A DNA stretch of 64,000 nt, from the NCBI GenBank assembly GCA_029821755.1, contig JALGSV010000005.1, positions 1 through 64,000 on the forward strand, given 5' to 3'. This stretch comes from Candidatus Zipacnadum vermilionense. GTDB lineage: Bacteria; Armatimonadota; Zipacnadia; Zipacnadales; Zipacnadaceae. The position numbers and the translations under genes are program-made. Of the stretch, positions 1 to 64,000 are shown one piece after another. Below the pieces are notes generated by a model. It searched no databases. It worked only from the letters and a program-made list of their open reading frames with translations, and was not told the origin of the DNA. How positions within the stretch are numbered: the first letter of the stretch is position 1; each line of letters opens with the position of its first letter.

Positions 1-237
1 CGAGTGCACCAGGCGGAACCGTCCCGCGTAGGGGGCGAGCCGCTGGTTCGCGCTCTCCAGCGCCTGGGGATCCCGGTCCAGTCCCAGGAGAAAGCCTTCT
101 GGTCCCAGCCGGTCCGCGATGAGAGCCGCATGGCCGCCCTGGCCGGTCGTCAAATCGGTGTAAACGCCGGTGGGGCGAATGTCAAGGTACTCCAGAACCT
201 GCCGGGTCATCGCCGGCTGGTGCAACGGCGCGGTCAA
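1..237 (-). CDS. rsmH: 16S rRNA (cytosine1402-N4)-methyltransferase RsmH, N-terminal part (runs off window)
   Basis: Partial: only about 79 N-terminal residues lie in the window and the gene continues past position 1. The reverse-strand translation reads LHQPAMTRQVLEYLD, then TDLTTGQGGHAAL, then LLGLDRDPQA, which match the HxPVM start, the SAM-binding DxTxGxGGH loop and the GLDxDxxA motif of RsmH/MraW. The likely start is TTG at 237: it overlaps the mraZ stop codon as TTGA and lies about 12 nt after a GGGGGAGG Shine-Dalgarno-like run. RsmH methylates N4 of C1402 in 16S rRNA and classically follows mraZ at the head of the dcw cell-division/wall cluster, so more dcw genes probably lie to the left. 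The family call is firm; the TTG start is inferred. Confidence 0.85.
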   Translation of the reverse strand, partial: MTAPLHQPAMTRQVLEYLDIRPTGVYTDLTTGQGGHAALIADRLGPEGFLLGLDRDPQALESANQRLAPYAGRFRLVHS

Positions 238-713
238 GTGCCTGTCGGCACCTCCCCCCCGCCCGTCGCGCCGGCGCCCCAGATATTGCGCGCCATCTGC
301 TTGAGCGCCTGCGCCCGTTCGTCAAGATACTCCTGCCAGTGCCCCGCCTCCCAGCACTCCCACCGCCCCTCGTCCACCTGCAGCAAGTATGCCTGCAGGC
401 TATCGTCGCCCAGGCCGGCCCATTTGAACAGGAATTCGGGTATCTTCACCCGCCCCTGAGCGTCGACATCACAGGGCTCGGCGGTCGAAAGCAAGAGCCG
501 CCGCAAGTCCAGCATGTCGGGGTCGCCCTGGGGGGCGGCGCGGAAGGGGGCCTCGTAGGCGCCCCAGGCCGGGAGGGTGAAGACGTTGATGCAGTTATCA
601 AAGCCGCACGCCATGATCACTCGCGACCCCAGGACCGCTTTCTCCTCCTCGCGGAGTTTCAAGCGGCCGGCGGGATCCAGCTTGTGTGGGGTCACGCCGA
701 GAGGGTTATGCAT
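234..713 (-). CDS. mraZ: Transcriptional regulator MraZ
   Basis: 159 residues, slightly longer than the usual ~145. Contains the two SpoVT/AbrB-like MraZ half-motifs: DPAGRLKL (residues 13-20) and DAQGRVKIP (84-92), each the D-x-x-G-R core of the family. MraZ is a DNA-binding repressor of its own operon at the head of the dcw cluster and forms ring-shaped oligomers. Its stop overlaps the TTG start of rsmH, indicating translational coupling. A consensus sigma70 promoter and a pair of TGGAN repeats spaced 10 bp apart lie directly upstream, as expected for autoregulation. The C-terminal ~20 residues are Gly/Ala rich and look dispensable. Confidence 0.9.
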   Translation of the reverse strand: MHNPLGVTPHKLDPAGRLKLREEEKAVLGSRVIMACGFDNCINVFTLPAWGAYEAPFRAAPQGDPDMLDLRRLLLSTAEPCDVDAQGRVKIPEFLFKWAGLGDDSLQAYLLQVDEGRWECWEAGHWQEYLDERAQALKQMARNIWGAGATGGGEVPTGT

Positions 714-736
714 TGGTCCGTAACGTATCGAGCTTA

Positions 737-751
737 GTCCAGCTCACTCCA
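737..751 (-). promoter_or_regulatory. Putative MraZ operator (two TGGAN boxes, 10-bp period)
   Basis: On the minus strand TGGAG and TGGAC occur exactly 10 bp apart (complement 747-751 and 737-741), between the -10 box and the mraZ start. Known MraZ boxes are direct TGGGN repeats separated by 5 nt, so spacing and position fit and the sequence differs at one base. The role is inferred from the family. Confidence 0.45.
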
Positions 752-760
752 GCAGAGACT

Positions 761-788
761 ATTATAGTCCGCACCAAATCAAAGTCAA
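761..788 (-). promoter_or_regulatory. Sigma70-type promoter of mraZ-rsmH
   Basis: On the minus strand TTGACT (complement 783-788), a 16-bp spacer and a perfect TATAAT (complement 761-766), about 48 nt before the mraZ ATG. It is one of the best promoter matches in the window. The rest of the gap to rpe (789-914) shows nothing I can name. Confidence 0.8.
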
Positions 789-914
789 GGGGGGAGGATC
801 AAAAAGTGGTGCGTGGCCGGAGAGTCGCGAGTGGGGAGGCGGAAGTAGCAGGTGACAAGTAGGGAGGCGGCCGTGGTGGGGAGGCGACGATGCACGGGCC
901 ACGTTCCGCGGTCT

Positions 915-1577
915 CTATTCGCCGCGAAGGAGGGTCATGGTGGCCGCAAGGTCGGAGGGGTGGGAGAAGAGGTAGCTGCCGGAGACGAGAACGGTGGCGC
1001 CGGCGGCGATGACCAGGGGGGCGGTCTCGTGGTTGATGCCCCCGTCTACCATGATGCTGACGGGGAGGGGGGCGACGTCGATCTGCGCGCGGGCCTGACG
1101 GATGCGGTCGACCGCCTCCGGCTGAAACTCCTGGCCGGACCAGCCGGGCTGGACACTCATGACTAGCAGCGAATCCATGTGGGGCAGAAACTCGGGCAGG
1201 TCGTCCAGCGGGGTGTCCGGGTTGTAGGCCAGGCCGGTGTGGCGGCCGGCAGCACGGATACGTTGCAGGAGAGGGCGCGGGTCCTCGTGGACCTCGCGGT
1301 GGAAGGTGATAAGGTCGGCACCGGCTTCGATGAAGGCGTCCACCTGGCGTTCGGGATGCTCGATCATCAGGTGAGCATGGAAGTACAGGTCGCTGCGGCC
1401 GCGCAGGCACTCGACCAGCGTCGGGCCGAAGGTGAGGGGCGGGACGAAGTGCCCGTCCATGCAATCGAAATGCAGCCAGTCGGCGCCCGCCGCCGCCAGG
1501 CGGTCGGCCTCTTCGCCCAGGCGGGCCAGGTCGACGCAGATGATGGAGGGGGCGATGAGAATCCGCGCGGGCGTCAC
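915..1577 (-). CDS. rpe: Ribulose-phosphate 3-epimerase
   Basis: 220 residues, the normal length for this cytosolic TIM-barrel enzyme. It interconverts ribulose 5-phosphate and xylulose 5-phosphate in the pentose phosphate/Calvin pathways. Visible motifs: IAPSI at the first strand, HFDCMDGHFVPPLTFGP (residues 36-52) with metal-binding His and catalytic Asp, then HLMIEHP, MSVQPGWSGQEF and the phosphate-binding IMVDGGIN near residue 171. The GTG start at 1577 is preceded by GAGGAG, which also encodes the last two Glu codons of the upstream gene. The gap to that gene is only 4 nt, so the two are probably cotranscribed. Confidence 0.95.
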   Translation of the reverse strand: MTPARILIAPSIICVDLARLGEEADRLAAAGADWLHFDCMDGHFVPPLTFGPTLVECLRGRSDLYFHAHLMIEHPERQVDAFIEAGADLITFHREVHEDPRPLLQRIRAAGRHTGLAYNPDTPLDDLPEFLPHMDSLLVMSVQPGWSGQEFQPEAVDRIRQARAQIDVAPLPVSIMVDGGINHETAPLVIAAGATVLVSGSYLFSHPSDLAATMTLLRGE

Positions 1578-1581
1578 TAGT

Positions 1582-2418
1582 CTACTCCTCGGCGCCGGGC
1601 AGCGTCGGGCGGGCCTCGGCAGGAGCCTGGGGCGGCGGGGCCACCAGGGGCAGGGCCGCCGTATCGTCGGGCGCGGGCTGGTCAGGCAGAGCTAGCGCCG
1701 TCTCCTGCTCTTGACGGGCTGGAGGAGGCGGGGGTTCAGCGGCCAGCAAGGGTGACTGCGGAGGCGGCGCCGGTCGCCGGCGGCTGCGGCGAAAGCGGGA
1801 GCGACGCGGCGGTTCCAGGTCGCCCTCCCCGACGCCCATGGGCAAGGGCGGGACGGCCTGCTCGTCCGCCGGTTCCAGCAGCGCCTGGAGGAGCTGCTTC
1901 TGCCGGTCGCCCTCCTCGCCGGGGACCGGCGGGGGGAGGGGTCCTTCCTCGACGGGTCGGGCGATGACCAACAGGTCGCGGATCAGCCAGAGGAAGGCGG
2001 TCACCGCGAGCACTTGCACCACCGCCGCCGGCCACAAGCAGGCGTAGTACAGCAGGAGCTGCCCGGTCAGGCCGTCAGCGCCCAAGGGCGAAGGAGCCAC
2101 GAAGGCGAGGATGGCGGTCAGGCCGCCGCGCAGGACCAAGCCCAGGATCACCCCGAGCGTGGTGCGCAGGCGCGGCAGGCGGGGGATGCCGGCCCCCAGG
2201 GCCAGCAGGTAGCACGCGATCTCCACGGGCACGATGATGACCAGCGCCGGCGCCAGGCCGATAGGCGCGGCCACGCGAGCGCCCTCCAGCAGGATGCTGC
2301 CCACCACTCCCACCACGCTCGCCGCCAGCAGCCACACCACCGCGCCCAGCGGGGTCAGCAGTCCCGCCCCGGCGGTCTCATGGAGCGGAGTTTCTTGTCG
2401 GTGCGATCGCTTCTCCAC
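1582..2418 (-). CDS. Uncharacterised membrane protein with proline-rich cytoplasmic tail
   Basis: 278 residues; family not recognised. The N-terminal half shows about four hydrophobic helices (roughly residues 25-45, 52-74, 85-107 and 118-143). From about residue 155 onward the protein is very rich in Pro, Glu and Arg, with a basic patch RRSRFRRSRRRP and no predicted fold, so it looks like an intrinsically disordered tail. The likely start is GTG at 2418 behind an AAGAAGGG run. It is directly upstream of rpe (4-nt gap) and divergent from the methyltransferase at 2671. Function unknown. Confidence 0.6.
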   Translation of the reverse strand: MEKRSHRQETPLHETAGAGLLTPLGAVVWLLAASVVGVVGSILLEGARVAAPIGLAPALVIIVPVEIACYLLALGAGIPRLPRLRTTLGVILGLVLRGGLTAILAFVAPSPLGADGLTGQLLLYYACLWPAAVVQVLAVTAFLWLIRDLLVIARPVEEGPLPPPVPGEEGDRQKQLLQALLEPADEQAVPPLPMGVGEGDLEPPRRSRFRRSRRRPAPPPQSPLLAAEPPPPPARQEQETALALPDQPAPDDTAALPLVAPPPQAPAEARPTLPGAEE

Positions 2419-2479
2419 GAACCCTTCTTCGTCGCGAGGGGAGGGGGCACCTTCTTGGGGGAGGGAGACGGAGGGGAGG

Positions 2480-2578
2480 CTCCGCGTGGCGCGGGCTTTC
2501 TAGCCCGCGTCCGCCAAACATGCGGCTCGGAGGGCGGGCTGCGAATCAGAATTCGCTCAAAGCCCGCCCCACGCGGAG
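2480..2578. repeat. Imperfect palindromic intergenic repeat (CCGCGTGG family, copy 1)
   Basis: Twenty-base arms at 2480-2499 and 2559-2578 are inverted repeats with one mismatch (CTCCGCGTGG... and ...CCACGCGGAG). Each arm contains a further small GC hairpin. Related copies lie at 50198-50270 and, shortened, at 58573-58611. It has the size and structure of a small MITE or REP-like element and sits in the divergent gap between 2418 and 2671. Confidence 0.7.
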
Positions 2579-2610
2579 GCGGCTCTCTGAACACATCCCA
2601 GGTGCTGCGC

Positions 2611-2639
2611 TTGCCGGTCTGCCGGGGCTGCGCTATACT
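2611..2639 (+). promoter_or_regulatory. Sigma70-like promoter of the DNA methyltransferase
   Basis: TTGCCG (2611-2616), a 17-bp spacer, then TATACT (2634-2639), ending 31 nt before the ATG at 2671. Its location supports that start over longer in-frame extensions. Confidence 0.6.
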
Positions 2640-2670
2640 GCGGGTAGTCCTCGCGCATACGGAGCCCGGC

Positions 2671-3618
2671 ATGACCGATCCCCGCAACCGCCTCAATAAT
2701 CTGACCAACCGCGAGTGGGTGCAGGAGACCAAGAGCTTCTGGCGCGGTGATGGGGGGAGTGGCAGCGTGGTTGGGCCAGAGGTACTGGAGGAGTTCTCGC
2801 GCTGGCTGCGCGAAACCCACGGCGAGGAGGAGGCGGGGCGCCTGCTCGGGCAACTCACCAGCAGCCGCCAGCTTAGCTCCAATCCCCCGCGTGGCGGCCA
2901 GAAGATCGCCCATCCCGCCACTTTCTCCGAGCGTGATATCGAGCGTCTGATCAGCTTCTTCACCAAGGAGGGCGAACTGGTCCTGGACCCCTTCGTCGGT
3001 AGCGGGTCGACGCTACTGGCCGCCCGGGCCTGCGGGCGGGGCAGCCTGGGGTTGGAGTTGATACCGCGATGGGCCGACTTGGCACGGGAGCGCGTGGCGC
3101 AGCAGGCGGACCTGCCCGCCGAGCCCCCCCCCGCGGAGGTGCGCCAGACCAACGCCCTGACCGGCTTGCGAGAGCTGTCGGACGCTAGCGCCGACTTCGT
3201 CGTCACCAGCCCACCCTACTGGCGCATCCTGCGCAAGAAGCCGGGGATGAAGGCGCAAGCGGAGCGGCAGGACAAGGGACTGACCACCCACTACAGCGAG
3301 GACCCGGCTGATCTGGGAAACGTGGCGGACTACGGGGAATTCCTGACGCGGCTGGGGGAGATCTTCGCCGAGTGCGGGCGGGTGCTCAAACCGAACCGCT
3401 ACCTGGCGGTCATCGTCTCGGACTTTAGAGACGGGAAGCGGTTTGTGCTGTACCACGCGGACCTGTCCGTCGAGATCGAGCGCCACGGGCCAGCGCTCAA
3501 GGGCGTGACGATCCTGCTCCAGGACGACAAGAATCTCTACCCCTTCGCGGTTCCCTACGCCTTTGTGAGCAACATCCACCACCAGTACATACTGATCTTC
3601 CAGAAGCCCAAGGCGTGA
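2671..3618 (+). CDS. Orphan DNA (N4-cytosine/N6-adenine) methyltransferase
   Basis: 315 residues. SAM-binding motif I is DPFVGSGST (residues 106-114), followed by a GLEL acidic loop. The catalytic motif IV is TSPPYW (179-184), the Ser-Pro-Pro-Tyr form typical of exocyclic-amino methyltransferases, often N4-cytosine. Motif I precedes motif IV, which is the alpha/gamma order rather than the permuted beta order common for SPPY enzymes. An upstream open frame reaches back to 2014, but ATG 2671 follows a promoter at 2611-2639 and gives a normal start. No restriction endonuclease or specificity subunit is adjacent, so this is an orphan or regulatory methylase, or one acting on a non-restriction target. 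Confidence 0.8.
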   Translation: MTDPRNRLNNLTNREWVQETKSFWRGDGGSGSVVGPEVLEEFSRWLRETHGEEEAGRLLGQLTSSRQLSSNPPRGGQKIAHPATFSERDIERLISFFTKEGELVLDPFVGSGSTLLAARACGRGSLGLELIPRWADLARERVAQQADLPAEPPPAEVRQTNALTGLRELSDASADFVVTSPPYWRILRKKPGMKAQAERQDKGLTTHYSEDPADLGNVADYGEFLTRLGEIFAECGRVLKPNRYLAVIVSDFRDGKRFVLYHADLSVEIERHGPALKGVTILLQDDKNLYPFAVPYAFVSNIHHQYILIFQKPKA

Positions 3619-3631
3619 TGGCCTGAGCGAA

Positions 3632-3672
3632 GAGCCTCACCCCCTTACCCCCTCTCCTGGCAGGAGAGGGGG
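3632..3672. repeat. Dispersed CCTCACCCCC...hairpin repeat, copy 1
   Basis: GAGCCTCAC, then a pyrimidine-rich arm and a near-perfect hairpin in which CCCCCTCTCCTG pairs with CAGGAGAGGGGG. No T-tract follows, so it is not a classical terminator. Relatives occur at 4340-4380, about 8293-8371, 21481-21521 and 42571-42617. Here it follows the methyltransferase stop by 14 nt. Confidence 0.7.
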
Positions 3673-3788
3673 ATGAAGGCGAAATCGGGAGCAGGGATGG
3701 GGAATGGGTACCGGACTCTGCACCCGAGGGTTGACGAATGGTGAGGCATCAGCCTGGATAGCCAGGCACAGCCAAGGAGATCCGCACC

Positions 3789-4328
3789 ATGCTGACCGAC
3801 GAAGAGAAACAGGTGCTGCTGCAAATCGCCCGCGCTGCAGTGGAGGCGGCGGTGCAGGGAGAAGCCCCGCCGGATAGCTCCACCGACGACCCGGCGCTGC
3901 TCGAGCAGCGGGGGGCCTTCGTGACGCTCAAGCGGGAGGGCCAGTTGCGCGGGTGCCTGGGGTATGTGGAGGGGATCATGCCGCTGATTGCGGCGGTGGC
4001 GGAGAATGCGGCCGCAGCCGCGCTGCGCGACCCGCGCTTCCCGCCGGTGCGCCCGGCGGAGTTGCCGCAAATCAAGCTGGAGATCTCCGCTCTCACGCCG
4101 CTGAGGCCGGTGCAGAACACGGACGATATCGAGGTCGGCGCGCACGGCCTGATGGTCTGTCTGGGCCCGAATCGCGGGCTGCTACTTCCCCAAGTGCCGG
4201 AGGAGTACGGATGGGAGCGGGAGGAGTTCCTCTCGCAGACCTGCCGTAAGGCCGGCCTGCCGGCGGGATCATGGAAGAACCCGACCACCGATATCTTCAG
4301 CTTCAAGGCGGAGGTGTTTGGGGAGTAG
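3789..4328 (+). CDS. AMMECR1-domain (AmmA-type) protein
   Basis: 179 residues, matching bacterial stand-alone AMMECR1 proteins. The family signature LRGCLGYVEG is visible at about residues 53-62. A downstream RDPRFPPV and ISALTPL pattern, then the long conserved C-terminal part ending SWKNPTTDIFSFKAEVF, complete the fold. The start ATG is preceded by AAGGAGA. The biochemical role of the family is unsettled; in many bacteria AMMECR1 is linked to MEMO1-like and radical SAM partners, but neither lies next to it here. The gene is bracketed by two directly oriented copies of the CCTCACCCCC repeat. Confidence 0.85.
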   Translation: MLTDEEKQVLLQIARAAVEAAVQGEAPPDSSTDDPALLEQRGAFVTLKREGQLRGCLGYVEGIMPLIAAVAENAAAAALRDPRFPPVRPAELPQIKLEISALTPLRPVQNTDDIEVGAHGLMVCLGPNRGLLLPQVPEEYGWEREEFLSQTCRKAGLPAGSWKNPTTDIFSFKAEVFGE

Positions 4329-4339
4329 TAGGGTGAGGG

Positions 4340-4380
4340 GAGCCTCACCCCCTGCCCCCTCTCCTGGCAGGAGAGGGGGG
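4340..4380. repeat. Dispersed CCTCACCCCC...hairpin repeat, copy 2
   Basis: Almost identical to copy 1 and in the same orientation, 12 nt after the AMMECR1 stop. The two copies flank that gene as direct repeats. The rest of the gap to 4454 holds no recognisable feature. Confidence 0.7.
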
Positions 4381-4453
4381 AGCAGAACAGCCACCAGGAG
4401 GCCGGGCTGACCGCACCGCAACCCTCCGGGCCGCACTTATCCGAGGCTCCCTC

Positions 4454-5143
4454 CTACCTCCACACCACCACCAGTAGGTCCATCAGGAAGGCTACCCCCC
4501 AGTGCAGCAGCCAGGTCCCAATCATGGAGCGGCCGCGGTAGGCCATGAGGCCGAGGGCTACGCCGGCGAGGATGGAGCTGAAGGCCTCCGCCTCGGGCTT
4601 GGGGAAGTGCATGAGGACGAAAGGGAGGGTCTGGACGGCGATGGCCAGGCCGCCGCCGAAGCGAGGGGCGAGCAAGTTGAGCAGGAAGCCCCGGAAGAAG
4701 AACTCCCAGGCGAAGAAGTAGACCAGCCAGCCGCCGGCCGCGGCCAGGAACCAGCCGGCGCTGTCGCGGGCGTAGGGGTAGCGGGGGTAGAAGTCATGGA
4801 GCGAGGGCAGGCGCGAGGCCAAGACGATCACCGGCACCATCACCGCGGCGAAGACCAGCAGGTACCTCCCCCATACCGCCGGCCGGCCCAGGCCCAAGCC
4901 GTAGTCACTCAGCCGCTGGCGGAAGACGAACTTGATCACCAGCGCCGGGACCACAAACAGGGCCAGGAAGGTGACGCCGAACCAGCCGAACAACTCCCAG
5001 CGCGGGCCGAGCTGACGAATCTGGCCGTGATACCAGACCATACCCAGCAGGGCAGGCACCAGCAACAGGCCGACGGTCTCGCGCCAGGCAGAGCCGGAGG
5101 GGGGCAGGACGGCGGATTGATCGAGGTCGTTGGTGGAAGACAT
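4454..5143 (-). CDS. CPBP-family intramembrane metalloprotease (CAAX-like)
   Basis: 229 residues with about six to eight hydrophobic segments. The family's three sequence motifs are present: AWEFFFRG (E147, R151), corresponding to EExxxR with the first Glu replaced by Trp; FVLMH (F175-H179), the FxxxH motif; and LLHWGVA (H214), the third-motif His. Such proteins act in the membrane as putative glutamic/metalloproteases, often in maturation of prenylated or signal-bearing peptides; the substrate is unknown. The ATG at 5143 is preceded by GGAG and gives a clean N-terminus; the longer open frame upstream lies inside the preceding gene. It is 26 nt downstream of the GHMP kinase, probably in one operon. 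Confidence 0.75.
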   Translation of the reverse strand: MSSTNDLDQSAVLPPSGSAWRETVGLLLVPALLGMVWYHGQIRQLGPRWELFGWFGVTFLALFVVPALVIKFVFRQRLSDYGLGLGRPAVWGRYLLVFAAVMVPVIVLASRLPSLHDFYPRYPYARDSAGWFLAAAGGWLVYFFAWEFFFRGFLLNLLAPRFGGGLAIAVQTLPFVLMHFPKPEAEAFSSILAGVALGLMAYRGRSMIGTWLLHWGVAFLMDLLVVVWR

Positions 5144-5169
5144 CTTGCTCCGCGTCGGGGAACGCCCCT

Positions 5170-6201
5170 CTACTTGGATTCCCACACCTGCAAGCCGGTG
5201 AAGTCGAAGGTGAAGTCCAGTACGACGCCCTCGCGTTGGGCCAGAGCGCGCCGGACGGGGCCCTCGCGATCGTCGTCGCAGTAGATTAGGATACAGCCGC
5301 CACCGCCGGCGCCACAGACTTTGGTGGCCAGCCCCCCGGCGCCCAGGGCGGCCTCGCGAACCTCCTCCATCTGTTCGGTGACCACCCCAGGCGCCAGGAT
5401 GCGCCGCGCCTCCCACTCCCGGTTGAGCAGCTCTGCAAAGGCGCCCAGGTCTTCGGTCAGCAGCGCGCGGTAGATGGCCCGCGCTGTCTGCTTGACGGAG
5501 CGCAACGCCGAGACGACCTGCTCGTCCCCTCGCTCATAGGCAGCGATCATGCGCTGATTAGTCTCACCGGAAAGCCGCGACTGGCCGGTGTAGTAGAGTA
5601 CCAGTCGCTTGGACAACTCACACAAGGTGCCGGGGCTGAGCAGTAGCGGCTCCACCGCCACGCGGTTGTCCGAGTAGAACTGGAGGTAGTTGAGCCCGCC
5701 CAGAGCCGCGGCGTACTGGTCCTGCTTGCCGCCGATGATACCCAGATCCTGCTCGATGCGGCAGGCCAACTCAGCGATGTCGAAGCGGCTGAGCATCTCG
5801 TAGCCGGGGTCGCGGCCCGCCACGCGCAGCTGGTTGAGCAGGCCGATGAGCGCCACGCCCACCGAGGCCGAGGAGCCGGTGCCCGAGCCGGGCGGAGCGT
5901 CGCAGTGCACGTATAGGTCCAGGCTCTCGGGGACGTCGAGGGCCTTGACCGCGCCCTTGAGCAGGTCCAGGTTGCCGTCGAACTCCAGCTCGCGGATGTT
6001 GGCGGCCTGCACGAACTGCTGCAAGTCGTCGGCGCGGATGCTGATGGTGGTGCCGCTGCCGGCCTGGAGGCTGCAGTAGGCATAACGAGAGATGGCGGCG
6101 CTGACTACCGCCCCGCCCTCGCGGTCGCGGAAGGCGACCAGGTCGGTGGTGCCGCCGGCAAAATCAATGCGCGTGGGGGCGCGAGAGCGAATCTTCTTCA
6201 T
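5170..6201 (-). CDS. GHMP-family sugar kinase, D-glycero-alpha-D-manno-heptose-7-phosphate kinase-like
   Basis: 343 residues. Motif 1 is APTRIDFAGGTTDL (residues 8-21), motif 2 (ATP loop) is PPGSGTGSSAS (103-113) and motif 3 is CGAGGGGC near residue 295. The RIDFAGGTTDL variant is typical of HddA and related fucose/heptose kinases, which phosphorylate C1 of heptose 7-phosphate in nucleotide-heptose synthesis for LPS or S-layer glycans. No other heptose genes (gmhA, gmhB, hddC) are nearby, so the substrate is uncertain. It is cytosolic, with a GGAGAG site before the ATG and the CPBP protein just downstream. Confidence 0.8.
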   Translation of the reverse strand: MKKIRSRAPTRIDFAGGTTDLVAFRDREGGAVVSAAISRYAYCSLQAGSGTTISIRADDLQQFVQAANIRELEFDGNLDLLKGAVKALDVPESLDLYVHCDAPPGSGTGSSASVGVALIGLLNQLRVAGRDPGYEMLSRFDIAELACRIEQDLGIIGGKQDQYAAALGGLNYLQFYSDNRVAVEPLLLSPGTLCELSKRLVLYYTGQSRLSGETNQRMIAAYERGDEQVVSALRSVKQTARAIYRALLTEDLGAFAELLNREWEARRILAPGVVTEQMEEVREAALGAGGLATKVCGAGGGGCILIYCDDDREGPVRRALAQREGVVLDFTFDFTGLQVWESK

Positions 6202-6237
6202 GGTTGGTGCTCTCTCCAGCGGCGACTAGGCTCCTCC

Positions 6238-6377
6238 CGTAGGGGCGGATGTTGGCGGGCGTACTCGCCCGTCAATATCCGCCCGCGAGCGCCCTACACG
6301 TGCCTGTCCTGGACGGCTGCCGCGGGCGCGGGCGGATGTTCCGCGGGATACGACTCCGCGGAACATCCGCCCCTACG
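6238..6377. repeat. Composite CGTAGGGGCGG palindromic repeat
   Basis: The outer 16-base arms CGTAGGGGCGGATGTT (6238-6253) and its exact reverse complement (6362-6377) enclose two smaller palindromes around GCGGGCG...CGCCCG and TTCCGCGG...CCGCGGAA. The right arm overlaps the 3' end of uvrC and supplies its TAG stop codon (complement 6373-6375). Related arms lie at 10606-10649, 39744-39828 and 60449-60597. Confidence 0.75.
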
Positions 6378-8277
6378 AATCGCCGAGGCCTCGCTCGATC
6401 AGGTGCTGCTTGAGTCGCCGGGCTACCGGTAGGGTCATGCCGGGCACGGCAGCAAGTTCCTCTTCGGTAGCGGCGGCCATCTCCCGCAGGGAAGGAAAGG
6501 CCCGCTGGAGGGCCTGACGGCGGCGGGGCCCCACACCGGACACCTGCTCCAACTCCGACTGGAGCATGGCCGCGCCGCGCACGCCGCGATGGTAGGTGAC
6601 GGCGAAACGGTGCGCCTCGTCGCGCACGCGCTGCAACAGGTAGCGGCCAGCCTGGTACTCCTCCGCCGGGAGGGGATTCTTCCTGCCCGGTGTGTAGACC
6701 TCTTCCTCCTGCTTGGCCAGGCCGACCAGCGCCAGGTCCTCCCCCATCTCCTCCAGGACACGCTGCACCGCCGAGACCTGCCCCTCTCCCCCATCGACCA
6801 GGATCAGGTCCGGGCGCGGCAGGAACTTGGGGTCTTGCTCCTGGGCGGCGCGCAGGCGGCGGCGGAGCGTCTCGGCCAGCATGGCAAAGTCATCCGGCCC
6901 GGGCGTCTTCATGCGGAACCGCCGGTAGCTGGACTTGTCGGGCTGGCCGTGGGTGAAGACCACCATAGAGGCCACGGCATGGTCGCCGTGGACGTTGGAG
7001 ATGTCGAAGCCCTCGAGGCGATTCGGCAGGTGATCCAGCCCGACCAAGGCCGCCAAGTCCTCCAGGGCGGCGGAGGCCGCACCCTCCTTGGTGGCCTCCA
7101 GCGCCTGGGCGCGAGCGAGGGCTGCGTCGGCGTTAGCCTGCGCCATCTCCAGGAGGCGCCGGCCCGCCCCGCGCCGCGCCCAACGGACGGTCACCCCGGA
7201 GCCGCGCAGGTCGGACAGGCTCTGCTCCCATTCGACGGGTGACTCCACCTCCATCGGCAGCAGCAGTTCGCGCGGGGCCCACTGGGCTCGGCTGTAGTGC
7301 TGGGTGAGGAAGGCCTCCAGAATCTCGGCGGCACTGTGCCCCCGTACGGAGCGGAGCATGTACTCCTCGTGCCCCACCAGCCGCCCGTGGCGCACCCGGA
7401 GCAGGGCGACGATGGCCAAGTCCTCCGCCGCGGCCACGGCGGCCACGTCCTGCTCAACGCTGCGGGTGCTGATCACCACCTGGTCGCGAGTGGCCCGTTC
7501 CAGCGCCTCGATGCGGTCGCGAAGGATGGCCGCCCGCTCGTACTCCTGGGCCGTGGCGGCTTCCTGCATCTGGTGGCGCAGGTCGCGCAGAATCTTCCCC
7601 GTCTCCCCGCTCAGGTACCGCCGCACCTGCTGCACGATCTCCGCGTACTGCTCGCGACTAACCTCACCGCTGCAAGCACCCACGCAGCGCTGAATGTGGT
7701 AGTTGAGACAAGGGACGCCGAGGGCCTGTCCCTCCAGCGCCTTGCGGCAGGAGCGCAGGCCGAAGAGGCGGGAAGCCAGTTGGGCAGAGCGACGCATGGC
7801 GTGGGCGTCGGTATAGGGACCGAAGATGTCGCCCTCGCCCAGACGGTGGACGCGGTGCCGCTGGGGGTCATGCAGGCCACGGGCGACGGGGCGACCCTTG
7901 CCGCCGGGGCGGGCCTGGGAGGGCAGGTCGCGCAGCAGCACCAGCCGCGGGAAGGGCTCCTGCGTGAGCATCAGGTAGGGGTAGGACTTGTCGTCGGTGA
8001 GGTTGATGTTGAAGCGAGGTTTGAGCTGCTTGATGAGGGTGGACTCGAGCAGCAGGGCCTCGCGGGGGGAGTGGGTGATGGTGTAGTCGAGGTCCGCGGC
8101 GCGGCTGACCATCACCTCATGCCAGGGGCCAGCGCCGGCGGGGTCGCGGAAATGCTGACGCAGCCGGTCGCGCAGGGATTTGGCTTTCCCCACGTACAAC
8201 GGCTTGCCCTCGGCGTCGCGGATGGTGTAGACGCCGGGGGCGTTCGGGGTGGATTTCAGCTTGTCTTCTATGGACAT
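6373..8277 (-). CDS. uvrC: UvrABC system protein C (excinuclease)
   Basis: 634 residues, full length. Nucleotide excision repair subunit that makes the 3' and 5' incisions. Domains: GIY-YIG nuclease at about residues 10-95 (GVYTIRD, LYVGKAKSLRDRLRQHF); Cys-rich segment C-x7-CLNYHIQRCVGAC near 180-200; UVR domain (EYERAAILRDRIEAL) near 230; RNase H-like C-terminal nuclease (NRLEGFDISNVHGDHAVASMV, LILVDGGEGQVSA); and tandem helix-hairpin-helix at the end (VSGVGPRRRQALQRAF, VPGMTLPVARRLKQHL). There is an insertion of about 25 residues, rich in Arg/Gly/His, between residues 123 and 150. It lies downstream of uvrB on the same strand. Confidence 0.97.
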   Translation of the reverse strand: MSIEDKLKSTPNAPGVYTIRDAEGKPLYVGKAKSLRDRLRQHFRDPAGAGPWHEVMVSRAADLDYTITHSPREALLLESTLIKQLKPRFNINLTDDKSYPYLMLTQEPFPRLVLLRDLPSQARPGGKGRPVARGLHDPQRHRVHRLGEGDIFGPYTDAHAMRRSAQLASRLFGLRSCRKALEGQALGVPCLNYHIQRCVGACSGEVSREQYAEIVQQVRRYLSGETGKILRDLRHQMQEAATAQEYERAAILRDRIEALERATRDQVVISTRSVEQDVAAVAAAEDLAIVALLRVRHGRLVGHEEYMLRSVRGHSAAEILEAFLTQHYSRAQWAPRELLLPMEVESPVEWEQSLSDLRGSGVTVRWARRGAGRRLLEMAQANADAALARAQALEATKEGAASAALEDLAALVGLDHLPNRLEGFDISNVHGDHAVASMVVFTHGQPDKSSYRRFRMKTPGPDDFAMLAETLRRRLRAAQEQDPKFLPRPDLILVDGGEGQVSAVQRVLEEMGEDLALVGLAKQEEEVYTPGRKNPLPAEEYQAGRYLLQRVRDEAHRFAVTYHRGVRGAAMLQSELEQVSGVGPRRRQALQRAFPSLREMAAATEEELAAVPGMTLPVARRLKQHLIERGLGDS

Positions 8278-8292
8278 GTCTGACGCACCGGC

Positions 8293-8371
8293 GGAGCCTC
8301 ACCCGGCGCACGCGCACGTGCGCTTGGCCCCCTCTCTGGGCGCCGACGCCCCCGCAGGAGAGGGGGTGGGA
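8293..8371. repeat. Dispersed CCTCACCC...hairpin repeat, expanded copy 3
   Basis: Same outer pattern (GGAGCCTCACCC ... GCAGGAGAGGGGGTGGG) as copies 1 and 2, but interrupted by two extra small palindromes (GCGCACGTGCGC and GGGCGCCGACGCCC). It fills part of the uvrB-uvrC gap; the remaining bases to 8486 show nothing else. Confidence 0.6.
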
Positions 8372-8486
8372 GGGGCGCAGGGACCACCGCACCGCCGCGG
8401 CCACGATTCCGGCCGGCCAGGGCCAGCCCCAAGTAGGGCCAAGACTTGGTGGGCGCCCTGGCACCTCCCTGATCGCGAGCGGTGGG

Positions 8487-10466
8487 TCAGTCCGGGGCTT
8501 CGGCCCGCAGCTCTTTGATTTCGTCGCGCAGTGCCGCTGCGCGCTCGAAGTCCAGCTTCTCCGCCGCCGTCTGCATCTCCGTCTCCAGGGCCTCGATCAG
8601 GTCCTCTAAGTCCTCGCCACCTGCGTCGAGCAGCTCCCGTGGGATTTGCTCGCTGATCTTCTCCTGCCGCGACTCGGCGGAGCGGATGGTATCGCGCACC
8701 GCCTTCTGGATGGTCTGCGGGGTGATGCCGTGCTCCTGGTTATAGGCAAGCTGCTTGGCCCGCCGCCGCTCGGTCTCCTCGATGGCCACCCGCATGGCGG
8801 CAGTGATGCGGTCGGCGTACATGAGGACCTGGCCCTCGGCATGGCGCGCCGCCCGGCCCATGGTCTGGATGAGCGAGGTCTCGCTGCGCAGGAAGCCCTC
8901 CCGGTCGGCATCGAGGATCGCCACCAGGGAGACCTCGGGGAGGTCCAGCCCCTCGCGCAGGAGGTTGATGCCGACCAGCACATCATAGGCCCCCAGGCGC
9001 AGGTCGCGGAGCAGCTCGGTCCGCTCCAGCGTGCCGATGTCGGAGTGCATGTAGTGTACTCGCACGCCGATCTCGGCCAGGTACTCGGCCAGGTCCTCGG
9101 CCATACGTTTGGTGAGCGTGGTCACCAGCACCCGCTGCTTCTTCGCCACGCGCTGCTTGATTTCGGCCAGCAGATCGTCTATCTGCCCGCGGACGGGACG
9201 GATCTCCACGGGCGGGTCTATCAGGCCGGTGGGGCGGACGATCAATTCCACCACCTGCTGGGTGCGCCCCATCTCGTAGGGTCCGGGTGTGGCGGAGGTG
9301 TAGACCACCTGGCCGGTACGCGCCTCCCACTCCTCAAAGGTCAGCGGCCGGTTGTCAAAGGCCGAGGGCAGGCGGAAGCCGTGCTCGACCAGCGACTCCT
9401 TGCGGCTACGGTCGCCGGCATACATGGCCCGCATCTGGGGGATGGTCTGGTGGGACTCGTCGATGATCGTGACGTAGTCCTCGGGGAAGTAGTCCAGTAG
9501 CGTGTAGGGTGGCTCGCCAGGCTGGCGGCCGTCGAAGTGCCGGGCGTAGTTTTCGATACCCGTGCAATAGCCGACCTCGCGGATCATCTCCAGGTCGTAC
9601 TTGGTGCGCTGCTCCAAGCGCTGGGCCTCCAGGAGTTTGCCGCGGCTGCGGAACCAGTTGAGGCGGTCCTCCAGCTCCTGGGAGATGGTCGTCAGCGCCG
9701 CCTCTACCCGCGCCGGGGAAACGACGTAGTGGCTGGCGGAGAAGACCAACGCCTGCTGCCGCTCCTCGGTGATCTCGCCGGTCAACTCGTCCATCACCAG
9801 GATGCGCTCGACCTCGTCACCGAACATCTCGAGGCGGACCAACTCATCCCGGTCCACCGGGTGAATCTCGATTACGTCGCCGCGCGCGCGGAATTGGCCG
9901 CGGCCGGGACGCATGTCGTTGCGAGTGAACTGCATCTGGACCAGTTGGCATAGGATGGCCTCGCGGTCAATCTGCTGCCCGCGATAGACGTTCAGCACGA
10001 TCTCGCGATAGGCCTCAGGAGAGCCCAGTCCGAAGATGCAGGAGACGGAGGCGACCACGATGGAGTCGCGCTGGCTCATCACCCCCTGGGTGGCGGCGTG
10101 GCGTAGGCGCTCGATCTCGTCGTTGATCTGCGAATCCTTCTCGATGTAGGTGTCGGTCTGGGGCAGGTAAGCTTCGGGCTGGTAATAGTCGTAGTAGCTG
10201 ACGAAGTACTCCACCGCGCTGGCGGGGAAGAACTCGCGGAACTCGGAACAGAGCTGCGCGGCGAGGGTCTTGTTGGGAGCAATGACCAGGGCGGGGCGCT
10301 GAATCTTCTCCGCCACCTGCGCCATGACGTAGGTCTTACCCGAACCGGTGATCCCCAGCAGCACCTGGTCGCGCAGACCCTCCTGCAGGCCCCGCGCCAG
10401 GGAGGCGATGGCCTGGGGCTGATCGCCGCGGGGGATGTATTCGGATATGAGCTCAAAGGGTGGCAT
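8487..10466 (-). CDS. uvrB: UvrABC system protein B
   Basis: 659 residues from the ATG at 10466, the standard UvrB length. DNA-damage-verification helicase of excision repair. Visible: [14 protein letters not shown] Walker A (about residues 36-49), the beta-hairpin [12 protein letters not shown], the DESH motif ([16 protein letters not shown]), helicase motifs [15 protein letters not shown] and [11 protein letters not shown], and a C-terminal UVR domain ([18 protein letters not shown]) that contacts UvrC. Frames open upstream to 10601, but that extension crosses the promoter at 10510-10539 and is not conserved-looking, so ATG 10466 is chosen. No strong Shine-Dalgarno precedes it. Confidence 0.96.
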
Positions 10467-10509
10467 GACGGTGGGCGAAGGCTGCGGACCCCGTCGTCTC
10501 AGTGCCTCG

Positions 10510-10539
10510 ATTATAGCAGACACGCCGCTTCCATGTCGT
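10510..10539 (-). promoter_or_regulatory. Promoter of uvrB
   Basis: Minus strand: ACGACA (complement 10534-10539), 18-bp spacer, perfect TATAAT (complement 10510-10515), 43 nt before the uvrB ATG. The -35 box is weak. No LexA-type box is evident. Confidence 0.55.
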
Positions 10540-10605
10540 GGCTTCGGGGGGCTGGCGCGGGGGGCCTTCCATCGGGACACCGTTCGGGAGCGCGGCGCCA
10601 CTAGT

Positions 10606-10649
10606 GCGGATGTTCGGTGGCGGGCGCGGGCGGATATTCCGCTCCTACG
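10606..10649. repeat. CGTAGGGGCGG-family palindromic repeat (degenerate copy)
   Basis: GCGGATGTTCGGTGG... and its approximate inverse ending CCGCTCCTACG form a smaller copy of the family at 6238-6377. The arm overlaps the end of the radical SAM gene and its TAG (complement 10645-10647) is that gene's stop codon. Confidence 0.55.
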
Positions 10650-12081
10650 CGGAGGGGAGGGCTTCCTCGACCCGCCGCAGGATGTCCCAGTACGCCCCCC
10701 GGTGGCCTTGCGCGATGGCCTCGACCAGCGCCGGATTCTCGCGGTAGTTGTAGTCAGTCATCTCCGCGGCGGGGTCGGGGCAGAGGAAGCGGGGGTCGCC
10801 GCCGACCAGGTGGTGCACGTACTCCGCCAGATCGGGCACAGCGGGATCCAGGTAGAAGACCGGCTGCAGCAAGTCGGAGTTGTCATCCACCGCGCCCAGA
10901 AGGCCGGACTGTCCCGACAGGGGGCGGGACCGTAGGCGCTCGGTGAGTGGGGTGCCGGGGTAGAGCCGCACCCCCAGGGAGAGGCCTACCCGCGAAGGCT
11001 CTAGGCGTTGCATCAGGGCTACGGTTTGGGCCACGCCCTCCCGGGTCTCGCCCGGCGCGCCCAGGAGCAGGTCGTACATGAAGACCAGGCCCACGGCGTG
11101 ACAGGCCTCCGCCGTCCGCTCCAAGTCCGCGACCCGGTGCCCACGACCCAGGCGGGCCAGTTGCTCGTCGCTGCCGTGATCCGCCCCGAAGTCAATCCCC
11201 ACGCACCCCGCGCGGCGCATCTGCCCGGCCAGCTCACCGTCGAAAGCCTCCGGTGCGCAGTACGCCCACCAGCGCACCCGTTCCTCCAGGCCCCGCTCGA
11301 GCAGGGCCGCACAGACCGCCAGCGCGTGCTCACGGGGTAGGTTGAACTCGGCGTCGCAGGTGTGCAGGTGCAGGACGCCCTGGTCGGCGAGGTGGGCAAC
11401 CTCCTCGGCCACCGCCTGAGGCTGGCGCAAGCGCGTCCGACGGCCCTTGGCCACCGGGTCGGCGCAGAAGATGCAAGCGCCCGCGCAGCCCCGTTTGGTC
11501 TCGAAGCCGCCCTGACCTCCCTCGCGCCAGTAGCGGGCATTGTCCACCCAGGCCCGGCGAGCCGCCGGGTGCGCAGCCAAGTCCAACGGCCGCGGCGGGT
11601 TGAAGTGCACCTGCCCCGCAGCGCGGCACATTAGGCCGGCGATTTCCCGCGGATCCTCGCCCCGCTCCAAGGCCTGGGCCAGTTGCGGCAGTGCCTCCTC
11701 CCCCTCCCCCACCACGCCGTAGTCGGCACCTAGGGCCTCCAACATCGGCGCTGGGAAGACGGAGAAGCCGCAGCCCCCTATCACCAGCGGCGCGTCGGTG
11801 TGCCGCCGAATCAGCGTCACGGTGGCCTGCGCGTGAGGCACACAGGAATACCGCCCCGCCAGGTAGCAGTCGTCACTGTTGCGCTGGGTCAGGGCTACGA
11901 GGGTCGGCTGCACGTCGCGGAAATGCGCCGCGATCGCCGCCTGCGGGTCCAGCTCCCAGGTCAAGTCCAGCAGCCGCGCCTGGCAGCCGGCCTCCTCCAG
12001 GGCCTGGGCCAGGTAGTCGAGTGCGAGGGGCCCGACCGGGGGACGCATCTCATTGGCGTTGAGGAGGGTGACAGAGGGCAT
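10645..12081 (-). CDS. Cobalamin-binding-domain radical SAM protein
   Basis: 478 residues from ATG 12081. The N-terminal ~140 residues follow the B12-binding Rossmann pattern ([46 protein letters not shown]), though no DxHxxG lower-ligand motif is seen. The radical SAM core follows with the cluster motif GCAGACIFC (C-x3-C-x2-C) near residue 200, then GIDFGADHG and the TIM-barrel repeats. The class includes many methyltransferases and ring-forming enzymes; the substrate cannot be read from sequence. A longer frame upstream (to 12135) was rejected because the B12 domain begins naturally at MPSVTLLN. No good ribosome site is visible. Its stop lies inside a palindromic repeat. Confidence 0.8.
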
Positions 12082-12177
12082 GGTGAGGGGATTGTGGCAG
12101 AGAAGGGGAGAGAAGGGGTCAGGCCGCGGCCTCACCCCTTCTCTCCAACCTGACTTGCGGCACTGAGGACACGCCCC

Positions 12178-14187
12178 TTACGGCTGCGGAGTGGGGCGTG
12201 CGTCGGGGCCGGGGCTAGCCGTCAGCGTCGGGGCGGGGAAGAAGACGCGGAAACCCAGCCGGCCGTTCTCCAGGCTCCCCTCCAGCACCGCGCCCTGATT
12301 CTCAATGATAGTGCGGCTGATGGCCGGTCCCAGGCCGCCGTCGGCCTCGCGGATCGCCTTCAGCGGGTCGAACAGCGACTCCGGCGCCACCTCTCGTTCG
12401 CTGCGCCTGAGGCGCTGCATGGAGAGCACCACGGCCTCGCCGGTGTCGGTGTGCTGCCCGGCCAGCGTGACGTGCACGGGCGAGGCGTCCTCGTCGCGCA
12501 GGTAGTGCAGCAAGTAGGCGAGGGCCTGGCGGGTGTGGTCCGGGTCGGCGATCACCCGCGGGATAGGCCGGGCCACGTCCACGTCCACCAGAGGCTCCTG
12601 CTCACCGTCGAAGCACAGCCCCTCCACCGCCCGCTGCAGCACCTCGTCCAGGCGCACCAGCTCGAAGTCCGGCTCCGGCTGCTGCACCAGCTCGACCAAC
12701 TGAGCGATCAGGGCGTCCAGCCGGTCGATCTGCGGGTTGACGGTATCCTGCCAGAAGCTCGCCAGGTCCTCGTTAACCTCGTGCGCGCCGGCCAGCTCCG
12801 CATAGGTCTTGACGGCGGTCAGGGGCGTGCGCACCTCGTGGGCCAGGGAGCCGACCACCTGACTGAGCATGTCCAGCCGCTCCCGGCGGTGACGCTCGGT
12901 GAGCAGCGCGATTTGGGCGGTCATGTCCTCCAGTAGGAGCACACTTCCCAGCGGCTCCCCACGCTCGTCGGCAAGATGGGAGGTGGACACGCGCAGAGCC
13001 AGCGTACCGCCGCGCACCGACACCTCCTGCCCGGAGAGACAGTCATCCGCCGTGAGGAAGGCGGCGTAGAGGTAATCCCCCAGGGGCGAGGGCAAGGCGC
13101 GCAAGTCGCGGCCCTCCATCTCCTCCGGCGAAGTGCCGAGGATGGCGGCGGCATAGGGATTGCAGACGGCGATCTTCTCGTCTTGACCCAGCGTGATCAC
13201 GCCGCTGCTCATGCCGGAGAGGATGCGCTCCATGTAGGCGCGGCTCTGGCTGATCTCCGCGTGCAGGGCGAAGCTCTGCAGTTGCAGCGCGACGTAGTTG
13301 GAGAGCATGAAGAGTGTCTCCAACTCCGGTTCGGTGTAGGGCGTGCCGATGACCTTTTCGCCCAGCAGCAACAAGCCCGCCAGGCGGCCCTGCACCCGTA
13401 GCGGCACGGCAACCTTTCCGCGGAAGGCGTCCATCTCCCGGGCGATCGCCCCGGCCAGGCGGCGGTCGGGCCACTGGGGGACCTCGGCGCGGGTCAGCAC
13501 ACGGGAGTTGTGCAAGTACCACCGGGGCAGACCATCGGAGGCCAGCAAGCGCCCGCGACCGATCATCTCCGGCGGCAGGCCCTGAGAGGCGTAGACGGTA
13601 AAGCTCTCCTGACCCGCCGGACGCCACAGGAAGCAGTAGGTGGTGCAGCGCACGAATTGCGCAATTGCCTCGACGTAGGTGCCCAGGAGGCGGTCGGCAT
13701 CAAAGCCGCTGGACAGGGCCGGCATCAGCCGGCGGAAGAGGGCCGACTCGCCGGCGAGACCGTTCGGCCCGGAGGAAGGAGCGGGGAAAGCGTCGCCGTC
13801 CACTAGAACAGCCGCGTCGGCGCTCAGCGAAGCCTGGGCCAGCGCCGCGGCCAAAACCTGCTGGACTTCGGCCGAGGTCGCCTCGGTGGACAGCCAGAAG
13901 TCGGCGGAAGCCAGGTCCTGTTGGCGCACCTGATCCAGGGAGTCGGGGGCGATCAGGCAGACGGTGACGGCCTGCGAGGCCGCGGCGGCCAGGCGCTCGT
14001 AGTCCGCCAAGGCGCCTTGGCTCAACGGCTCGAGCGAAGCCACCAGCAGGGAGACGGGCATGGACCACAGTAGGTCCAGCGCCTGAGACGACTGGGTCGC
14101 CCGCAAGACCAGGGAACGGTCCTCCATCTCCCGCGTGAGAGACTGCGCCCGTGCCTCCTCCAAGCCGGTCAGCAGTGAGATAATCAT
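12178..14187 (-). CDS. Degenerate GAF/PAS sensor histidine kinase with pseudo-receiver
   Basis: 669 residues, no membrane segments. Order: receiver-like N-terminus (1-120) lacking the phospho-acceptor Asp; GAF domain (~150-310); PAS domain (~320-420, VITLGQDEKIAVCNPYAAAILG); HisKA dimerisation helix with the acceptor His in SLAHEVRTPLTAVKTY (~455); then an ATPase-like region. The ATP site looks broken: the N box reads LAYLLHYLRDE without the two Asn, no DxGxG G1 motif is seen, and only GGLGPAIS resembles G2. It may be phosphorylated in trans by the full kinase upstream, with which it overlaps by an ATGA start/stop. Family call firm; loss of ATPase inferred. Confidence 0.8.
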   Translation of the reverse strand: MIISLLTGLEEARAQSLTREMEDRSLVLRATQSSQALDLLWSMPVSLLVASLEPLSQGALADYERLAAAASQAVTVCLIAPDSLDQVRQQDLASADFWLSTEATSAEVQQVLAAALAQASLSADAAVLVDGDAFPAPSSGPNGLAGESALFRRLMPALSSGFDADRLLGTYVEAIAQFVRCTTYCFLWRPAGQESFTVYASQGLPPEMIGRGRLLASDGLPRWYLHNSRVLTRAEVPQWPDRRLAGAIAREMDAFRGKVAVPLRVQGRLAGLLLLGEKVIGTPYTEPELETLFMLSNYVALQLQSFALHAEISQSRAYMERILSGMSSGVITLGQDEKIAVCNPYAAAILGTSPEEMEGRDLRALPSPLGDYLYAAFLTADDCLSGQEVSVRGGTLALRVSTSHLADERGEPLGSVLLLEDMTAQIALLTERHRRERLDMLSQVVGSLAHEVRTPLTAVKTYAELAGAHEVNEDLASFWQDTVNPQIDRLDALIAQLVELVQQPEPDFELVRLDEVLQRAVEGLCFDGEQEPLVDVDVARPIPRVIADPDHTRQALAYLLHYLRDEDASPVHVTLAGQHTDTGEAVVLSMQRLRRSEREVAPESLFDPLKAIREADGGLGPAISRTIIENQGAVLEGSLENGRLGFRVFFPAPTLTASPGPDARPTPQP

Positions 14188-16700
14188 GCTGATTCCTTAG
14201 TCTGGTCGGCGCCGGCTATCTCCCCCCCCGCCGGCAGCCGCACGATGAACTCCGTCCCCTGAGCGGGGTTAGAGAGAACCTCAATGGTCCCGCGATGTTC
14301 CTGCACGATCGTCTGGCAGATGGCCAGCCCCAGCCCGGTGCCGCCCTCCTTGCGCGAGTAGAAGGGCTTGAAGATCTCCTCCTGGTCCTGAGGGGAGATA
14401 ACGCTGTGCGGATTGGCGACACGCAGGATGATCCGGGTGGACCCGTTGGGCCCTGGAGCTTCTTCCGCGATGAGGCGGACTTCTCCTCCTTCAGGCTCGG
14501 CGTCCAGTGCATTGCCGACCAAGTTCTGCAGTGCCTGGTGCAAGCGACTGGCGTCACCTAGCGGCTGGCGGGTCAGGGGAGACATCTGCACCAGCAGCTT
14601 GACCCCTTGCGACTCCGCCCGGGCCGACAGCACGCGCACCACGCCCTGGCATACCTCCGCGATGTCCACCGGGTCCGACACCGTTCCGGCCGGCTTGGAC
14701 AGCATCAGCAGCTCCGACACCAGGCTCACGATCCGCCGGATCTCCTCCTGCGCGGTAACCATGAAGGTGTCGCGGAACTCCTGGTCATCCCACTTGAGCG
14801 GCAGCAGGTCCGCGAAGGTCTGGATAGCCACCAGCGGGTTGCGGATCTCGTGGGCCATGCCCGCTGCCAGCACCCGGATCATGGAGAGCCGCTCGGCCTC
14901 TTCCCGCTCCTGCTCCAGCTCCCGGACTAGCGACAGGTCGTGGATGACGGCCAGCGCCCCTGCTTTATCCATTCCCGGTGAGCCGCCGAGACAGGAGACG
15001 GCGCAGGCCACGGGCAGTTCCTCCCCATCGGCGCGCTGGATGGCGAAATGCTCCGCGGCGCCGGTGGTCTGACCGCCCAGGGCGCGCGTCAGGCCGGCCT
15101 GGATGCCCTGGGGGAGCACCGGCAGGCTCTTCCCTACCACCTGTTCGGCCGCCAGACCGATGATGTAGGCGGCCGCCGGATTGCACAGCGCCACGCGCCC
15201 CTCCGCATCCACGACAATGACGCCGCCCTCCATGTCGCGCAGGATGTTCTCACTGAACTCCCGCATCTGCGCCATCTGCGCGTAGGTCTCAGCGTTCTGC
15301 AAGGCCAGCGAGGTCGAGGAGGCCATGCTGACCAGATGCTCCATTTCCTCGGCTTCGTACATTTCCCCGGAACGCTTCTCGCCGAGGCAGACCAACCCGA
15401 TCAGATCGTTCTCCCACAGCAGGGGAGCGATCAGGTGCATCTCGAGGGCGTCCATAGCGCGCGAGAGCCGGTGTGCCTCGTGCAGGGAAGCGAAGCGGAA
15501 GACAGCGTCGCGGTCGAGGAGTTGGCGCCGGACGGCTACTGAGCGGATTAGGACGTGGCGGCTGGGCAGCCGTTGCAACTGGGCCGGCTGGTGGTCCGTC
15601 CCGCCGGTACCCCGGTAGGCCCAGGTCAGGAAATCGCCGGTTTCCTTCTCGCGCAACATCACCCAAGTGGCTACCGGGTGGAGATTATCCATCGCCGTGT
15701 CGCAGATGACCTTGACGATGTCCTCTTTCCTCAGGTTGCGCAGTACCGCGGCCTCCGCTTGCTTCTGCCACCCCGGCCCTTTCCTCTCCGGCCTCCCCCC
15801 GCACGCTTCCAGGCGCCGACGCAGGTAGCCATGCAGGGGAATCGCCGCCACCCCCACTACCAACCCCCCGATCAGCGCCATGATCAGCGCCATCGTGTCC
15901 GGGCTCGGCGAGATACCTCGGAGGGTCACCGCGAACACCAGCACCAACCCCGCCGCCACTACGGCCGTGAGCGTGTAGGCGAGCGCCCGGACCAGCGCCA
16001 CCTGGGGCCGGACCAAGCGGTACTTGGCGATGGAATAGGTCATCGCCGCTACCATGAAGACGTAAGAGCCGGCGCCCCAGTGGCTAGCCACGGTGCTATG
16101 CCAGATCAGCGGGATGATGATCATGGCCACCGCCGCGAAGCCCTGGCCGGCCATCATCCCGGCGAAGATGTAGATGACCTGCACCCGCTGCAGCCCGGTG
16201 AGACGGAGGATCTTGCGCGCGAAGATGTAATCGGCGTAACCGAGGGCGGCCATGGTGAACAAGCCAAAGAGCGCGAAGGCCCAGTCGTACTCGATCACCA
16301 CGAAGCCGCCGGCGAAGTGGAGCGACTTGAAGAGATGCGGAGAGAAGCCGAGCGACCCGAACCCGGCGCCGGCCAGGTAGAGCAAGAGCCGGTGGCGCAG
16401 CGGGGCGGGGTTGATGCGCTCGGGGAAGACCCAGGCCAGGTCCACGCAGGTAACCATTACCAGGGCGGCCAGGGGATGGGCCAGGCGCAGCCACATGCCG
16501 CTCAGTTCCGGTGTGTTCGCGGACTCGATGAGGAAGTTGCTGAAGATCCACGCGCTCAGGCACAGGGCGTGGGCGGCGAAGATCCGGTTCCACACGCGAT
16601 CACGAGCGCGGCTGTAGACGGCCAGGGCCGCCACCAGGAAGGCGGCGGAGACGGTCACCAGCATCACGCGACAGGCTAGGCCCATCAACTCGTTGCTCAT
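14184..16700 (-). CDS. Membrane sensor histidine kinase (7TM-GAF-PAS-HisKA-HATPase)
   Basis: 838 residues. The N-terminus has about eight hydrophobic helices up to residue ~290, resembling the 7TM-type sensing modules of histidine kinases. A GAF domain follows (~320-480), then a PAS domain (~490-590, GGVIVVDAEGRVALCNPAAAYIIG). HisKA contains the acceptor His in GMAHEIRNPLVAIQTFADLL. The HATPase domain is complete: N box LHQALQNLVGNALDA, an ending FKPFYSRKEGGTGLGLAICQTIV and EFIVRLP. The stop overlaps the start of the next, degenerate kinase gene (ATGA). It lies 22 nt after the ketoacyl synthase gene, so synthase and kinases look cotranscribed. Signal and output regulator are unknown; a single-domain regulator lies at 19415 on the other strand. 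Confidence 0.88.
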   Translation of the reverse strand: MSNELMGLACRVMLVTVSAAFLVAALAVYSRARDRVWNRIFAAHALCLSAWIFSNFLIESANTPELSGMWLRLAHPLAALVMVTCVDLAWVFPERINPAPLRHRLLLYLAGAGFGSLGFSPHLFKSLHFAGGFVVIEYDWAFALFGLFTMAALGYADYIFARKILRLTGLQRVQVIYIFAGMMAGQGFAAVAMIIIPLIWHSTVASHWGAGSYVFMVAAMTYSIAKYRLVRPQVALVRALAYTLTAVVAAGLVLVFAVTLRGISPSPDTMALIMALIGGLVVGVAAIPLHGYLRRRLEACGGRPERKGPGWQKQAEAAVLRNLRKEDIVKVICDTAMDNLHPVATWVMLREKETGDFLTWAYRGTGGTDHQPAQLQRLPSRHVLIRSVAVRRQLLDRDAVFRFASLHEAHRLSRAMDALEMHLIAPLLWENDLIGLVCLGEKRSGEMYEAEEMEHLVSMASSTSLALQNAETYAQMAQMREFSENILRDMEGGVIVVDAEGRVALCNPAAAYIIGLAAEQVVGKSLPVLPQGIQAGLTRALGGQTTGAAEHFAIQRADGEELPVACAVSCLGGSPGMDKAGALAVIHDLSLVRELEQEREEAERLSMIRVLAAGMAHEIRNPLVAIQTFADLLPLKWDDQEFRDTFMVTAQEEIRRIVSLVSELLMLSKPAGTVSDPVDIAEVCQGVVRVLSARAESQGVKLLVQMSPLTRQPLGDASRLHQALQNLVGNALDAEPEGGEVRLIAEEAPGPNGSTRIILRVANPHSVISPQDQEEIFKPFYSRKEGGTGLGLAICQTIVQEHRGTIEVLSNPAQGTEFIVRLPAGGEIAGADQTKESA

Positions 16701-16722
16701 AGGTCAACCGATCCCATGGGCG

Positions 16723-17967
16723 TCAGGCGGCGAAGCGGCGCACGAGTAGGCAGCCATGCGTCCCGCCGAAAGAGTGACTGTTGATCATTACCGTGTCCAC
16801 TCGCGCCCGACGAGCGCGATTGGGAACATAGTCTAGGTCGCACTCCGGATCAGGCACGCGATAGTTGAGGGTCGGCGGCACCATGCCCCGCTCCATACTC
16901 AGGCAAGCAGCCACCAACTGCCAGCAGCCGCCTGGAGCGAAGGGCTGCCCGGTCGTTCCTTTGATGGAGCTCATGGGCACGTTGTAGGCCCGCTCCCCCA
17001 GCACCTGCTTGACCGCATTCGTCTCGGCCAGGTCGTAGTGGCGGTTGCCGATGCCGTGGGCGCAGACGTAGTCCACCTCGTCGGGCCCGATCTTGCCCAT
17101 GAGCAGGGCGGTGCGGAAGGCGTGGGCCAGTTCCTCCCCGCTGGGCTGGGGCTTGACCAGGTGCTGCCCCTCGGTGACCGAGGCGTACGCGGCCATCTCC
17201 CCGTAGATATGCGCTCCGCGCTCCAAGGCATGGTCCGCCCGCTCCAACACGACGGCGCCCGCCCCTTCGCTGAGCACCAAGCCGTCGCGCGTGTCGTCAT
17301 AGGGCCGCGAGGCTGCCTGCGGCGGGTCATTGTGCGCGGTCATGACCCGCAGGCTGCACAGGGTGCTGATACCCAGCCGACTAATGCAGGTGTCGGTGGC
17401 TCCCGCGATCATCACCTGCGCGGCTCCCGCCTGCAAGACGCCGCAGGCGGTACCCATGACGTCAAGACTGCTGACGCATCCTGCGGCACTGGTGGTGTTG
17501 GGCCCGCGGAGGCCGAACTCGATGGCCACGTGGCTGGTCGCCGCGTGACCCTCCATCTCCAGGCCCACGCTCACCTCGCCCTCCTCCACGCCACGGCCCT
17601 CGTACCGGCCGGCGGTGCTGGTGCCGAAGACCGTCCCGATCATCAGCGGGTCCACCTGCCGGTGCCCGTCGTCCAAGCCGGCATCGCTCAGGGCCAGGCG
17701 GCTAGCGGCCACCGCGAAGTGGCTGAAGCGCCCCCCGCGCAGGCAGTCCTTCTTCTCCACGTAATCGTGCGGGTTGAAGTGCTTAATCTGTCCACCAATC
17801 TTGCAGTACAGGTCGGAGGTGTCGAAGCCCTCCAACCAGTCGATGCCCGAGCGGCCCTCCACTACCGACTTCCAGAAGTCCTCTTTCCCCAGGCCGCACG
17901 GAGAAATCACACCCAGACCGGTAATGACGACGCGCTGACGCAAATTCACGGAACCACGTACCAGCAT
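16723..17967 (-). CDS. Beta-ketoacyl synthase (FabF-like) with substituted catalytic His
   Basis: 414 residues from ATG 17967 (GGGGAG site upstream). Two-part KAS fold. Numbering runs one ahead of E. coli FabF: nucleophile Cys164 in SAAGCVSS, His304 in CAHGIGN, Lys336 in SIKG, but the second catalytic His is Gln341 (TTGQPF where FabF has TGH). The C-terminal motif is NSHSFGGTHG rather than NSFGFGGTN. Loss of the second His is seen in non-elongating ketosynthases, so this may be a decarboxylation-impaired or acyl-transfer variant rather than the housekeeping fatty-acid enzyme. No acyl carrier protein or other lipid gene is nearby; it precedes two sensor kinases. Fold firm, activity inferred. 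Confidence 0.85.
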   Translation of the reverse strand: MLVRGSVNLRQRVVITGLGVISPCGLGKEDFWKSVVEGRSGIDWLEGFDTSDLYCKIGGQIKHFNPHDYVEKKDCLRGGRFSHFAVAASRLALSDAGLDDGHRQVDPLMIGTVFGTSTAGRYEGRGVEEGEVSVGLEMEGHAATSHVAIEFGLRGPNTTSAAGCVSSLDVMGTACGVLQAGAAQVMIAGATDTCISRLGISTLCSLRVMTAHNDPPQAASRPYDDTRDGLVLSEGAGAVVLERADHALERGAHIYGEMAAYASVTEGQHLVKPQPSGEELAHAFRTALLMGKIGPDEVDYVCAHGIGNRHYDLAETNAVKQVLGERAYNVPMSSIKGTTGQPFAPGGCWQLVAACLSMERGMVPPTLNYRVPDPECDLDYVPNRARRARVDTVMINSHSFGGTHGCLLVRRFAA

Positions 17968-18063
17968 GATTACTCCCCGGACTCCCCCCAATTCTCGGCC
18001 GTGCGCTAGTGCCTGCTCTCTCCCGGCCAAGGGAGAGAGCGGAGAACCAGCGGGGACAGCTTG

Positions 18064-19068
18064 CTACCAGACGAAGCGGGCCTCCAGCGACTGGGTCTTG
18101 CTGTTGCCCAAGCGCGCTTCCACGAAGTCCTTGTTCCAGTCCTTGACATAGGCGTACTCAAACGACCATGCCTCGCTCTGCAGGCCTACCCCGCCTGAGA
18201 AGGAGCCGTCGTTGTCGCCCAGGCGCACGTTCCACTGCGGGGTCGGCTGGACCTCGACGCCGACCCGCCAGCCCGAATCTCCCTGCCGGGTCCCGGCACC
18301 CGAACCCCAGAGCTGCTGCCACTCCACAGCGCCGACCACCTTGTCGCCCAGCCGCTGCGAGACACCCACCGCCATCTCCCGGGAGATGAACTTGCCGGTT
18401 GCGCCGGGGCCGAAGATCGGGCCGGTGCCGGTCACATCCTCCTGGTAGTAGTCAAAGATTGCGCCGGCGCAGCCCTCGTTGGCGAACTGGTAGATCCCAC
18501 CCAGACGGCAGCCCCGCTTGGCTTTGCTGTGCAAGTGCCCCAGCAGCGTGCCCGAGCCCGGGTCGCGCAGGTCCGTATCGGTCTTGAAGACCGGCGACAG
18601 GCCGAGACCCGCCACCCACTGGCTGCTAAAACGACGGCCGTAGTGCAGCGCCACGTCGTCTTCCCGGATGGAGGTGAGCACGGGCCCCAGGGGAGTGGCC
18701 ATCATCCCGGCCTTCCGGGTGCGCAGACGGAAGCCCGTAACTTGCAGGCCCTGCTGGTCGGGCGTCAGGGGAATAGCGACGGATAGCTGCTCACCGCGCA
18801 GGTCGAGGCCTTGGTCAAAGTCGGTGAACACCACTCGGCCGACGGCAGAGTAGCCGGTCAGGGTACCGGCAAACGCGGGGTTGGAGAAGCCGACGTCCTT
18901 GAGGCAAGTGACGAATCCGCCCATGCCCAACATGCGAGTGGTAGTGGCGGTGGGCAAAGCGAACAGGTGGGGAACGGCGTAGGCATCGAGCTGTGCCAGG
19001 ACCGGCACGGTGACGAGGAGCAGGACACCAACCAGGGTAAGAACCCACAGACATCTGCGGTGCTGCAT
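18064..19068 (-). CDS. Putative outer-membrane beta-barrel protein
   Basis: 334 residues from ATG 19068, which follows AAGGGAGG and starts a typical signal peptide ending VPVLAQ. The mature protein opens with a RMLGMGGFVTCLKDVGFSNPAFAG stretch, here quoted only for its GMGG...NPA pattern, familiar from PorV/FadL-type outer-membrane proteins. The rest alternates short amphipathic strands and ends in an aromatic-rich strand (SLEARFVW), as barrels do. A transport or secretion-accessory role is possible but cannot be assigned. Its presence supports a diderm envelope. The ketoacyl synthase gene follows after 96 nt. Confidence 0.65.
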   Translation of the reverse strand: MQHRRCLWVLTLVGVLLLVTVPVLAQLDAYAVPHLFALPTATTTRMLGMGGFVTCLKDVGFSNPAFAGTLTGYSAVGRVVFTDFDQGLDLRGEQLSVAIPLTPDQQGLQVTGFRLRTRKAGMMATPLGPVLTSIREDDVALHYGRRFSSQWVAGLGLSPVFKTDTDLRDPGSGTLLGHLHSKAKRGCRLGGIYQFANEGCAGAIFDYYQEDVTGTGPIFGPGATGKFISREMAVGVSQRLGDKVVGAVEWQQLWGSGAGTRQGDSGWRVGVEVQPTPQWNVRLGDNDGSFSGGVGLQSEAWSFEYAYVKDWNKDFVEARLGNSKTQSLEARFVW

Positions 19069-19305
19069 AGAGACAGCCTCCCTTGCTGCATAGTAGTGAT
19101 GCGATGTGCGGTATATGTCCGCGAGTGGCCCGGTATAGTAAGTTGTGGGCACGGAGAGGCACCGGTCCGTTGGCATACGCGGACCTCTGCTCCCCCGACA
19201 TGACAGCCTGCTCCCGACCAGGCGACTTCGCGCCCAGCAGGTTGCGGGATAATACACCTTTCGCCGGTGATTTGCAACCTTGCCAAGTCGGGAGCGGGCA
19301 TCACA

Positions 19306-19334
19306 TTGACGTCCTCTGTCAACGGGACTATACT
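19306..19334 (+). promoter_or_regulatory. Sigma70-like promoter of the response regulator
   Basis: TTGACG (19306-19311), 17-bp spacer, TATACT (19329-19334), 80 nt before the regulator start. The divergent gap 19069-19305 otherwise shows no feature I can name; a TATACC near 19130 on the minus strand could be a weak promoter for the barrel protein. Confidence 0.7.
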
Positions 19335-19414
19335 GCTAGAGATTAGTCAGAATTGGCTCTGCCGACATGCGCTGAGGGAGGGGACCCCAGTCGCAGGAAA
19401 GGGAGAAAGCCCTC

Positions 19415-19807
19415 TTGTCCAGTCACATCATGTTCGTGGACGATCACCGTGAGTTCGCGCTCGCGGCCCAGGAGTTCTTGCAGAGCAAGGGCTACCGCGT
19501 CAGCGTGGCTTATGATGGGATGGAAGCATTGGACATGATGGCCCAAGAGATTCCTGATTTGGTCATCATGGACGTGATGATGCCGCGACTGGACGGCTGG
19601 CAGACGCTGGAGTCCCTGCGCAAGAACTCCCAGACCGCCGAACTGCCCGTGCTGGTCCTCACCGCCCGCAAGAGCAACCAGGACGTCACCCAGAGCTTCG
19701 CCGCCGGCTGCACCTGGTACTACGGCAAGCCGATCAGCGATTTTGAGGACTTCGTTCTGGTCATCCGCCAGCTCCTGGAAGACCCCGGCGGCGAACAATC
19801 CGGATAG
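19415..19807 (+). CDS. Single-domain response regulator (CheY-like)
   Basis: 130 residues, receiver domain only. The acidic pair is in FVDDH, the phospho-acceptor Asp in LVIMDVMMPRLDGW, the Thr switch in VLTAR and the invariant Lys in YYGKP. The start is TTG at 19415 behind GGGAG; the next ATG (19430) would cut into the first strand. There is no output domain, so it must act through protein contact. The radical SAM gene starts 31 nt downstream and the sensor kinases at 12178-16700 are plausible partners. Confidence 0.88.
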   Translation: MSSHIMFVDDHREFALAAQEFLQSKGYRVSVAYDGMEALDMMAQEIPDLVIMDVMMPRLDGWQTLESLRKNSQTAELPVLVLTARKSNQDVTQSFAAGCTWYYGKPISDFEDFVLVIRQLLEDPGGEQSG

Positions 19808-19838
19808 GCAGCAGCACCCCTCCAAAGGAACCCGCCCT

Positions 19839-21524
19839 ATGGCTCGTGCGCTTCTGGTCAGCTATTCCGGCTATCCCTTCACACCCAGCAGCTTCACTCC
19901 CGACAATGGCCTCGCCAACCTGGCCGGCGCCCTGTTGGAGGCCGGACACGAGGTCCGGGTGCTGGACTACGGCACCATCTCCCTGATGCGGCGGCTTTTT
20001 CCGGCGGAGCTAAGCGCGGCACTACGCCCCGTTGGCGCGCAGATGCTCCAGAGCAAGGGGGCGCCCTCGCCCGAGGCTCTCCAGCAGCTGCAAACCCTCT
20101 CCGACGCCCTCGATGCCCACCAAGCCACGCAACTGGGGGCGCTGGGGGAGGAACTGGCAGCCGAGGTCCGTAGCTTCCAGCCGGACCTCGTCGGCTTCAA
20201 GCTGTGGAATGGCGACGGCTTTACCGGCACCGTCACTCTCGCCGAACGCCTACGCGGCGAGTTCACCTCCCTGCCCCTATATGCCGGCGGTCCGCAGGCC
20301 TCCTGGTTCCGTGAGGTCATCTACGACCGTACCCCAGTTTTCGACGCCCTGGCCTACGGTGAGGGCGAGCAGCTTATCCTCGACCTGGTCGAACACGCAG
20401 TAGCGGGCCGCCCCCTGGCGAGCATCCCGGGCCTCATCTACATGCAAGACGGCGCGGTGTGCCGCAACGAACGAGCCGAGGGCCTCGACCTGAACCGGCT
20501 GCCCTTCCCGGTGTATGACGAAGAGGTCTACCCGGCGATGGCGGGCGAGGAGAAAGCCAAGCTCATCGTCCTGGACGATAGCCGCGGGTGTCCGTACACC
20601 TGCGGCTTCTGTACCCATCCGGTGGAGAGTGGGCGGCGTCTGCGCACCGCCTCCGCCGAGCTGCTGGTGGACCGCATGGCCGAGTTGGGCCGGCGACATG
20701 GCTTCCGTGCCTTCCGGTTCTCTGGGTCCTCTACGCCCGGCCGGCTGATGCGCCAGGCCGCGGAGGAGATAGTCCGCCGTGAGCTTGACGTTGTCTACAC
20801 CTGCTTCGGGCATTTCGCCAGCGCCGACTCAGACCATTTCGAGGTCATGGCTCGCTCGGGCTTGCGCTCTATATTCTTCGGTCTAGAATCGGGTTGTCAG
20901 GAGGTCTTGGACCGAGCAACCGGCAAACCGGTGCGCCTAACGGAGGTGGCGGAGACCATGCGCCGGGCGCAAGCGGCGGGCATCTTCGTCGTCGCCAGCA
21001 TGATCGTGCCCCTGCCTTTCGACACGGAAGAGACGATCGCCGAGAGCCTGCGCTTCGCGATCGAGACCCGGCCGGATTCCATCCCCGTACAGTTCCCCGG
21101 TCTGGCGCCGGGCACACCTTGGCTCGAGCACCCCGAGCAATACAACCTGGAGATTGACGACAAGGCCGGCTACCTGGCCGAAATCCTCGAGTACAAGATC
21201 AAATTGCTTTTCCCGCCTTCCTATTGGGCGCCTCTCCCCTACCGGGTCAACGGGCTGGACTACCGGAAGTTTGCGGCGCTGACCGAGCGCTTCGTCGGCG
21301 CCCTGGAGCAGGCGGGGATCCTGACCGGTGTGCCCGACGACAATGTGCTGCTGGCCGAGCTGGCCGGCATGACCCCCCGCGACTTCCGTGACCACGCCCG
21401 CTTGTGGTGCCTAACCGGCGACGCCGAGGCTGTGGCGGAGATGGTGGCGAAGGTGAATGAGGGGGCCGTGCGGGTCGCGGAGCCTCACCCCCTACCCTCT
21501 CTCCTTGCAGGAGAGGGGGAATGA
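19839..21524 (+). CDS. Cobalamin-binding-domain radical SAM protein
   Basis: 561 residues from ATG 19839 (AAAGGA site). N-terminal B12-binding-like domain (LVSYSGYPFTPSSF, LVGFKLWN, LYAGGPQASWF, ALAYGEGEQLILDLV), then a radical SAM domain with DSRGCPYTCGFC (C-x3-C-x2-C) near residue 255 and the strand motif FFGLESGCQEVLDRATGK. The C-terminal ~130 residues are family-specific. The last ~14 residues (EPHPLPSLLAGEGE) and the stop are encoded by a CCTCACCCCC dispersed repeat, so the original C-terminus was probably altered by repeat insertion. It is likely cotranscribed with the response regulator. Substrate unknown. Confidence 0.82.
   Translation: MARALLVSYSGYPFTPSSFTPDNGLANLAGALLEAGHEVRVLDYGTISLMRRLFPAELSAALRPVGAQMLQSKGAPSPEALQQLQTLSDALDAHQATQLGALGEELAAEVRSFQPDLVGFKLWNGDGFTGTVTLAERLRGEFTSLPLYAGGPQASWFREVIYDRTPVFDALAYGEGEQLILDLVEHAVAGRPLASIPGLIYMQDGAVCRNERAEGLDLNRLPFPVYDEEVYPAMAGEEKAKLIVLDDSRGCPYTCGFCTHPVESGRRLRTASAELLVDRMAELGRRHGFRAFRFSGSSTPGRLMRQAAEEIVRRELDVVYTCFGHFASADSDHFEVMARSGLRSIFFGLESGCQEVLDRATGKPVRLTEVAETMRRAQAAGIFVVASMIVPLPFDTEETIAESLRFAIETRPDSIPVQFPGLAPGTPWLEHPEQYNLEIDDKAGYLAEILEYKIKLLFPPSYWAPLPYRVNGLDYRKFAALTERFVGALEQAGILTGVPDDNVLLAELAGMTPRDFRDHARLWCLTGDAEAVAEMVAKVNEGAVRVAEPHPLPSLLAGEGE
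21481..21521. repeat. Dispersed CCTCACCCCC...hairpin repeat, copy 4 (inside a coding end)
   Basis: AGCCTCACCCCCTACCC...TTGCAGGAGAGGGGG lies within the last codons of the preceding radical SAM gene. A second, degenerate relative (CCTCATCCCCAACCC... with inserted GCGCACG palindromes) occupies about 21622-21700 in the gap before 21730. Confidence 0.65.
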
Positions 21525-21729
21525 AGGAATGGGGTTCGGAGTGGGAATAGCTGTTTGCAGCACAGCCCCAAAGACCTTCCCCGTGTTCGAGATAGCGCTG
21601 AGTCAACGCATATGATTCCCCACCTCATCCCCAACCCGAGCTCGCGCACGTCCGCGTGCGCACGAGGGCGCGGGGAGAGCAGGTCTCCCCTTCCCCCACG
21701 GCGAAATTGCCTTCCATAGGAGGTCCCCC

Positions 21730-24700
21730 ATGCGCACACTCGCTTTCCTGCTTACCCTCTGCCTACTCCTCACTGCCGCCCTGGCTCTCGCCCAGGAGCA
21801 GCCCCTCGGCTACCTCATGCTCTACAACGCCGGCCCGGCCGCGCATCAGGGCGTGGCGTTGGGGCCGGTGGCCGGCCTGGGCTTCGCCTTGCCCGCCGGG
21901 GGGGCCATCATCGTGCGCGAGGGCGACCAGGAACTCCCTGCCCAGGTCTCCGGCGATACGCTGGGCGTCTACGTTGACCTGCGGGGCTACGAGCACAAAC
22001 GCGTGGCGGTCTACCGCGGTAAGTCCGCGGCCACGGTGCCCGTGCCGCTACGCCACTCGGAGGACCAAGCGGCGTGGATGACGCTGGGGACCAACACCAA
22101 CTTCCGCATCGGTAAGGAGCGCCGCGGCGTGACGGGCATGCAACTGGGTGGCGACAGTTTCGACGGCGCACCGGAATGGGATGTGTGGGTCTTCCCGCCC
22201 ACCCAGGACGACCGCGAGGACCTGTGGACCATGGAGCCGCCTAAGAAGGTGGCCGACGCGACCGATTTCGCCTGTGAGCCGCTGGCCACCGGCCCCCTGT
22301 TCACTCGCTACCGGCTGAGCTGGTCGTGCGAGCAGGCCAAGGTCAGTCAGACCGCCACTGTCATCACCGGGGAGCCGTTCGTCCAGTTCGACGTGCAGAC
22401 AGAGATCATCAAGCCAATTCGTCAGGTGGTGTTCAAGTACCAGCTTCCCTATCGCTTCGACCAGGCCAACACCATCTTCTATCCGCTGGGCGAGAGGGTA
22501 GTCGGGTACTATAATGGCTACAAGTCGTACTACGACGGCCGCTACGACCCTCTGCCCGGCTGGGTGCTGGGCTGGTCGCCCAAGGCTAACGGCCTGGGCT
22601 TCGCCGTGCCCGACCACGGCTTGTTCACCCGCCTGGCTTACGCGGTGCGGGCACCGGAGGACCTCGGGTACTTCCGCCACAAGTCCACTCAGGGCAAGAC
22701 CGGACCGGCCTTCTATCTCTGCGCGCAGAGCGAGAACCTGACCGACGTTCCCCCCGGCACGGTCCTGAACGGCACGGTCTACTGCTTCACCCAGAAGGAC
22801 CCGGCCACGGCGGCGGACACGGTGGCCCAGATCAAGAGCCCGCTGCGCTTGCGCCGCGCCGAGCCACTGGACCTGGAGGGCGTGGTGGGCCTGCCGACCA
22901 CGCTGCCGCTGGGCGAGGAGACCAAGGCGGCGGTGCGTGTCCACAACTGGGGCGCCCAACCGGTGCAAGCTACGCTCCGAGCGACAACGGTCTCGAAGGA
23001 GGCCCTGGGTACCGTCACTCCCCCGACCAACGCCGCCCTCGCCCCCGGTGGCACCCAGGACAACAGCTTCGGGCTCACTCCGCGGGAAGCCGGGCCTCAG
23101 GAGCTGCTGGTCGGCTTTGGCGAGGCGCTGTCCCGCCTGCGCCTGGAGGCCGAGCCCGCTGTGACCGTCGAGAAGGTCTGGCCGAACAAGGTCCTCTATG
23201 CCAACAACGAGGAGGCCAAGTGTGAGGTCACTCTCAAGAACTGGCAGGACCAGACCGTCAGGTTGGACTTAGTCACGACCCTCCGGAGCGACCTGGACCA
23301 GTCGGAGACCCTCGACAAGCGCGTGGTCACGCTGCAGCCCCACGAGGAGCAGAAGCTCACCCTCACCTGGAACACCGGCGAGCGGGAGTACGGCTTCCAG
23401 ATCGAGACCACGGTCAGCCAGGGCGGGAAGCTGCTCGACAGCAACAGTGAGTACTTCGGCATCGCCAGCGACTGGTTGAAGATAATGCAGGACGGCAGCT
23501 CGCGCCTGTACTACCAGAACATCACGCGCATCCACAACGTCCAGGCCGCCGACGGCAGCTTCGACGTGCCCGAGGGCGACTTTGAGATCTGGACGAGCGA
23601 CCACAACTACTACTCCAACGGCACGGTGCTGCGGCAGGAGATAAAGGGACTCAAGGAGCAGGGGATCAAGCCCTGCTTCTACATCTACGCCGCGGCTACG
23701 CCCTGGGCGGCGGTGGACTATGGCCGGGACCCGCGGAAGATTCTGTACACCCCCGACGGCCATGCTGCGGGCGAGTGGGGCGTCAACATCTACGCTCAAG
23801 GCTTCCGCGACTGGCTGGTGGACCAGTTCGACCGGGCCATCAACAACCTCGGCTGGGAGGCGTGCTTCCTGGACGTGTCGCAGGCTCCACCCCAAGCGGC
23901 CCGGGAGCGGGTGGACTGGCAAGGCCGCCCAGCGGGGCAGGAGATGGGGCCGGACCCGGACAGCATCGGCGCCGCCTGGTTCAACGACCTGCGCGGGCGG
24001 GTGAGGGCCAAGCACCCCAGCTTCACCAACATGCACAACCCGGAGGTCTTCAAGTCCGAGTTCCAGTTCCCCAAGTCCTTCGTCGCAGCGGGGGAGATGT
24101 CCATGATCGAGATTGGTGGCGGGGGCGGAGCGATTACCTACAAGGGCAGGAAATACGGGCGCTGGCTGTCGCTCATCGAGGTCTTCAACTCCGTGCGCGC
24201 CACCAAGCATCGCTACGGCGTGGAGAGTGTCCGCTCGTACCCGCTGACCGTCGCCGCCATGGGCGGGGACACCTGCTCCCGGACCATGCAAGCCATCTCC
24301 TTCGCCAGCGGCTTCAACACCGCCAACGTCGCCTATCCGCCCGGCAGCATCTACGGCGACGATCTGCGCAACTACCTGCAGTTCGCCACCCGCTACTCGG
24401 CGCTGCTGTACCATGAGAAGATCAAGTGGATCGTGCCGGAGGAGGTCCGGGCCACGGTCGAGGCCCCGGATCAGGTGCTGTGGAAGCAGTACGTCTTCCA
24501 GCGAGACCTGGGCCAGGAAGTGGACACGCTGCTGCACCTGGTGCAACTGCCGCCGGACCCGTACATCTACCGCCGACCGGGTACGCAGGCCCAGCTCACC
24601 GAACTGCCGGCCACGGTGCCGGTCCCACCGGGGACGGCCCTGCGGGACATCTGGCTGCTGTCGCCGGACCGCCCGTCCCGCGCCGAGCGCCTGACCGGGC

Positions 24701-24786
24701 GTGTCCAGGGCGGTAAGGTGGTCTTCACCATCCCCGACCTGCAGACGTACGACCTCGTCATGGTCCGCTTCACGAGGGGAGGGTAG
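21730..24786 (+). CDS. Secreted large beta-sandwich/TIM-barrel protein, putative glycosidase (paralogue 1)
   Basis: 1018 residues with a signal peptide (LAFLLTLCLLLTAALALAQ) behind a strong AGGAGGT site. The first ~370 residues are beta-rich and unassigned. Residues ~380-490 and ~500-600 look like two beta-sandwich (NEW3/CARDB-like) domains, the second ending NSEYFGIASDW. From ~620 a TIM-barrel-like region carries GIKPCFYIYAA, GWEACFLDVSQAPP (candidate catalytic Asp) and FTNMHNP. The second sandwich plus barrel are paralogous to 37819 and 56658, but only this copy has the long N-terminal extension. The glycosidase assignment is by analogy with alpha-glycosidase-type barrels, not a confirmed family. 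It is 3 nt upstream of 24790. Confidence 0.7.
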   Translation: MRTLAFLLTLCLLLTAALALAQEQPLGYLMLYNAGPAAHQGVALGPVAGLGFALPAGGAIIVREGDQELPAQVSGDTLGVYVDLRGYEHKRVAVYRGKSAATVPVPLRHSEDQAAWMTLGTNTNFRIGKERRGVTGMQLGGDSFDGAPEWDVWVFPPTQDDREDLWTMEPPKKVADATDFACEPLATGPLFTRYRLSWSCEQAKVSQTATVITGEPFVQFDVQTEIIKPIRQVVFKYQLPYRFDQANTIFYPLGERVVGYYNGYKSYYDGRYDPLPGWVLGWSPKANGLGFAVPDHGLFTRLAYAVRAPEDLGYFRHKSTQGKTGPAFYLCAQSENLTDVPPGTVLNGTVYCFTQKDPATAADTVAQIKSPLRLRRAEPLDLEGVVGLPTTLPLGEETKAAVRVHNWGAQPVQATLRATTVSKEALGTVTPPTNAALAPGGTQDNSFGLTPREAGPQELLVGFGEALSRLRLEAEPAVTVEKVWPNKVLYANNEEAKCEVTLKNWQDQTVRLDLVTTLRSDLDQSETLDKRVVTLQPHEEQKLTLTWNTGEREYGFQIETTVSQGGKLLDSNSEYFGIASDWLKIMQDGSSRLYYQNITRIHNVQAADGSFDVPEGDFEIWTSDHNYYSNGTVLRQEIKGLKEQGIKPCFYIYAAATPWAAVDYGRDPRKILYTPDGHAAGEWGVNIYAQGFRDWLVDQFDRAINNLGWEACFLDVSQAPPQAARERVDWQGRPAGQEMGPDPDSIGAAWFNDLRGRVRAKHPSFTNMHNPEVFKSEFQFPKSFVAAGEMSMIEIGGGGGAITYKGRKYGRWLSLIEVFNSVRATKHRYGVESVRSYPLTVAAMGGDTCSRTMQAISFASGFNTANVAYPPGSIYGDDLRNYLQFATRYSALLYHEKIKWIVPEEVRATVEAPDQVLWKQYVFQRDLGQEVDTLLHLVQLPPDPYIYRRPGTQAQLTELPATVPVPPGTALRDIWLLSPDRPSRAERLTGRVQGGKVVFTIPDLQTYDLVMVRFTRGG

Positions 24787-24789
24787 GCC

Positions 24790-26700
24790 ATGTCCTGGCG
24801 CGTTTGGCTGGCGTTCGTGCTGTGTCTGGCAGCGGTCCGGCTCCCTGCCGCGGAGATCGGCGAACGGACCATCGACGGCCACCGCTACCTGGTGCTGAAG
24901 TCCGATACGCTGGAGGCGCTGGTGGCGCCGGAGCGCGGCGGGCAGATAGTGAGCCTGGTCTACCTGAAGAACAACCAGCAGGTAGGCAATGCCGGGGCGC
25001 TGACCAACGGCCTGTTCAGTGACCACGACCTCAAGCAGCCGCACCCCGGCGAGTTGATGCAGGCGACCTATGAGGCCCAACCGCTCCCGGCGGCGGCAGA
25101 CGGGTCCGTGTCTGTGGAGGTCTCCCGCCTGGCGCAGGGGGGGTGGCGCAATGAGACTCTGCCCAGTCTCCAGGGGATGCTGTACGAGAAGATCTACACC
25201 CTCGCCGCGCGGGCGCCGGTGCTGCGTTTGACGGCGCGGATCACCAACCAGAGCGCGGAGGACAAACTGGCCGACTACTGGCTGCAGTCCATCGCCCACG
25301 TGGGGACGGGCGAGGGGCGGAACTACTACTTTCGCCCGGCCACCACCGGCCTGTCGGTGATTTCCAGCGACGACTATAGCGGGAGGGCCATCTTCGTCAC
25401 CGACCCGATCGCGGGCTGGTCGGCAGCCGTCAACCGCCGCACTCGCCTGGGGCTGGTGTACCTGGTGGACTACAACTACCTGGACCGGCTGTACAACTGC
25501 AACACCGCTTTCACGCAGGAATTCATGTACGAGCGCGTCCCGCTCCCGCCGGGCAAGTCCTGGGAGACCGCGGTGCAGTTGCGCGTGGTAGACGGCTTCG
25601 ACAGCGTGACCCATGCCTCCGAGCGACTGGTGGCGGATGTGCAGGTGACGCAGGAGACGGAGAGCTTCAAGGTGACGCATCGTCTGTGCGCCTGGGAGAA
25701 GCCGCTGAAGAGGGTGCGAATTGCCACCGCCCTGCGCGACGTGGCGACCCAGACGGAGAAGGCGGCGCCGGAGATCGCTCTCGCCGAGCTGGGCTTGGAG
25801 ACGTGGACCGGCACGCAGGAGTTCGACGCCACCGAGGGGGGGATGAAGGTCCTGCTGGTGACGGTCTTCTCCGACGCGGGGGTGGATCGCTACGAGTTGC
25901 CGCTTTTCCCCTTCGGCGATGTCACCGGTTCGTACCGGCGACCCCAGCCGCTCCGGGAGGTCGCCCTGCCCCGGCCGGATAACCTGCCGCAGCTCTGGAC
26001 CGCCGCGAAAGCCAAGCCGGCGGGTCTGCTGCAGGTGGGAGACGCGCTCTTCGCCGAGCATTGGGGCCTGGCCGAGGCCGCCGGGGCGCTGGGGCTAGAG
26101 CACACCGTCTCCCACTACACCCCCGCCGCCAGTTGGCGCGACGCCAGCCTGCACCCCTTCCCCATCTCCTGGGCGGAGCTGTTCCGCTATGACCTGGTGG
26201 TCCTGGCCGACGGCGACGCCCAGGCCCTACGCCGCTATGGTTGCGAGATGCTCAAGGACTACGTGGCCCAGGGCGGCGGCGTGCTCTTCCTGGGCGGACA
26301 CAACAGCCTGGGCAAGGCCTCCCTGAAGGGCACCGCGCTGGCGGAACTGCTGCCGGTGCAGACTCGGGGGCGGTGGGACCTGCGGCCTGCTCCGGCAGGT
26401 CCGGCGCAGGCCGGCGCGGAAGCGCTACCGGCACTGGCCGCCGCATGGCCCCAAGCAGCGCGAGTGGACTGGCTCCAGGAGGCCGTCGCCAAGCCCGGCG
26501 CGACGGTGCACCTGGCGTGGGGCGACCGGCCGCTGCTGGTGACGGGCACACATGGCAAGGGCCGCGTGGCAGTGTTCACGGGGACGGTCTATGTGAACCA
26601 GGAAGTCGCGGGCCCCGACGCGCCGCCGCTATTCTGCGCCGCGCCAGGCTACGCGGCCTTCCTGCAAGGAGTCTTACAGTGGCTGCAGGGGAAGGGATGA
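24790..26700 (+). CDS. Secreted beta-sandwich protein with cysteine-less GATase1-like domain (family member 1)
   Basis: 636 residues, signal peptide to about residue 21. The N-terminal half is a beta-sandwich with two signatures shared with members at 35918 and 54610: HPGEL (~residue 91) and VDYNYLDRLYNC (~228). The C-terminal ~200 residues resemble class I glutamine-amidotransferase-like domains (PF07090-type): YDLVVLADGD, YVAQGGGVLFLGGHNSLGK, then TALAELLPV and HGKGRVAVFTG. No nucleophilic Cys lies at the elbow, so catalysis as an amidotransferase is unlikely; sugar binding or scaffolding is possible. It is coupled to 21730 by a 3-nt gap. Confidence 0.7.
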   Translation: MSWRVWLAFVLCLAAVRLPAAEIGERTIDGHRYLVLKSDTLEALVAPERGGQIVSLVYLKNNQQVGNAGALTNGLFSDHDLKQPHPGELMQATYEAQPLPAAADGSVSVEVSRLAQGGWRNETLPSLQGMLYEKIYTLAARAPVLRLTARITNQSAEDKLADYWLQSIAHVGTGEGRNYYFRPATTGLSVISSDDYSGRAIFVTDPIAGWSAAVNRRTRLGLVYLVDYNYLDRLYNCNTAFTQEFMYERVPLPPGKSWETAVQLRVVDGFDSVTHASERLVADVQVTQETESFKVTHRLCAWEKPLKRVRIATALRDVATQTEKAAPEIALAELGLETWTGTQEFDATEGGMKVLLVTVFSDAGVDRYELPLFPFGDVTGSYRRPQPLREVALPRPDNLPQLWTAAKAKPAGLLQVGDALFAEHWGLAEAAGALGLEHTVSHYTPAASWRDASLHPFPISWAELFRYDLVVLADGDAQALRRYGCEMLKDYVAQGGGVLFLGGHNSLGKASLKGTALAELLPVQTRGRWDLRPAPAGPAQAGAEALPALAAAWPQAARVDWLQEAVAKPGATVHLAWGDRPLLVTGTHGKGRVAVFTGTVYVNQEVAGPDAPPLFCAAPGYAAFLQGVLQWLQGKG

Positions 26701-26852
26701 TCTGGGGCAGCCTACAACCAGACGCCAATCCCGCTCCACAATTCCTCCACGTACACGTAGGGGTGATAGCATGATCGCAACGTTACCCTTCCCTCGAGAG
26801 GTAGCTAGGCCCAGCAAGACACTAGACAGGTCCCTTACTGCTTTAGTTGTTC

Positions 26853-26881
26853 TTGACTAAACACTGACCTCGCCCTATAGT
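26853..26881 (+). promoter_or_regulatory. Sigma70-like promoter of the hybrid sensor
   Basis: TTGACT (26853-26858), 17-bp spacer, TATAGT (26876-26881), about 100 nt before ATG 26981. The gap 26701-26980 is AT-richer than its surroundings and holds nothing else recognisable. Confidence 0.65.
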
Positions 26882-26980
26882 TATCATGCCGCGGCTGATC
26901 TGCCCGTGTCTGTCTTGGTGCTGTCGGACTGAAGCCGCCACCGCTCACGTTGCACTCGCTCGATTCCAGGGGGGACACCG

Positions 26981-28609
26981 ATGAATACACCTAGGATCCT
27001 CGTCATCGATGACGAACGAGGACCCCGCGAAGCGTTACGGATGATCCTCAAGGACCAGTACGAGATCGCCCTCGCCTCCACGCCGGAGGAGGGCCTCCGC
27101 CTGGTAGGGGACTTCCAGCCGGATGTAGTCTTCCTCGACATCAAGATGCCCCGGATGGACGGCACGGAGGTGCTCCGGCTCATCAAGGAGCAGGATGAGC
27201 AGATCGAGGTGGCGATGATCACCGCCTACGCGGCGGTGGAGAGCGCCCAGCTAGCGGTGCGTCTAGGGGCCATTGACTACTTGGCTAAGCCCTTCGCCAT
27301 GAGTGATGTTCTCCGCGTGGCCGAGCGGGCCGTTTCCCGCCGGCAGGATCGTGCGAACCGCGAGGTCTACCTCCAACAACTGCAAAACGCCACCCACGAC
27401 CTGACCGAGCAGATCACCGAGTTGCGCCACAAGTCCGACTTCTCCAACCTCTCCAGCATCTTCGACGGCCTGGCGTCGGCCCAGCACTCGGTGGAAGCGC
27501 AGATGGACGGCATGGCCCGCCTACGTGCCATTGGCGAAATTGCCGCGGAGGTCGCCCACGACGTAGACAACTTCCTCTCGGCGATCCTGCTGCGCATCGA
27601 GATGCTCCAGGGCAACCTGCGCGACGCGGAGTCGCTGGACCAGACCACCGTCACCAGCGCGCTGCAGGCCATCGCCCAGGCCACCACCGACAGTGCTCAC
27701 GCCATCGCCCGCATCTCGCTGATGTCGGCCGACCCGTACGAGCCCAGCGGAAAGGTGGACCTGGCCCAAGCCCTGCGGGACGCGGCCGAGCTGAGCGCGG
27801 GGCAAGCCTCGCGCGGCCGCGAGGCGCACCTGATCTGGGAGATCGAGGAGCTTCCTCCCATAGCGGGCAGCCCTGAGGGCCTGCGCACCGCCCTGATGAA
27901 CGTCATCCTCAACGCCCGCCAGGCGCTGGCCGACGAGCGGGGCGAGATCCGCCTGCACCTGCACAGCGAGGACGGGCAGGCGGTTATCGAGATCACGGAC
28001 ACGGGAGTGGGGATCGAGCCGGAGGTCATGGAGCGGATCACCGACCCCCTCTTCACCACCAAAGGCTCCGACGGGACCGGCCTGGGGCTGAGCATCGCGC
28101 GCAAGGTCATCAGCCGGCACGGCGGCACGCTGGCCTTCGCCAGCGCGCCCGAGGAAGGCACCAAGGTCACGATCAAGCTGCCGGTGGAAGGACAGCCGGC
28201 GGCCCTGGGCATGGCGGCCAGCGCAGTACCGGACGTGCTGGTGGTAGACGACGACGAGCGGCTCCTGGACCTGGTCGCCAACTACCTGCGGGCGGCGGGC
28301 CTGGAGGTGCAGACGGCGGAGACGGGGATGGGCGGCTGGCGACAATTCGAGCAGTACCTGAAAGAGAGCCACCGGGCGCCGCAGGTGGTGGTCACGGATG
28401 GTCGCCTGCCCGACCTGCCGGGCTCGGAGCTGGCCCGCCGCGTCAAGGAGGCGGCGCCGGACACCAAGGTGTTGCTGCTCAGCGCCTACGTGAGCCCTGA
28501 GGCGGATCCCGTCGACAACCCGCACCTGGACGCTGCCATGCGCAAGCCCTTCGCCTTGCCCGACCTACTCAACCAGGTGTCCGGGTTGGCGGGGATGACG
28601 GTGACGTAG
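26981..28609 (+). CDS. Receiver-histidine kinase-receiver hybrid signalling protein
   Basis: 542 residues, soluble. Receiver 1 (5-120): LVIDDE, VVFLDIKMPRMDG, MITAYA, LAKPF. A coiled segment precedes HisKA with acceptor His in AAEVAHDVDNFLSAIL (~195). The HATPase is complete: N box TALMNVILNARQAL, G1 DTGVGI, G2 DGTGLGLSIARKVI. Receiver 2 (~415-535): LVVDDDERLL, VVVTDGRLPDLPG and MRKPF, with the acceptor Asp in VTDG. With no membrane or DNA-binding domain it is an intermediate of a phosphorelay. It is the only sensor in the hydrolase region and has its own promoter, so it may serve as a local regulator, though no target is evident. Confidence 0.88.
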   Translation: MNTPRILVIDDERGPREALRMILKDQYEIALASTPEEGLRLVGDFQPDVVFLDIKMPRMDGTEVLRLIKEQDEQIEVAMITAYAAVESAQLAVRLGAIDYLAKPFAMSDVLRVAERAVSRRQDRANREVYLQQLQNATHDLTEQITELRHKSDFSNLSSIFDGLASAQHSVEAQMDGMARLRAIGEIAAEVAHDVDNFLSAILLRIEMLQGNLRDAESLDQTTVTSALQAIAQATTDSAHAIARISLMSADPYEPSGKVDLAQALRDAAELSAGQASRGREAHLIWEIEELPPIAGSPEGLRTALMNVILNARQALADERGEIRLHLHSEDGQAVIEITDTGVGIEPEVMERITDPLFTTKGSDGTGLGLSIARKVISRHGGTLAFASAPEEGTKVTIKLPVEGQPAALGMAASAVPDVLVVDDDERLLDLVANYLRAAGLEVQTAETGMGGWRQFEQYLKESHRAPQVVVTDGRLPDLPGSELARRVKEAAPDTKVLLLSAYVSPEADPVDNPHLDAAMRKPFALPDLLNQVSGLAGMTVT

Positions 28610-28652
28610 GCGGCCGGTGTGAAGCCCGACGGCTTCGCGGGCTCCGTGCCCC

Positions 28653-29969
28653 CTACTGCCACCCCTTCCACCCCGGGGTGGCGACCCAGGCGAGGGTGGC
28701 GGCGAGGATCTGCGGCCACTGCTCGGTCTGACAGAAGAGGCTCTCACCGGCTGGCGGCTTGCCCAGGGGCGCCGCGAGAACAGCCACGACCCAGCCTTCC
28801 CCGTACTTGCCGAAGACCACCGCGGGGCGCTGGCCGGCCGACCAGGCCACCGTCGCTCCGGGCTTGGGGGTCGACTCGTGCAACCACAGGACCTGCGGCT
28901 GCCAGGCCGGCAGAAACAGCAGGCACTCGGGCACACCCGTCTCCACGCCGGTTAGTCGCTTCTCCTCGGCCGGGCGCAGGTCCCACCGCGTGCCAAAGCT
29001 GACGGGCATGACCTCCTCCAGCCACGATCCTTTCGCTCGGCCCTTGCCGTAGGAGTCGTACCCGCCCAGCATGACCAGCCCACCCCCACACTGGACGTAG
29101 TCGCGCAGCATCCGCCGCCCGGTGGCCTGCAAACGCCGACCGTCCCCGTCCGTCATCAGCACCGCGTCGTACTTGAACAGCCCCTGGTAATCGGCCGGGA
29201 AGTACGTGCCGACCTCCAGTTCGTGGTGCCAGACGTGGGTCCACGTCTTGACGTCGCAGGCCGCCGGGGCCAGGGCCTTGACCGCCGCCTCAGTCTGCCA
29301 CAGCTCCTCCCAGGGCGCGCCGCGCAGCTCCAAGATCTCCAGCGTCGGGTTACGCAGCGCCCGCCAGACTGCCTGCGAGTCGGCCGGCACTGCCAGCGGA
29401 TACTGCTTGACCACACGGTCGTACAGTTCTTGCTCGGTGAAGTCCCCGACCTTCACCACCTCCAGCCGGTCAACCACAATGTCCCCGCCGCCCAGGTAGT
29501 ACCCGCGATACTGCACCCGGCCCTGCTCCAGGCGCTCGAAGTCGTAGGTGAAGTCCTGCCACTGGTTGGGCTGGGCGAAGTCGGTGCCCTTCAGCGTGAC
29601 CACGTGCATGATGTAGGGCAACTCGCCGGGTTGGGTGAGGTCGAGTTTTATCAGCGGCGCGTTCCTGGTGTTGTCGGGAGTGCGCAGACGCCAGGTGGCG
29701 CGGTAGCGGCCGGGGTCGAGCGGAGGGTAAGGGGTGGCGAAGACGAACTGGTTGGCCGGGTGGACGCCCTGGTCGCATTCCACCGCCACGCCCCCGGAGG
29801 CCGTCGGGTCCACCACGCGCTTGGCTATGCCATAGGAGGCGTCCTGGTTCTCCGCTTCGAAGATCTGGGCGCGGACCGCGGGCAGCAGCATCAGCAGTGC
29901 CGCCGCGACGGCCAGAAGGGTTTCGGATCGGCGGGGGTGGATGGTGGGGCTGGGAGCGCGCGTACTCAT
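28653..29969 (-). CDS. Secreted CBM-like/GATase1-like protein (family member 2)
   Basis: 438 residues from ATG 29969, chosen because it starts a signal peptide (RRSETLLAVAAALLMLLPAVRAQ); no strong ribosome site. Directly after cleavage EAENQDASYGIAKRVV resembles the opening of CBM6/35-type carbohydrate-binding modules, and the next ~160 residues fit a jelly roll. The C-terminal ~200 residues are the GATase1-like module of this locus: YDAVLMTDGDG, YVQCGGGLVMLGGYDSYGK, LEEVMPV, then PKPGATVAW and YGEGWVVAVLAAPLG. The elbow position is Asp/Ser, not Cys. Unlike its relatives it is on the minus strand, divergent from the thuA-like gene, and not paired with a TIM-barrel gene. Confidence 0.7.
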   Translation of the reverse strand: MSTRAPSPTIHPRRSETLLAVAAALLMLLPAVRAQIFEAENQDASYGIAKRVVDPTASGGVAVECDQGVHPANQFVFATPYPPLDPGRYRATWRLRTPDNTRNAPLIKLDLTQPGELPYIMHVVTLKGTDFAQPNQWQDFTYDFERLEQGRVQYRGYYLGGGDIVVDRLEVVKVGDFTEQELYDRVVKQYPLAVPADSQAVWRALRNPTLEILELRGAPWEELWQTEAAVKALAPAACDVKTWTHVWHHELEVGTYFPADYQGLFKYDAVLMTDGDGRRLQATGRRMLRDYVQCGGGLVMLGGYDSYGKGRAKGSWLEEVMPVSFGTRWDLRPAEEKRLTGVETGVPECLLFLPAWQPQVLWLHESTPKPGATVAWSAGQRPAVVFGKYGEGWVVAVLAAPLGKPPAGESLFCQTEQWPQILAATLAWVATPGWKGWQ

Positions 29970-30088
29970 AGTATTGATAGATTCGCCGGAGACGAAGGAA
30001 AGCCCTCTTCCCCCCAGGGAGGAGTAAGGGCACCGGGAGCGGAATATCACCGGGTCCCATGAACGAATCCTGGTGAAGGTGGTTACTC

Positions 30089-30733
30089 ATGAGATCAGCG
30101 TTGATGGTCTGGGGCGGCTGGGAAGGCCATGAGCCCCGGCAGTGTGTGGAAGTCTTTGAACCGTTCCTGCGCGAACAGGGCTTCGATGTACGGGTGGAGA
30201 ACAGCCTGGACGTTTACTTGGAGGAAGAATACATGCAGGCCCTGAGCCTGGTGGTACCGGCGTGGACCATGGGGCAAATCGCCGGCGAGCAGGAGCAGGG
30301 GCTGCTGGCGGCCGTGCGCTCCGGAGTGGGCCTGGCCGGCTGGCACGGGGGGATGGGCGACTCCTTCCGCAACAACACGGAGTACCAGTTTATGGTCGGC
30401 GGCCAATGGGTCGCACACCCGGGCGGGATTATCGATTACACGGTCAACATCATCGACCACGAAGACCCGATCACCGCGGGCCTGGCCGATTTCGCCATGC
30501 GCTCGGAACAGTACTACCTGCATGTAGACCCCGGTAACGAGGTGCTGGCGACGACCACTTTCAGTGGCGAGCACTGCGCCTGGATCGAGGGCTGCGCCAT
30601 GCCGGTGGTGTGGAAGCGGCGTTACGGGAAGGGGCGAGTGTTCTATTCCTCGCTCGGCCATGTGGCGGCGGACTTCCAGGTGGCCGAGGCCCGGGAGATC
30701 GTAGAGCGGGGGATGTTGTGGGCGGCGAGATAG
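30089..30733 (+). CDS. ThuA-like protein (trehalose utilisation family)
   Basis: 214 residues. ThuA-fold signatures: [15 protein letters not shown] at the first strand, [24 protein letters not shown] (where GATase1 enzymes have the Cys elbow; here His-Gly-Gly), [16 protein letters not shown] and [11 protein letters not shown]. The last motif is a hallmark of the family. ThuA proteins act in catabolism of trehalose and related disaccharides, probably at the keto-sugar stage. No signal peptide, so cytosolic. It is divergent from 28653 and related in fold to the GATase-like modules of the neighbouring secreted proteins. Its 3' end is duplicated at 32155-32275. Confidence 0.85.
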
Positions 30734-30859
30734 GGGTACGCCGAAGAGATCGCCACCATGTTGTTACGTGACAACCCCCTGGAGAGTTCTGGCCTGGTTG
30801 AGCGTCGGGAAGCGTTCCGACGAGCAACGCAAGGCGCACCGATACCTTATTAGGAAGAG

Positions 30860-31579
30860 ATGATTACGCAAATGAGTGTTAGCAAAGAGACGCTGGTTAT
30901 TCTTCGCACGGTCCGCACCTCCGATGTGGTGGATGCGCTGGACTCAATGGGATACCAGCAGCAGTATGAAATGGATGTGGAGATGCGGCCGATGTTTTTC
31001 GGTATTCGCTTTGCGGGCATCGCGCATACCGCCGAATATGACCTTACCGACAGACCGTTGCAGCCGATGTCGTATGAGGAGTTCGACGAACGGCAGTATA
31101 AAGCCGGGTCGGATGGTCTCTGGCATGAAGCGGGGGTCTGGGGCGCACCAGATGAAGTGCTGGTGATCGATGCGAAGCGCACCGCAGCGGGCATCCTAGG
31201 GTCAAGCAACACGCTGGGCGGCGTGTTGAATGGCGTGGTCGGCTACGTGATCGACGGCACCTGCCGGGACTCCTACGAGTGCATTATCCAGAAGATGCCG
31301 GTCTTTTCCACCGTATGCTCGCCTGCCCACCCCATGGGGCGCATTCAAGCGGTTTCCGATAACCAGCGCATCGTCTGCGCCGGAGTGGTCGTGAATCCAG
31401 GCGATGTTATTGTCGCCGACGATGACGGCGTGATGGTGGTGCCGCAAGAGCTTGCCGATGAAGTGGCCAGCCGCGCAAAGCGTGTTCAGGACAAGGACCG
31501 CCCGGTGCGACGGCAGATGTACGAGAAGCTCGGCCTGCCGTTGGATGAGACCGTCGCAGTCGATGAAACGGTTGCGTGA
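30860..31579 (+). CDS. RraA-like / HMG-CHA aldolase-family protein
   Basis: 239 residues (236 if ATG 30872 is the true start, since AGGAAGAG abuts the first ATG). RraA-family features: TSDVVDALDSMG near the N-terminus, LGGVLNGVVGYVIDGTCRDSYE (G-x-x-x-DGxxRD, substrate/metal binding) mid-protein, VVVNPGDVIVADDDGVMVVP near the C-terminus. Such proteins are 4-hydroxy-4-methyl-2-oxoglutarate aldolases or oxaloacetate decarboxylases, or RNase E regulators in enterics; here a small-molecule lyase is likelier. Base composition is visibly AT-richer than neighbours (many GAT, ATT, TAT, GAA codons). It is 19 nt upstream of the PPC gene. Confidence 0.82.
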   Translation: MITQMSVSKETLVILRTVRTSDVVDALDSMGYQQQYEMDVEMRPMFFGIRFAGIAHTAEYDLTDRPLQPMSYEEFDERQYKAGSDGLWHEAGVWGAPDEVLVIDAKRTAAGILGSSNTLGGVLNGVVGYVIDGTCRDSYECIIQKMPVFSTVCSPAHPMGRIQAVSDNQRIVCAGVVVNPGDVIVADDDGVMVVPQELADEVASRAKRVQDKDRPVRRQMYEKLGLPLDETVAVDETVA

Positions 31580-31598
31580 TTGACGAGGAGGCAGCGCC

Positions 31599-32033
31599 AT
31601 GAAGACTATGGCCTATTCCGGCAATATCGATGTAGTGGTGGCAAACCTGGAGCCAGGCGAGCCGTTGCTTGAATCGATCCGCGAGATCATCAAGAAACAC
31701 GGAATCCGAAACGGCGTGCTGGTATCCGGGGTGGCGACGTTGAAGCGCTCCCACATGCACTTCATCGAAGGCACCGATTACCCACCGGACAACACCTTCT
31801 ATGTAGTCGAGAAGCCGTTAGAAGTCGCATCCATCAGCGGGATTATCGCCGAGGGCCAGCCGCACCTGCACATGGTGATCGGTCACCGAGATGAAAAGGC
31901 GTGGGCCGGGCATGTGGAGGATGACTGCATTGTCGCCTATCTGGCGGAGCTGTGCATTCTGAAATTCAACGGGTTGGAGATGGCCCGGCACTGGGATGAA
32001 GAACGGCAGTTGGGATCCCTGGGGCCGAAGTAA
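31599..32033 (+). CDS. PPC-domain (DUF296) protein
   Basis: 144 residues behind a GAGGAGG site. The plant-and-prokaryote-conserved (PPC/DUF296) fold is recognisable: EPLLESIREIIKKHGIRNGVLVSGVATL, then GIIAEGQPHLHMVIG with the conserved GxPxxHxH-type metal pocket, and HVEDDCIVAYLAELCIL. In plants the domain accompanies AT-hooks; in bacteria it stands alone and its function is unknown. Lower GC than the surroundings, like the RraA gene upstream, with which it forms an operon of apparently foreign composition. Confidence 0.82.
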   Translation: MKTMAYSGNIDVVVANLEPGEPLLESIREIIKKHGIRNGVLVSGVATLKRSHMHFIEGTDYPPDNTFYVVEKPLEVASISGIIAEGQPHLHMVIGHRDEKAWAGHVEDDCIVAYLAELCILKFNGLEMARHWDEERQLGSLGPK

Positions 32034-32154
32034 GTAGATGGTATAGGCCTGCGGGTACCCGATGTAACCTGCTCCGGAGTCAGAGCACCTGGAATAATCT
32101 GGCAATAATACGCTTGACTCACCAAGTAGCACGACCAGCAGTAGAGCGTTCTCT

Positions 32155-32275
32155 GGGGAGGGGTGGGTATTCCATGCCTCGCTCGGCCAAGTGGCGGCGG
32201 ACTTCCAGGTGCCCAAGGCCCGGGAGATCGTGCAGCGGAGGACGCTGGTGGGCGGCGAGATGAGAGCAGACCGGT
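32155..32275 (+). pseudogene. Duplicated, decayed 3' fragment of the thuA-like gene
   Basis: This stretch aligns base by base with the 3' end of the thuA-like gene (about 30624-30735): CCTCGCTCGGCCAAGTGG, GCGGACTTCCAGGTG, GCCCGGGAGATCGT and GGGCGGCGAGAT recur with scattered changes. The normal stop is lost (ATGAGA replaces ATAG). With the intact gene it brackets the low-GC rraA-like/PPC pair as direct repeats. Confidence 0.8.
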
Positions 32276-32341
32276 AGGGGCGGAGGTGGCGCCCTGCAAG
32301 CCGCCACCCCCGCCCCACGCGAGCAGTCAGACCCCGTTGGC

Positions 32342-32548
32342 CTACTTGACCACCGGCAGGGCAAAGGAGAAGGTACTCCCCTCCCCGAGCTGCGACTCCA
32401 CCGTCATTTCCCCGCCGTAGGCCTCCACGGTCTTGCGGGCCATGTACAAGCCCATTCCCAGGCCGGGGACCTGGCCGGTCGCGTGGTCTTCCACCTGGAC
32501 GAAGCCGCTGAAGATGCGGTCGCAGTACTCGTGAGGGATGCCGCGCCC
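32342..32548 (-). pseudogene. Truncated histidine kinase ATPase fragment
   Basis: Sixty-eight codons encode the last part of a HATPase domain: GRGIPHEYCDRIFSGFVQ, then GLGMGLYMARKTVEAYGGEM and the ending STFSFALPVVK. The homology begins abruptly inside the G1 box (RPGRGI where DNGxGI is expected). The codons before it read as unrelated Arg-rich sequence, so this is a remnant cut at its 5' side. The next stretch, 32549-32861, has open frames but no recognisable domain; it holds no gene I can support. Confidence 0.7.
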
Positions 32549-32861
32549 AGGACGGCGCACTGATGCTCGCCGCCTCCGGCGACGAGAGGCGTCCCCTGGC
32601 GCAGGCCGCAGGCCTGTGTAGCTGCCGCGGACAGGCTCCCCACCTGCTTTCCAGGGGGCCACCAGCCGCGGCAGCTTGCCCTCCGGAATCCCGGCCGTCC
32701 CCAACAGCTCCTCGCTTCAGGCGAGCCGCTCCAGGTCGAGCAGCCCGGTGAGCGAGGGGTTGGGCCAGTCCAGGTAGGGCTGGCCGCAGTCGAAGTAGCG
32801 CCGGGCCCCACCCTGTACCCCGACGGGGTAGCGGGAGCGGGCGCCCGTCGGGTCGAGGGTA

Positions 32862-35372
32862 CTAGGTTTCCAGCAGGAGCGTCTTGATCTCCCAGGGCCG
32901 CCACTGGAGACGCGCCGGATCGACTTGCCGCACCGGCTCCTCCATGAGGTTGGTCTCCCAGGCGGCCTTGATGGTGAAGTCAGCCTTCAGGCGCCCACGG
33001 GACTTGCGGCCGGCGGTCTCGAAGGTGCGCAGCAGGAACCCCGGCCGGCGCTCGGCCTGCTTGAAGCAACTGAAGGCTACACTCGGAGCCTCGACTGTCA
33101 GGTAGGTGTGGGCCGCCGGGGCGGCCGGGTCGACCGTCTGCGCGTTGATCAGGGGCGGCGCATTGAGGGCGGGCCCCAAGCGGTACGCGCCACTCCTGAC
33201 GGCCTCCCCGCGGAAGGGCAGCAGGGAGAAGCGGAACTCGTGGCGACCGTTCTCGTGTGCGCCGGGGGGCGTGTGGAAGTTACTGCTGATGGGGGTGGGG
33301 CTGCGCAGAACGCCGATCTCGATCATCCCGCTCATCAGGCGGTGGCTAGGCATGCCCTGGTTGGCGCAGAGCATGGACCAGTCGCGGTCACCATAGGCCA
33401 CCCAGGTCAGGGCCGGCCAGGCGCCCTTGCCGCCCAGGGCGGCCAGGTGCAGCGGGGCGCCCTTGAGTTCGGGGGAGTCGGCGGGGACCTCGAAGTACGG
33501 CCGACGCTCCAGCGCGGCGAAGGGGACCTCGTACAGCGCTTTCGTGTGGGCCAGGTCGAGTTGCAGCGGGAAGCCGAGCATGACCTCGGTGTTCTGGGCG
33601 CGGTAATCCATGCGGACGGTCACGTCAATGCGCTCCAGGTCGCGGTAGAAGGTGATCTCCTTCTCCCAGGCCAGGCGGCGCAGGTCGGAGAAGATGACCT
33701 GCCGCCCCTCGTGGACGGCCTTCCAGTAGGGCGGCTCCGGGTCGGCGGTGGGGTCGCCCTCCAGGAGGCCGCGCCAGGACAGCCGCACCGATACGGGACC
33801 CTCCTCGCGGCCAATAAACTCCCGATCACCGTCGGCTTCGGTGAGCATGGCGCCCAGGATGCGCTCATCCCACATGGTGCCATCCTCGCGGCGGAAGCGA
33901 ACCTGCGGGAAGGGGCCGTCGGCCAGAGTGCGGTCCCAGCCGGTGTGGTGCAAGGTCAGGCCCTCGTCACGAGCGGTGACGCGATAGGGGCCGACCTCGC
34001 AGGGACGGCCGGCGGCCTGGGCGGCGGCAATCCGCTTCGGCTTCGCCACGCGCGCCTTGACGGTGCGCCACTGCGTCGTCCCCAGCGGGGCCAGGTCGGC
34101 GAGGACCAGGGTCTGATCGCCCCGCCGCTCGGCCGGAAATGCCTGGCCAGTGCTATCGGCGAGGGTGGTCCCCGCCGGGAGATCGAGCAGCAGCGGCTCG
34201 CGACGCTCGTAGGGTAGCGGGTTGAAGGCCACTGCGCCCTGCACGCCACGGGCCGCCTCCGGGGCCAGGGCCCGCAGAGCGCGAGCGCCGACTCCCCGCG
34301 CCTGACGCGAGACCTGGCGGCAGTAGCCCATGACCAAGCGGTTGACGCTGTCCACATGGCAGCCGCATAGCGAGTCGTGAAACTGCACGTACGACAGCCG
34401 ACGCCACATCTCTACCAGGCGTTCGCGCGGGTAGGCGGCTCCGCCCAGCGCGGCGCAGGCCGCCGCCGTCTCTACCGCCAATGTCGCCCACTCTGCCGCG
34501 CGGTAGGCCTGCTTGAGCCTGATGCGCGTGATGTGCGTGCCGGCCTGACTGGGGTTAAACTCGCCCTTGACCACCGTCGGGTTGGGGTTGGCGGCGAACA
34601 GCGCCTCCAGCGCCTCCCGGGCCAGAGCGAAGCGCATCTCCACGCGGGCCGGGAGCGGGTAGTCCAGCACCATGCGCACGATGCTGTCCTCGACCAAGTC
34701 CTCCTCAGAACCGTACCGACACATGACTACAGGCAGCTTCACCTGCAGCGCCTCCTGCAGACTGGCCTGCGGATGCTCCTCCCGCGAGTAGACAACCGGA
34801 AGGTTGCAGATGTGGGTGCCCTCGGTGATGTTGGCCGGACCGCTGGCGTAGCGAATTCGGCTACCGTCGGGGCCCTCCCAGAGGATGCCCCGCATGGCCA
34901 GATCATTGTCGAGGCCGACAGCGCGGCCATCGCGGAAACTGGTGTAGCCGAAGCCCCCGAAGATCTGGGGAAGCTGCGCCGTCAGGCCGAAGGCATCCTC
35001 CATGTTGCCGACCAGGGGCCGCACCCCCAGCGTCTCCTCGAACCACAGCCGACCCAGGAAGATATTGCGCACTAGCGCCTCGCCGAGCACCAAGTTGGTG
35101 TCGGGAATGGCCTCCTCCCCGCCGGTGACGTCCAGCCGGCCCTGCTTGAGGTAGCGCTTCATCTCCGCCAGGCGCTGGGGATTGTTCTCCAGGTACTCAC
35201 GCACCAGGACAGCTTGGTCAAACTCAAAGCGGAACTCGGGGTAACGCTTCAGCGCGCGCAGGGCCGCGTCGTACTGGCCCTGGCGGATACGAACCTGCTC
35301 CTCCGGCGAACGCCGCCAGACAACGTCGCAATGGTAGGAGGGGATGACGAGAACCTGTTGCTTGTTGGGCAT
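32862..35372 (-). CDS. GH38 alpha-mannosidase
   Basis: 836 residues from ATG 35372 (GGAGG site); longer upstream frames cross a repeat-like region and were rejected. Retaining alpha-mannosidase with a zinc-bound active site: SYHCDVVW supplies H14 and D16, NMEDAFGLTAQLPQIF supplies the nucleophile/zinc Asp126, and FHDSLCGCH (332-339) gives the third ligand His and the conserved HDxLxGxH. The C-terminal half is the usual beta-sandwich region of the family. No signal peptide is seen, so it probably acts on imported mannosides in the cytosol. It is divergent from the cassette that starts at 35918. Confidence 0.9.
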   Translation of the reverse strand: MPNKQQVLVIPSYHCDVVWRRSPEEQVRIRQGQYDAALRALKRYPEFRFEFDQAVLVREYLENNPQRLAEMKRYLKQGRLDVTGGEEAIPDTNLVLGEALVRNIFLGRLWFEETLGVRPLVGNMEDAFGLTAQLPQIFGGFGYTSFRDGRAVGLDNDLAMRGILWEGPDGSRIRYASGPANITEGTHICNLPVVYSREEHPQASLQEALQVKLPVVMCRYGSEEDLVEDSIVRMVLDYPLPARVEMRFALAREALEALFAANPNPTVVKGEFNPSQAGTHITRIRLKQAYRAAEWATLAVETAAACAALGGAAYPRERLVEMWRRLSYVQFHDSLCGCHVDSVNRLVMGYCRQVSRQARGVGARALRALAPEAARGVQGAVAFNPLPYERREPLLLDLPAGTTLADSTGQAFPAERRGDQTLVLADLAPLGTTQWRTVKARVAKPKRIAAAQAAGRPCEVGPYRVTARDEGLTLHHTGWDRTLADGPFPQVRFRREDGTMWDERILGAMLTEADGDREFIGREEGPVSVRLSWRGLLEGDPTADPEPPYWKAVHEGRQVIFSDLRRLAWEKEITFYRDLERIDVTVRMDYRAQNTEVMLGFPLQLDLAHTKALYEVPFAALERRPYFEVPADSPELKGAPLHLAALGGKGAWPALTWVAYGDRDWSMLCANQGMPSHRLMSGMIEIGVLRSPTPISSNFHTPPGAHENGRHEFRFSLLPFRGEAVRSGAYRLGPALNAPPLINAQTVDPAAPAAHTYLTVEAPSVAFSCFKQAERRPGFLLRTFETAGRKSRGRLKADFTIKAAWETNLMEEPVRQVDPARLQWRPWEIKTLLLET

Positions 35373-35917
35373 GGTAAGCCTCCGGGGTCGCTTGGAGTGG
35401 GACGAGAAGGGGATTCGCTGGGGGAAGGGAAGGGTCCTCCTCCGTAGGCGGGGAGGCCCCCTCACTACACACCACCGGTGCGCAAGCAAGAGAGGGGGTA
35501 GGCCGGCCGTCACGGAGCGCAACAACACGCGCAAGAACGGCACTACTGCTTCACCAGCATTCCGGGCGGTTTGTCCCACAGTTAAGAGCAGAGCTCTAGT
35601 TACCAGGAGGTATCCTGTGCAGGCTAGCCGAAATAGACTTGGGCAGACGGTGGGGCGCTGATCGTCGATCCTTAGTCGTGGTGACCGCGCGGTAACACGG
35701 CGGCCACTCTAGCCGAGTATGCCCTGGAGGTCGATGAATGAACGTGCCTGATACGAGGCTTCTTAGCTTGGCCGGTCTGGGAATCGCGCCGGCAGCGGCG
35801 GCAGGGCGCGCGACAGGAAGCCGACGCCGGCCCTGCTTCTCTCGGGCCCAAAGCAAGCGATCCCGAGTCGATTCCTCTCCCCGCGGAAAACCGTCATTGC
35901 GCTGGAGGCCATTCTGC
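35373..35917. other. Intergenic region, no gene supported
   Basis: Divergent gap between the GH38 gene and the next cassette. It contains a CCCCTC...GAGAGGGGG pyrimidine/purine stretch near 35455-35503 resembling a decayed CCTCACCCCC repeat. Short open frames here have no signal, ribosome site or recognisable product. No clear promoter was found. Confidence 0.5.
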
Positions 35918-37816
35918 ATGCACAGCTTCCGTCCCCTGCTCCTGCCTCTAGTCCTGCTGGCTCTCGCCGGGCCCTGCCTGGCCGCGCTGTCTTCCGGGGA
36001 GGCGACGGCCCCGGATGGGCACAAGCTGCCCGTGATCGAGAGCGACCTGTATCGCCTCACCTTTGACCCGGCCCAGGGAGGGCGGTGCACATCTTTCCTT
36101 GTCAAGGCGACCAACCGTGAGTGGATCTACGATGGTACCTGGGCGGGGCTCTTCCTGGACCACTTCGCCCATCAGGCTTGGCCGGGGGAGCTCCTATCCG
36201 CCACGTACGAGTATGCGATTGAGCGCGAGGGAGACCAGGCCCTCTCCATACGCCTGTGGACCGTTCCCAACGGGGCGGACCCGCTCACGCGAGGGCTGAA
36301 GGTGGAGAAGATCATCACCCTGCGCGAGGGGCGGCGGGAAGTGGAGGTCACCAACTCCTTCGCCAATCCCACGGCCGAGGGCAAGAACGTCGCCATGTGG
36401 ATTCAGCAATGCTTCGCCTACGGCGGGCAGCGGCTGTTTGATCAGTACTACCGCCCCGGTGTGGCCGGCATCAGTCTGGACGGCAAGGACGACACCGGCA
36501 TGAACAAGCAGCCCAAGACCTTTGACGACTATGCTCAGGACTGGGTCAAGCAACCCACTGCCGGCTGGAGCGCGGGCCGCGACCGCAAGAATGACGAGGG
36601 CGCGGTCTTCCTGATGGACTACAACTACCTGGACATCCTCTACAACTGCGCGAGCTCGTATACGACTGAGTGGTTCATGGACAAGGTCCCCGTGCCGCCG
36701 GGCAAGGCGTGGAGCACCCAGTATTGGGTGGTGCCGGTCAACGGCTTCCGCGGGTTCACCCATGCCTCCCAGCGGCTGACCACGAACCTGGAAGTCACGC
36801 CGTCCGGCCAGGACGTTGCGCTCAACCACCAGCTCTGCGGCACGGCGGAGGCTTTGGGCGACGTGACCATCAAGACCACTGTCTACGGCGTGCGCAGCAA
36901 ACAGGAGGCGGCCCTGGCGCCGGTCACGGCCCCGGGCGTGGGCCTGACGCCAGTGGACATGCCCCAGAGCTGGGACAAGCCCCAGGCCGAGCCGCTGGTC
37001 TTCCGGGTGGAGATCGCGGGCAACGGCTGGACCGAGAAGTACGAGTATCTTCATGAGGGCGCCTACGCCAGCGCCGGTATCCAGGGCGCGCCCAGCACCC
37101 CCGAGTATCCCCTCCCTCGGCCCAAGAAGATCAAGACTTTCCTCAAGCCCGACACCTGGACCCGGCCCGACAACGAGCACCTGCGCGTGCTGCTGCTCTA
37201 CGGCATGTGGACGCAGCACTACCGGGTGGAGTGGGCCATCCGCGACCTGGACCCGGACGCGGAGATCACCCGCTGCGACGGCTGGGGCTTCTTCCCGCCC
37301 ACCTATGACAAGCTGCTGTCCTACGACCTGCTGGTGCTGTCCGACATGCCGGCGGGTCCGGATTACGCCAACGAGATGGTAGCTGACTTCGCCCGGCATG
37401 GCGGTGGGGTCCTGACTCTCGGCGGGATGCTCACCTATGGCGCCGGGCAGTGGCGGGACACGGCGCTGGAAGGCATCTTACCCGTCAACCTGGTGAGCAA
37501 CTTCGACATGAAACAGGAGAAGGCGGGGGTCGCCCCCGCCGCGACCAAAGACTCGGCATGGGCGACTCTCGCCTGGCCTGCCTCGGCGCGCTTCTACTGG
37601 ATGAACGTCGCCGAGCCCCAGCCCGACGCCAAAGTAGTCCAGCAGGCGGGCAGCTACCCGCTCCTGGTGCTGGGCCAGTGTGGCGAGGGCCGAGTGGCAA
37701 CGGTGCTGGGAACCTGCCACGGCGAGACGACGCGAGATACGGTCGCTGCCTGGCGGACTCCGGCCTGGATTCAGATGCTCAAGCAAACCCTAGAATGGCT
37801 GCAGGAGGGTCAGTAA
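35918..37816 (+). CDS. Secreted beta-sandwich protein with cysteine-less GATase1-like domain (family member 3)
   Basis: 632 residues from ATG 35918, preceded by GGAGG and starting a clean signal peptide (FRPLLLPLVLLALAGPCLAA). Shared signatures with 24790 and 54610: WPGEL (~residue 89), MDYNYLDILYNC (~235), then EWFMDKVPVPPGKAW. The C-terminal module has LLYGMWTQHY, YDLLVLSDMPAG, FARHGGGVLTLGGMLTYGAG, LEGILPV and CGEGRVATVLGTC. No Cys lies at the nucleophile elbow. The upstream frame (from 35738) is ignored because it precedes the signal peptide. The stop is 2 nt from the start of 37819, so the three genes 35918-37819-39723 form one tight operon. Confidence 0.72.
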   Translation: MHSFRPLLLPLVLLALAGPCLAALSSGEATAPDGHKLPVIESDLYRLTFDPAQGGRCTSFLVKATNREWIYDGTWAGLFLDHFAHQAWPGELLSATYEYAIEREGDQALSIRLWTVPNGADPLTRGLKVEKIITLREGRREVEVTNSFANPTAEGKNVAMWIQQCFAYGGQRLFDQYYRPGVAGISLDGKDDTGMNKQPKTFDDYAQDWVKQPTAGWSAGRDRKNDEGAVFLMDYNYLDILYNCASSYTTEWFMDKVPVPPGKAWSTQYWVVPVNGFRGFTHASQRLTTNLEVTPSGQDVALNHQLCGTAEALGDVTIKTTVYGVRSKQEAALAPVTAPGVGLTPVDMPQSWDKPQAEPLVFRVEIAGNGWTEKYEYLHEGAYASAGIQGAPSTPEYPLPRPKKIKTFLKPDTWTRPDNEHLRVLLLYGMWTQHYRVEWAIRDLDPDAEITRCDGWGFFPPTYDKLLSYDLLVLSDMPAGPDYANEMVADFARHGGGVLTLGGMLTYGAGQWRDTALEGILPVNLVSNFDMKQEKAGVAPAATKDSAWATLAWPASARFYWMNVAEPQPDAKVVQQAGSYPLLVLGQCGEGRVATVLGTCHGETTRDTVAAWRTPAWIQMLKQTLEWLQEGQ

Positions 37817-37818
37817 CC

Positions 37819-39726
37819 ATGAAATCCATCGCACGTGTATCCCTGCTGATTCTGTTCGTGCTCAACCTGACCGCCTCGCTCGTCCTGGCGGCCGAGCCCC
37901 GGCTGGAAATCATCTCCCTGAAGCCCTCCAAGATCGTCTACGACGATGGCGAGGCCGGCCGAGCGAAGGTATGGATCGTGAACCCCCTGGACCAGCCGCA
38001 AGAGGTCTCCCTCCGCAGTACGCTCTTCTGGGACCTGGACGACTCCAAGCCGCTGGCACCGGTGACCGTCACCGTTCCGGCCCAGGGGGAAGCGAAGGTC
38101 GAGGTCTCCTGGGGCCAGCCGGTGTCCAAGTGGGGCCATGAGGTCCGGGTGGAGGCGCTGGTGAACGGCCAGGTGATGGACACCGGGCGGCAGTTCTTCG
38201 GCGTCAACAGCGACTGGATCGACCTGGTGATTGTGGCCAATCTCTGGGACTGGGCGCAGGGCGACGAGTGGCCTTTCATCACCTACACCAACTTGTCGCA
38301 CTGGTTCGCCTGGGCGCCGGGCGACTTCACCGAGAACGCACCCGCCTACGATGAGTGGTACTCCGGCCAAACCGGGTACCACATGTTCAAGCAGGAGATC
38401 CAGGAGAGCATCAAGGCTTGCCAAGCGGTCGGCGTGCATTGCACCTTCTACAACAACTCATTCAGCAACGGCGCGGCGGGGGTGGAGTGGGCGCGCAAGC
38501 ATCCCGAGTGGGTCTCCCGCAACCGCAACGGCATGCCGACTATCCACGGCTCGGCGCTTAGCCTAGCCAAGGCGCCCAACGACCCCGCCACCGGCGCGCA
38601 GGGCCAGGTGATGCTGGACTCCTACGACCCGGAGATGGTCAAGTGGGGCGCACAAAACACCCTCGACTCGATCGAAATGTTCGGCTGGGACGGGCTGTTC
38701 TGGGACTGCGGCGGGCCCTGCTTGTTCCCGGGCTACTCCTACGACGGGCAGCCAGCCCCGCACGGGAAGGACCCCAATGAGATCTCGGCGCGCAACTACA
38801 AGCTGTTCACCGATACGGTACGCAAGCAGTACCCGCACTTCGCCATCTGGATCAACGGCGACGTGAGCTTCTATAAGCTGCCCTTCTGGAGCAGCTTCGG
38901 CAACGGCGGCGGCGAGGCGACGATGAATAGCGCCTTCAGCACGCCCAACACGTCCATGCTGTGCGAGTTCCGCGGGCATGAGGATCCGGGCACGGAGTTC
39001 AACAACTGGCGGCGCTGCTACGACCGCTATGCCGAGCAGCGCGACACCATCACGCAGACGCTGGGCTCACCGGTGACGGCCGGTTACACTTGGGGGCACG
39101 ACGGCTCCGGCGATAAGGGGCCCAAGGTCGAGGCCTCCCGCAACTACTGGGTGGCCGGCAACCATCTGAGCGCCCTATACCTGGCCACCCAGATGCACAC
39201 CACCAGCAACCCCAATTTCTCGCTATACGCCGGCACCCAATTCATGTGCCGCTACTCGGGGCTGCTGTGGGGGCGGGACGTGAAGGTCATTCCGGACCCA
39301 CAGAACCTGTTCGCGGTGCAGACCTCCCGGCCGGTGTGGTGGGAGAAGGGCGTCTATCGGCGGCCCCGGGCGGGCGGCGAGGACGTGATCATGCATCTGG
39401 TCAACGTGCCGGAGACGGAGACAGTGGACATCTACCGCGTCCCCGACCCGCCGGCCGCGACCGCCACGGTGACCCTGACCCTCCCCGCCGGCAAGCGACT
39501 GAAGTCGGTCGACGCCATGCAGATGCGCAGCTACCAGGCCGATACCGGCGGCGCCCCGGTGAAGTACGAGAACCAGGGCGACAAGTGGATCCACACCACC
39601 GGCTCCGTCTGCCGCACCGGCCCTAGCCAGGTGCGGCTGGAGGCGAAGAACGAGAACGGAAAAGTGACCGTGGAGGTCCCGGCGTTCCTGTTCCATTCCA
39701 TGCTGGTGTTCCGGTTGGAGGGATGA
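37819..39726 (+). CDS. Secreted beta-sandwich/TIM-barrel protein, putative glycosidase (paralogue 2)
   Basis: 635 residues from ATG 37819 (GGAGG in the end of the upstream gene). Signal peptide VSLLILFVLNLTASLVLAA. Residues ~27-130 form the beta-sandwich shared with 21730 and 56658, ending RQFFGVNSDW. The barrel region has a variable loop with FKQEIQESIKACQAVGVHCTFY quoted in part as ACQAVGVHCTFYNN, then GWDGLFWDCGGPC (candidate catalytic Asp) and FAIWINGDVSFY. The C-terminus (~510-635) is a beta domain with HLVNVPETETVDIYRV, like the all-beta caps of alpha-glycosidases. Its TGA overlaps the ATG of 39723. Family assignment beyond this is open. Confidence 0.7.
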   Translation: MKSIARVSLLILFVLNLTASLVLAAEPRLEIISLKPSKIVYDDGEAGRAKVWIVNPLDQPQEVSLRSTLFWDLDDSKPLAPVTVTVPAQGEAKVEVSWGQPVSKWGHEVRVEALVNGQVMDTGRQFFGVNSDWIDLVIVANLWDWAQGDEWPFITYTNLSHWFAWAPGDFTENAPAYDEWYSGQTGYHMFKQEIQESIKACQAVGVHCTFYNNSFSNGAAGVEWARKHPEWVSRNRNGMPTIHGSALSLAKAPNDPATGAQGQVMLDSYDPEMVKWGAQNTLDSIEMFGWDGLFWDCGGPCLFPGYSYDGQPAPHGKDPNEISARNYKLFTDTVRKQYPHFAIWINGDVSFYKLPFWSSFGNGGGEATMNSAFSTPNTSMLCEFRGHEDPGTEFNNWRRCYDRYAEQRDTITQTLGSPVTAGYTWGHDGSGDKGPKVEASRNYWVAGNHLSALYLATQMHTTSNPNFSLYAGTQFMCRYSGLLWGRDVKVIPDPQNLFAVQTSRPVWWEKGVYRRPRAGGEDVIMHLVNVPETETVDIYRVPDPPAATATVTLTLPAGKRLKSVDAMQMRSYQADTGGAPVKYENQGDKWIHTTGSVCRTGPSQVRLEAKNENGKVTVEVPAFLFHSMLVFRLEG

Positions 39727-42563
39727 AAATGAGACACTCTCCTCGTAGGGGCGGCTGCCACGAGACGATAGTCGGCGGCGTGCGCGGGCGGATGTTGGCC
39801 CGCAGACGGCCCAACATCCGCCCCTACGTGTGGGCAGCGGCGGCCCTGCTGCTCTGCACTGTCGCCTGCGCTCAGGAGACGGTTCTCTACCAGGCCAACT
39901 GGGGCCAGGGCGACCAGGGCCTGGACGGCTGGACGGTGACGAAGGTGGTCCGGGCCGGTCTGGACGCCCAGGGCGTGCCCACGCTGGTCTCTGGGCCCGG
40001 CACGGCGACTAGCCCCCGACTCCCGGTAGCGGGCGATCACCGGATTCACTTCCGCTTCCGCTTCTCCCGAGCAGCAGGAGCCCCGCTGTACGCCTCTGTC
40101 CGCCAGTTCCAGCAGGGCACGCAGCTTCCCGGCTCCTTCCAGCTCTGGGTGCAGCAACCCGCCATCGCCGATCTCACGCCGACCGAGCTGGGCTTCACCT
40201 CGCGTCCCGACGCCGACGCCTTCGACCTGATCTTCTCCGGCGTGGAGGCTACCTTTACCGGTCTACAGGTAGTGGACCTAGGGCCACGGCCGGAGATCAA
40301 GCCGGATGGCAAGGAACTCATCCCTAACGGCGGCTGGGAGGAAAGCGCGCCGCGGACGGCAATTGGGTCGGAAAGCTCCTACTTCCAGGGCCCCGGCTGG
40401 ATGGGTTGGTTAGCGGACGCGAGCAAGACCGTCACCAGCGTCCCCGACCGGGTCCACTCCGGCAAACAGGCCTTGATGGTTCTGACCGGCAGCGGCGCCG
40501 CCGCGAGCGCCGGCTTCCGTTACCTGCCCGCGATCCCCGTCGTCCCCGACGCCCTGTACGACTTCTCCGCCTGGGTCAAGGGCGAGGGCACGATCTCGCT
40601 CTACTACCTGGTGGGCGGAGAATGGGGCGACTCCTACGCCACGAGCAATGGCGAGGTCATGGTCTCGCCTGAGGAGTGGCGACAGATTCACTACGTCTTT
40701 GCCGCCGACCACCCCACGCACAAAGCGATCACCATGGGGGCGTTCGTTAAAGGGCGCGTTTTCATCGACGATCTCTCGCTGAAGCAGATCACCTCGACGC
40801 AGGCCGAGGAGTTCCGGCAGGTGATGGCCGACTATCCCCCCGCGCCGCCGGCCGTAGCCCAGACCGTCCCGGAGGGTGAGACGCGCCCGGCCGAACCGGT
40901 GACCCTGGAGAACACCCACCTGCGCGCCGAACTCTCGCCCGTCGGTGGCGGGCGCGTCGTGGAGTTGACCGACAAGCTGACCGATACGACGTGGCAAGGG
41001 AACCTCCTGGCACTGAACTTCCCCGACCAGCCGGTGGCGATTAGCTGGAATGTGCCTTTCCAGACGGAGGTCTCCCCCGAGGGGCAGCAGGTGACCTTCA
41101 GTCACACCGTCACCGGGGGAGCGGCAGCGCCGTTTCTGGACGGCATCAGGATTGAGCAGGTCTTCAGGCTGGGTCCAGAGGACCGCGCACTAAGCGTGAC
41201 CTGGCGGCTGGCCAACATTGCCGCCGGCCCGCGCCTCCCTAATCCCGCGGTGAGCACCGTCTGCGCCGCCGAGGCCGGTGTCCGTCGCCTCGCCACCTAC
41301 GGCGACAAGGGGCTCCTATCCACCGAGACCGACGCGACCTCCACCCGCAACCTCGCCGCTGGCTGGATGGCCGCCTCCACCGAGAAGTCATCCCTGGTCT
41401 GCGTCTTCGATGTGACCGCCGCCCAGGATGGCTACCTCAACCCCCAGGCGCGGTCGCTGGTCTGGAACTACCTGCGTCTGACGCTGCCGCCGGGAGGGGC
41501 GTGGGAGACCCAGGCGTGGTTGGCCTCGGTACCGTTGCCCGAGGTGGAGTACGCCGACCGCAACGTCGCGGTACAGGCTGCCCTGAGCAAGCAGGGCGAC
41601 CGCTACGCTCTAGCGGTGGGGGCAGCGGCACTAGGTACGCCGCCGACGCAGTTGGCGCGGGCGCAAGTGGTGGACTACGGCGGCGGAGAGCTCGCCGAGG
41701 CCACCACCGCCAAGCCGGCCCTCTTCCCCGAGCCGGACGCGCGGTTCATCACCAAGCTGATTCTGCAATCCGGCCAGATTCCCTACACCGTGGAGCTGTT
41801 CAACGATCCCCGCGGCAGCACCCCCGGCATCCAGGGCGCCTCGGAAGTGCAGTACCGACCCACGGTGCCTGCCCGGGTGCTGCGGCTGCCGGACCTGGGG
41901 GATCTGCGCGGGCAGATTGCGCAGAGCCACACGGTGCTCTGGGCCAAGGGGATATGGTTCCAGTACTACCCGCTGGAGGCGCCGCTACAGAAGGCCGGGC
42001 TCAGCGTGGAGAGCCTGGATGGTGGGCCTGGTTTCCCGGAGGAGGCCGAGGAATTGGCCGCCTACCGAATGGTGGTGCTGAACAATCTAGGGGCGGCGCA
42101 ACTGACCGCGGCGGCGCGAGCGGCCCTGTCGCAGTACGTCCGAGCCGGCGGGAGGCTGCTGGTGCTGGGCGGGTCGCTGGGGCTGGGGAATGCCCTGACC
42201 AAGGGGACGGACCTGGAGGGCATGCTCCCGGTTGAACTCAGCGGCCCCTTCGACACTGTCCCCCTGACCGGCGACGCCCAGCTCTTCCACCCGGTACGGG
42301 GCTCGGGCCTGGGTCCCCTGCCGTGGCCGCACCAACCACGGCTCTACTGGCGGCACCAGATCACCCCGCGCCCCGAGGCCACGGCGATTGCCCTGGCGGG
42401 GACGGAGCCGGTGCTGCTGGAGTGGCCCTTCGGGCGAGGGAAGGTCCTGCTCTATGCGGGTACGATCGAGGGCGAGGCGAAGCGGGGCGAGGTCGCGGTC
42501 TGGGACTGGGCGGGGTGGCCGGGATTGTGGGAGATGATGGTGGAGAAGTTGCTGTCGCCGTAG
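39723..42563 (+). CDS. Secreted CBM-like/GATase1-like protein with repeat-derived leader (family member 4)
   Basis: Up to 946 residues. Its first ATG overlaps the preceding stop (ATGA); a second candidate, ATG 39792, starts a tighter signal peptide (RRRPNIRPYVWAAAALLLCTVACAQ). A palindromic repeat (39744-39828) is read in frame across this leader. Mature protein: jelly-roll-like segment to ~210; CBM4/9-like module (~215-370; IPNGGWEESAP, VHSGKQALMVLTG, WRQIHYVFAAD); beta-sandwich (~390-720); GATase1-like end with YRMVVLNNLG, YVRAGGRLLVLGG, LEGMLPV and GRGKVLLYAG. The DYN..LY.C signature is not preserved. No Cys at the elbow. It closes the 35918-42563 operon. Confidence 0.68.
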   Translation: MKMRHSPRRGGCHETIVGGVRGRMLARRRPNIRPYVWAAAALLLCTVACAQETVLYQANWGQGDQGLDGWTVTKVVRAGLDAQGVPTLVSGPGTATSPRLPVAGDHRIHFRFRFSRAAGAPLYASVRQFQQGTQLPGSFQLWVQQPAIADLTPTELGFTSRPDADAFDLIFSGVEATFTGLQVVDLGPRPEIKPDGKELIPNGGWEESAPRTAIGSESSYFQGPGWMGWLADASKTVTSVPDRVHSGKQALMVLTGSGAAASAGFRYLPAIPVVPDALYDFSAWVKGEGTISLYYLVGGEWGDSYATSNGEVMVSPEEWRQIHYVFAADHPTHKAITMGAFVKGRVFIDDLSLKQITSTQAEEFRQVMADYPPAPPAVAQTVPEGETRPAEPVTLENTHLRAELSPVGGGRVVELTDKLTDTTWQGNLLALNFPDQPVAISWNVPFQTEVSPEGQQVTFSHTVTGGAAAPFLDGIRIEQVFRLGPEDRALSVTWRLANIAAGPRLPNPAVSTVCAAEAGVRRLATYGDKGLLSTETDATSTRNLAAGWMAASTEKSSLVCVFDVTAAQDGYLNPQARSLVWNYLRLTLPPGGAWETQAWLASVPLPEVEYADRNVAVQAALSKQGDRYALAVGAAALGTPPTQLARAQVVDYGGGELAEATTAKPALFPEPDARFITKLILQSGQIPYTVELFNDPRGSTPGIQGASEVQYRPTVPARVLRLPDLGDLRGQIAQSHTVLWAKGIWFQYYPLEAPLQKAGLSVESLDGGPGFPEEAEELAAYRMVVLNNLGAAQLTAAARAALSQYVRAGGRLLVLGGSLGLGNALTKGTDLEGMLPVELSGPFDTVPLTGDAQLFHPVRGSGLGPLPWPHQPRLYWRHQITPRPEATAIALAGTEPVLLEWPFGRGKVLLYAGTIEGEAKRGEVAVWDWAGWPGLWEMMVEKLLSP
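39744..39828. repeat. CGTAGGGGCGG-family palindrome inside a coding leader
   Basis: Begins with CGTAGGGGCGG, contains inverted arms GGGCGGATGTTGGCC (39786-39800) and GGCCCAACATCCGCCC (39808-39823) and ends CCTACG. It is the same family as 6238-6377 and is translated as residues ~8-35 of the gene at 39723. Confidence 0.72.
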
Positions 42564-42570
42564 GGTGCGG

Positions 42571-42803
42571 CGCTTCACCCCCTGCCCCCTCTCCCTCGCT
42601 TCCCTCGGGAGAGGGGGTTCCGACGGAGGGCCGCCGCGCCCTTTTGGCCGCTGCGACAAGCGAGGCGTCCGAGGAGGCGGGGGGCGGCCACCGCAGGATC
42701 GCCCCTACGAAGCCCCGGGGGATCGCGGAACCGCGCCCATCCATTCGCGACAGGCCAGCGAACGGGCGGCTGTCGGGCGCAGACGACACCGCGACGGCCA
42801 CCT
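42571..42803. repeat. Repeat cluster between convergent genes
   Basis: 42571-42617 is a CCTCACCCCC-type copy (CTTCACCCCCTGCCCCC...GGGAGAGGGGG). 42690-42790 contains GATCGCCCCTACG and then CGAACGGGCGGCTGTCGGGC, which recurs with one base changed near 60534-60553. Both genes end into this region. No coding sequence is supported. Confidence 0.6.
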
Positions 42804-44840
42804 CTATTCCACCAGTTTCCCGCTGAGCCCCTCCATCCCCTCGATTCCCCCACGCGCGGCTATCCGCTCCCACCAGTCGAGGTTGTCGTGCAGCAGCCCG
42901 TGCTCGCCCAGCCAGGGCAGCTGGCTCGCGTCCACGCCGGTGATCTCCAGCGGCTCGTAGGCAATCTGCTTGCCGTTCACCATCGCCGCCTTGATCGTCT
43001 GCAGGGCCGGATCCATCCACAGGAACAGCTCGCGTCCCCCTCGCAGGTAACGTACCCGCCGCGCCTCCAAGACCGTGCTGTCGGAGAGCTGCGCCTGCCG
43101 CAGGTCCGCCAGGAAGGCAGGCACGTCCGGGTAGTCGGCTGTGGTCGCTGCCTCGAAGACGAAGCCGTTCTGGACGATCTGCAACTCGTGCTGGGTAAAG
43201 TCGCGGGCGGCGCCCTGGTAGTTGTAGAAGGACAGCACGCGGTAGCCATTCTCCTGGCGGGAGCGGAGGGCTACCTCCCGGCCCAGGTTGGTGCCCAGCA
43301 GCGGGTGGAAGGCCAGCAGCATCGGGCCGTCTTTAACCACCACCCAGTCCACTTCCGCCGCTTCTCCGTCGTTACCCTCCAGCCGCCAGTCACCGATCCA
43401 GACCTCCTCCACGGGGCTGGTCAATTCCTGCATGATCAGGCACAAGCGCAGGGCGTGAACCTCCTCATGCAGGTAGCCGTTAGGATGGTAAAGGGCCAGC
43501 GCCCGGCGGTCGTCCTGGATCGCGAAGCCATTGCCGTGCTGGTAGAGCAGCCCGCCACTCTCGGCATCCTCCGGCTGGCGCTCATTGATGAGGTAACGGG
43601 CGAAGACGGTCCGCAAGTCCGCCCACTCGGTCGCCGGGGCGCGTCGGCGCCAAAGTACATGGAAGAGGTCCGTCTGTCCGCCGCCGCAGAAGGGCTTGGT
43701 GGCCGCGCCGATGGCGAAGTCCTCCTCCATGTAGGTATTGAGGTAGGTGGAGTCCGCGCCGTAGTCGGCGCTGCGCCCGGGGACGTGAGCGAGGGCGCCG
43801 CTATCCAACTGTCGGTACTCACCGACGTGGAAGGTCCCATACTCGGCCGTCCCGCGCACCCGGAAGGGGTAAGACTTAGCCAGGACCAGCTCGCCGATGT
43901 AGTCAGGGAAGTGGTGGATGGTCCCAGCGTACCCGCCGCATCCGGCCTGACAGAAGGCGAGGTCCCCGGCGCGGGCCTCGTAGCTGGTGTCAGCTTCCTC
44001 GAAGAGGGAGCGCACCGGGTTGAGGAAGACCAGGTCGCCGAAGGTGGTCCACATCAGGATGTTGGTCAGCGCCGACCAAGCGATGGAATTGTTGTGGTAA
44101 GCGCGCGAGTAGGGACCGGCCTGGAAGGACAGGTAAGGATGCCAGTGAGCGGCTACGTCAAGCCACATGCGCTCGGAGGCCTGCCGGGCCAACTCCCGCG
44201 CCTCGGAGTGGCGGGCGTTATTGGCGGTCTCGTCCAGGCCATGCAGCGTCACCCCGGCGTAGGTGGGGCTGTTGTACTCCGAGAGGAACCCGCGCCGGCC
44301 CAGCAGGTCGCGGGCGGAGTAGAGGCTATCCAGCCCGGCCTGCACTGCCCGGTCATCGTTGACCAACTCGCCGCCCACGACCATGAGGAAGCAGCCCATG
44401 GCAGGGAAGTTGTCGTTGGCGCCGACGAAGAAATTGTAGTCGTTCTGAATGAGGGTAGCCTCATGGGCGATTACGTCGAGGAGCCGCTGGGTGTTCTCCG
44501 GTGAGACCGCCTGGGGATGGCGCAGCAGCATCTCGATGAGGTTCATGGTGGAGAAGTCGTCGGAGGGCGACAGGGGAACCTGGTCCAGGATCAGATTACC
44601 GAAGGCCACGTCCTGGGCGTCCCCGGCCATCAGCGCCAGCACGGTGTTGACCCGCTCGCGCAGGTAGAAGGGCGACGGAGGCGTCTGGCGATGGCTGCTG
44701 TCGAAATCGATCTGGTCGCTGACCACGCACTGTCCGGACGAGTTGAAGAAGTCACGAGCTTTGGCGCGAACCAGACTCAGCAGGTAAGCGCCACGCTCGG
44801 CCTGTAGGGCGGGGTCCCAGGGACGGGGCGTACTGGACAT
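42804..44840 (-). CDS. Large soluble protein, possible alpha/alpha-toroid carbohydrate-active enzyme
   Basis: 678 residues, AAGGAG before the ATG, no signal peptide or membrane segment. The N-terminal ~400 residues are helical with repeated patterns (NTVLALMAG, ARHSEARELARQASERMWLDVAAHWHPYL in part, AYHNNSIAW), suggestive of an (alpha/alpha) toroid as in polysaccharide lyases and GH families. The C-terminal ~200 residues look like a beta-sandwich (WRLEGNDGE, VVKDGPMLLAFHPL, YRVLSFYNYQG), also usual for such lyases. No catalytic motif can be assigned, so this is a structural guess. It is convergent with 39723-42563, from which a repeat cluster separates it. Confidence 0.5.
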   Translation of the reverse strand: MSSTPRPWDPALQAERGAYLLSLVRAKARDFFNSSGQCVVSDQIDFDSSHRQTPPSPFYLRERVNTVLALMAGDAQDVAFGNLILDQVPLSPSDDFSTMNLIEMLLRHPQAVSPENTQRLLDVIAHEATLIQNDYNFFVGANDNFPAMGCFLMVVGGELVNDDRAVQAGLDSLYSARDLLGRRGFLSEYNSPTYAGVTLHGLDETANNARHSEARELARQASERMWLDVAAHWHPYLSFQAGPYSRAYHNNSIAWSALTNILMWTTFGDLVFLNPVRSLFEEADTSYEARAGDLAFCQAGCGGYAGTIHHFPDYIGELVLAKSYPFRVRGTAEYGTFHVGEYRQLDSGALAHVPGRSADYGADSTYLNTYMEEDFAIGAATKPFCGGGQTDLFHVLWRRRAPATEWADLRTVFARYLINERQPEDAESGGLLYQHGNGFAIQDDRRALALYHPNGYLHEEVHALRLCLIMQELTSPVEEVWIGDWRLEGNDGEAAEVDWVVVKDGPMLLAFHPLLGTNLGREVALRSRQENGYRVLSFYNYQGAARDFTQHELQIVQNGFVFEAATTADYPDVPAFLADLRQAQLSDSTVLEARRVRYLRGGRELFLWMDPALQTIKAAMVNGKQIAYEPLEITGVDASQLPWLGEHGLLHDNLDWWERIAARGGIEGMEGLSGKLVE

Positions 44841-45048
44841 GAGGGAGGCTCCTTCGCGGCGGGTGGTTGAGGCTGGGAATTCTCCTAGCGTTAGTGAACT
44901 CCCTGCTTGAGTACAGCGTCAGTAGTCTGTCACAACCTTTTTCTGGCGGCGGCAGGAGTATCTATGCCGACGTCGAATGTATTGGGGACTATCACGGAGT
45001 TGTGAGGGAGTCGCGGCGGCGCCGCGAAGCCCATCCAGGAGGACGGCC

Positions 45049-45222
45049 ATGATACCCCACCTCGGTCCGCTGGAAATACTGCTCATCGTCCTGGTTATCC
45101 TGCTACTCTTCGGCGCCTCACGCATACCGAAGCTCATGCGCAGCCTGGGGCAAGGGGTGAAGGAGTTCAAACACGGGGTGCAGTCAGAGGGCGAAGACAA
45201 GGAAGAGGACGAAGACGCCTAG
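45049..45222 (+). CDS. tatA: Sec-independent translocase subunit TatA/TatE
   Basis: 57 residues; too short to notice unless read from ATG 45049, which has an ideal AGGAGGA site. A short N-terminus, one transmembrane helix (about residues 8-21; ILLIVLVILLLFG) with the conserved Phe21-Gly22, the amphipathic helix ASRIPKLMRSLGQGVKEFKHG and a highly acidic tail are the TatA hallmarks. TatA forms the twin-arginine pore for folded proteins. No tatB or tatC is adjacent. The next gene (45413) encodes a giant protein with a twin-arginine motif, and 190 nt separate them, so a dedicated or locally associated export role is plausible. A weak terminator follows the stop. Confidence 0.9.
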   Translation: MIPHLGPLEILLIVLVILLLFGASRIPKLMRSLGQGVKEFKHGVQSEGEDKEEDEDA

Positions 45223-45245
45223 GGCGTGAGCAATCGCGCCCTTTT
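45221..45245 (+). terminator. Weak intrinsic terminator after tatA
   Basis: AGGGCG (45221-45226) pairs with CGCCCT (45237-45242) across a 10-base loop, followed by TTT. The short stem suggests only partial termination, so read-through into 45413 is possible. Confidence 0.4.
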
Positions 45246-45412
45246 CGCTTAAGCGGCCGGACACTGCATCGGAGCCGTTGCCGGCCGGGAGTATGGCTGG
45301 CGTTGGCGGCGGGCGGGAAGCCCTGTGCATCAGAATGCACCAGCATCAGAATGCACCAGGCCCTACGTGGAGGCAGGCCGCAGGGCCTGTGCTACCCTCG
45401 GGAGGCGATGAG

Positions 45413-48400
45413 ATGGGACGCACTCGCTTGGACCTAGCGGCGTTGCGCGCGAACCGTTTGCTCCGGCCGCCTGGGGGTGAACCGACCCTCGACCATCTGT
45501 TGGCCTCCGAAGGGGGACTGACCCTCTCGCGGCGCGAATTGCTCAGCCTCGCCGGGGTAGCCGTCCTCACCGTTCCTCCCCTGACCAAACGCCTGGGCGC
45601 CGGCCTACTGGGCTCCTTCCACCTGCGCCGCGAAAGCAAGCGGGCGGCCTTCTGCCTGGGCAACCGCGAGCGGTGGGTTATTGACACCAGCCGCTTCGGG
45701 GGCGCGCCCCGACTGGAGGTGACTGAGGAGGCGGACCTGGTGCGGGTGCGCCTGACCGGAGCTACCTGGCCCGGCACCGGAGTGCCGGCGGATCTGGTGG
45801 CGGAGGCGCGTAAGGCGCTGTCGGGGTGGCGGCTGCGGCTGCAACTGGCCTGGGGCAAGCTGGAGGCGGAGGCACCGCTGGAGGCGTGGTTGGCTGGAGC
45901 CGAGCCCGCTCGAGCCTCCGGGCGATTGGAGACGCATTCGGTAGCTCTGGGCGAGGGTTCCTCACTAGCGCTGGGTGGGACGGCGCAGGTGGAGTTTCGC
46001 CCGGACTGGACCTGCCGTTTGCGCGGGTCGCAGGTGGCAACGGTCTCCTTGCCCGGAGCGGAGGTAGCGGCGGACACTGTCACCCTCGGGCTGGCGGCAC
46101 CGGAGGCTCCCAGCGTGCTGCGTCAGCCGGCGCGGCGGCGCGCAGTGGTAGTGCTGGAGCGGGGCAACCGCTCCTGGCCTCTAGGGGCGGCGCTGGCAGT
46201 AGGCCACGGCGATAGCCTCGCCGCAGAAGGTCACACTTTTGACAGCTTGACCATCGAGTCCGGGGAAACGGCCCGCGGGCTGGTTCGCCACGCGATGGTC
46301 GCCCAAGGCGAGGGTGAGGCCGGGGCCGGCTTCCGACCCGGCGGCGGCCTCCAGGGAACGGAGGGGCAGGACTTCTCCCTACCTCTGCGCAACCCGCGCT
46401 ATGCGATCGCTTTCGACGGACCGGCGCCGGAGGCGGCGCTGGTAGCCGACTACCCGGAGAATCCGGTGTGGATGCGCTTGGATGGCTGCAGCATACGGTT
46501 GGGCCAGGACCCGGCCGATCTGGCCGGGGCGCCGTTCGAGAGCGTGGCTCGTGGCGGCCGGTTGCGCTGGACACGCTGTGAGCCGGCGCTGCTGGGCGTC
46601 GCGGTGGCCCTACCGGATGCCCTGGTGGAGGCCGTCCCCGAGGAGCCGGGCGCCCGGATGATGCTGCTGGCTGCGAACGGAGCGACCGCAGCTCCCCCTT
46701 CCCGCGTGCCAACAGCCGAACAGCCCACCGTGCGACCTGCGACGGGCACCGTCCTCACCCGACCGGGAATCGGGGTCTCGCTCAGGCTTCCGCCCCTGGT
46801 GCTGTCGATCATCCGCCATCAGGACCTGCTGGCGCTGACCTTCCGCTTCACCAACCTGCGCTTGCAGGTGCAGAGCGGCAAACCGGCGGTGCTGACCCGG
46901 ATCAACGCGGCCAATCCCGCCTTCGTCAACGTGGAGTTCCCGCCGCAGCACGTCGGGGAGGAGGCGCTCTTCGAGGCGGATAGCGATTACCCGACCTCGA
47001 AGGAGTACCACCCCGCCGGCGTCCCTCCCGATCCCGATGCTGGCAAGAGCGATACCGATCCCTTCAACGGCCCACCGCTCAAGGCGCGGCTGGGCGGCCC
47101 GACCCGACTGTCCTTCCGCATACCGGACGACATCAAGCAGATCCCGTATACCTTGCGAAACCTGTTGGACTGGTCCAAGTGGGACCTGTCGGTCTCGCCG
47201 CGGGCCTTGCCGGGACCGCTGCCGCCACGCTTCAAGGTGGTCCGGGAAGGGGGCAAGGCGCGGATCCTAGCTCCGGAAGCCACCAGCAAGCTCGCCCCCA
47301 GCGGGCCCCGCACCGGACCGGCCCGGGCCATTGGGCCGGTCACCCCACCTGCCGGTCCCGTGTCCACTGCAACCTCTCCCGCTTTGCAACCCTCCGCCGG
47401 GGTGATGCTGCCCGCGGAGATCATGAACATCACCCCGCAGATGATGGCCGCCATGGCCGAGGTCAAGGCGCCTGGTCCGGACCAGACCTCCGTCGAGGCT
47501 CCCTACCGGCTCATGCTCTCCCCTAACCAGTCCGCCGGCTTCCTGCACGCCATTCAGCCGGTCAAGCGGGGCAAGCAGACTGAGTTGTGGCACACCCGCC
47601 TGGGTGTGAAGGGCGACAACGGCAACCTGTATGACCTCTCCTACGAGTACGCCTGGGATGGCAACTCCTTGCGAGTGGTCAAGTTCACTCCCGGCGAGGA
47701 TCCCTTCGACGCCTTGCGCACCGTGCGGGCTATCTGGTCGCAGGACTACGCAGAGACCTGCCCGCCACACAACAACCTTCCCTTCCGTATGTCCCTGGAC
47801 GGCCATGACCGCTGCGAATTGGTCATGTTGACCTCCGACTGGAAGATCAAGGACTGCCTCCAGCGCGTGGTGGAGGCGCGCCGGTTGATGCTGACCTCGC
47901 TGGGGGCGTGGCTCGACACGCGCTACGGGGCGGAGCTGCCTTTGGGGGAGGGACTGTCGGTGGAGGAGTGGCGGCACATCGCCACTATGGGCCGCGACCA
48001 GTTCGTGCGCGTTGTGTACAAGGGGTACCTCTTCCCCTTCGGCCACCGCGCCGCGCTGGTCAAGGTCACCGAGCGTAAGTTTGAGCGGCTCGGTAACCAA
48101 AACTACGCCATTCTACGCCAGCGGATGTTTATCATCGTGCGCGAGCCGCTCAAGACGTACGTCGCCTACGGCCAGGCCCACGACGGCCGGGCCATGCCCT
48201 TCCGCCGTGTGCGGGTCACCACCTTGGTTACGCCGAACCTGGGCAAGCCCGAGAACAGCCCGGTCCTGCCCAATAACTACTCCGCCCAGGGCGGCTTCTG
48301 GCCGATGGTCGGCAGCCAGCCCTTCCCCTTCCACTACGAGGCCGAGGACTGGGTCGGGCAACGCAGCGACTTCCTGGCGCCGGCTATCTTCGTGGGGGTG

Positions 48401-50194
48401 GAAAACGTCCCCGGCACCAAGAACAGCGTGGCCTTCGACGCGGCCAGCAGCGACCTGATCATCAAGCATTACCTGCTGCCGAAGAACGATGACCGGCGCC
48501 AGGTGGAGATGCTGGGGCAGGAGGTAGCCATGGCGGAGAGCAAGACCCCGGGCGACACCAGCCTGGAGGTCACCCGCTTCACGCTGGGCGCGGAGCGGGA
48601 GGACAGTACCAAGACCTACCCGGCGCTGGACCTGGAGGTCAACAACCAGCCGCGCTTCTACCCCACGCTGGAGCGGGCGGAGGTGCGCCTGACCGCAGTA
48701 GCCCAGGCCACCGGCGGCGCCAGCGATACCGCCATCGTCCTGCACAAGGGGTACGTGGAGGGCGGTTGGGGAGGCAATCCCGGCGAGGTCTTCGCCGCCA
48801 TGGCCCCGGGCTCGGCGCTGGGCCTGAACTTCAACGCCGACCAGGCCGGCGGGCTGGCCATGCCCAACCTGGACATTAAGGGGCTCTCCCGCAGCTTCGG
48901 CCCCGTCGGTGGAGACATCGACAAGCTGGCCGGCGGCAACTTCGACCCCATGTCGTTCTTCTCGGACTTCGCGCTGCTCTTCGGGGTCATCCCGCTGGGG
49001 AAGATCATCGAGGCCGTGTTCGAGGAGATGCAGATCCCCGGCCTGGTGACGGAGATGGAGAAGAACGCCTCCGGCGTGCCCACCGCGCAGATCGTGCGCT
49101 TCGGCTGGCACCCCAAGATCAAGTCCTGGCCCGATGAGGACAAGCCCATCTTCGAGGTGGCCAAGGGCGCCAAGTTGAGCCTGGAGGCGATGCTCCGCGT
49201 CGACCTACAGGGCGGCGAACCTAAGGCCATCGTCAAGGGCAGCCTGCCGAACTTCGGGGTCAACTTGGTACCGGTGGGCAGTATCAACTACTTCATCCGC
49301 GTGACCTTCAAGAACATCAATTTCGCCGCCGAGACCGGCAAGAAGACCGATGTTAACGTGGACATGGGGGAGATCAAGTTCGGGGGCCCCCTGTCGTTCG
49401 TCAACATCCTCGCGGACCTGATCCCACTCGATGGCTTCAGCGACCCGCCCTACCTGGACGTCGACTCCTCGGGCGTCGTAGCCGGCTACTCTCTAGCCAT
49501 CCCCGGAATAGGCGTGGGGGTCTTCAGCCTGCAGAACATCTCCTTCGGCGCGGAGTTGCGTCTGCCGTTCCTCGGCGCGCCGCTGAGCATGCGCTTCGCC
49601 TTCTGCGAGCGGGAAAGCCCCTTCCTGCTGTCCGTGTCCATGTTCGGCGGGGGCGGCTTCGTGGCCCTGGAGGTCAACCCCAGTGGCCTGCAACTCGTGG
49701 AGGCCTCGCTCGAGTTCGGCGGCAACTTTGCCTTCGATATCGGCGTGGCCAGCGGCGGCATCTACATCATGGCCGGCATCTACTTCAAGCTGGAGAGCTC
49801 GGAAGTGGAACTGAGCGGTTACGTCCGCATGGGCGGCTCACTCTCGGTGCTGGGGCTGATCACCATCTCCCTGGAGCTGTACCTGGGGCTGACCTACAAG
49901 AGCGCCGGAAACCAGGTCTGGGGCCAGGCCAAGGTGTCGGTGTCCATCGAGATCCTGTTCTTTAGCTTCAGCGTGAGCTTCACGGTGGAGCGGCAGTTCG
50001 CCGGCTCCTCCAGCGGCGCGGCTCTGCCGGGGCTGGAGTTGGCGGCTCTCGAGGATACCCCCGCCACTCGTCCCCGCATCCCCGCCCTGCCCAAGCCCGA
50101 CGTGGGCATGCTGTACAAGCCGGTGGAGGAAGTGACCTTCGAGGACCTGGTGAAACCGATCGACTGGAAGAGGTACTGTGCGGTCTTCGCCTAG
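45413..50194 (+). CDS. Giant protein of unknown function with twin-arginine motif
   Basis: 1593 residues from ATG 45413 (GGGAGG, 8-nt spacing); earlier in-frame starts cross the gap. Residues 39-48 read SRRELLSLAG with a hydrophobic run LLSLAGVAVLTVPPL behind, the form of a Tat signal or anchor with an unusually long n-region (~38 residues). No clear AxA cleavage site. About 1000 residues of mixed beta structure follow with Pro/Ala linkers (~630-680). The last ~350 residues hold alternating, Gly-rich amphipathic strands (GVFSLQNISFGAELRLPFLG, FGGGGFVALEVN, YVRMGGSLSVLGL, VSIEILFFSFSVSFTVE) like a beta-helix or barrel. I cannot assign a family. It is paired with 50306 and preceded by tatA. Confidence 0.75.
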   Translation: MGRTRLDLAALRANRLLRPPGGEPTLDHLLASEGGLTLSRRELLSLAGVAVLTVPPLTKRLGAGLLGSFHLRRESKRAAFCLGNRERWVIDTSRFGGAPRLEVTEEADLVRVRLTGATWPGTGVPADLVAEARKALSGWRLRLQLAWGKLEAEAPLEAWLAGAEPARASGRLETHSVALGEGSSLALGGTAQVEFRPDWTCRLRGSQVATVSLPGAEVAADTVTLGLAAPEAPSVLRQPARRRAVVVLERGNRSWPLGAALAVGHGDSLAAEGHTFDSLTIESGETARGLVRHAMVAQGEGEAGAGFRPGGGLQGTEGQDFSLPLRNPRYAIAFDGPAPEAALVADYPENPVWMRLDGCSIRLGQDPADLAGAPFESVARGGRLRWTRCEPALLGVAVALPDALVEAVPEEPGARMMLLAANGATAAPPSRVPTAEQPTVRPATGTVLTRPGIGVSLRLPPLVLSIIRHQDLLALTFRFTNLRLQVQSGKPAVLTRINAANPAFVNVEFPPQHVGEEALFEADSDYPTSKEYHPAGVPPDPDAGKSDTDPFNGPPLKARLGGPTRLSFRIPDDIKQIPYTLRNLLDWSKWDLSVSPRALPGPLPPRFKVVREGGKARILAPEATSKLAPSGPRTGPARAIGPVTPPAGPVSTATSPALQPSAGVMLPAEIMNITPQMMAAMAEVKAPGPDQTSVEAPYRLMLSPNQSAGFLHAIQPVKRGKQTELWHTRLGVKGDNGNLYDLSYEYAWDGNSLRVVKFTPGEDPFDALRTVRAIWSQDYAETCPPHNNLPFRMSLDGHDRCELVMLTSDWKIKDCLQRVVEARRLMLTSLGAWLDTRYGAELPLGEGLSVEEWRHIATMGRDQFVRVVYKGYLFPFGHRAALVKVTERKFERLGNQNYAILRQRMFIIVREPLKTYVAYGQAHDGRAMPFRRVRVTTLVTPNLGKPENSPVLPNNYSAQGGFWPMVGSQPFPFHYEAEDWVGQRSDFLAPAIFVGVENVPGTKNSVAFDAASSDLIIKHYLLPKNDDRRQVEMLGQEVAMAESKTPGDTSLEVTRFTLGAEREDSTKTYPALDLEVNNQPRFYPTLERAEVRLTAVAQATGGASDTAIVLHKGYVEGGWGGNPGEVFAAMAPGSALGLNFNADQAGGLAMPNLDIKGLSRSFGPVGGDIDKLAGGNFDPMSFFSDFALLFGVIPLGKIIEAVFEEMQIPGLVTEMEKNASGVPTAQIVRFGWHPKIKSWPDEDKPIFEVAKGAKLSLEAMLRVDLQGGEPKAIVKGSLPNFGVNLVPVGSINYFIRVTFKNINFAAETGKKTDVNVDMGEIKFGGPLSFVNILADLIPLDGFSDPPYLDVDSSGVVAGYSLAIPGIGVGVFSLQNISFGAELRLPFLGAPLSMRFAFCERESPFLLSVSMFGGGGFVALEVNPSGLQLVEASLEFGGNFAFDIGVASGGIYIMAGIYFKLESSEVELSGYVRMGGSLSVLGLITISLELYLGLTYKSAGNQVWGQAKVSVSIEILFFSFSVSFTVERQFAGSSSGAALPGLELAALEDTPATRPRIPALPKPDVGMLYKPVEEVTFEDLVKPIDWKRYCAVFA

Positions 50195-50197
50195 GCC

Positions 50198-50270
50198 CCG
50201 CGTGGCGCGGGCTTTATGGCCCGCGTCTGACTCCGCCGGGGAGGGCGGGCGGGAAGCCCGCCCCACGCGG
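50198..50270. repeat. CCGCGTGG-family imperfect palindrome, copy 2
   Basis: Seventeen-base arms at 50198-50214 and 50254-50270 are inverted repeats with one mismatch and match copy 1 at 2480-2578. It occupies most of the gap between the two giant genes. Confidence 0.72.
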
Positions 50271-50305
50271 AGAGAGAACTTAGCGACCCTCTCAGGAGGC
50301 GTGGC

Positions 50306-53300
50306 ATGAACAAGCAAACCACCATCTGGACAGCGTTGCCTAACGGGATGGGGACCGCGGGAGGAGCACACCTGAAGATCTCCGTGCTGGTCTCCCCGCG
50401 GCTGGAAAGCACGGACGCCGCCTGGCTCAGCCTGGCCGACCCGGCCTATGCCGACTTCCTGCACTGGCCGGAGACGGTCAAGTCCATGCAGTTCACCGTC
50501 AAGTTCCAGGGACGCCCCGCGCTGACGATCTCTCCGGTGATCAAGCCCCTGGACGATTCCCTGTGGACGGCGCTCTTCAAACCCGCGACCCCCGTGGAGC
50601 CCTACAAGATCCCCGATGTCGGCAAGCTGCAGATCAACTCCTTCCCGGTGCGCAACGTGGCCATGCGCCTCAAGGAAGCCTACCAGGCTGTCGCCATCAA
50701 CTCGCCCGTGGTGCTGCCCCGGGCCGACCTGAAGACGCCCACGCTGCAGCCGGCTCGCCGGTTGTTCCAGAACATGGCGCCGTCGGCCCAGCAGCGGACG
50801 GCGATCAACCGGGGTCTGGCCTCCAAGCTGCAAGGCAGCCAAGTGCGGGCGCTGCGCGTGCCAGCCTACCGGTCGCCCACCTCCGTGGCCACGCACACGG
50901 AGATGAAGTTTGTGCCGATGGCGGCGGAGGCCCCGCTGGTCGCGGGCGTATCGCAGGCCCAGGCAGACTTCGTGCAGTTCCAGGACTTCCATGCCTCCCT
51001 GGTCGGGCCTTACAAACCACTGCCAGCTGTGGCCACGCTGATCGAGTCGATCGATTTTCATCAGATCGTGGCCAACCTGCAGCAGTACCCCATGGTGATG
51101 CGCAAGCTGGGGCTGGTGCTCGAGTTGCAGGTACCCCTGGACCCGGCGCTGGTCGGGGCCCAGTGGGTGCGCGTTTCACCCGTGGGCACGCCTGCGGCGA
51201 CCAAGCCGACAGTGGCGCCGCGGACCAACATTACCCTCGATAGCGAGCGCTTTGTGGCCAAGCCCAAGAACGCCGATAGCGACATCGCCGACGGGATGCT
51301 GCCCCTGAACGACACGGATAAGTTCGAGATTGGACAGGTCGACGTGGATGGCGCCGCGCTCAAGCTGGCCCAGGTCGCGCAGCAGATCACGGTCAAGCCC
51401 ATATTCATGATGGTTGCGCCGGTCCGCGTCGGTACCGGTGGCGCCCCGGCTCCTACGGCTCCCGCGGCCCCCGCGTCGGAGAAGGACGAGGCGGCTCCCC
51501 TGCCTACCTTGCGCTCCGCCGGCATTTGGGTAGCGCGTGTCGACCGCGCTCCCCAGGTGGCGCTCGCGCTGCAAAGGACCGCTCTGTTCAACCAGGCGGT
51601 GCTGGACAATAAGCCGGAGGAGATCTCCCTTTACGCCGAGGACCTGGTGCGCGGCTACCGGATCGACGTATGGGACGAGACTGCCGACAAGTGGTTCTCG
51701 GTGTGTCAGCGGGTCGGTCGGTACAAGTTTGCGGCGCTGAGCCAGACCCTGGCCATGCAGGATGAAGGCTGGGTCTCCAACGCCGCGGTGGAGTCAGCGA
51801 CCAAGCCCAACGAAGTCTACGTGCACGAGACGATGTTCCGCTGGGAGGGGTGGAGCCTAGTGGCGCCCCGGCCGGGTGGCGCGGTCGAGCCGCATTCGGG
51901 GGCGCAGCCCGTCACCGACAGGTTCGGGCTGGACGTCACCTTCAGCGCCAAGCCCCTCTCCCTGCCGCGCCTGCGCTTCGGGCGCGAGTACCGTCTGCGC
52001 GCACGCGTGGTCGACCTGGCCGGCAACGGTCTGGCCCTGGACGAGGCCGACGACTCGGCCGCCACCCCGCCGCACACCTACTTCCGCGCTGAACCGGTCC
52101 TCCCCCCGATCGTCATCCCGCGCACGCCGCTGGACGACAAGACCCCCGGCGAGTCCGCGGAGGTCCTAGCCATTCGCAGCCGTAACGATAGGCCGGCCAA
52201 AGACGACGACGTCATCAACAAGGTCTCCCAGCGCCACCTCCTTCCGCCACGCACCTCGCAGTTGATGGCGGAGACGCACGGCGAGTTCGACGGACCGCAG
52301 AGCATGAAGGGCGACGCGGCGACCTACCAGATGATCGTGAACAAGGACGTCAAGCCCCGGCGGTTCTACAACTTGGACCAAGTTATCCTGCCCTACCTCC
52401 CCGATCCGCTGGCCTATGGTGTGCTCGTCCGGCTCAGGATGCTGCCCTCCTCGGGCAAGCCGCCCCCGATCGCCGCGCCTCCGCCTGCCCCGGCCCCACC
52501 GTCGGCCGCAGCCACAAGAGGTCAGTCCAACCTCCGCGTGGGAGGCTTCGGAGCGGGCATCGTTAAGCTGGCGGCCCGACCCAATCTGCTGTTTATCGAG
52601 CCCCAGGATCAGATTCTCAAGATCCCCTTCGGGGAGGACTGGCCGGACCTCAAGCCGGTGCGTCTGGTGCTGTACGAACCCAAGGACCCCGCGACTAAGA
52701 TGACCTACGTGAAGGCCAAGCGGGTCCTGCAGGTGCCGCTGTCTAAAGGCGAGGCGGCCGAACTGTGGATCAGCTGCTACCTGAAGCCCACCGCGCTGCC
52801 GAAGATGCAGCTGTGGCGCTGGACAGTGGAGGGGGTGGCGGCGCCAACGGTGCGCAAGGCCAACCTGGCCCCCGCCCAGGCGCTGGAGTTGCACCGCAAG
52901 CTGCATCAGCCCGCGGCCGTGCCGCAGTGGAGCGCCCAGGTGAAGCTACCCGCGCGCCTGGTGAAGGACCTGGACACGCTGGCCGTTCAGGCGCGGGACG
53001 GGCGCAACTGGCTCACCACGCCCTTCCGACGACTCAATCTCGTCCATGCCACTCAGCAGCCGCTGGGCCGACCGCACTTCCGCAGCCTAGGGGCCAGCCG
53101 GAGCATCGGCCAGACCTTTGCGGCCTTGCACGACGACGTAGCGGTCTCCGGCAAGACCACCAACAAGCTGGAGATCCTGGCCAAGTGGCAGGAGCGGATC
53201 GACCCGCTAGGCAAGCCCAAGTGGGAGACGCTCGATGGGCAGGCGCGGGTCGGCGAGATAGCGGTAGACCGCGATGACGCGGCCCTGGCCCTGGGCGGCC

Positions 53301-54454
53301 TCCCCCACGAGTTCCACGACACCAAGTACCGCCACGTTAAGTACCAGGCGGTGGCGACCACCCGCTACGCTGACTACTTCCTCATGCGCGGCAGGCAGGA
53401 CCCTCCCCCGCCGAACCTCGTGTTCACCCGGACCTCCTTCCCTAGCGAAGGAGAGATAGACGTACTCAGTTCTGCTCGGCCGTTGGCCCCCAAGGTACTG
53501 TACGTCATCCCCGCCTTCGGCTGGGATAGCGACGACACCCCGATGAAGATCACCAGCACGCGCACTGGCGGCTGGCTACGGGTCTACCTGGAGCGCCCCT
53601 GGTATTCCTCCGGCGATGGCGAGTTGCTTGGCGTGGTCCTCGGCCCGCCACCGCCTACCGGGATCAGAATCGCGGCCCGGCCCGCCACGGCTGCCATGCA
53701 GGAGAAGCTCAAGCCCTGTGTCACTCACTGGGGCCAGGACCCCCTGTGGGTGGCTCCCCCCATGCGCGCCTGGCCGGTGGCGGCCGACTTCAAGGGTGCC
53801 GCCGCCACCGAGACCGGCCTGTCTTTGGAGGAGGTCCCCGGCGCAAAGGTCTCCGTGGTAGGTTACGACGTGGCCTACGACCAGAAGCGGCAGCTATGGT
53901 ACGCTGACATCCAGGTAGACTGCGGCGAGGCCTACTACCCCTTCATCCGCCTGGCCCTGGTGCGCTACCAGCCCAAGTCGATCAGCGGCGCCCAGGGGGA
54001 TGTGAAGCTCTCGCGAGTGCAGTTGGCCGACATGGCTCAACTGGCCCCCGACCGAAAGGCGACGCTGACCTTCAACGCGGGCGATCCCAAGCGGGTGGCG
54101 ATCCGCGTGACCGGCCCCACCTACCAGCGTTCTGCCGCCTCGCGGGGCTCCAGCGAGATGGTGGTGACCCTGGAGGAACGGACTGGGCCGCTACTGGACG
54201 CCTCCTCCTGGAGGCCGGTACCCGACGTGGAGCTTACCCTTAACCACTCCCTTATTCGCACCGTCGGGTTTGCCTGGGCCGGCAACCTGGTCCTGCCCGC
54301 CTCACGCAAGACCAAGAACTACCGCTTGGTGCTCAAGGAATACGAGACCTTCCTGGCCGATGCGCCCCCCCCGACCGGGCTGCCCCTGTTAGCGGCACTG
54401 CCCACCACCGTCCCGGCCAAGCGCGTGGTCTATGCCAACGTAATGGAGGTCTGA
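50306..54454 (+). CDS. Giant partner protein of unknown function
   Basis: 1382 residues, AGGAGG before ATG 50306. No signal peptide or membrane segment. The N-terminus TALPNG...LKISVLVSPRL looks like a conserved opening, but I cannot name a family. Mostly beta-rich, with Pro/Ala linkers near residues 370-395 and 710-740. Fibronectin-like patches are seen (FGREYRLRARVVDLAGNGL, YRVEL-like ends, WYADIQVDCGEAYYPFIRLALVRYQP in part). A Pro-rich C-terminus precedes the stop. Position directly after 45413, similar size and shared style suggest that the two proteins act together. If the first is exported by Tat in folded form, this protein could be carried as a bound partner. A terminator follows 45 nt after the stop. 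Confidence 0.72.
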   Translation: MNKQTTIWTALPNGMGTAGGAHLKISVLVSPRLESTDAAWLSLADPAYADFLHWPETVKSMQFTVKFQGRPALTISPVIKPLDDSLWTALFKPATPVEPYKIPDVGKLQINSFPVRNVAMRLKEAYQAVAINSPVVLPRADLKTPTLQPARRLFQNMAPSAQQRTAINRGLASKLQGSQVRALRVPAYRSPTSVATHTEMKFVPMAAEAPLVAGVSQAQADFVQFQDFHASLVGPYKPLPAVATLIESIDFHQIVANLQQYPMVMRKLGLVLELQVPLDPALVGAQWVRVSPVGTPAATKPTVAPRTNITLDSERFVAKPKNADSDIADGMLPLNDTDKFEIGQVDVDGAALKLAQVAQQITVKPIFMMVAPVRVGTGGAPAPTAPAAPASEKDEAAPLPTLRSAGIWVARVDRAPQVALALQRTALFNQAVLDNKPEEISLYAEDLVRGYRIDVWDETADKWFSVCQRVGRYKFAALSQTLAMQDEGWVSNAAVESATKPNEVYVHETMFRWEGWSLVAPRPGGAVEPHSGAQPVTDRFGLDVTFSAKPLSLPRLRFGREYRLRARVVDLAGNGLALDEADDSAATPPHTYFRAEPVLPPIVIPRTPLDDKTPGESAEVLAIRSRNDRPAKDDDVINKVSQRHLLPPRTSQLMAETHGEFDGPQSMKGDAATYQMIVNKDVKPRRFYNLDQVILPYLPDPLAYGVLVRLRMLPSSGKPPPIAAPPPAPAPPSAAATRGQSNLRVGGFGAGIVKLAARPNLLFIEPQDQILKIPFGEDWPDLKPVRLVLYEPKDPATKMTYVKAKRVLQVPLSKGEAAELWISCYLKPTALPKMQLWRWTVEGVAAPTVRKANLAPAQALELHRKLHQPAAVPQWSAQVKLPARLVKDLDTLAVQARDGRNWLTTPFRRLNLVHATQQPLGRPHFRSLGASRSIGQTFAALHDDVAVSGKTTNKLEILAKWQERIDPLGKPKWETLDGQARVGEIAVDRDDAALALGGLPHEFHDTKYRHVKYQAVATTRYADYFLMRGRQDPPPPNLVFTRTSFPSEGEIDVLSSARPLAPKVLYVIPAFGWDSDDTPMKITSTRTGGWLRVYLERPWYSSGDGELLGVVLGPPPPTGIRIAARPATAAMQEKLKPCVTHWGQDPLWVAPPMRAWPVAADFKGAAATETGLSLEEVPGAKVSVVGYDVAYDQKRQLWYADIQVDCGEAYYPFIRLALVRYQPKSISGAQGDVKLSRVQLADMAQLAPDRKATLTFNAGDPKRVAIRVTGPTYQRSAASRGSSEMVVTLEERTGPLLDASSWRPVPDVELTLNHSLIRTVGFAWAGNLVLPASRKTKNYRLVLKEYETFLADAPPPTGLPLLAALPTTVPAKRVVYANVMEV

Positions 54455-54498
54455 GCCAGGTCCAGAGCCGGCGACGGGTATTCGCCCTAACGTAGACT

Positions 54499-54531
54499 AG
54501 GGGAGATGGGTTGGCGCCTGTCTCCCCTTTT
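54499..54531 (+). terminator. Intrinsic terminator of the giant-protein unit
   Basis: AGGGGAGA (54499-54506) pairs perfectly with TCTCCCCT (54521-54528) over a 14-base loop, followed by TTT. It ends transcription after 50306 and separates that unit from the cassette at 54610. Confidence 0.75.
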
Positions 54532-54609
54532 CGCGTCTGCAGGCAGGAACGCACCGCGACCGTCGGGAGATCTGCCTAGTGATCGGTCCCGAGTCCAGGA
54601 GTATATGCG

Positions 54610-56583
54610 ATGCCCCGCAGATTACTTGCCTTGGCTGCTCTTGTCGCCGTCCTCTTCCTGACCGTCCCCCTGCTTGCCGCCGTGGAGGTCTCCGAGCAGC
54701 CCGCCCCGGAGAAACTGGGCGGGGTCAAGCTTCACGTCAAGAACGAGTTCTTCACCCTTGACTTCGTCCCGATGGGCGGCTACGCCTCCTCCTTACAGAC
54801 CCGCTACAGCGACCGCGATTGGCTATGGACCGGATCGGCCCTGGCAGACAGCGGGCACCTGTTCCTGGACAACTGGATGGGCGATTTGTACCCCGGAGAG
54901 CTGTGCTTCCTCAAGCGCGACTACGAGGTCCTCCAGAAGGGCCCGGACGTCGTCGAGATCAAGTTCACCTGCACCACCAAGCAGAAGTTCCTCCTGGAGA
55001 AGACGATTACCGTCCGCGCCGGTTCCCCGGCGGTACACTGTGTCCTCCGCCTCACTAACCAGGGAAACGAGACCCTCACTCGCGGCCTGTGGCCCAAGAC
55101 CGACGTGGCCCTCTCCGGGATCAAGCCTCACACCTATTACTACCGCCCCTACGAGCGTGGGGTGTTGGTCAACGGCTGGAGCGAGGAGAAGAAGACCAAC
55201 GTGGGCGAGGACTGGCTGCGCACCCCGACCGAGGGCTGGACTGCCGCCCTCCAGGCTGACCACAACGAGGGTCTGGTCTGGCTGATGGACTACAACTGGC
55301 TGCGCACCCTCTACGACTGCCTCTCCTGTTGGACGGTGGAATGGTTCTACGACGAGCTGCCCTTCCCGCCCGGCTACAAATGGGAGACAGCTTACGACAT
55401 GATCCTTCTGAAGGGCTTCACCAACATGGCCCACGCCGCGCCGACGGTGCTGGCGGGGATGACCATGGAGGCGAAGAAGGCTTTTGACCTGGTCAACCCC
55501 GACAACCCTGACCGGCCGGACCTGGTGCAGATCACGCATACGCTCTCCCGCTCCACGCTGGGCGACTTGACCGACGTCAAACTCACCTCCCAGTTGCTCG
55601 AGGTCGACACGGCGCAAGTCCACCCGCTCAAAGACGTCACCACCGATAAGCTGACCTGGGAGCCGGTGGAGCTGGTCCAGAGCACCGAGTGCAACCCGGA
55701 CATTCGCCTGCTGTGCCAGGCGCTGCTCACGGCCACCGGGCCGGACGGCCAGCCGGTCAGCGAGAACTACGAATACTACTGGCCCGGCGTGGGGGGCGAG
55801 AAGTTCAACCTGGTGGCCGGCGCCATTCAGGCCACTTACTACCGCCCGCCGCCCAAGAAGGTCAAGCAGTTTCCGAAGCCCAAGGGTCTCAAGTACGTCC
55901 TCAACTTCCCGGCCCGCGCGCTGGAGTTCCGCGGACCGGGCTACGGCAAGCTGCGCCTGATGGAGGCGGCGGCGAGGGCGGGAATCCGCGACTGGATCGG
56001 CTCCTACTTCTCCTTCACCTGGGCCGGGGGCAAGTGTACCAAGGCGCCGGTAAGCTACGAGGAGGCGTACTCCTACGACCTGTACGTGCTCAACGGCGTC
56101 AATGCCCAGAGCCTGACCGACTTCGGCCAGGAGGCGCTGCGCGACTACGTGGCGGCGGGCGGGGCGCTGCTGATGACCGGCGGGTTCTTCAGCTACGGCG
56201 CGGGCGGGTATGCCGACTCGCCCCTGGCGGAGATGCTGCCGGTCAAGTTCTCCGACCAGCTCCCCGACCTGCAGCAGCTCCAGCCCCCGGCGCCCCTCCG
56301 CGTGGGACGCGACGCCCAGGCCCTGGCGGGGGTGAAATGGGCCGCCAGTCCCCTCTGCTTCTGGCGGCACCGTCTGCGGCCCAAGCCGGAGGCCTGGGTG
56401 GAGCTGGGCGCCGGCGACCAGCCGCTGCTGATCTGTGGCACCTTCGGTAAGGGCCGCGTAGCCGTCCTGGCGTCCACCGCCTTGGGCGACCCCCAGCCCG
56501 GCCAGACGCCCTACTGGGAAGACCCGACCTGGCTTGACAACATGGCGAAGCTGATGCATTGGCTGGTGTTTGAGAAGAAGTAG
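54610..56583 (+). CDS. Secreted beta-sandwich protein with cysteine-less GATase1-like domain (family member 5)
   Basis: 657 residues; ATG 54610 after AGGAG; signal peptide LLALAALVAVLFLTVPLLAA. Shared signatures: YPGEL (~residue 97) and MDYNWLRTLYDC (~226), then EWFYDELPFPPGYKW. Unlike member 3 it has a longer central beta region (~250-440). The C-terminal module has FRGPGYGKLRLMEAA, YDLYVLNGVNAQ, YVAAGGALLMTGGFFSYGAGG, LAEMLPV and FGKGRVAVLAS. The elbow again lacks Cys. The gene downstream is the barrel paralogue 56658, repeating the sandwich-GATase/barrel pairing found at 35918-39726. Confidence 0.72.
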   Translation: MPRRLLALAALVAVLFLTVPLLAAVEVSEQPAPEKLGGVKLHVKNEFFTLDFVPMGGYASSLQTRYSDRDWLWTGSALADSGHLFLDNWMGDLYPGELCFLKRDYEVLQKGPDVVEIKFTCTTKQKFLLEKTITVRAGSPAVHCVLRLTNQGNETLTRGLWPKTDVALSGIKPHTYYYRPYERGVLVNGWSEEKKTNVGEDWLRTPTEGWTAALQADHNEGLVWLMDYNWLRTLYDCLSCWTVEWFYDELPFPPGYKWETAYDMILLKGFTNMAHAAPTVLAGMTMEAKKAFDLVNPDNPDRPDLVQITHTLSRSTLGDLTDVKLTSQLLEVDTAQVHPLKDVTTDKLTWEPVELVQSTECNPDIRLLCQALLTATGPDGQPVSENYEYYWPGVGGEKFNLVAGAIQATYYRPPPKKVKQFPKPKGLKYVLNFPARALEFRGPGYGKLRLMEAAARAGIRDWIGSYFSFTWAGGKCTKAPVSYEEAYSYDLYVLNGVNAQSLTDFGQEALRDYVAAGGALLMTGGFFSYGAGGYADSPLAEMLPVKFSDQLPDLQQLQPPAPLRVGRDAQALAGVKWAASPLCFWRHRLRPKPEAWVELGAGDQPLLICGTFGKGRVAVLASTALGDPQPGQTPYWEDPTWLDNMAKLMHWLVFEKK

Positions 56584-56657
56584 TGGCGAGTGGGGGGCGG
56601 CGAGTGGGTGCAGGCGGGGACCGTGGATAACCGATGGAGCTACGGGTGAATTCTGCT

Positions 56658-58568
56658 ATGAGGAACCTTCTGCTAACCCTAGTGGTGGCCTTGCTGACAG
56701 GTGCGGGGGCCTGGGCCGCCGATTCTTTCACCGTCTCTCCCTGGCCTGACCAGGTCCGCTACGACCCAGGCGAGACCGCTTCCTTCCAGGTAAGCGTGAA
56801 GAACGCCTCCGGGCAGGCCTTCGCCGGGAAGCTGGCCGTCCGCGTCATCTGGGAGATGGAGGACACCCAGGCCCTGGCCGAGGTACCCGTGGCGCTGGCC
56901 GACGGGGAAGCCAAGACCTTCCCCGCCCAGTGGACGAAGCTACCCGAGGTGCTCGGCTGCGAGGTCCGCGCCGATCTCCTGGACGCCGCCGGCAAGCAGG
57001 TGGCGACCGGCAGCGAGTACTTCAACGTCTGCCGCACCAAGGACACCTGCCGCGTCGGCATCCACGCGGTCACGCTGGGCCTGATCACCACCTCCGATCC
57101 GGCCTACCTGGCGACGATCCCCGGCACCATCCTGTGGTCCCGCCAGTCCTACGTCAACATCGGCGAGCACTTTCTCAGCAAGAGCTCCGTGCTGGACCTG
57201 GCCCCGGACGTGGACGAGATGATGGGCGGTGACTACTGGAACTCCGTCACCGCCATCCGTACCGCCATCGACGAGAGCCACAAGCTTGGCATGAAGAACG
57301 TGGTCTACACCACCTCCTACGCCACGCACGGCCTGGCGGACCTGGACCTGTCCATGCGTCACCCCGAGTGGCTGGCCTACAACGACTACGGCCAGCCCGA
57401 CGGCGCCTCTGTCAATGTGGTGCAAGAGGACAAGCGCCGCACCCCCATCTGGCGCCAGCACGACAACCCCGGGCCCTTCAACAGCGCCAACTTCAACTGG
57501 CTCAACCCCCAGCTGCTCGACTTCCACATCGATTCGCTGATCGCCAACCACAAGCTGGTGGGGATGGACGGCGTGCGCTATGACGGACACCCGGGGACCA
57601 TCTGGGCCAAGTACGACATCAACGGCAAGCCCCTGCCCACCGGGGAGGAGCGCCTCAAGGAGACGGTCCGCATCGTGCGCTACATCCGCCAGCGCCTCGA
57701 CGCCGCGGACCCCAACTACATCTGGATGTTCAACGCCGGCACTGCCGTGGGGGGTAACAACCCCGTGGACCTAGATCAGGGCGTGCTGGAGCCCACCTTG
57801 CTGCCGGTGGTGGAAAACGGCGGGGCGATGTGCGATGAGGAGCAGCGCGGCGCCTACAGCGCCTACAACCGCTTCCACGCCTGGAAGAACTTCGCCGACG
57901 TGATGGTCAGCGATGTGGACCTGACCCGCGCCAACGGCGGGTACGCCTACTGCCTCTTCCCCTGGTGCTCGACGGTGCATCGCAACTCCGACGAGATCGG
58001 CTATCAGATCATGCTGGCCGCAGGCGACCATCCCTGGTTCTCCGCGCCGCACGACGAGTACAGCACCAACCCCGGCGGTTCGCACTTCCCCGTGCAACAC
58101 GAGCTGTTCGCCTTCGCTACCCGCTTCTCCGCGATGCTGTGGGGACACGACATCAACCGGGTGCGCCAGGCGGATAAGGTGGTGCAAGTCACCTCCGACA
58201 AGGGGGAGATCTGGTGGAAGAACTTCGTCCACCAGCGCACTCTGGCCGACGGGCGCAAGTACCTGATCGTGCACTTGCTCAACGCCCCGCCCAATAAGGA
58301 GATTGGCGTGACCGAGCAGCCGCTGCCCGACCCGATCGCCAACGTCAAGCTCGCCTTCCAGGTGCCTGTGAAGAAGGTGTGGCTGGCTACCGCCCGCCCC
58401 GGCCCCGCCCGCACGGTCAGCCGCAAGGGCGAGAAGCTCTTCCACTACTCGCAGGCCGAGACCTACGAGGCCATGGGCCCGCTGCAGTGCGCCGCGGCGC
58501 AGGTCGAGGGCGGGACGGTAACGCTGCCGCAGTTGCGGATGTGGACGATGGTGGTAGCGGAGTTGTAG
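56658..58568 (+). CDS. Secreted beta-sandwich/TIM-barrel protein, putative glycosidase (paralogue 3)
   Basis: 636 residues from ATG 56658, preceded by GGTGA; an upstream ATG at 56634 would add eight residues to the leader. Signal peptide LLLTLVVALLTGAGAWAA. The beta-sandwich (~25-130) ends SEYFNVCRTKDT, then a barrel-like region: SHKLGMKNVVYTT, GMDGVRYDGHPGT (candidate catalytic Asp), YIWMFNAGTAVGG, and DVDLTRANGGYAY. The C-terminal beta domain has YLIVHLLNAPP. The length equals that of paralogue 2 (635 residues), supporting the chosen start. Substrate unknown. Confidence 0.7.
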   Translation: MRNLLLTLVVALLTGAGAWAADSFTVSPWPDQVRYDPGETASFQVSVKNASGQAFAGKLAVRVIWEMEDTQALAEVPVALADGEAKTFPAQWTKLPEVLGCEVRADLLDAAGKQVATGSEYFNVCRTKDTCRVGIHAVTLGLITTSDPAYLATIPGTILWSRQSYVNIGEHFLSKSSVLDLAPDVDEMMGGDYWNSVTAIRTAIDESHKLGMKNVVYTTSYATHGLADLDLSMRHPEWLAYNDYGQPDGASVNVVQEDKRRTPIWRQHDNPGPFNSANFNWLNPQLLDFHIDSLIANHKLVGMDGVRYDGHPGTIWAKYDINGKPLPTGEERLKETVRIVRYIRQRLDAADPNYIWMFNAGTAVGGNNPVDLDQGVLEPTLLPVVENGGAMCDEEQRGAYSAYNRFHAWKNFADVMVSDVDLTRANGGYAYCLFPWCSTVHRNSDEIGYQIMLAAGDHPWFSAPHDEYSTNPGGSHFPVQHELFAFATRFSAMLWGHDINRVRQADKVVQVTSDKGEIWWKNFVHQRTLADGRKYLIVHLLNAPPNKEIGVTEQPLPDPIANVKLAFQVPVKKVWLATARPGPARTVSRKGEKLFHYSQAETYEAMGPLQCAAAQVEGGTVTLPQLRMWTMVVAEL

Positions 58569-58572
58569 TCGT

Positions 58573-58611
58573 CCGCGTGAGGCGGGCTTCCCGCCCGCCC
58601 TGCGCGTGGCA
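58573..58611. repeat. CCGCGTGG-family palindrome, shortened copy 3
   Basis: CCGCGTGAGGCGGGCTTC, CCGCCCGCCC and GCGCGTGG form a compact palindrome in the 60-bp gap between 56658 and 58629; it resembles the arms of the copies at 2480 and 50198 with most of the centre missing. Confidence 0.5.
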
Positions 58612-58628
58612 CAGGTGAACACGAATCC

Positions 58629-60452
58629 ATGAGAACCATCCGCCTGCTCGCCTTGCTTCTCCTCCCCTCCCTCGCCTGGGCGGCGGACGAGCCCCCCGCT
58701 GCCCCCGCCGGGGTGACCGTCTCCGCCTCGCAGGAAGGCAACGATAGCCGCTTCGCCTTCGAGGGCGGGACCTTTCCCTACGTCCTGCGCTTATGGGAGG
58801 GCCCTATCGGCAAGTCCACCTACCGCGGCCTGGGCCTGCGCGGGCCCTGGTGGAAGGGCGGCCAGTACCAGTCCAACACCTGGTACATGAACAACTTCAT
58901 GGACCTGCAGGTCAACGGCAAGCCGGTCCTGGGCGGCCCCGACCCGCAGCAGCAGTACCCCCTGCTCTTTGACCGCATGGAGGTCCTGGAGAGCGGGCCG
59001 CGGGCGCTGGTGCAGTACGTTTGGGAGCGGCAGGAGGCCACCGTGCGCCTGCGTTTCTTGATGCGGCCCGACTGCCGCGCCCTGCTGGCCGAGGCGGTCA
59101 TCGAGCCCCAGGGCCCGTTGCAGTCCTTCGCCCTGACCGCCTCTTCCTTCCCCGGCGGCTACACCAGCAAGGGCGACGGCGACCGACGCATGAAGACGGC
59201 CCTGCGCGAGGAGAAGTCCACGGCGACGCTGGAGGTGGACCCGACCCAGGAGAGCTACTTCATATTCTGCGACGCTAAGCTCGATCTGGCCGACCCCATC
59301 AATCGCCGCGTCGGCGGGGAGGCCACCGGTTGTTCCGGTCTGTACCTGCTGCCGGACGGCTTCGCGAGCGGCCAGGTCACGCTCACCGGATACCCGATTG
59401 AAATGACCTTCACCGCCAAGCCCGAGGTCCGCCGCTTGCGCTTTGCCTTTGACGAACTGCAGACGCCCAACGCCGAGGCCTTCCAGACGGTACAGGAAGC
59501 GGCAGCGCAGGTGCAGGAGGCCCTGCGCACTGAGACCTTCGCGCCCTCCCTGTTGACCGGCTTTGGTTCCGAGACCGAACGGGCCACGGTCGGCAGGCTA
59601 TCTCGCACCGCGAGCGTACCGCAGAAGCTGCTCCCTCCGCTACAGGAGGCCCTGGATGGCGCGATGCAGGCCGTGGCCGCGTGGAGCGGCGGCGGGGACC
59701 AGCCGATTGCCCTGGAGCAGAGCGCCCTAGACGCGCTGGGCCTCCACCAGCGCCACCTGCTGACTGCGCAACGTTACACCCGGTCCGCCCTGCGTATCTT
59801 CGAAATGCGTGGCCCGGGCTATAGCCGCTACCGCGCCGCGGAAGCGGCCAAGTCAATCACGCCCGACAGCGTCGTCGACGGCGGCTACCTTACCGTCGGC
59901 GGGCAGAGCCGCAACGTTACGCCCTTCCCCGGCACGGTGGGGGGCCTGTACCAGTACGACGCGGTGCTGATGGAGGACATTGACTGCCGAGCGCTGGCGC
60001 CCAGCCAACTGGCGCTGCTGCGGCAGTACGTGGAGGACGGCGGGGGGCTAGCGGTCTTCGGGGGGTGGTTCAGCTACGGGGCCGGCGACCTGCAGAACAG
60101 CGCACTGGCGGAGATTCTGCCGCTGCAGGTCGGCCAGGCGCCCTTCGGCCTCAAGCGGACGGCGGCGGTCCTCAAGCCGGCGAGTCACACCCTTGGCCCC
60201 AAGACCGCGCCGTGGGTGGACAACCTCGTCTGCCCCTGGTCACACGATCTCGCCGCCGCGCCCGAGGCACAGGTGTTGATCAGGCAGGGGGAGTCCCCCT
60301 GGCTGGCCGCCCGGCCAGCGGGGCAGGGCCGGGCGCTGGCCTGCGCCGGGACGCTTTTCGGCGAGGCCCCAGCGGGGAAGCTGCTCTTCTGGGAGTGGCC
60401 CGGCTGGGCCGGTTTCGAGGCCGGGATGCTCAGGTGGCTGGCTCAGAAGTAG
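58629..60452 (+). CDS. Secreted protein with GATase1-like C-terminal domain (divergent family member 6)
   Basis: 607 residues; signal peptide IRLLALLLLPSLAWAA. The N-terminal ~280 residues are beta-rich but lack the PGEL and DYN..LY.C signatures of the other members. A helical stretch (~285-350) follows, then the GATase1-like end: FEMRGPGYSRYRAAEAA, YDAVLMEDID, YVEDGGGLAVFGGWFSYGAGD, LAEILPL and GQGRALACAGTLFGE. No Cys at the elbow. The TAG stop is the first element of a repeat arm (TAGGGGCG). It is the last gene of the 54610 cassette. Confidence 0.68.
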   Translation: MRTIRLLALLLLPSLAWAADEPPAAPAGVTVSASQEGNDSRFAFEGGTFPYVLRLWEGPIGKSTYRGLGLRGPWWKGGQYQSNTWYMNNFMDLQVNGKPVLGGPDPQQQYPLLFDRMEVLESGPRALVQYVWERQEATVRLRFLMRPDCRALLAEAVIEPQGPLQSFALTASSFPGGYTSKGDGDRRMKTALREEKSTATLEVDPTQESYFIFCDAKLDLADPINRRVGGEATGCSGLYLLPDGFASGQVTLTGYPIEMTFTAKPEVRRLRFAFDELQTPNAEAFQTVQEAAAQVQEALRTETFAPSLLTGFGSETERATVGRLSRTASVPQKLLPPLQEALDGAMQAVAAWSGGGDQPIALEQSALDALGLHQRHLLTAQRYTRSALRIFEMRGPGYSRYRAAEAAKSITPDSVVDGGYLTVGGQSRNVTPFPGTVGGLYQYDAVLMEDIDCRALAPSQLALLRQYVEDGGGLAVFGGWFSYGAGDLQNSALAEILPLQVGQAPFGLKRTAAVLKPASHTLGPKTAPWVDNLVCPWSHDLAAAPEAQVLIRQGESPWLAARPAGQGRALACAGTLFGEAPAGKLLFWEWPGWAGFEAGMLRWLAQK

Positions 60453-60597
60453 GGGCGCCTGCTGTAGTCGGCAGGGGCGTCTTTTGCGGAGCGAAGCGAA
60501 GCAACGGACGCCCGTTCGCTGACCGAGCGCTAGCGAACGGGCAGCTGTCGGGCTGCGGTCGCGGACGACCGCTTAGCGCCCGAAAGCCGCCCCTACG
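60449..60597. repeat. Inverted-repeat element between convergent genes
   Basis: The left arm GTAGGGGCG (60449-60457) and right arm GCCGCCCCTACG (60586-60597) are inverted. The left arm's TAG ends 58629-60452 on the plus strand, and the right arm's TAG (complement 60593-60595) ends the GH35 gene on the minus strand. The interior shares CGAACGGGCAGCTGTCGGGC with the cluster at 42690-42790. Confidence 0.65.
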
Positions 60598-63073
60598 GGA
60601 GTTCCAGCACCAGCGCCTCCCGCCCGTGCGTGTAGCGCAGTACGTGCCCTTGCTGCGTCTCCTCCGTCCGCACCTCGAAGCCGTTGAGCACCGCGGTCGC
60701 CGGTTCGGCGAAGCACAGCTCCCCGGCCGTCCCCGCTTTGCCCCATAGCTCCAGCCGTCGGCGATCGGGGTCCAGCGGGATGATCTCGCTAGTGGTGTAG
60801 AGCAGCCGCCGCCCGCCCAGAGTCGCCCCCAGCGCCAGGCAGCGGGCCTCATGCGGCTCCAGGTCTACCTCGACCGTCAGGTTCTCCCCCACCCGCAGCC
60901 GGAAGCTCCCTACGTTGCCGCCCTCATTGATGACGGTGAGGAAGTCGCCCTGCGGGCCCCGCTGCAGCAGCCCGTGGCACCATTCGCCCTCGCTCTGCAC
61001 CGCCGGGGCGATCCCCATGGCCTCGGTGATGATCCGCCCCCACAGCACCAGGCTGGTCGGGTTGGTGAAGGCCAGGTCAGTCCCGGCGACGATCGCCCGA
61101 CCGGCCCCGGCCTGCGCCTGCACGATCACCGGCCGGCCCTCGTGCTCGGCGAGGACCTTTCCTGCCGGCGCCGCAAAGCGCCAGATCCAGCCGTTCACGG
61201 CTACCTCTCCCCCATCCGGCAACGTCAGGGCGCGGGCACCATAGTCCAGGATCTCCCCGCCGGCGGGCCGCACCTGATCGCTCAGGCTCACCCCCAGCGC
61301 CTCGGCCAGGCGCAAGTCTTCCTCCCCGTCCTCGTTGCGCAGCGGCAGGCAGGGCGCAAAGAGCAGGCCGCCGCCCGCCGCCAGGTGCGCGAGGCACCAG
61401 TCAATCGCCACCGTCTCCAGTGTCCCTACGCATGGTACCACCACCCACCCCGACCCCGGCTCCCGGTTGGGGTGGGTGAGTTCCAGCATGTCGTAAGCAA
61501 CGTTCAGTCGGGACAGCGTCATCCCGGCTTCCTTGTACTTGCGCCAGGCTCCCGCCTCCGGCGGGCCTGTCTGCAGCGTGACGGCCTCCACGCCGCCCAT
61601 CCAGCCTTCCCCGCCCCCGGTCACGCCCGCAGCCAGGGCCGGCTCGGCGTCGAAGGCCTCGCCGCCTGGCCCGCGACCAACCTGCGTCTCTTCTAGCAGG
61701 GTCGGCCAGCCCAGGAAGTCGAGCAGTCGCTGGGCCGAGGTGTAACCCAGGGTCAGGTCGGCCACCGCGCGGGTTGCGGCGAGCTCCTGCTCCCAGGCGG
61801 CGACGAAGCGGTAGAAGCGCTGCAGCTCGTAGAATCCCGGTCGCCGGTTGCCTTGCACGTCCACACAGGTCGTGGGCCAGTAGTCCGGGCCTTCGATCAC
61901 ATCCGCCAGCGACACCTCCCCAGCGACCACCGGGTACACCGCCCAGCCCCGCAGGCCGCGGGCCAGGCCGACGCGCAGTAGAGGATTCCAGTTGATCCCG
62001 GAACGGTCCAGGCGCGGAATGAACCAGCCAGCGTTGACCTCCACGGCCAGCGGCGGCCCGCCCCAGGGGCTGGACTTGGTGATCTCCACCGCCTGCGTCA
62101 CCGCCACTGCGCCTTCCAGGTCCAGCAGCGGCGGGGAGTAGGTATGCACCGTCGTGCAGCCCTCCACCCCACGCGCCTTCAGCACCGCCCCAAAGCCCGC
62201 GTGGTCGCCATGTCCGTAGAACCCCGCTACCGGCTCGTTGAAGCTGATCGGCACCTGGACTCCGTCCTCCCGCGCCCACTGGGCCAGGGTCGCGCCCCAG
62301 TCGGCGAGGAACCAACGCTTGAAGTTGAGCCAGTCCAGGCACCGGGCCTTCTCGCCGTCGTCGGCCGGAAAGTCCCGGGGCGGCGGCAGCTGCCATGTCT
62401 CATACCGGCACCGGTACCGGTCGCACAGGGCCCCCAGGTCGCCGTCGTAGTGTTCCTCCAGCCACTTCGGCCAGAACTCCGTCAGGATGGTGGGGTCGTA
62501 CAGCGAGTTGGTCAGGCCATAGGTCCAGGCCGCGGACAACTCGTTGTCGGGCTGGTACATGATGATGGGCCCGCCGCCGCGGTTGGCGTCGTACTCCACC
62601 AGCAGAGCGTTGGCCGCCCGGTACCAGCCGCGTACGTACTGCCGATACAGCGGCTCCCCCTCCGCCGGGGCGGTCCGGCCGGTGACCCAGTGCCCATCGG
62701 CGCGTTGGCTGCGCGTCTCGGGGTGATCGCGGAAGAGCCACTCCGGGATGCCGCCGTAGCGCAACTCGCTGTTGACGAACGGCCCCGGCCGCGCCATGAC
62801 ACACAGTCCCGTCTCCGCCGCCAGGTCCAGGAACCGCCGCAGGCTACGCTCGGGGATCGTCGTCCCCTCCAGGTCCACCTGCCCTTCGACCGGCTCGTGG
62901 TGGTACCAGGGCATGTAGGAGGTGACGGTATTCAGCCCACAGTCCTTCATCTGCGCAAAGCGGTCGGCCCAGACGGAAGCCGGCAGCCGGAAGTAGTGCA
63001 TCTCCCCGGCAAGCATGAAGAAAGGCTTGCCGTCTATCAACAATTCATCGCCAACAATTGTGGATCGGGTCAT
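60593..63073 (-). CDS. GH35-like beta-galactosidase
   Basis: 826 residues. The N-terminal barrel opens with the family signature FMLAGEMHYFRLPASVWADR in part (GEMHYFRLP, 23-31), then DCGLNTVTSYMPWYHHEP and ARPGPFVNSELRYGGIPEWL. The acid/base candidate is E178 in QPDNELS (GH35 consensus QxENE) and the nucleophile candidate is E345 in LAVEVNAGW. Past the barrel, ~560-640 contains a GATase-like stretch (HLAAGGGLLFAPCLPL) as in beta-galactosidase trimerisation domains, then beta domains. No signal peptide. It releases terminal beta-galactose from oligosaccharides. It is convergent with the cassette at 54610-60452 and 34 nt downstream of the gene at 63108. Confidence 0.85.
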   Translation of the reverse strand: MTRSTIVGDELLIDGKPFFMLAGEMHYFRLPASVWADRFAQMKDCGLNTVTSYMPWYHHEPVEGQVDLEGTTIPERSLRRFLDLAAETGLCVMARPGPFVNSELRYGGIPEWLFRDHPETRSQRADGHWVTGRTAPAEGEPLYRQYVRGWYRAANALLVEYDANRGGGPIIMYQPDNELSAAWTYGLTNSLYDPTILTEFWPKWLEEHYDGDLGALCDRYRCRYETWQLPPPRDFPADDGEKARCLDWLNFKRWFLADWGATLAQWAREDGVQVPISFNEPVAGFYGHGDHAGFGAVLKARGVEGCTTVHTYSPPLLDLEGAVAVTQAVEITKSSPWGGPPLAVEVNAGWFIPRLDRSGINWNPLLRVGLARGLRGWAVYPVVAGEVSLADVIEGPDYWPTTCVDVQGNRRPGFYELQRFYRFVAAWEQELAATRAVADLTLGYTSAQRLLDFLGWPTLLEETQVGRGPGGEAFDAEPALAAGVTGGGEGWMGGVEAVTLQTGPPEAGAWRKYKEAGMTLSRLNVAYDMLELTHPNREPGSGWVVVPCVGTLETVAIDWCLAHLAAGGGLLFAPCLPLRNEDGEEDLRLAEALGVSLSDQVRPAGGEILDYGARALTLPDGGEVAVNGWIWRFAAPAGKVLAEHEGRPVIVQAQAGAGRAIVAGTDLAFTNPTSLVLWGRIITEAMGIAPAVQSEGEWCHGLLQRGPQGDFLTVINEGGNVGSFRLRVGENLTVEVDLEPHEARCLALGATLGGRRLLYTTSEIIPLDPDRRRLELWGKAGTAGELCFAEPATAVLNGFEVRTEETQQGHVLRYTHGREALVLELP

Positions 63074-63107
63074 GTGAATCTCCTCGGGAAGTGCCAGTCA
63101 ACTGACA

Positions 63108-64000
63108 CTAGGTGTCAACGTACTTCCGCGGCGGGCCCTCGCGCCAGACCTCATTGGTGCAGGCGTAGGCGGCCCATTTCTCTAACAGGTCAACACGGCG
63201 GCAGCGCTCGGGCGTGTCGGCGGCGGCACGCGCTACGGCCAGTCTCTCCTGCGCCTGGTGCAGCAGGTCCAAGGGCAGCCACTGGAAGCCGCTGGACAAG
63301 CCCTGGCGCGTCTCCTGGCGGAAGCGGTCCTCGAGGAGGCGGTAGAACTCCAGCACCCCCTCCGCGGCCGGGCCGTAGACCCCCGTGGCCCAGGCCTGTT
63401 CCGCCCCCCGCAGGTCCGCCTTCGGGTTCCACAGCAGTTCGGTCAGCGCGTAGAGGTCAATCGCCCAGCGGTAGTCCTGCCCCATCACGTTCTGCGTGAA
63501 GCCCGCCCAGCCGTAGATCCCGCCTACTCCCAGGTCCCGGTACACCGGCAGGTCCTCCACCATCTTGATCCGGCTCGGAACCATCGGCATCAGCCAACCG
63601 TAGTACTCAAATACCGGCACGCGCCCCGGCGGCATCTTCGTGCACCACTCGCCCAGGCCCGTCAGGAAATCCCGGTTGCGCTGGTCGGTGACCGGGTACA
63701 TGTACTGCAGCGAGATGGGGCAGTACCAGCAGTGCAGGTTGCTGGCCGGGGTGACCTTCTGCGGCGGGTCGATGATCTCGAAGTAGGCGATGGTCCCCAG
63801 CAGCTTCTCCGGGAAGCGCTGCTCCAACAAACGCGCCAGCCTATTCCAGAACTTGTGGTATCCGTCGGTGCGCGACAGGCCCTGGTAAGGGGCGTTCATC
63901 GGCACGTCGTCCGGCCAGAGCCCGACGATCTTCAACTCCGGGTTGCGCTGACAGTAGTCGAGATATCGCTCGAACACGACCTCCTGCACGGCGGGAATCC
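63108..64000 (-). CDS. DUF4838-like protein, C-terminal part (runs off window)
   Basis: At least 297 residues; the frame stays open to the right edge (IPAVQEVVFERYL), so the N-terminus lies outside. Motifs VGLWPDDVP, GYHKFWNRLARLL, NLHCWYCPISLQYMYP, VFEYYGWLMPM, GVGGIYGWAGF and the helical end are like the DUF4838 region (PF16126) seen in secreted proteins of carbohydrate loci. It is upstream of the GH35 gene by 34 nt on the same strand and probably cotranscribed. Function of the family is not established; a glycoside hydrolase role has been supposed for related proteins. Confidence 0.65.
   Translation of the reverse strand, partial: IPAVQEVVFERYLDYCQRNPELKIVGLWPDDVPMNAPYQGLSRTDGYHKFWNRLARLLEQRFPEKLLGTIAYFEIIDPPQKVTPASNLHCWYCPISLQYMYPVTDQRNRDFLTGLGEWCTKMPPGRVPVFEYYGWLMPMVPSRIKMVEDLPVYRDLGVGGIYGWAGFTQNVMGQDYRWAIDLYALTELLWNPKADLRGAEQAWATGVYGPAAEGVLEFYRLLEDRFRQETRQGLSSGFQWLPLDLLHQAQERLAVARAAADTPERCRRVDLLEKWAAYACTNEVWREGPPRKYVDT

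Follow-up and report, generated by a model that had tools for sequence, protein, structure and literature searches.

The stretch of DNA analysed here (64,000 nucleotides from an Armatimonadota contig, referred to as the window) carries a small tatA gene followed by two giant ORFs, the first of which encodes a twin-arginine motif. This arrangement raises the question of whether the three genes specify an exported two-protein complex that is served by its own, locally encoded TatA.

A tatA gene followed by two giant ORFs

A first-pass annotation, made from the sequence without database searches, had described a complete TatA of 57 residues, an ORF of about 1593 residues with the motif SRRELLSLAG (giant 1, referred to as P1), an ORF of about 1382 residues without any signal (giant 2, referred to as P2), and a strong terminator behind the latter. 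This description held up in every part: the TatA scored above the cut-offs of the TIGR01411 and PF02416 profiles and below that for TatB, the giants count 1593 codons (from the ATG at 45413) and 1382 codons, and the unit ends in a 13-bp hairpin with a TTTT run (Table 1), this hairpin having a z of –2.55 vs. shuffled sequences. The three genes lie on the same (+) strand with intact reading frames, and a Shine-Dalgarno-like sequence (AGGAGG or GGGAGG) is found before each of them. Although the mechanical ORF start of P1 is located at 45278, upstream of the chosen ATG, the latter is supported because homologues begin with MxRxRLNLAALR. The P1–P2 gap measures 111 nt in the window, vs. –4 to 103 nt in most other loci. 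The surroundings of the locus (21730–26700, 35738–42563 and 54610–63073) are rich in genes for secreted proteins, which feature GATase1_like domains, domains that bind carbohydrates, and glycoside hydrolases (GH35, GH66-like).

Table 1. Features of the tatA–P1–P2 locus, in positions of the window.
Feature	Position	Strand	Remarks
Accessory tatA, 57 aa	45049..45222	+	ATG preceded by AGGAGG; profile matches
Terminator-like hairpin directly 3′ of tatA	45221..45246	+	9-bp stem (45221–45242), TTTT
P1 (giant 1), 1593 aa, 171 kDa, Tat-signal-bearing	45413..50194	+	
P1 twin-arginine signal SRRELLSLAG and h-region of moderate hydrophobicity	45527..45583	+	Residues 39–48; RR codons 45530–45535
P1 core, residues 455–1593	46775..50191	+	Common to homologues of all phyla; AlphaFold2 mean pLDDT 77
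P1 residues 1376–1530, long antiparallel amphipathic beta-strand meander with one hydrophobic face	49538..50002	+	Predicted structure
GC-rich hairpins within the P1–P2 gap	50197..50225	+	
P2 (giant 2), 1382 aa, 151 kDa, without signal	50306..54454	+	Ig/FN3-like beta-sandwich chain, predicted on an acidobacterial homologue
Intrinsic terminator closing the unit, just 3′ of P2	54499..54532 (about)	+	13-bp hairpin, then TTTT

P1 and P2 co-occur in a fixed order

The first-pass annotation had made its proposal depend on both giant families recurring together, and this co-occurrence was found in 15 of 101 relative genomes and across four phyla. A sixteenth P2 carrier (G028) showed no P1, its contig beginning inside P2, and the sole P1 match without P2 (G045) was marginal and covered 53 residues. 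P2 was detected in 22 of 291 Armatimonadota, in 21 of 299 genomes of the Amycolatopsis family and in 12 of 299 genomes of an acidobacterial class (four of these being partial matches), as well as on plasmids of Streptomyces, Cupriavidus, Diaphorobacter and rhizobia. In four genomes of the acidobacterial class (G886, G673, G833 and G676), ORFs of 1156–1351 aa match only ca. 140–165 P2 residues (model positions 425–591), and may possibly represent a more distant family that has one P2 domain in common.

In all loci for which the fetched DNA extended far enough, P1 directly preceded P2 in the same orientation, as in 20 out of 20 Pseudonocardiaceae loci and in loci of Acidobacteriota, Streptomyces, Cupriavidus, Diaphorobacter and Rhizobium. 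P1-first adjacency thus characterizes essentially every genome examined among Armatimonadota, Acidobacteriota, Actinomycetota and Proteobacteria, the records of the latter two phyla being a non-exhaustive sample. The gaps between both genes range from –4 to 198 nt (usually 0–100 nt), with overlaps of 1–4 nt in some loci. The P1/P2 frames of two loci (L036 of G001 and L042 of G007) are broken by a frameshift or stop, reflecting assembly errors or decay.

Neither giant matches a known family

No significant match to P1 or P2 was obtained in Pfam, NCBIfam, PADLOC or PDB sequences, nor did the common cores of both proteins match PDB when run as profiles, while the sole PHROG match was to a family with unknown function (E-value of 0.0014, over 58 residues of P1). 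That neither giant could be assigned to a family, as had been noted from the sequence, was thereby extended to these databases. A defence system (no PADLOC match) and a known enzyme or structure recognizable by sequence (none found) were both rejected, as was a phage or viral origin, P2 being absent from phage records. The only IMG/VR contig with the pair (L084) carries phage genes at one end (by eye, prohead protease-, capsid-, terminase- and HNH-like) and the giants at the opposite end; since the phage genes are far from the pair, this contig is probably a prophage edge.

Structures were predicted with AlphaFold from alignments that left out plasmid-record rows, namely for P2 on an acidobacterial homologue (L033; 1200 residues, 30 sequences) and for the P1 core on window residues 455–1593 (29 sequences). 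The P2 model (mean pLDDT of 85) is a chain of beta-sandwich domains, for which the fold matches were only to Ig/FN3-type ectodomains and alpha-2-macroglobulin/complement-like chains, with low TM scores and no whole-chain similarity. The C-terminal third of the P1 core was modelled as a meander of strands of 10–19 residues, with one face strongly hydrophobic and the other polar. Its matches, to beta-barrels, lipid-transfer beta-sheets and lipovitellin-like folds, were likewise local and of low TM score. Among outer-membrane beta-barrels, the P1 C-terminus matched LptD and porins locally (TM ≤ 0.33, high rmsd), and the existence of signal-less P1 homologues counts against it being such a barrel. 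Since all fold matches had low TM scores, no fold family is claimed for either giant. Among the homologues, one P2 (L102:7180–11679) ends in a bacterial Ig-like Big_3_5 domain (E-value of 6e-20), and a signal-less actinobacterial P1 variant (L100:2249–6955 and L109:4037–8695) carries C-terminal PQQ-like and WD40 beta-propellers (about residues 900–1550).

P1 carries a conserved but removable twin-arginine signal

The twin arginine is invariant in those Armatimonadota P1s whose N-terminus could be read, and in eight aligned sequences the SRR and LAG residues are fixed within a variable flanking n-region (the P1 of G015 has TRR instead of SRR). Moreover, divergent P1s with an unrelated n-region yet carry canonical Tat signals (e.g., DRRAFLAGAAGAAMGASAVAQA and SRRLFLRYSGAAGIAAAAA), as found in G205, G103, G172, G160 and G162, in ten Pseudonocardiaceae loci of the L090–L109 series, in the Amycolatopsis locus L035 and in one Streptomyces, while two Acidobacteriota P1s have a Tat signal with an n-region of the Armatimonadota type. 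The conservation of the twin arginine in P1 homologues, on which the export proposal of the first-pass annotation also hinged, was therefore confirmed for Armatimonadota. In G103, a further RR-signal protein (MNDLTRRAFLGKTTQGLGALALASLEAQA; L066:6844–8247) is encoded directly upstream of P1. P1 shows what is looked for in a Tat substrate, an (S/T)RRx-Phi-Phi motif close to the N-terminus and ahead of a stretch of moderate hydrophobicity, with conservation in homologues, and its assignment as such a substrate is supported. Since gene order and RR motif are conserved across genomes at 30–60% protein identity, the arrangement of the locus is not due to chance.

No P1 signal was found in Proteobacteria, some Acidobacteriota, other Actinomycetota and about half of the Pseudonocardiaceae loci, with the N-terminus of some ORFs being ambiguous. 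Such signal-less P1s mostly begin near P1 residue 460. The acidobacterial P1 of L033 has an N-terminal block (LALNLDALRG) that resembles the pre-signal block, with the signal being absent before the next conserved stretch. On a tree of 48 P1s, the alignment of which includes the signal's own columns, signal presence required five changes, and 0 of 500 shuffles were as low. Judged from these sequences, the signal is a heritable and removable module; because the pair exists without any signal in other lineages, export would likewise be removable and lineage-dependent.

Could the RR motif instead belong to an N-terminal part of weak hydrophobicity that is not cleaved and serves a different purpose, leaving the pair intracellular everywhere? 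The motif is indeed located ca. 40 residues from the start and hydrophobicity is modest (KD15 of 1.0–2.0), but Tat signals commonly have long n-regions and are not very hydrophobic. Given further that the RR is invariant, that a tatA is linked, and that the divergent homologues combine unrelated n-regions with typical Tat signals and standard AxA-like ends, this explanation is very improbable.

It also had to be considered that P1 alone is exported by Tat, or anchored in the membrane by it, with P2 staying in the cytoplasm and both proteins acting across the membrane or in sequence. In line with this, no P2 homologue has an N-terminal signal, and the window P1 shows no clear AxA cleavage site after its h-region (AQA-type ends are found in G205 and G103) and keeps a conserved stretch behind it, so that P1 could stay membrane-anchored. 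We nevertheless regard separate compartments as unlikely, since P2 is still conserved next to P1 in lineages where the P1 signal was lost, which fits a complex in one compartment, and since P2 is predicted to be an Ig/FN3-like chain, one P2 even bearing the Big_3_5 domain mentioned above.

The linked tatA is an accessory copy that was probably recruited twice

The window TatA (MIPHLGPLEILLIVLVILLLFGASRIPKLMRSLGQGVKEFK) scored 64.2 bits against the NCBIfam tatAE model TIGR01411 (cut-off of 53.9) and 58 bits against PF02416 (cut-off of 21), but only 24.6 bits against the tatB model (cut-off of 56.5), and therefore is a TatA/TatE rather than a TatB. All of the key features checked, i.e., those named in PMC4148689, are present: the TM helix, the FG hinge, the amphipathic helix with its end-of-helix Phe, and the N-terminal acidic residue. 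A short acidic tail follows the amphipathic helix.

The first-pass annotation had named a tatA unlinked in all relatives as an observation that would count against it. A tatA was found directly upstream of P1 in seven of the 14 Armatimonadota loci with visible upstream DNA (G000, G001, G003, G005, G024, G031 and G032, spanning three families), whereas the other half (G002, G007, G011, G015, G017, G019 and G025) had none there; the region upstream of P1 was not visible in G022 and G028, which were left out of this count. In the P2 carrier G028, a tatA at the contig end matches the linked copy of G024. All loci in which this linkage was observed belong to one part of Armatimonadota. The earlier claim of a linked tatA thus stood for part of the relatives.

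Most relatives have one TatA, and the window tatA is an accessory copy. Across 41 genomes, a second TatA was present in 8 of 16 pair carriers vs. 1 of 25 others (Fisher p = 0.00095, to be read as indicative since the genomes are related and partly incomplete). In trees with about 50 informative columns, the linked TatAs fell into two groups, one of which grouped with housekeeping TatAs of its own family, and a single origin was rejected only marginally (p-AU of 0.043). This division into two groups suggests that a tatA was probably recruited to the same giant twice. Regarding the whereabouts of tatC and tatB, which the annotation had left to be located, G000 has one TatC that is unlinked to the locus and one other TatA besides the linked copy; no TatB-like third member was found in this genome beyond the housekeeping and linked TatAs, in line with a TatAC-type system.

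The tatA could alternatively be a TatE-like extra copy for the general Tat system that merely neighbours a substrate gene out of operon convenience. This is how tatA2 behaves in the nap operon of Campylobacter jejuni, where it is not NapA-specific (PMC4148689). Within the relatives, the housekeeping tatA itself adjoins an RR-signal gene (RRDF/RREF) in several loci (among L070–L073, L080, L082 and L083), indicating that even the main tatA is substrate-linked; in these same loci its surroundings mostly include a gene for a small secreted protein and a cysS-like one. Moreover, a hairpin resembling a terminator stands between the tatA and P1 of the window. This feature, which the first-pass annotation had not noted, was not found at the same place in relatives, where no tatA–P1 terminator is conserved. 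Against mere convenience, a tatA probably became linked to this giant on two occasions, and only 1 of 25 relatives that lack the pair has a second TatA; we deem this account improbable.

Proposed export of a giant complex by Tat

Tat export of a giant complex, in which P2 hitchhikes on P1 with the aid of a dedicated TatA, is in our view the best explanation of the locus, and one that we hold with slightly better than even confidence. P1 would fold in the cytoplasm and associate with P2, after which its twin-arginine signal would be recognized by the single TatC of the genome and the signal-less P2 would cross along as a hitchhiker. The local TatA would raise the amount of, or specialize, the TatA assembling around a cargo of this size (171 + 151 kDa). 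Once beyond the cytoplasmic membrane, P1 and the Ig/FN3-like P2 would constitute a multi-domain extracytoplasmic complex, and the large amphipathic beta-sheet modelled for P1 might bind a hydrophobic ligand or the envelope. The gene order, the conservation of the signal, the linkage of tatA and the way it tracks the pair, the lack of known families and the predicted folds are results of the analysis, whereas a physical P1–P2 complex, its co-export, a specificity of the TatA and an extracytoplasmic or envelope role are inferred.

At the gene level, the arrangement is that of a hitchhiker, a signal-less partner being encoded together with a signal-bearing one. On the other hand, the pair occurs without a signal in many lineages, so that it can work in the cytoplasm there, and one in two P1 loci of Armatimonadota lacks an adjacent tatA, which speaks against dedicated export. 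From the original proposal of an exported two-protein complex with a local TatA, the Tat signal, the P1–P2 linkage and the repeated tatA linkage have therefore been retained, but with export as a lineage-dependent trait and with tatA linkage confined to part of Armatimonadota.

Precedents exist for each of these elements. In C. jejuni, tatA2 likewise encodes, alongside a Tat substrate, a TatA paralogue that is short (57 aa) and truncated at its C-terminus, but it is the last gene of a redox-enzyme operon (nap), its product misses two key residues and shows no specificity for the substrate (PMC4148689), whereas the window tatA keeps the key residues and precedes two giants of no known family. 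Tat components are also tied to particular cargos in PhoD–TatAdCd of Bacillus subtilis (PMC6708511) and, as far as described in PMC4148689, in tatE of the Pseudomonas stutzeri nos cluster; in the window, however, only TatA is linked, the single TatC being encoded elsewhere, and the cargo is giant rather than a recognized cofactor enzyme. In PaoABC and other hitchhiker complexes, as presented in PMC4273604, a signal-bearing subunit likewise adjoins genes for signal-less partners, and co-export is proven there, while for P1–P2 it is proposed and the masses are far larger. We found no precedent for two unassigned giants totalling 323 kDa.

This sum exceeds the stated upper size of Tat cargo (150 kDa; PMC6708511), which counts against the proposed export of the complex. 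The constant adjacency of the giants, the conserved signal of P1 and the extra TatA suggest that the folded load exported by this cell ranks among the largest known for Tat. More tentatively, and with rather less than even confidence, a folded heterodimer of 323 kDa, more than twice the stated upper cargo size, might pass through Tat in one piece, aided by a dedicated TatA recruited to the same cargo at least twice, and the new family might toggle between exported and intracellular forms by gain or loss of a signal module. The analysis defines a two-protein family that spans at least four phyla and is named in no searched database. Both the size limit of Tat for folded cargo and the reason why extra TatAs lie beside particular cargos are open questions in the field. 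At this locus, a naturally occurring cargo of excessive size comes together with its own TatA. Since sister genomes either have or lack this TatA, and since signal-less homologues exist, both questions can be tested by comparison.

Follow-up and report, generated by a model that had tools for sequence, protein, structure and literature searches.

A GTAG-tagged REP dimer on the stop codons of two convergent genes in Candidatus Zipacnadum vermilionense

An inverted-repeat element between two convergent genes

The window, by which is meant the whole stretch of 64,000 nucleotides analysed here from the genome of Candidatus Zipacnadum vermilionense (G000), contains two convergent genes that stop on the outer bases of the same inverted repeat (Table 1). 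The C-terminal part of the left gene product (approximately residues 380-605, the GATase1_like region) has some 30 paralogous matches in G000, which represents a large expansion. The first 280 residues of the right gene product match a model for exo-beta-D-glucosaminidase with a score of 174 bits, far below the cut-off of 1500 bits. The element is bounded on the left by GTAGGGGCG and on the right by its reverse complement, CGCCCCTAC, at 60588-60596, and a repeat search identified inverted arms at 60449-60460 and 60585-60596 that are 92% complementary. The left gene is terminated by the TAG at 60450-60452 and the right gene by the TAG read on the minus strand at 60595-60593. The first-pass annotation had described one inverted-repeat element holding the stops of both genes, and this description holds. 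The span of 60449-60597 that it gave is indeed that of an inverted repeat, but the right boundary is 60596 instead of 60597.

Table 1. Features of the REP dimer, its flanking genes and other family members in the window.
Feature	Position	Strand	Remarks
Flanking gene, 607 aa, GATase1_like domain near C-terminus	58629..60452	+	Stop on element
Left GTAGGGGCG	60449..60457	+	Holds stop of 58629-60452; 22 bp outside canonical left REP end
Left REP hairpin, degenerate terminus GCAG	60471..60513	+	Alignment with three homologous copies
Linker between two REP hairpins	60514..60538		Folds; conserved in homologous copies
Right REP, GTAG and hairpin	60539..60596	-	Covariance-model match, 37.5 bits, E 7e-7
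Flanking gene, 826 aa, GH35/GH42-like glycoside hydrolase	60593..63073	-	Stop on element
Second REP dimer, same family	6239..6376		Minus-strand end at 6376 also a TAG stop
Single REP hairpin, intergenic	32274..32315	+	Covariance model
Family member, 81-bp element, exact TAGGGGCG ends	39745..39827		Covariance model
Degenerate REP hairpin, 99 nt beyond a stop	42682..42708	-	Covariance model

The two ends of the element are not equivalent. When aligned with homologous copies, the right end is canonical and possesses GTAG. In the alignment with the copies on contigs C58, C53 and C38, position 60471 is the canonical left end and the window has GCAGGGGCG there; two of these copies (C53:334035 and C38:72253) have GTAG at the position of GCAG in the left REP of the window. 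By this alignment, the left TAGGGGCG at 60449 is an additional terminus. The stop of the GH35-like gene thus coincides with a canonical REP end, while the other stop lies on the extra TAGGGGCG, 22 bp outside. A similar double terminus follows a trpE-like gene in a genome of the same genus (G001), with TAGGGGCG succeeded by GTAGGGGCGG about 20 bp on. A covariance model matched the left REP over 60449-60513. Together with its neighbours, the linker folds into a further inverted repeat, CCCGTTCGCT...AGCGAACGGG.

A family of GTAG-tagged REPs and the RAYTs beside them

The word GTAGGGGCG occurs nine times in the window, compared to 1.05 copies expected, and none of 100 shuffled sequences reached this number. 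In 1.22 Mb of G000 it forms 11 convergent and no divergent pairs, and over the same 1.22 Mb no pairs are formed by the reversed word or by any of four single-base variants. On the strength of the shuffles and the control words, a chance inverted repeat was rejected. Single copies in G000 are palindromes of 40-50 bp of the form GTAG-GGGCGGATGTTGCGGC...GCCGCAACATCCGCCC-CTAC, and dimeric copies of about 110-220 bp pair two of these hairpins in inverted orientation, their GTAG ends facing outwards. Compensatory changes in the conserved stem-loop, a feature of GTAG-tagged REPs, are present in the G000 family. Both sides of the stem have changed in 8 of the 13 base pairs, and the covariation score of 0.288 was reached by none of 500 shuffles (0.101 for the shuffled data). 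GTAG constitutes 109 of the 119 REP ends in 2.31 Mb of G000, and in the sample it precedes 20 of the 58 GGGCG-headed hairpins, with CGTG next commonest.

The same 2.31 Mb contain 34 head-to-head REP pairs. Only four of 58 exact GTAGGGGCGG hairpins in the G000 sample are found inside called genes. The covariance model has at least 144 matches in G000, and 16 and 53 in two genomes of the same genus; in the same family, six of twelve genomes have from 1 to 25 matches, and few matches lie outside the family. The window element is a REP dimer of the BIME/REPIN type, in which two members of a GTAG-tagged family stand head-to-head with GTAG outside. A classical IS or MITE was rejected. Inspection by eye of the flanks of the copies revealed no evident direct target duplication, and the identity of the inverted ends is confined to GTAG and the foot of the hairpin.

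The NCBIfam model NF047646 for RAYTs (REP-associated tyrosine transposases) scores above its curated cut-off at four loci in G000. In G001 the RAYT L303 has pairs of GTAGGGGCGGCAG...CTGCCGCCC REPs, which are of the GTAGGGGCG type, on both sides. In G000, L312 lies at a contig end and is accompanied by a REP on the 3' side only (GTAGGGGCGGCGCC...GCCGCCC); it is tentatively regarded as the RAYT serving the GTAGGGGCG family there. The other RAYTs accompany sister families. L302 (L114; C71:182577-183330) lies between GTGGGGCGGGC dimers, which belong to a second REP family (GTGGGGCGGGCTTTCTAGCCCGCC) with 83 hairpins in the sample, many of them 8-20 nt past stops. L319 (L115; on C22) is flanked by GTAGCACAGGC REPs of a third type, GTAGCACAGGCTTCCAAGCCTGTG, and a REP of this type at C22:2558 lies on the stop of a neighbouring gene. 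The RAYT at C1:40299-40577 (L112/L321) has decayed and is interrupted by TGA and TAG codons.

REP ends and stop codons across the genome

The frequency with which REP ends fall on stops was determined in a sample of 2.31 of the 4.39 Mb of G000, in which a simple gene caller based on codon usage identified 1,706 genes (85% coding). The second half of the sample was added later as a replication. At 30 of 119 REP 5' ends, the gene lying upstream has its in-frame stop exactly on the TAG of the REP; the first half contributes 17 of 61 ends and the second 13 of 58. Had REPs been placed uniformly over noncoding DNA, 0.30 such coincidences would be expected (P about 1e-50). Counting copies at stop codons against random expectation was a check that the first-pass annotation had proposed along with its suggestion, as one of two readings, of target-site preference for TAG stops. 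The enrichment was borne out genome-wide, but the preference is probably for GTAG words, or for survival at them, rather than for stops, because the frequency of GTAG in noncoding DNA by itself predicts 21.7 of the 30 cases (of 109 ends; P 0.035). An artefact of ORF calling was also considered and rejected. If the true stop lay further upstream, the ORF would not extend to the REP, and in the 2.31 Mb no gene reads in frame into a REP at any distance from -300 to -1.

Comparison of the families within G000 points to the terminal motif. Of the 83 hairpins of the sister family with GTGG in place of GTAG, none lies less than 8 nt from a stop; in the third family, GTAGCACAGGC, two ends fall on stops. 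Stop overlap goes with the tetranucleotide and not with the stem.

The window element is the one dimer among the 34 with stops at both ends; 12 have a stop at one end and 21 at neither. Independent ends would give 1.4 dimers with two stops, and on this count the two-stop dimer was rejected as a special feature; one of its two ends in the window is, moreover, not canonical. Where a REP end lies beyond a stop but within 150 nt of it, the distances cluster at 31-36 nt (14 of 38; 7 in each half), and some of these stops read TAGGGGCGG or TAGGAGCG, perhaps as remnants of older REPs. In bacteria TAG is usually the rarest stop codon. In the sample it is the commonest, with 889 of 1,706 stops compared to 588 for TGA and 229 for TAA, at a G+C content of about 66%, and such a TAG-rich genome has more GTAG sites on offer.

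Orthologues provide evidence on whether insertion truncates genes. In G001 the orthologues of the left and right genes of the window (L117, 63% identical, and L137, 68% identical) stop at the same residue position, likewise with TAG, and lack the repeat. The C-termini are WLAQK-TAG in the window and WLAGK-TAG in G001 for the left gene, and LELP-TAG and LELL-TAG for the right gene. This comparison of 3' ends with homologues lacking the element had likewise been proposed in the first-pass annotation. For the 30 genes with a REP on the stop, 24 orthologues were found in G001 or a second same-genus genome, G002. The end falls at the same position in nine, eight of which also use TAG. It lies within three residues in 17 of the 24, the median length difference is 0, and five of the orthologues have 6 to 25 additional residues. 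In a small control set of eight genes with a GTAG stop and no REP, the end falls at the same position in four and within three residues in seven. Given this match of the orthologue ends, most of the stops overlapped by REPs are native, and a few genes may have been clipped slightly by insertion.

Proposed landing at GTAG and its alternatives

The best explanation of these observations, to which we assign a probability of about two in three, is that the element is a REP dimer mobilised by a RAYT, that such dimers land at GTAG, and that stops are enriched among their positions as harmless sites. The RAYT, a HUH transposase, would move the dimer, and the GTAG guide would choose the landing site, its complement CTAC being the template-strand form of a (G)TAG stop. 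Upon landing at a GTAG stop, the stop would be kept as the terminus of the element itself and the protein would remain intact, while landings on GTAG within genes would be removed by selection. Stops would accordingly be enriched as harmless GTAG sites without being recognised as stops. The specific proposal that RAYTs pick their sites by pairing of the REP GTAG guide with template CTAC, with (G)TAG stops as the main harmless targets in a genome densely packed with genes, is more tentative, and we would put it a little short of even odds.

Several observations count against a GTAG target. The GTAG-site model slightly under-predicts the overlap, at 21.7 compared to 30. A few orthologues are 6-25 residues longer, so that selection on gene-clipping insertions may account for some cases. 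Cleavage by the known TnpA_REP takes place at CT dinucleotides (PMC8266576). Clean empty sites of intergenic copies were searched for within the genome, and none was found. The search yielded two weak, repeat-derived candidates (C17:127720 compared with C1, and C58:18383 compared with C71), neither of them usable and neither with GTAG at the junction. Between genomes, intergenic DNA cannot be aligned because the orthologues in both same-genus relatives are only about 50-90% identical in protein.

The chief rival explanation, which seems unlikely but deserves serious weight, is a selection filter. A GTAG-ended element would insert near gene ends without any target preference, and the copies whose TAG is in frame would survive by supplying a working stop while other copies were lost. 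This would account for the lack of REP ends read through in frame, for the distance of at least 8 nt kept by the GTGG REPs, which cannot provide a stop, for the weak empty-site candidates without GTAG, and for the few longer orthologues. However, the TAG found at the same residue in eight of nine orthologues and the median length difference of 0 argue that the stop came first. Moreover, a CTC flank is present at only 5 of the 30 stop-overlapping REPs compared to 29 of 51 intergenic ones, as would be expected if the flank of the former were native coding sequence ending in the target.

Much less probable is a position set by function, in which the element would terminate transcription in both directions or stabilise mRNAs at the 3' end, and would be selected at convergent genes. 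The predicted fold is strong (-94.6 kcal/mol, z -4.4), and PMC3733652 describes REPs elsewhere as thought to act at mRNA 3' ends. However, no T-run follows the hairpin in the window, neither end lies on a stop in 21 of the 34 dimers, and the copy number drops from at least 144 in G000 to 16 in a same-genus genome. Nor would function explain the exact overlap with TAG. Such a role may exist alongside insertion without replacing it. Finally, the suggestion of the first-pass annotation that insertion had truncated both genes, to which the position of both stops on the outer bases of the element lends some appeal, can hardly be maintained, as in G001 the two orthologues, which lack the repeat, likewise stop with TAG at the same residue position.

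If landing at GTAG is correct, the pairing of guide and target would constitute a target rule for the dissemination of REPs, and would explain why stops are found so often at GTAG REPs and are absent at GTGG REPs. For the spread of REPs, the papers cited here describe cleavage and excision, with no demonstrated insertion of a REP by a RAYT. With about a quarter of REP ends on TAG stops and protein ends mostly unchanged, G000 offers a testable GTAG/CTAC target rule, for which its GTGG sister family is a natural control.

Short guides of this kind are known from the IS200/IS605 family. Under the model drawn from IS608, a short guide at the foot of the hairpin would pick out a short target sequence, which afterwards borders the element. 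In the REP system, TnpA_REP cleaves single-stranded DNA at the dinucleotide CT (or CA), and the GTAG beside the hairpin is regarded as a guide which, in the manner of IS608, pairs with the site of cleavage; for the REP guide, the choice of CT/CA sites is a suggestion, which sets it apart from IS608 (PMC8266576). With the REPIN/BIME elements of Pseudomonas and E. coli and their RAYT/TnpA_REP proteins, the window element shares two inverted REPs around a linker. A HUH Y1 transposase acting in trans is believed to move those elements, with GTAG as a recognition motif and probably a guide (PMC3116915, PMC2817692, PMC8266576). G000 differs in having several RAYTs, each beside its own REP type (GTGGGGCGGGC, GTAGCACAGGC or GTAGGGGCG).

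The closest parallel is provided by the GTAG-tagged REPs of Di Nocera, De Gregorio and Rocco (2013; PMC3733652). The families described there share with G000 the 5' GTAG, the hairpin with complementary stem changes, the presence of RAYTs in the genome, and head-to-head dimers 20-100 bp apart and mostly downstream of genes. The likeness is one of anatomy; the G000 stem has GGGCGGATGTT, and the paper gives consensus sequences for 24 families. It also reports that GTAG REP termini often provide flanking ORFs with a TAG stop. Overlap of stops by GTAG REPs has thus been known since 2013, and G000 is a further case. The present analysis contributes a count of stop overlap under two null models, a replication half, a test of native stops against orthologues, and GTGG REPs as an internal control.
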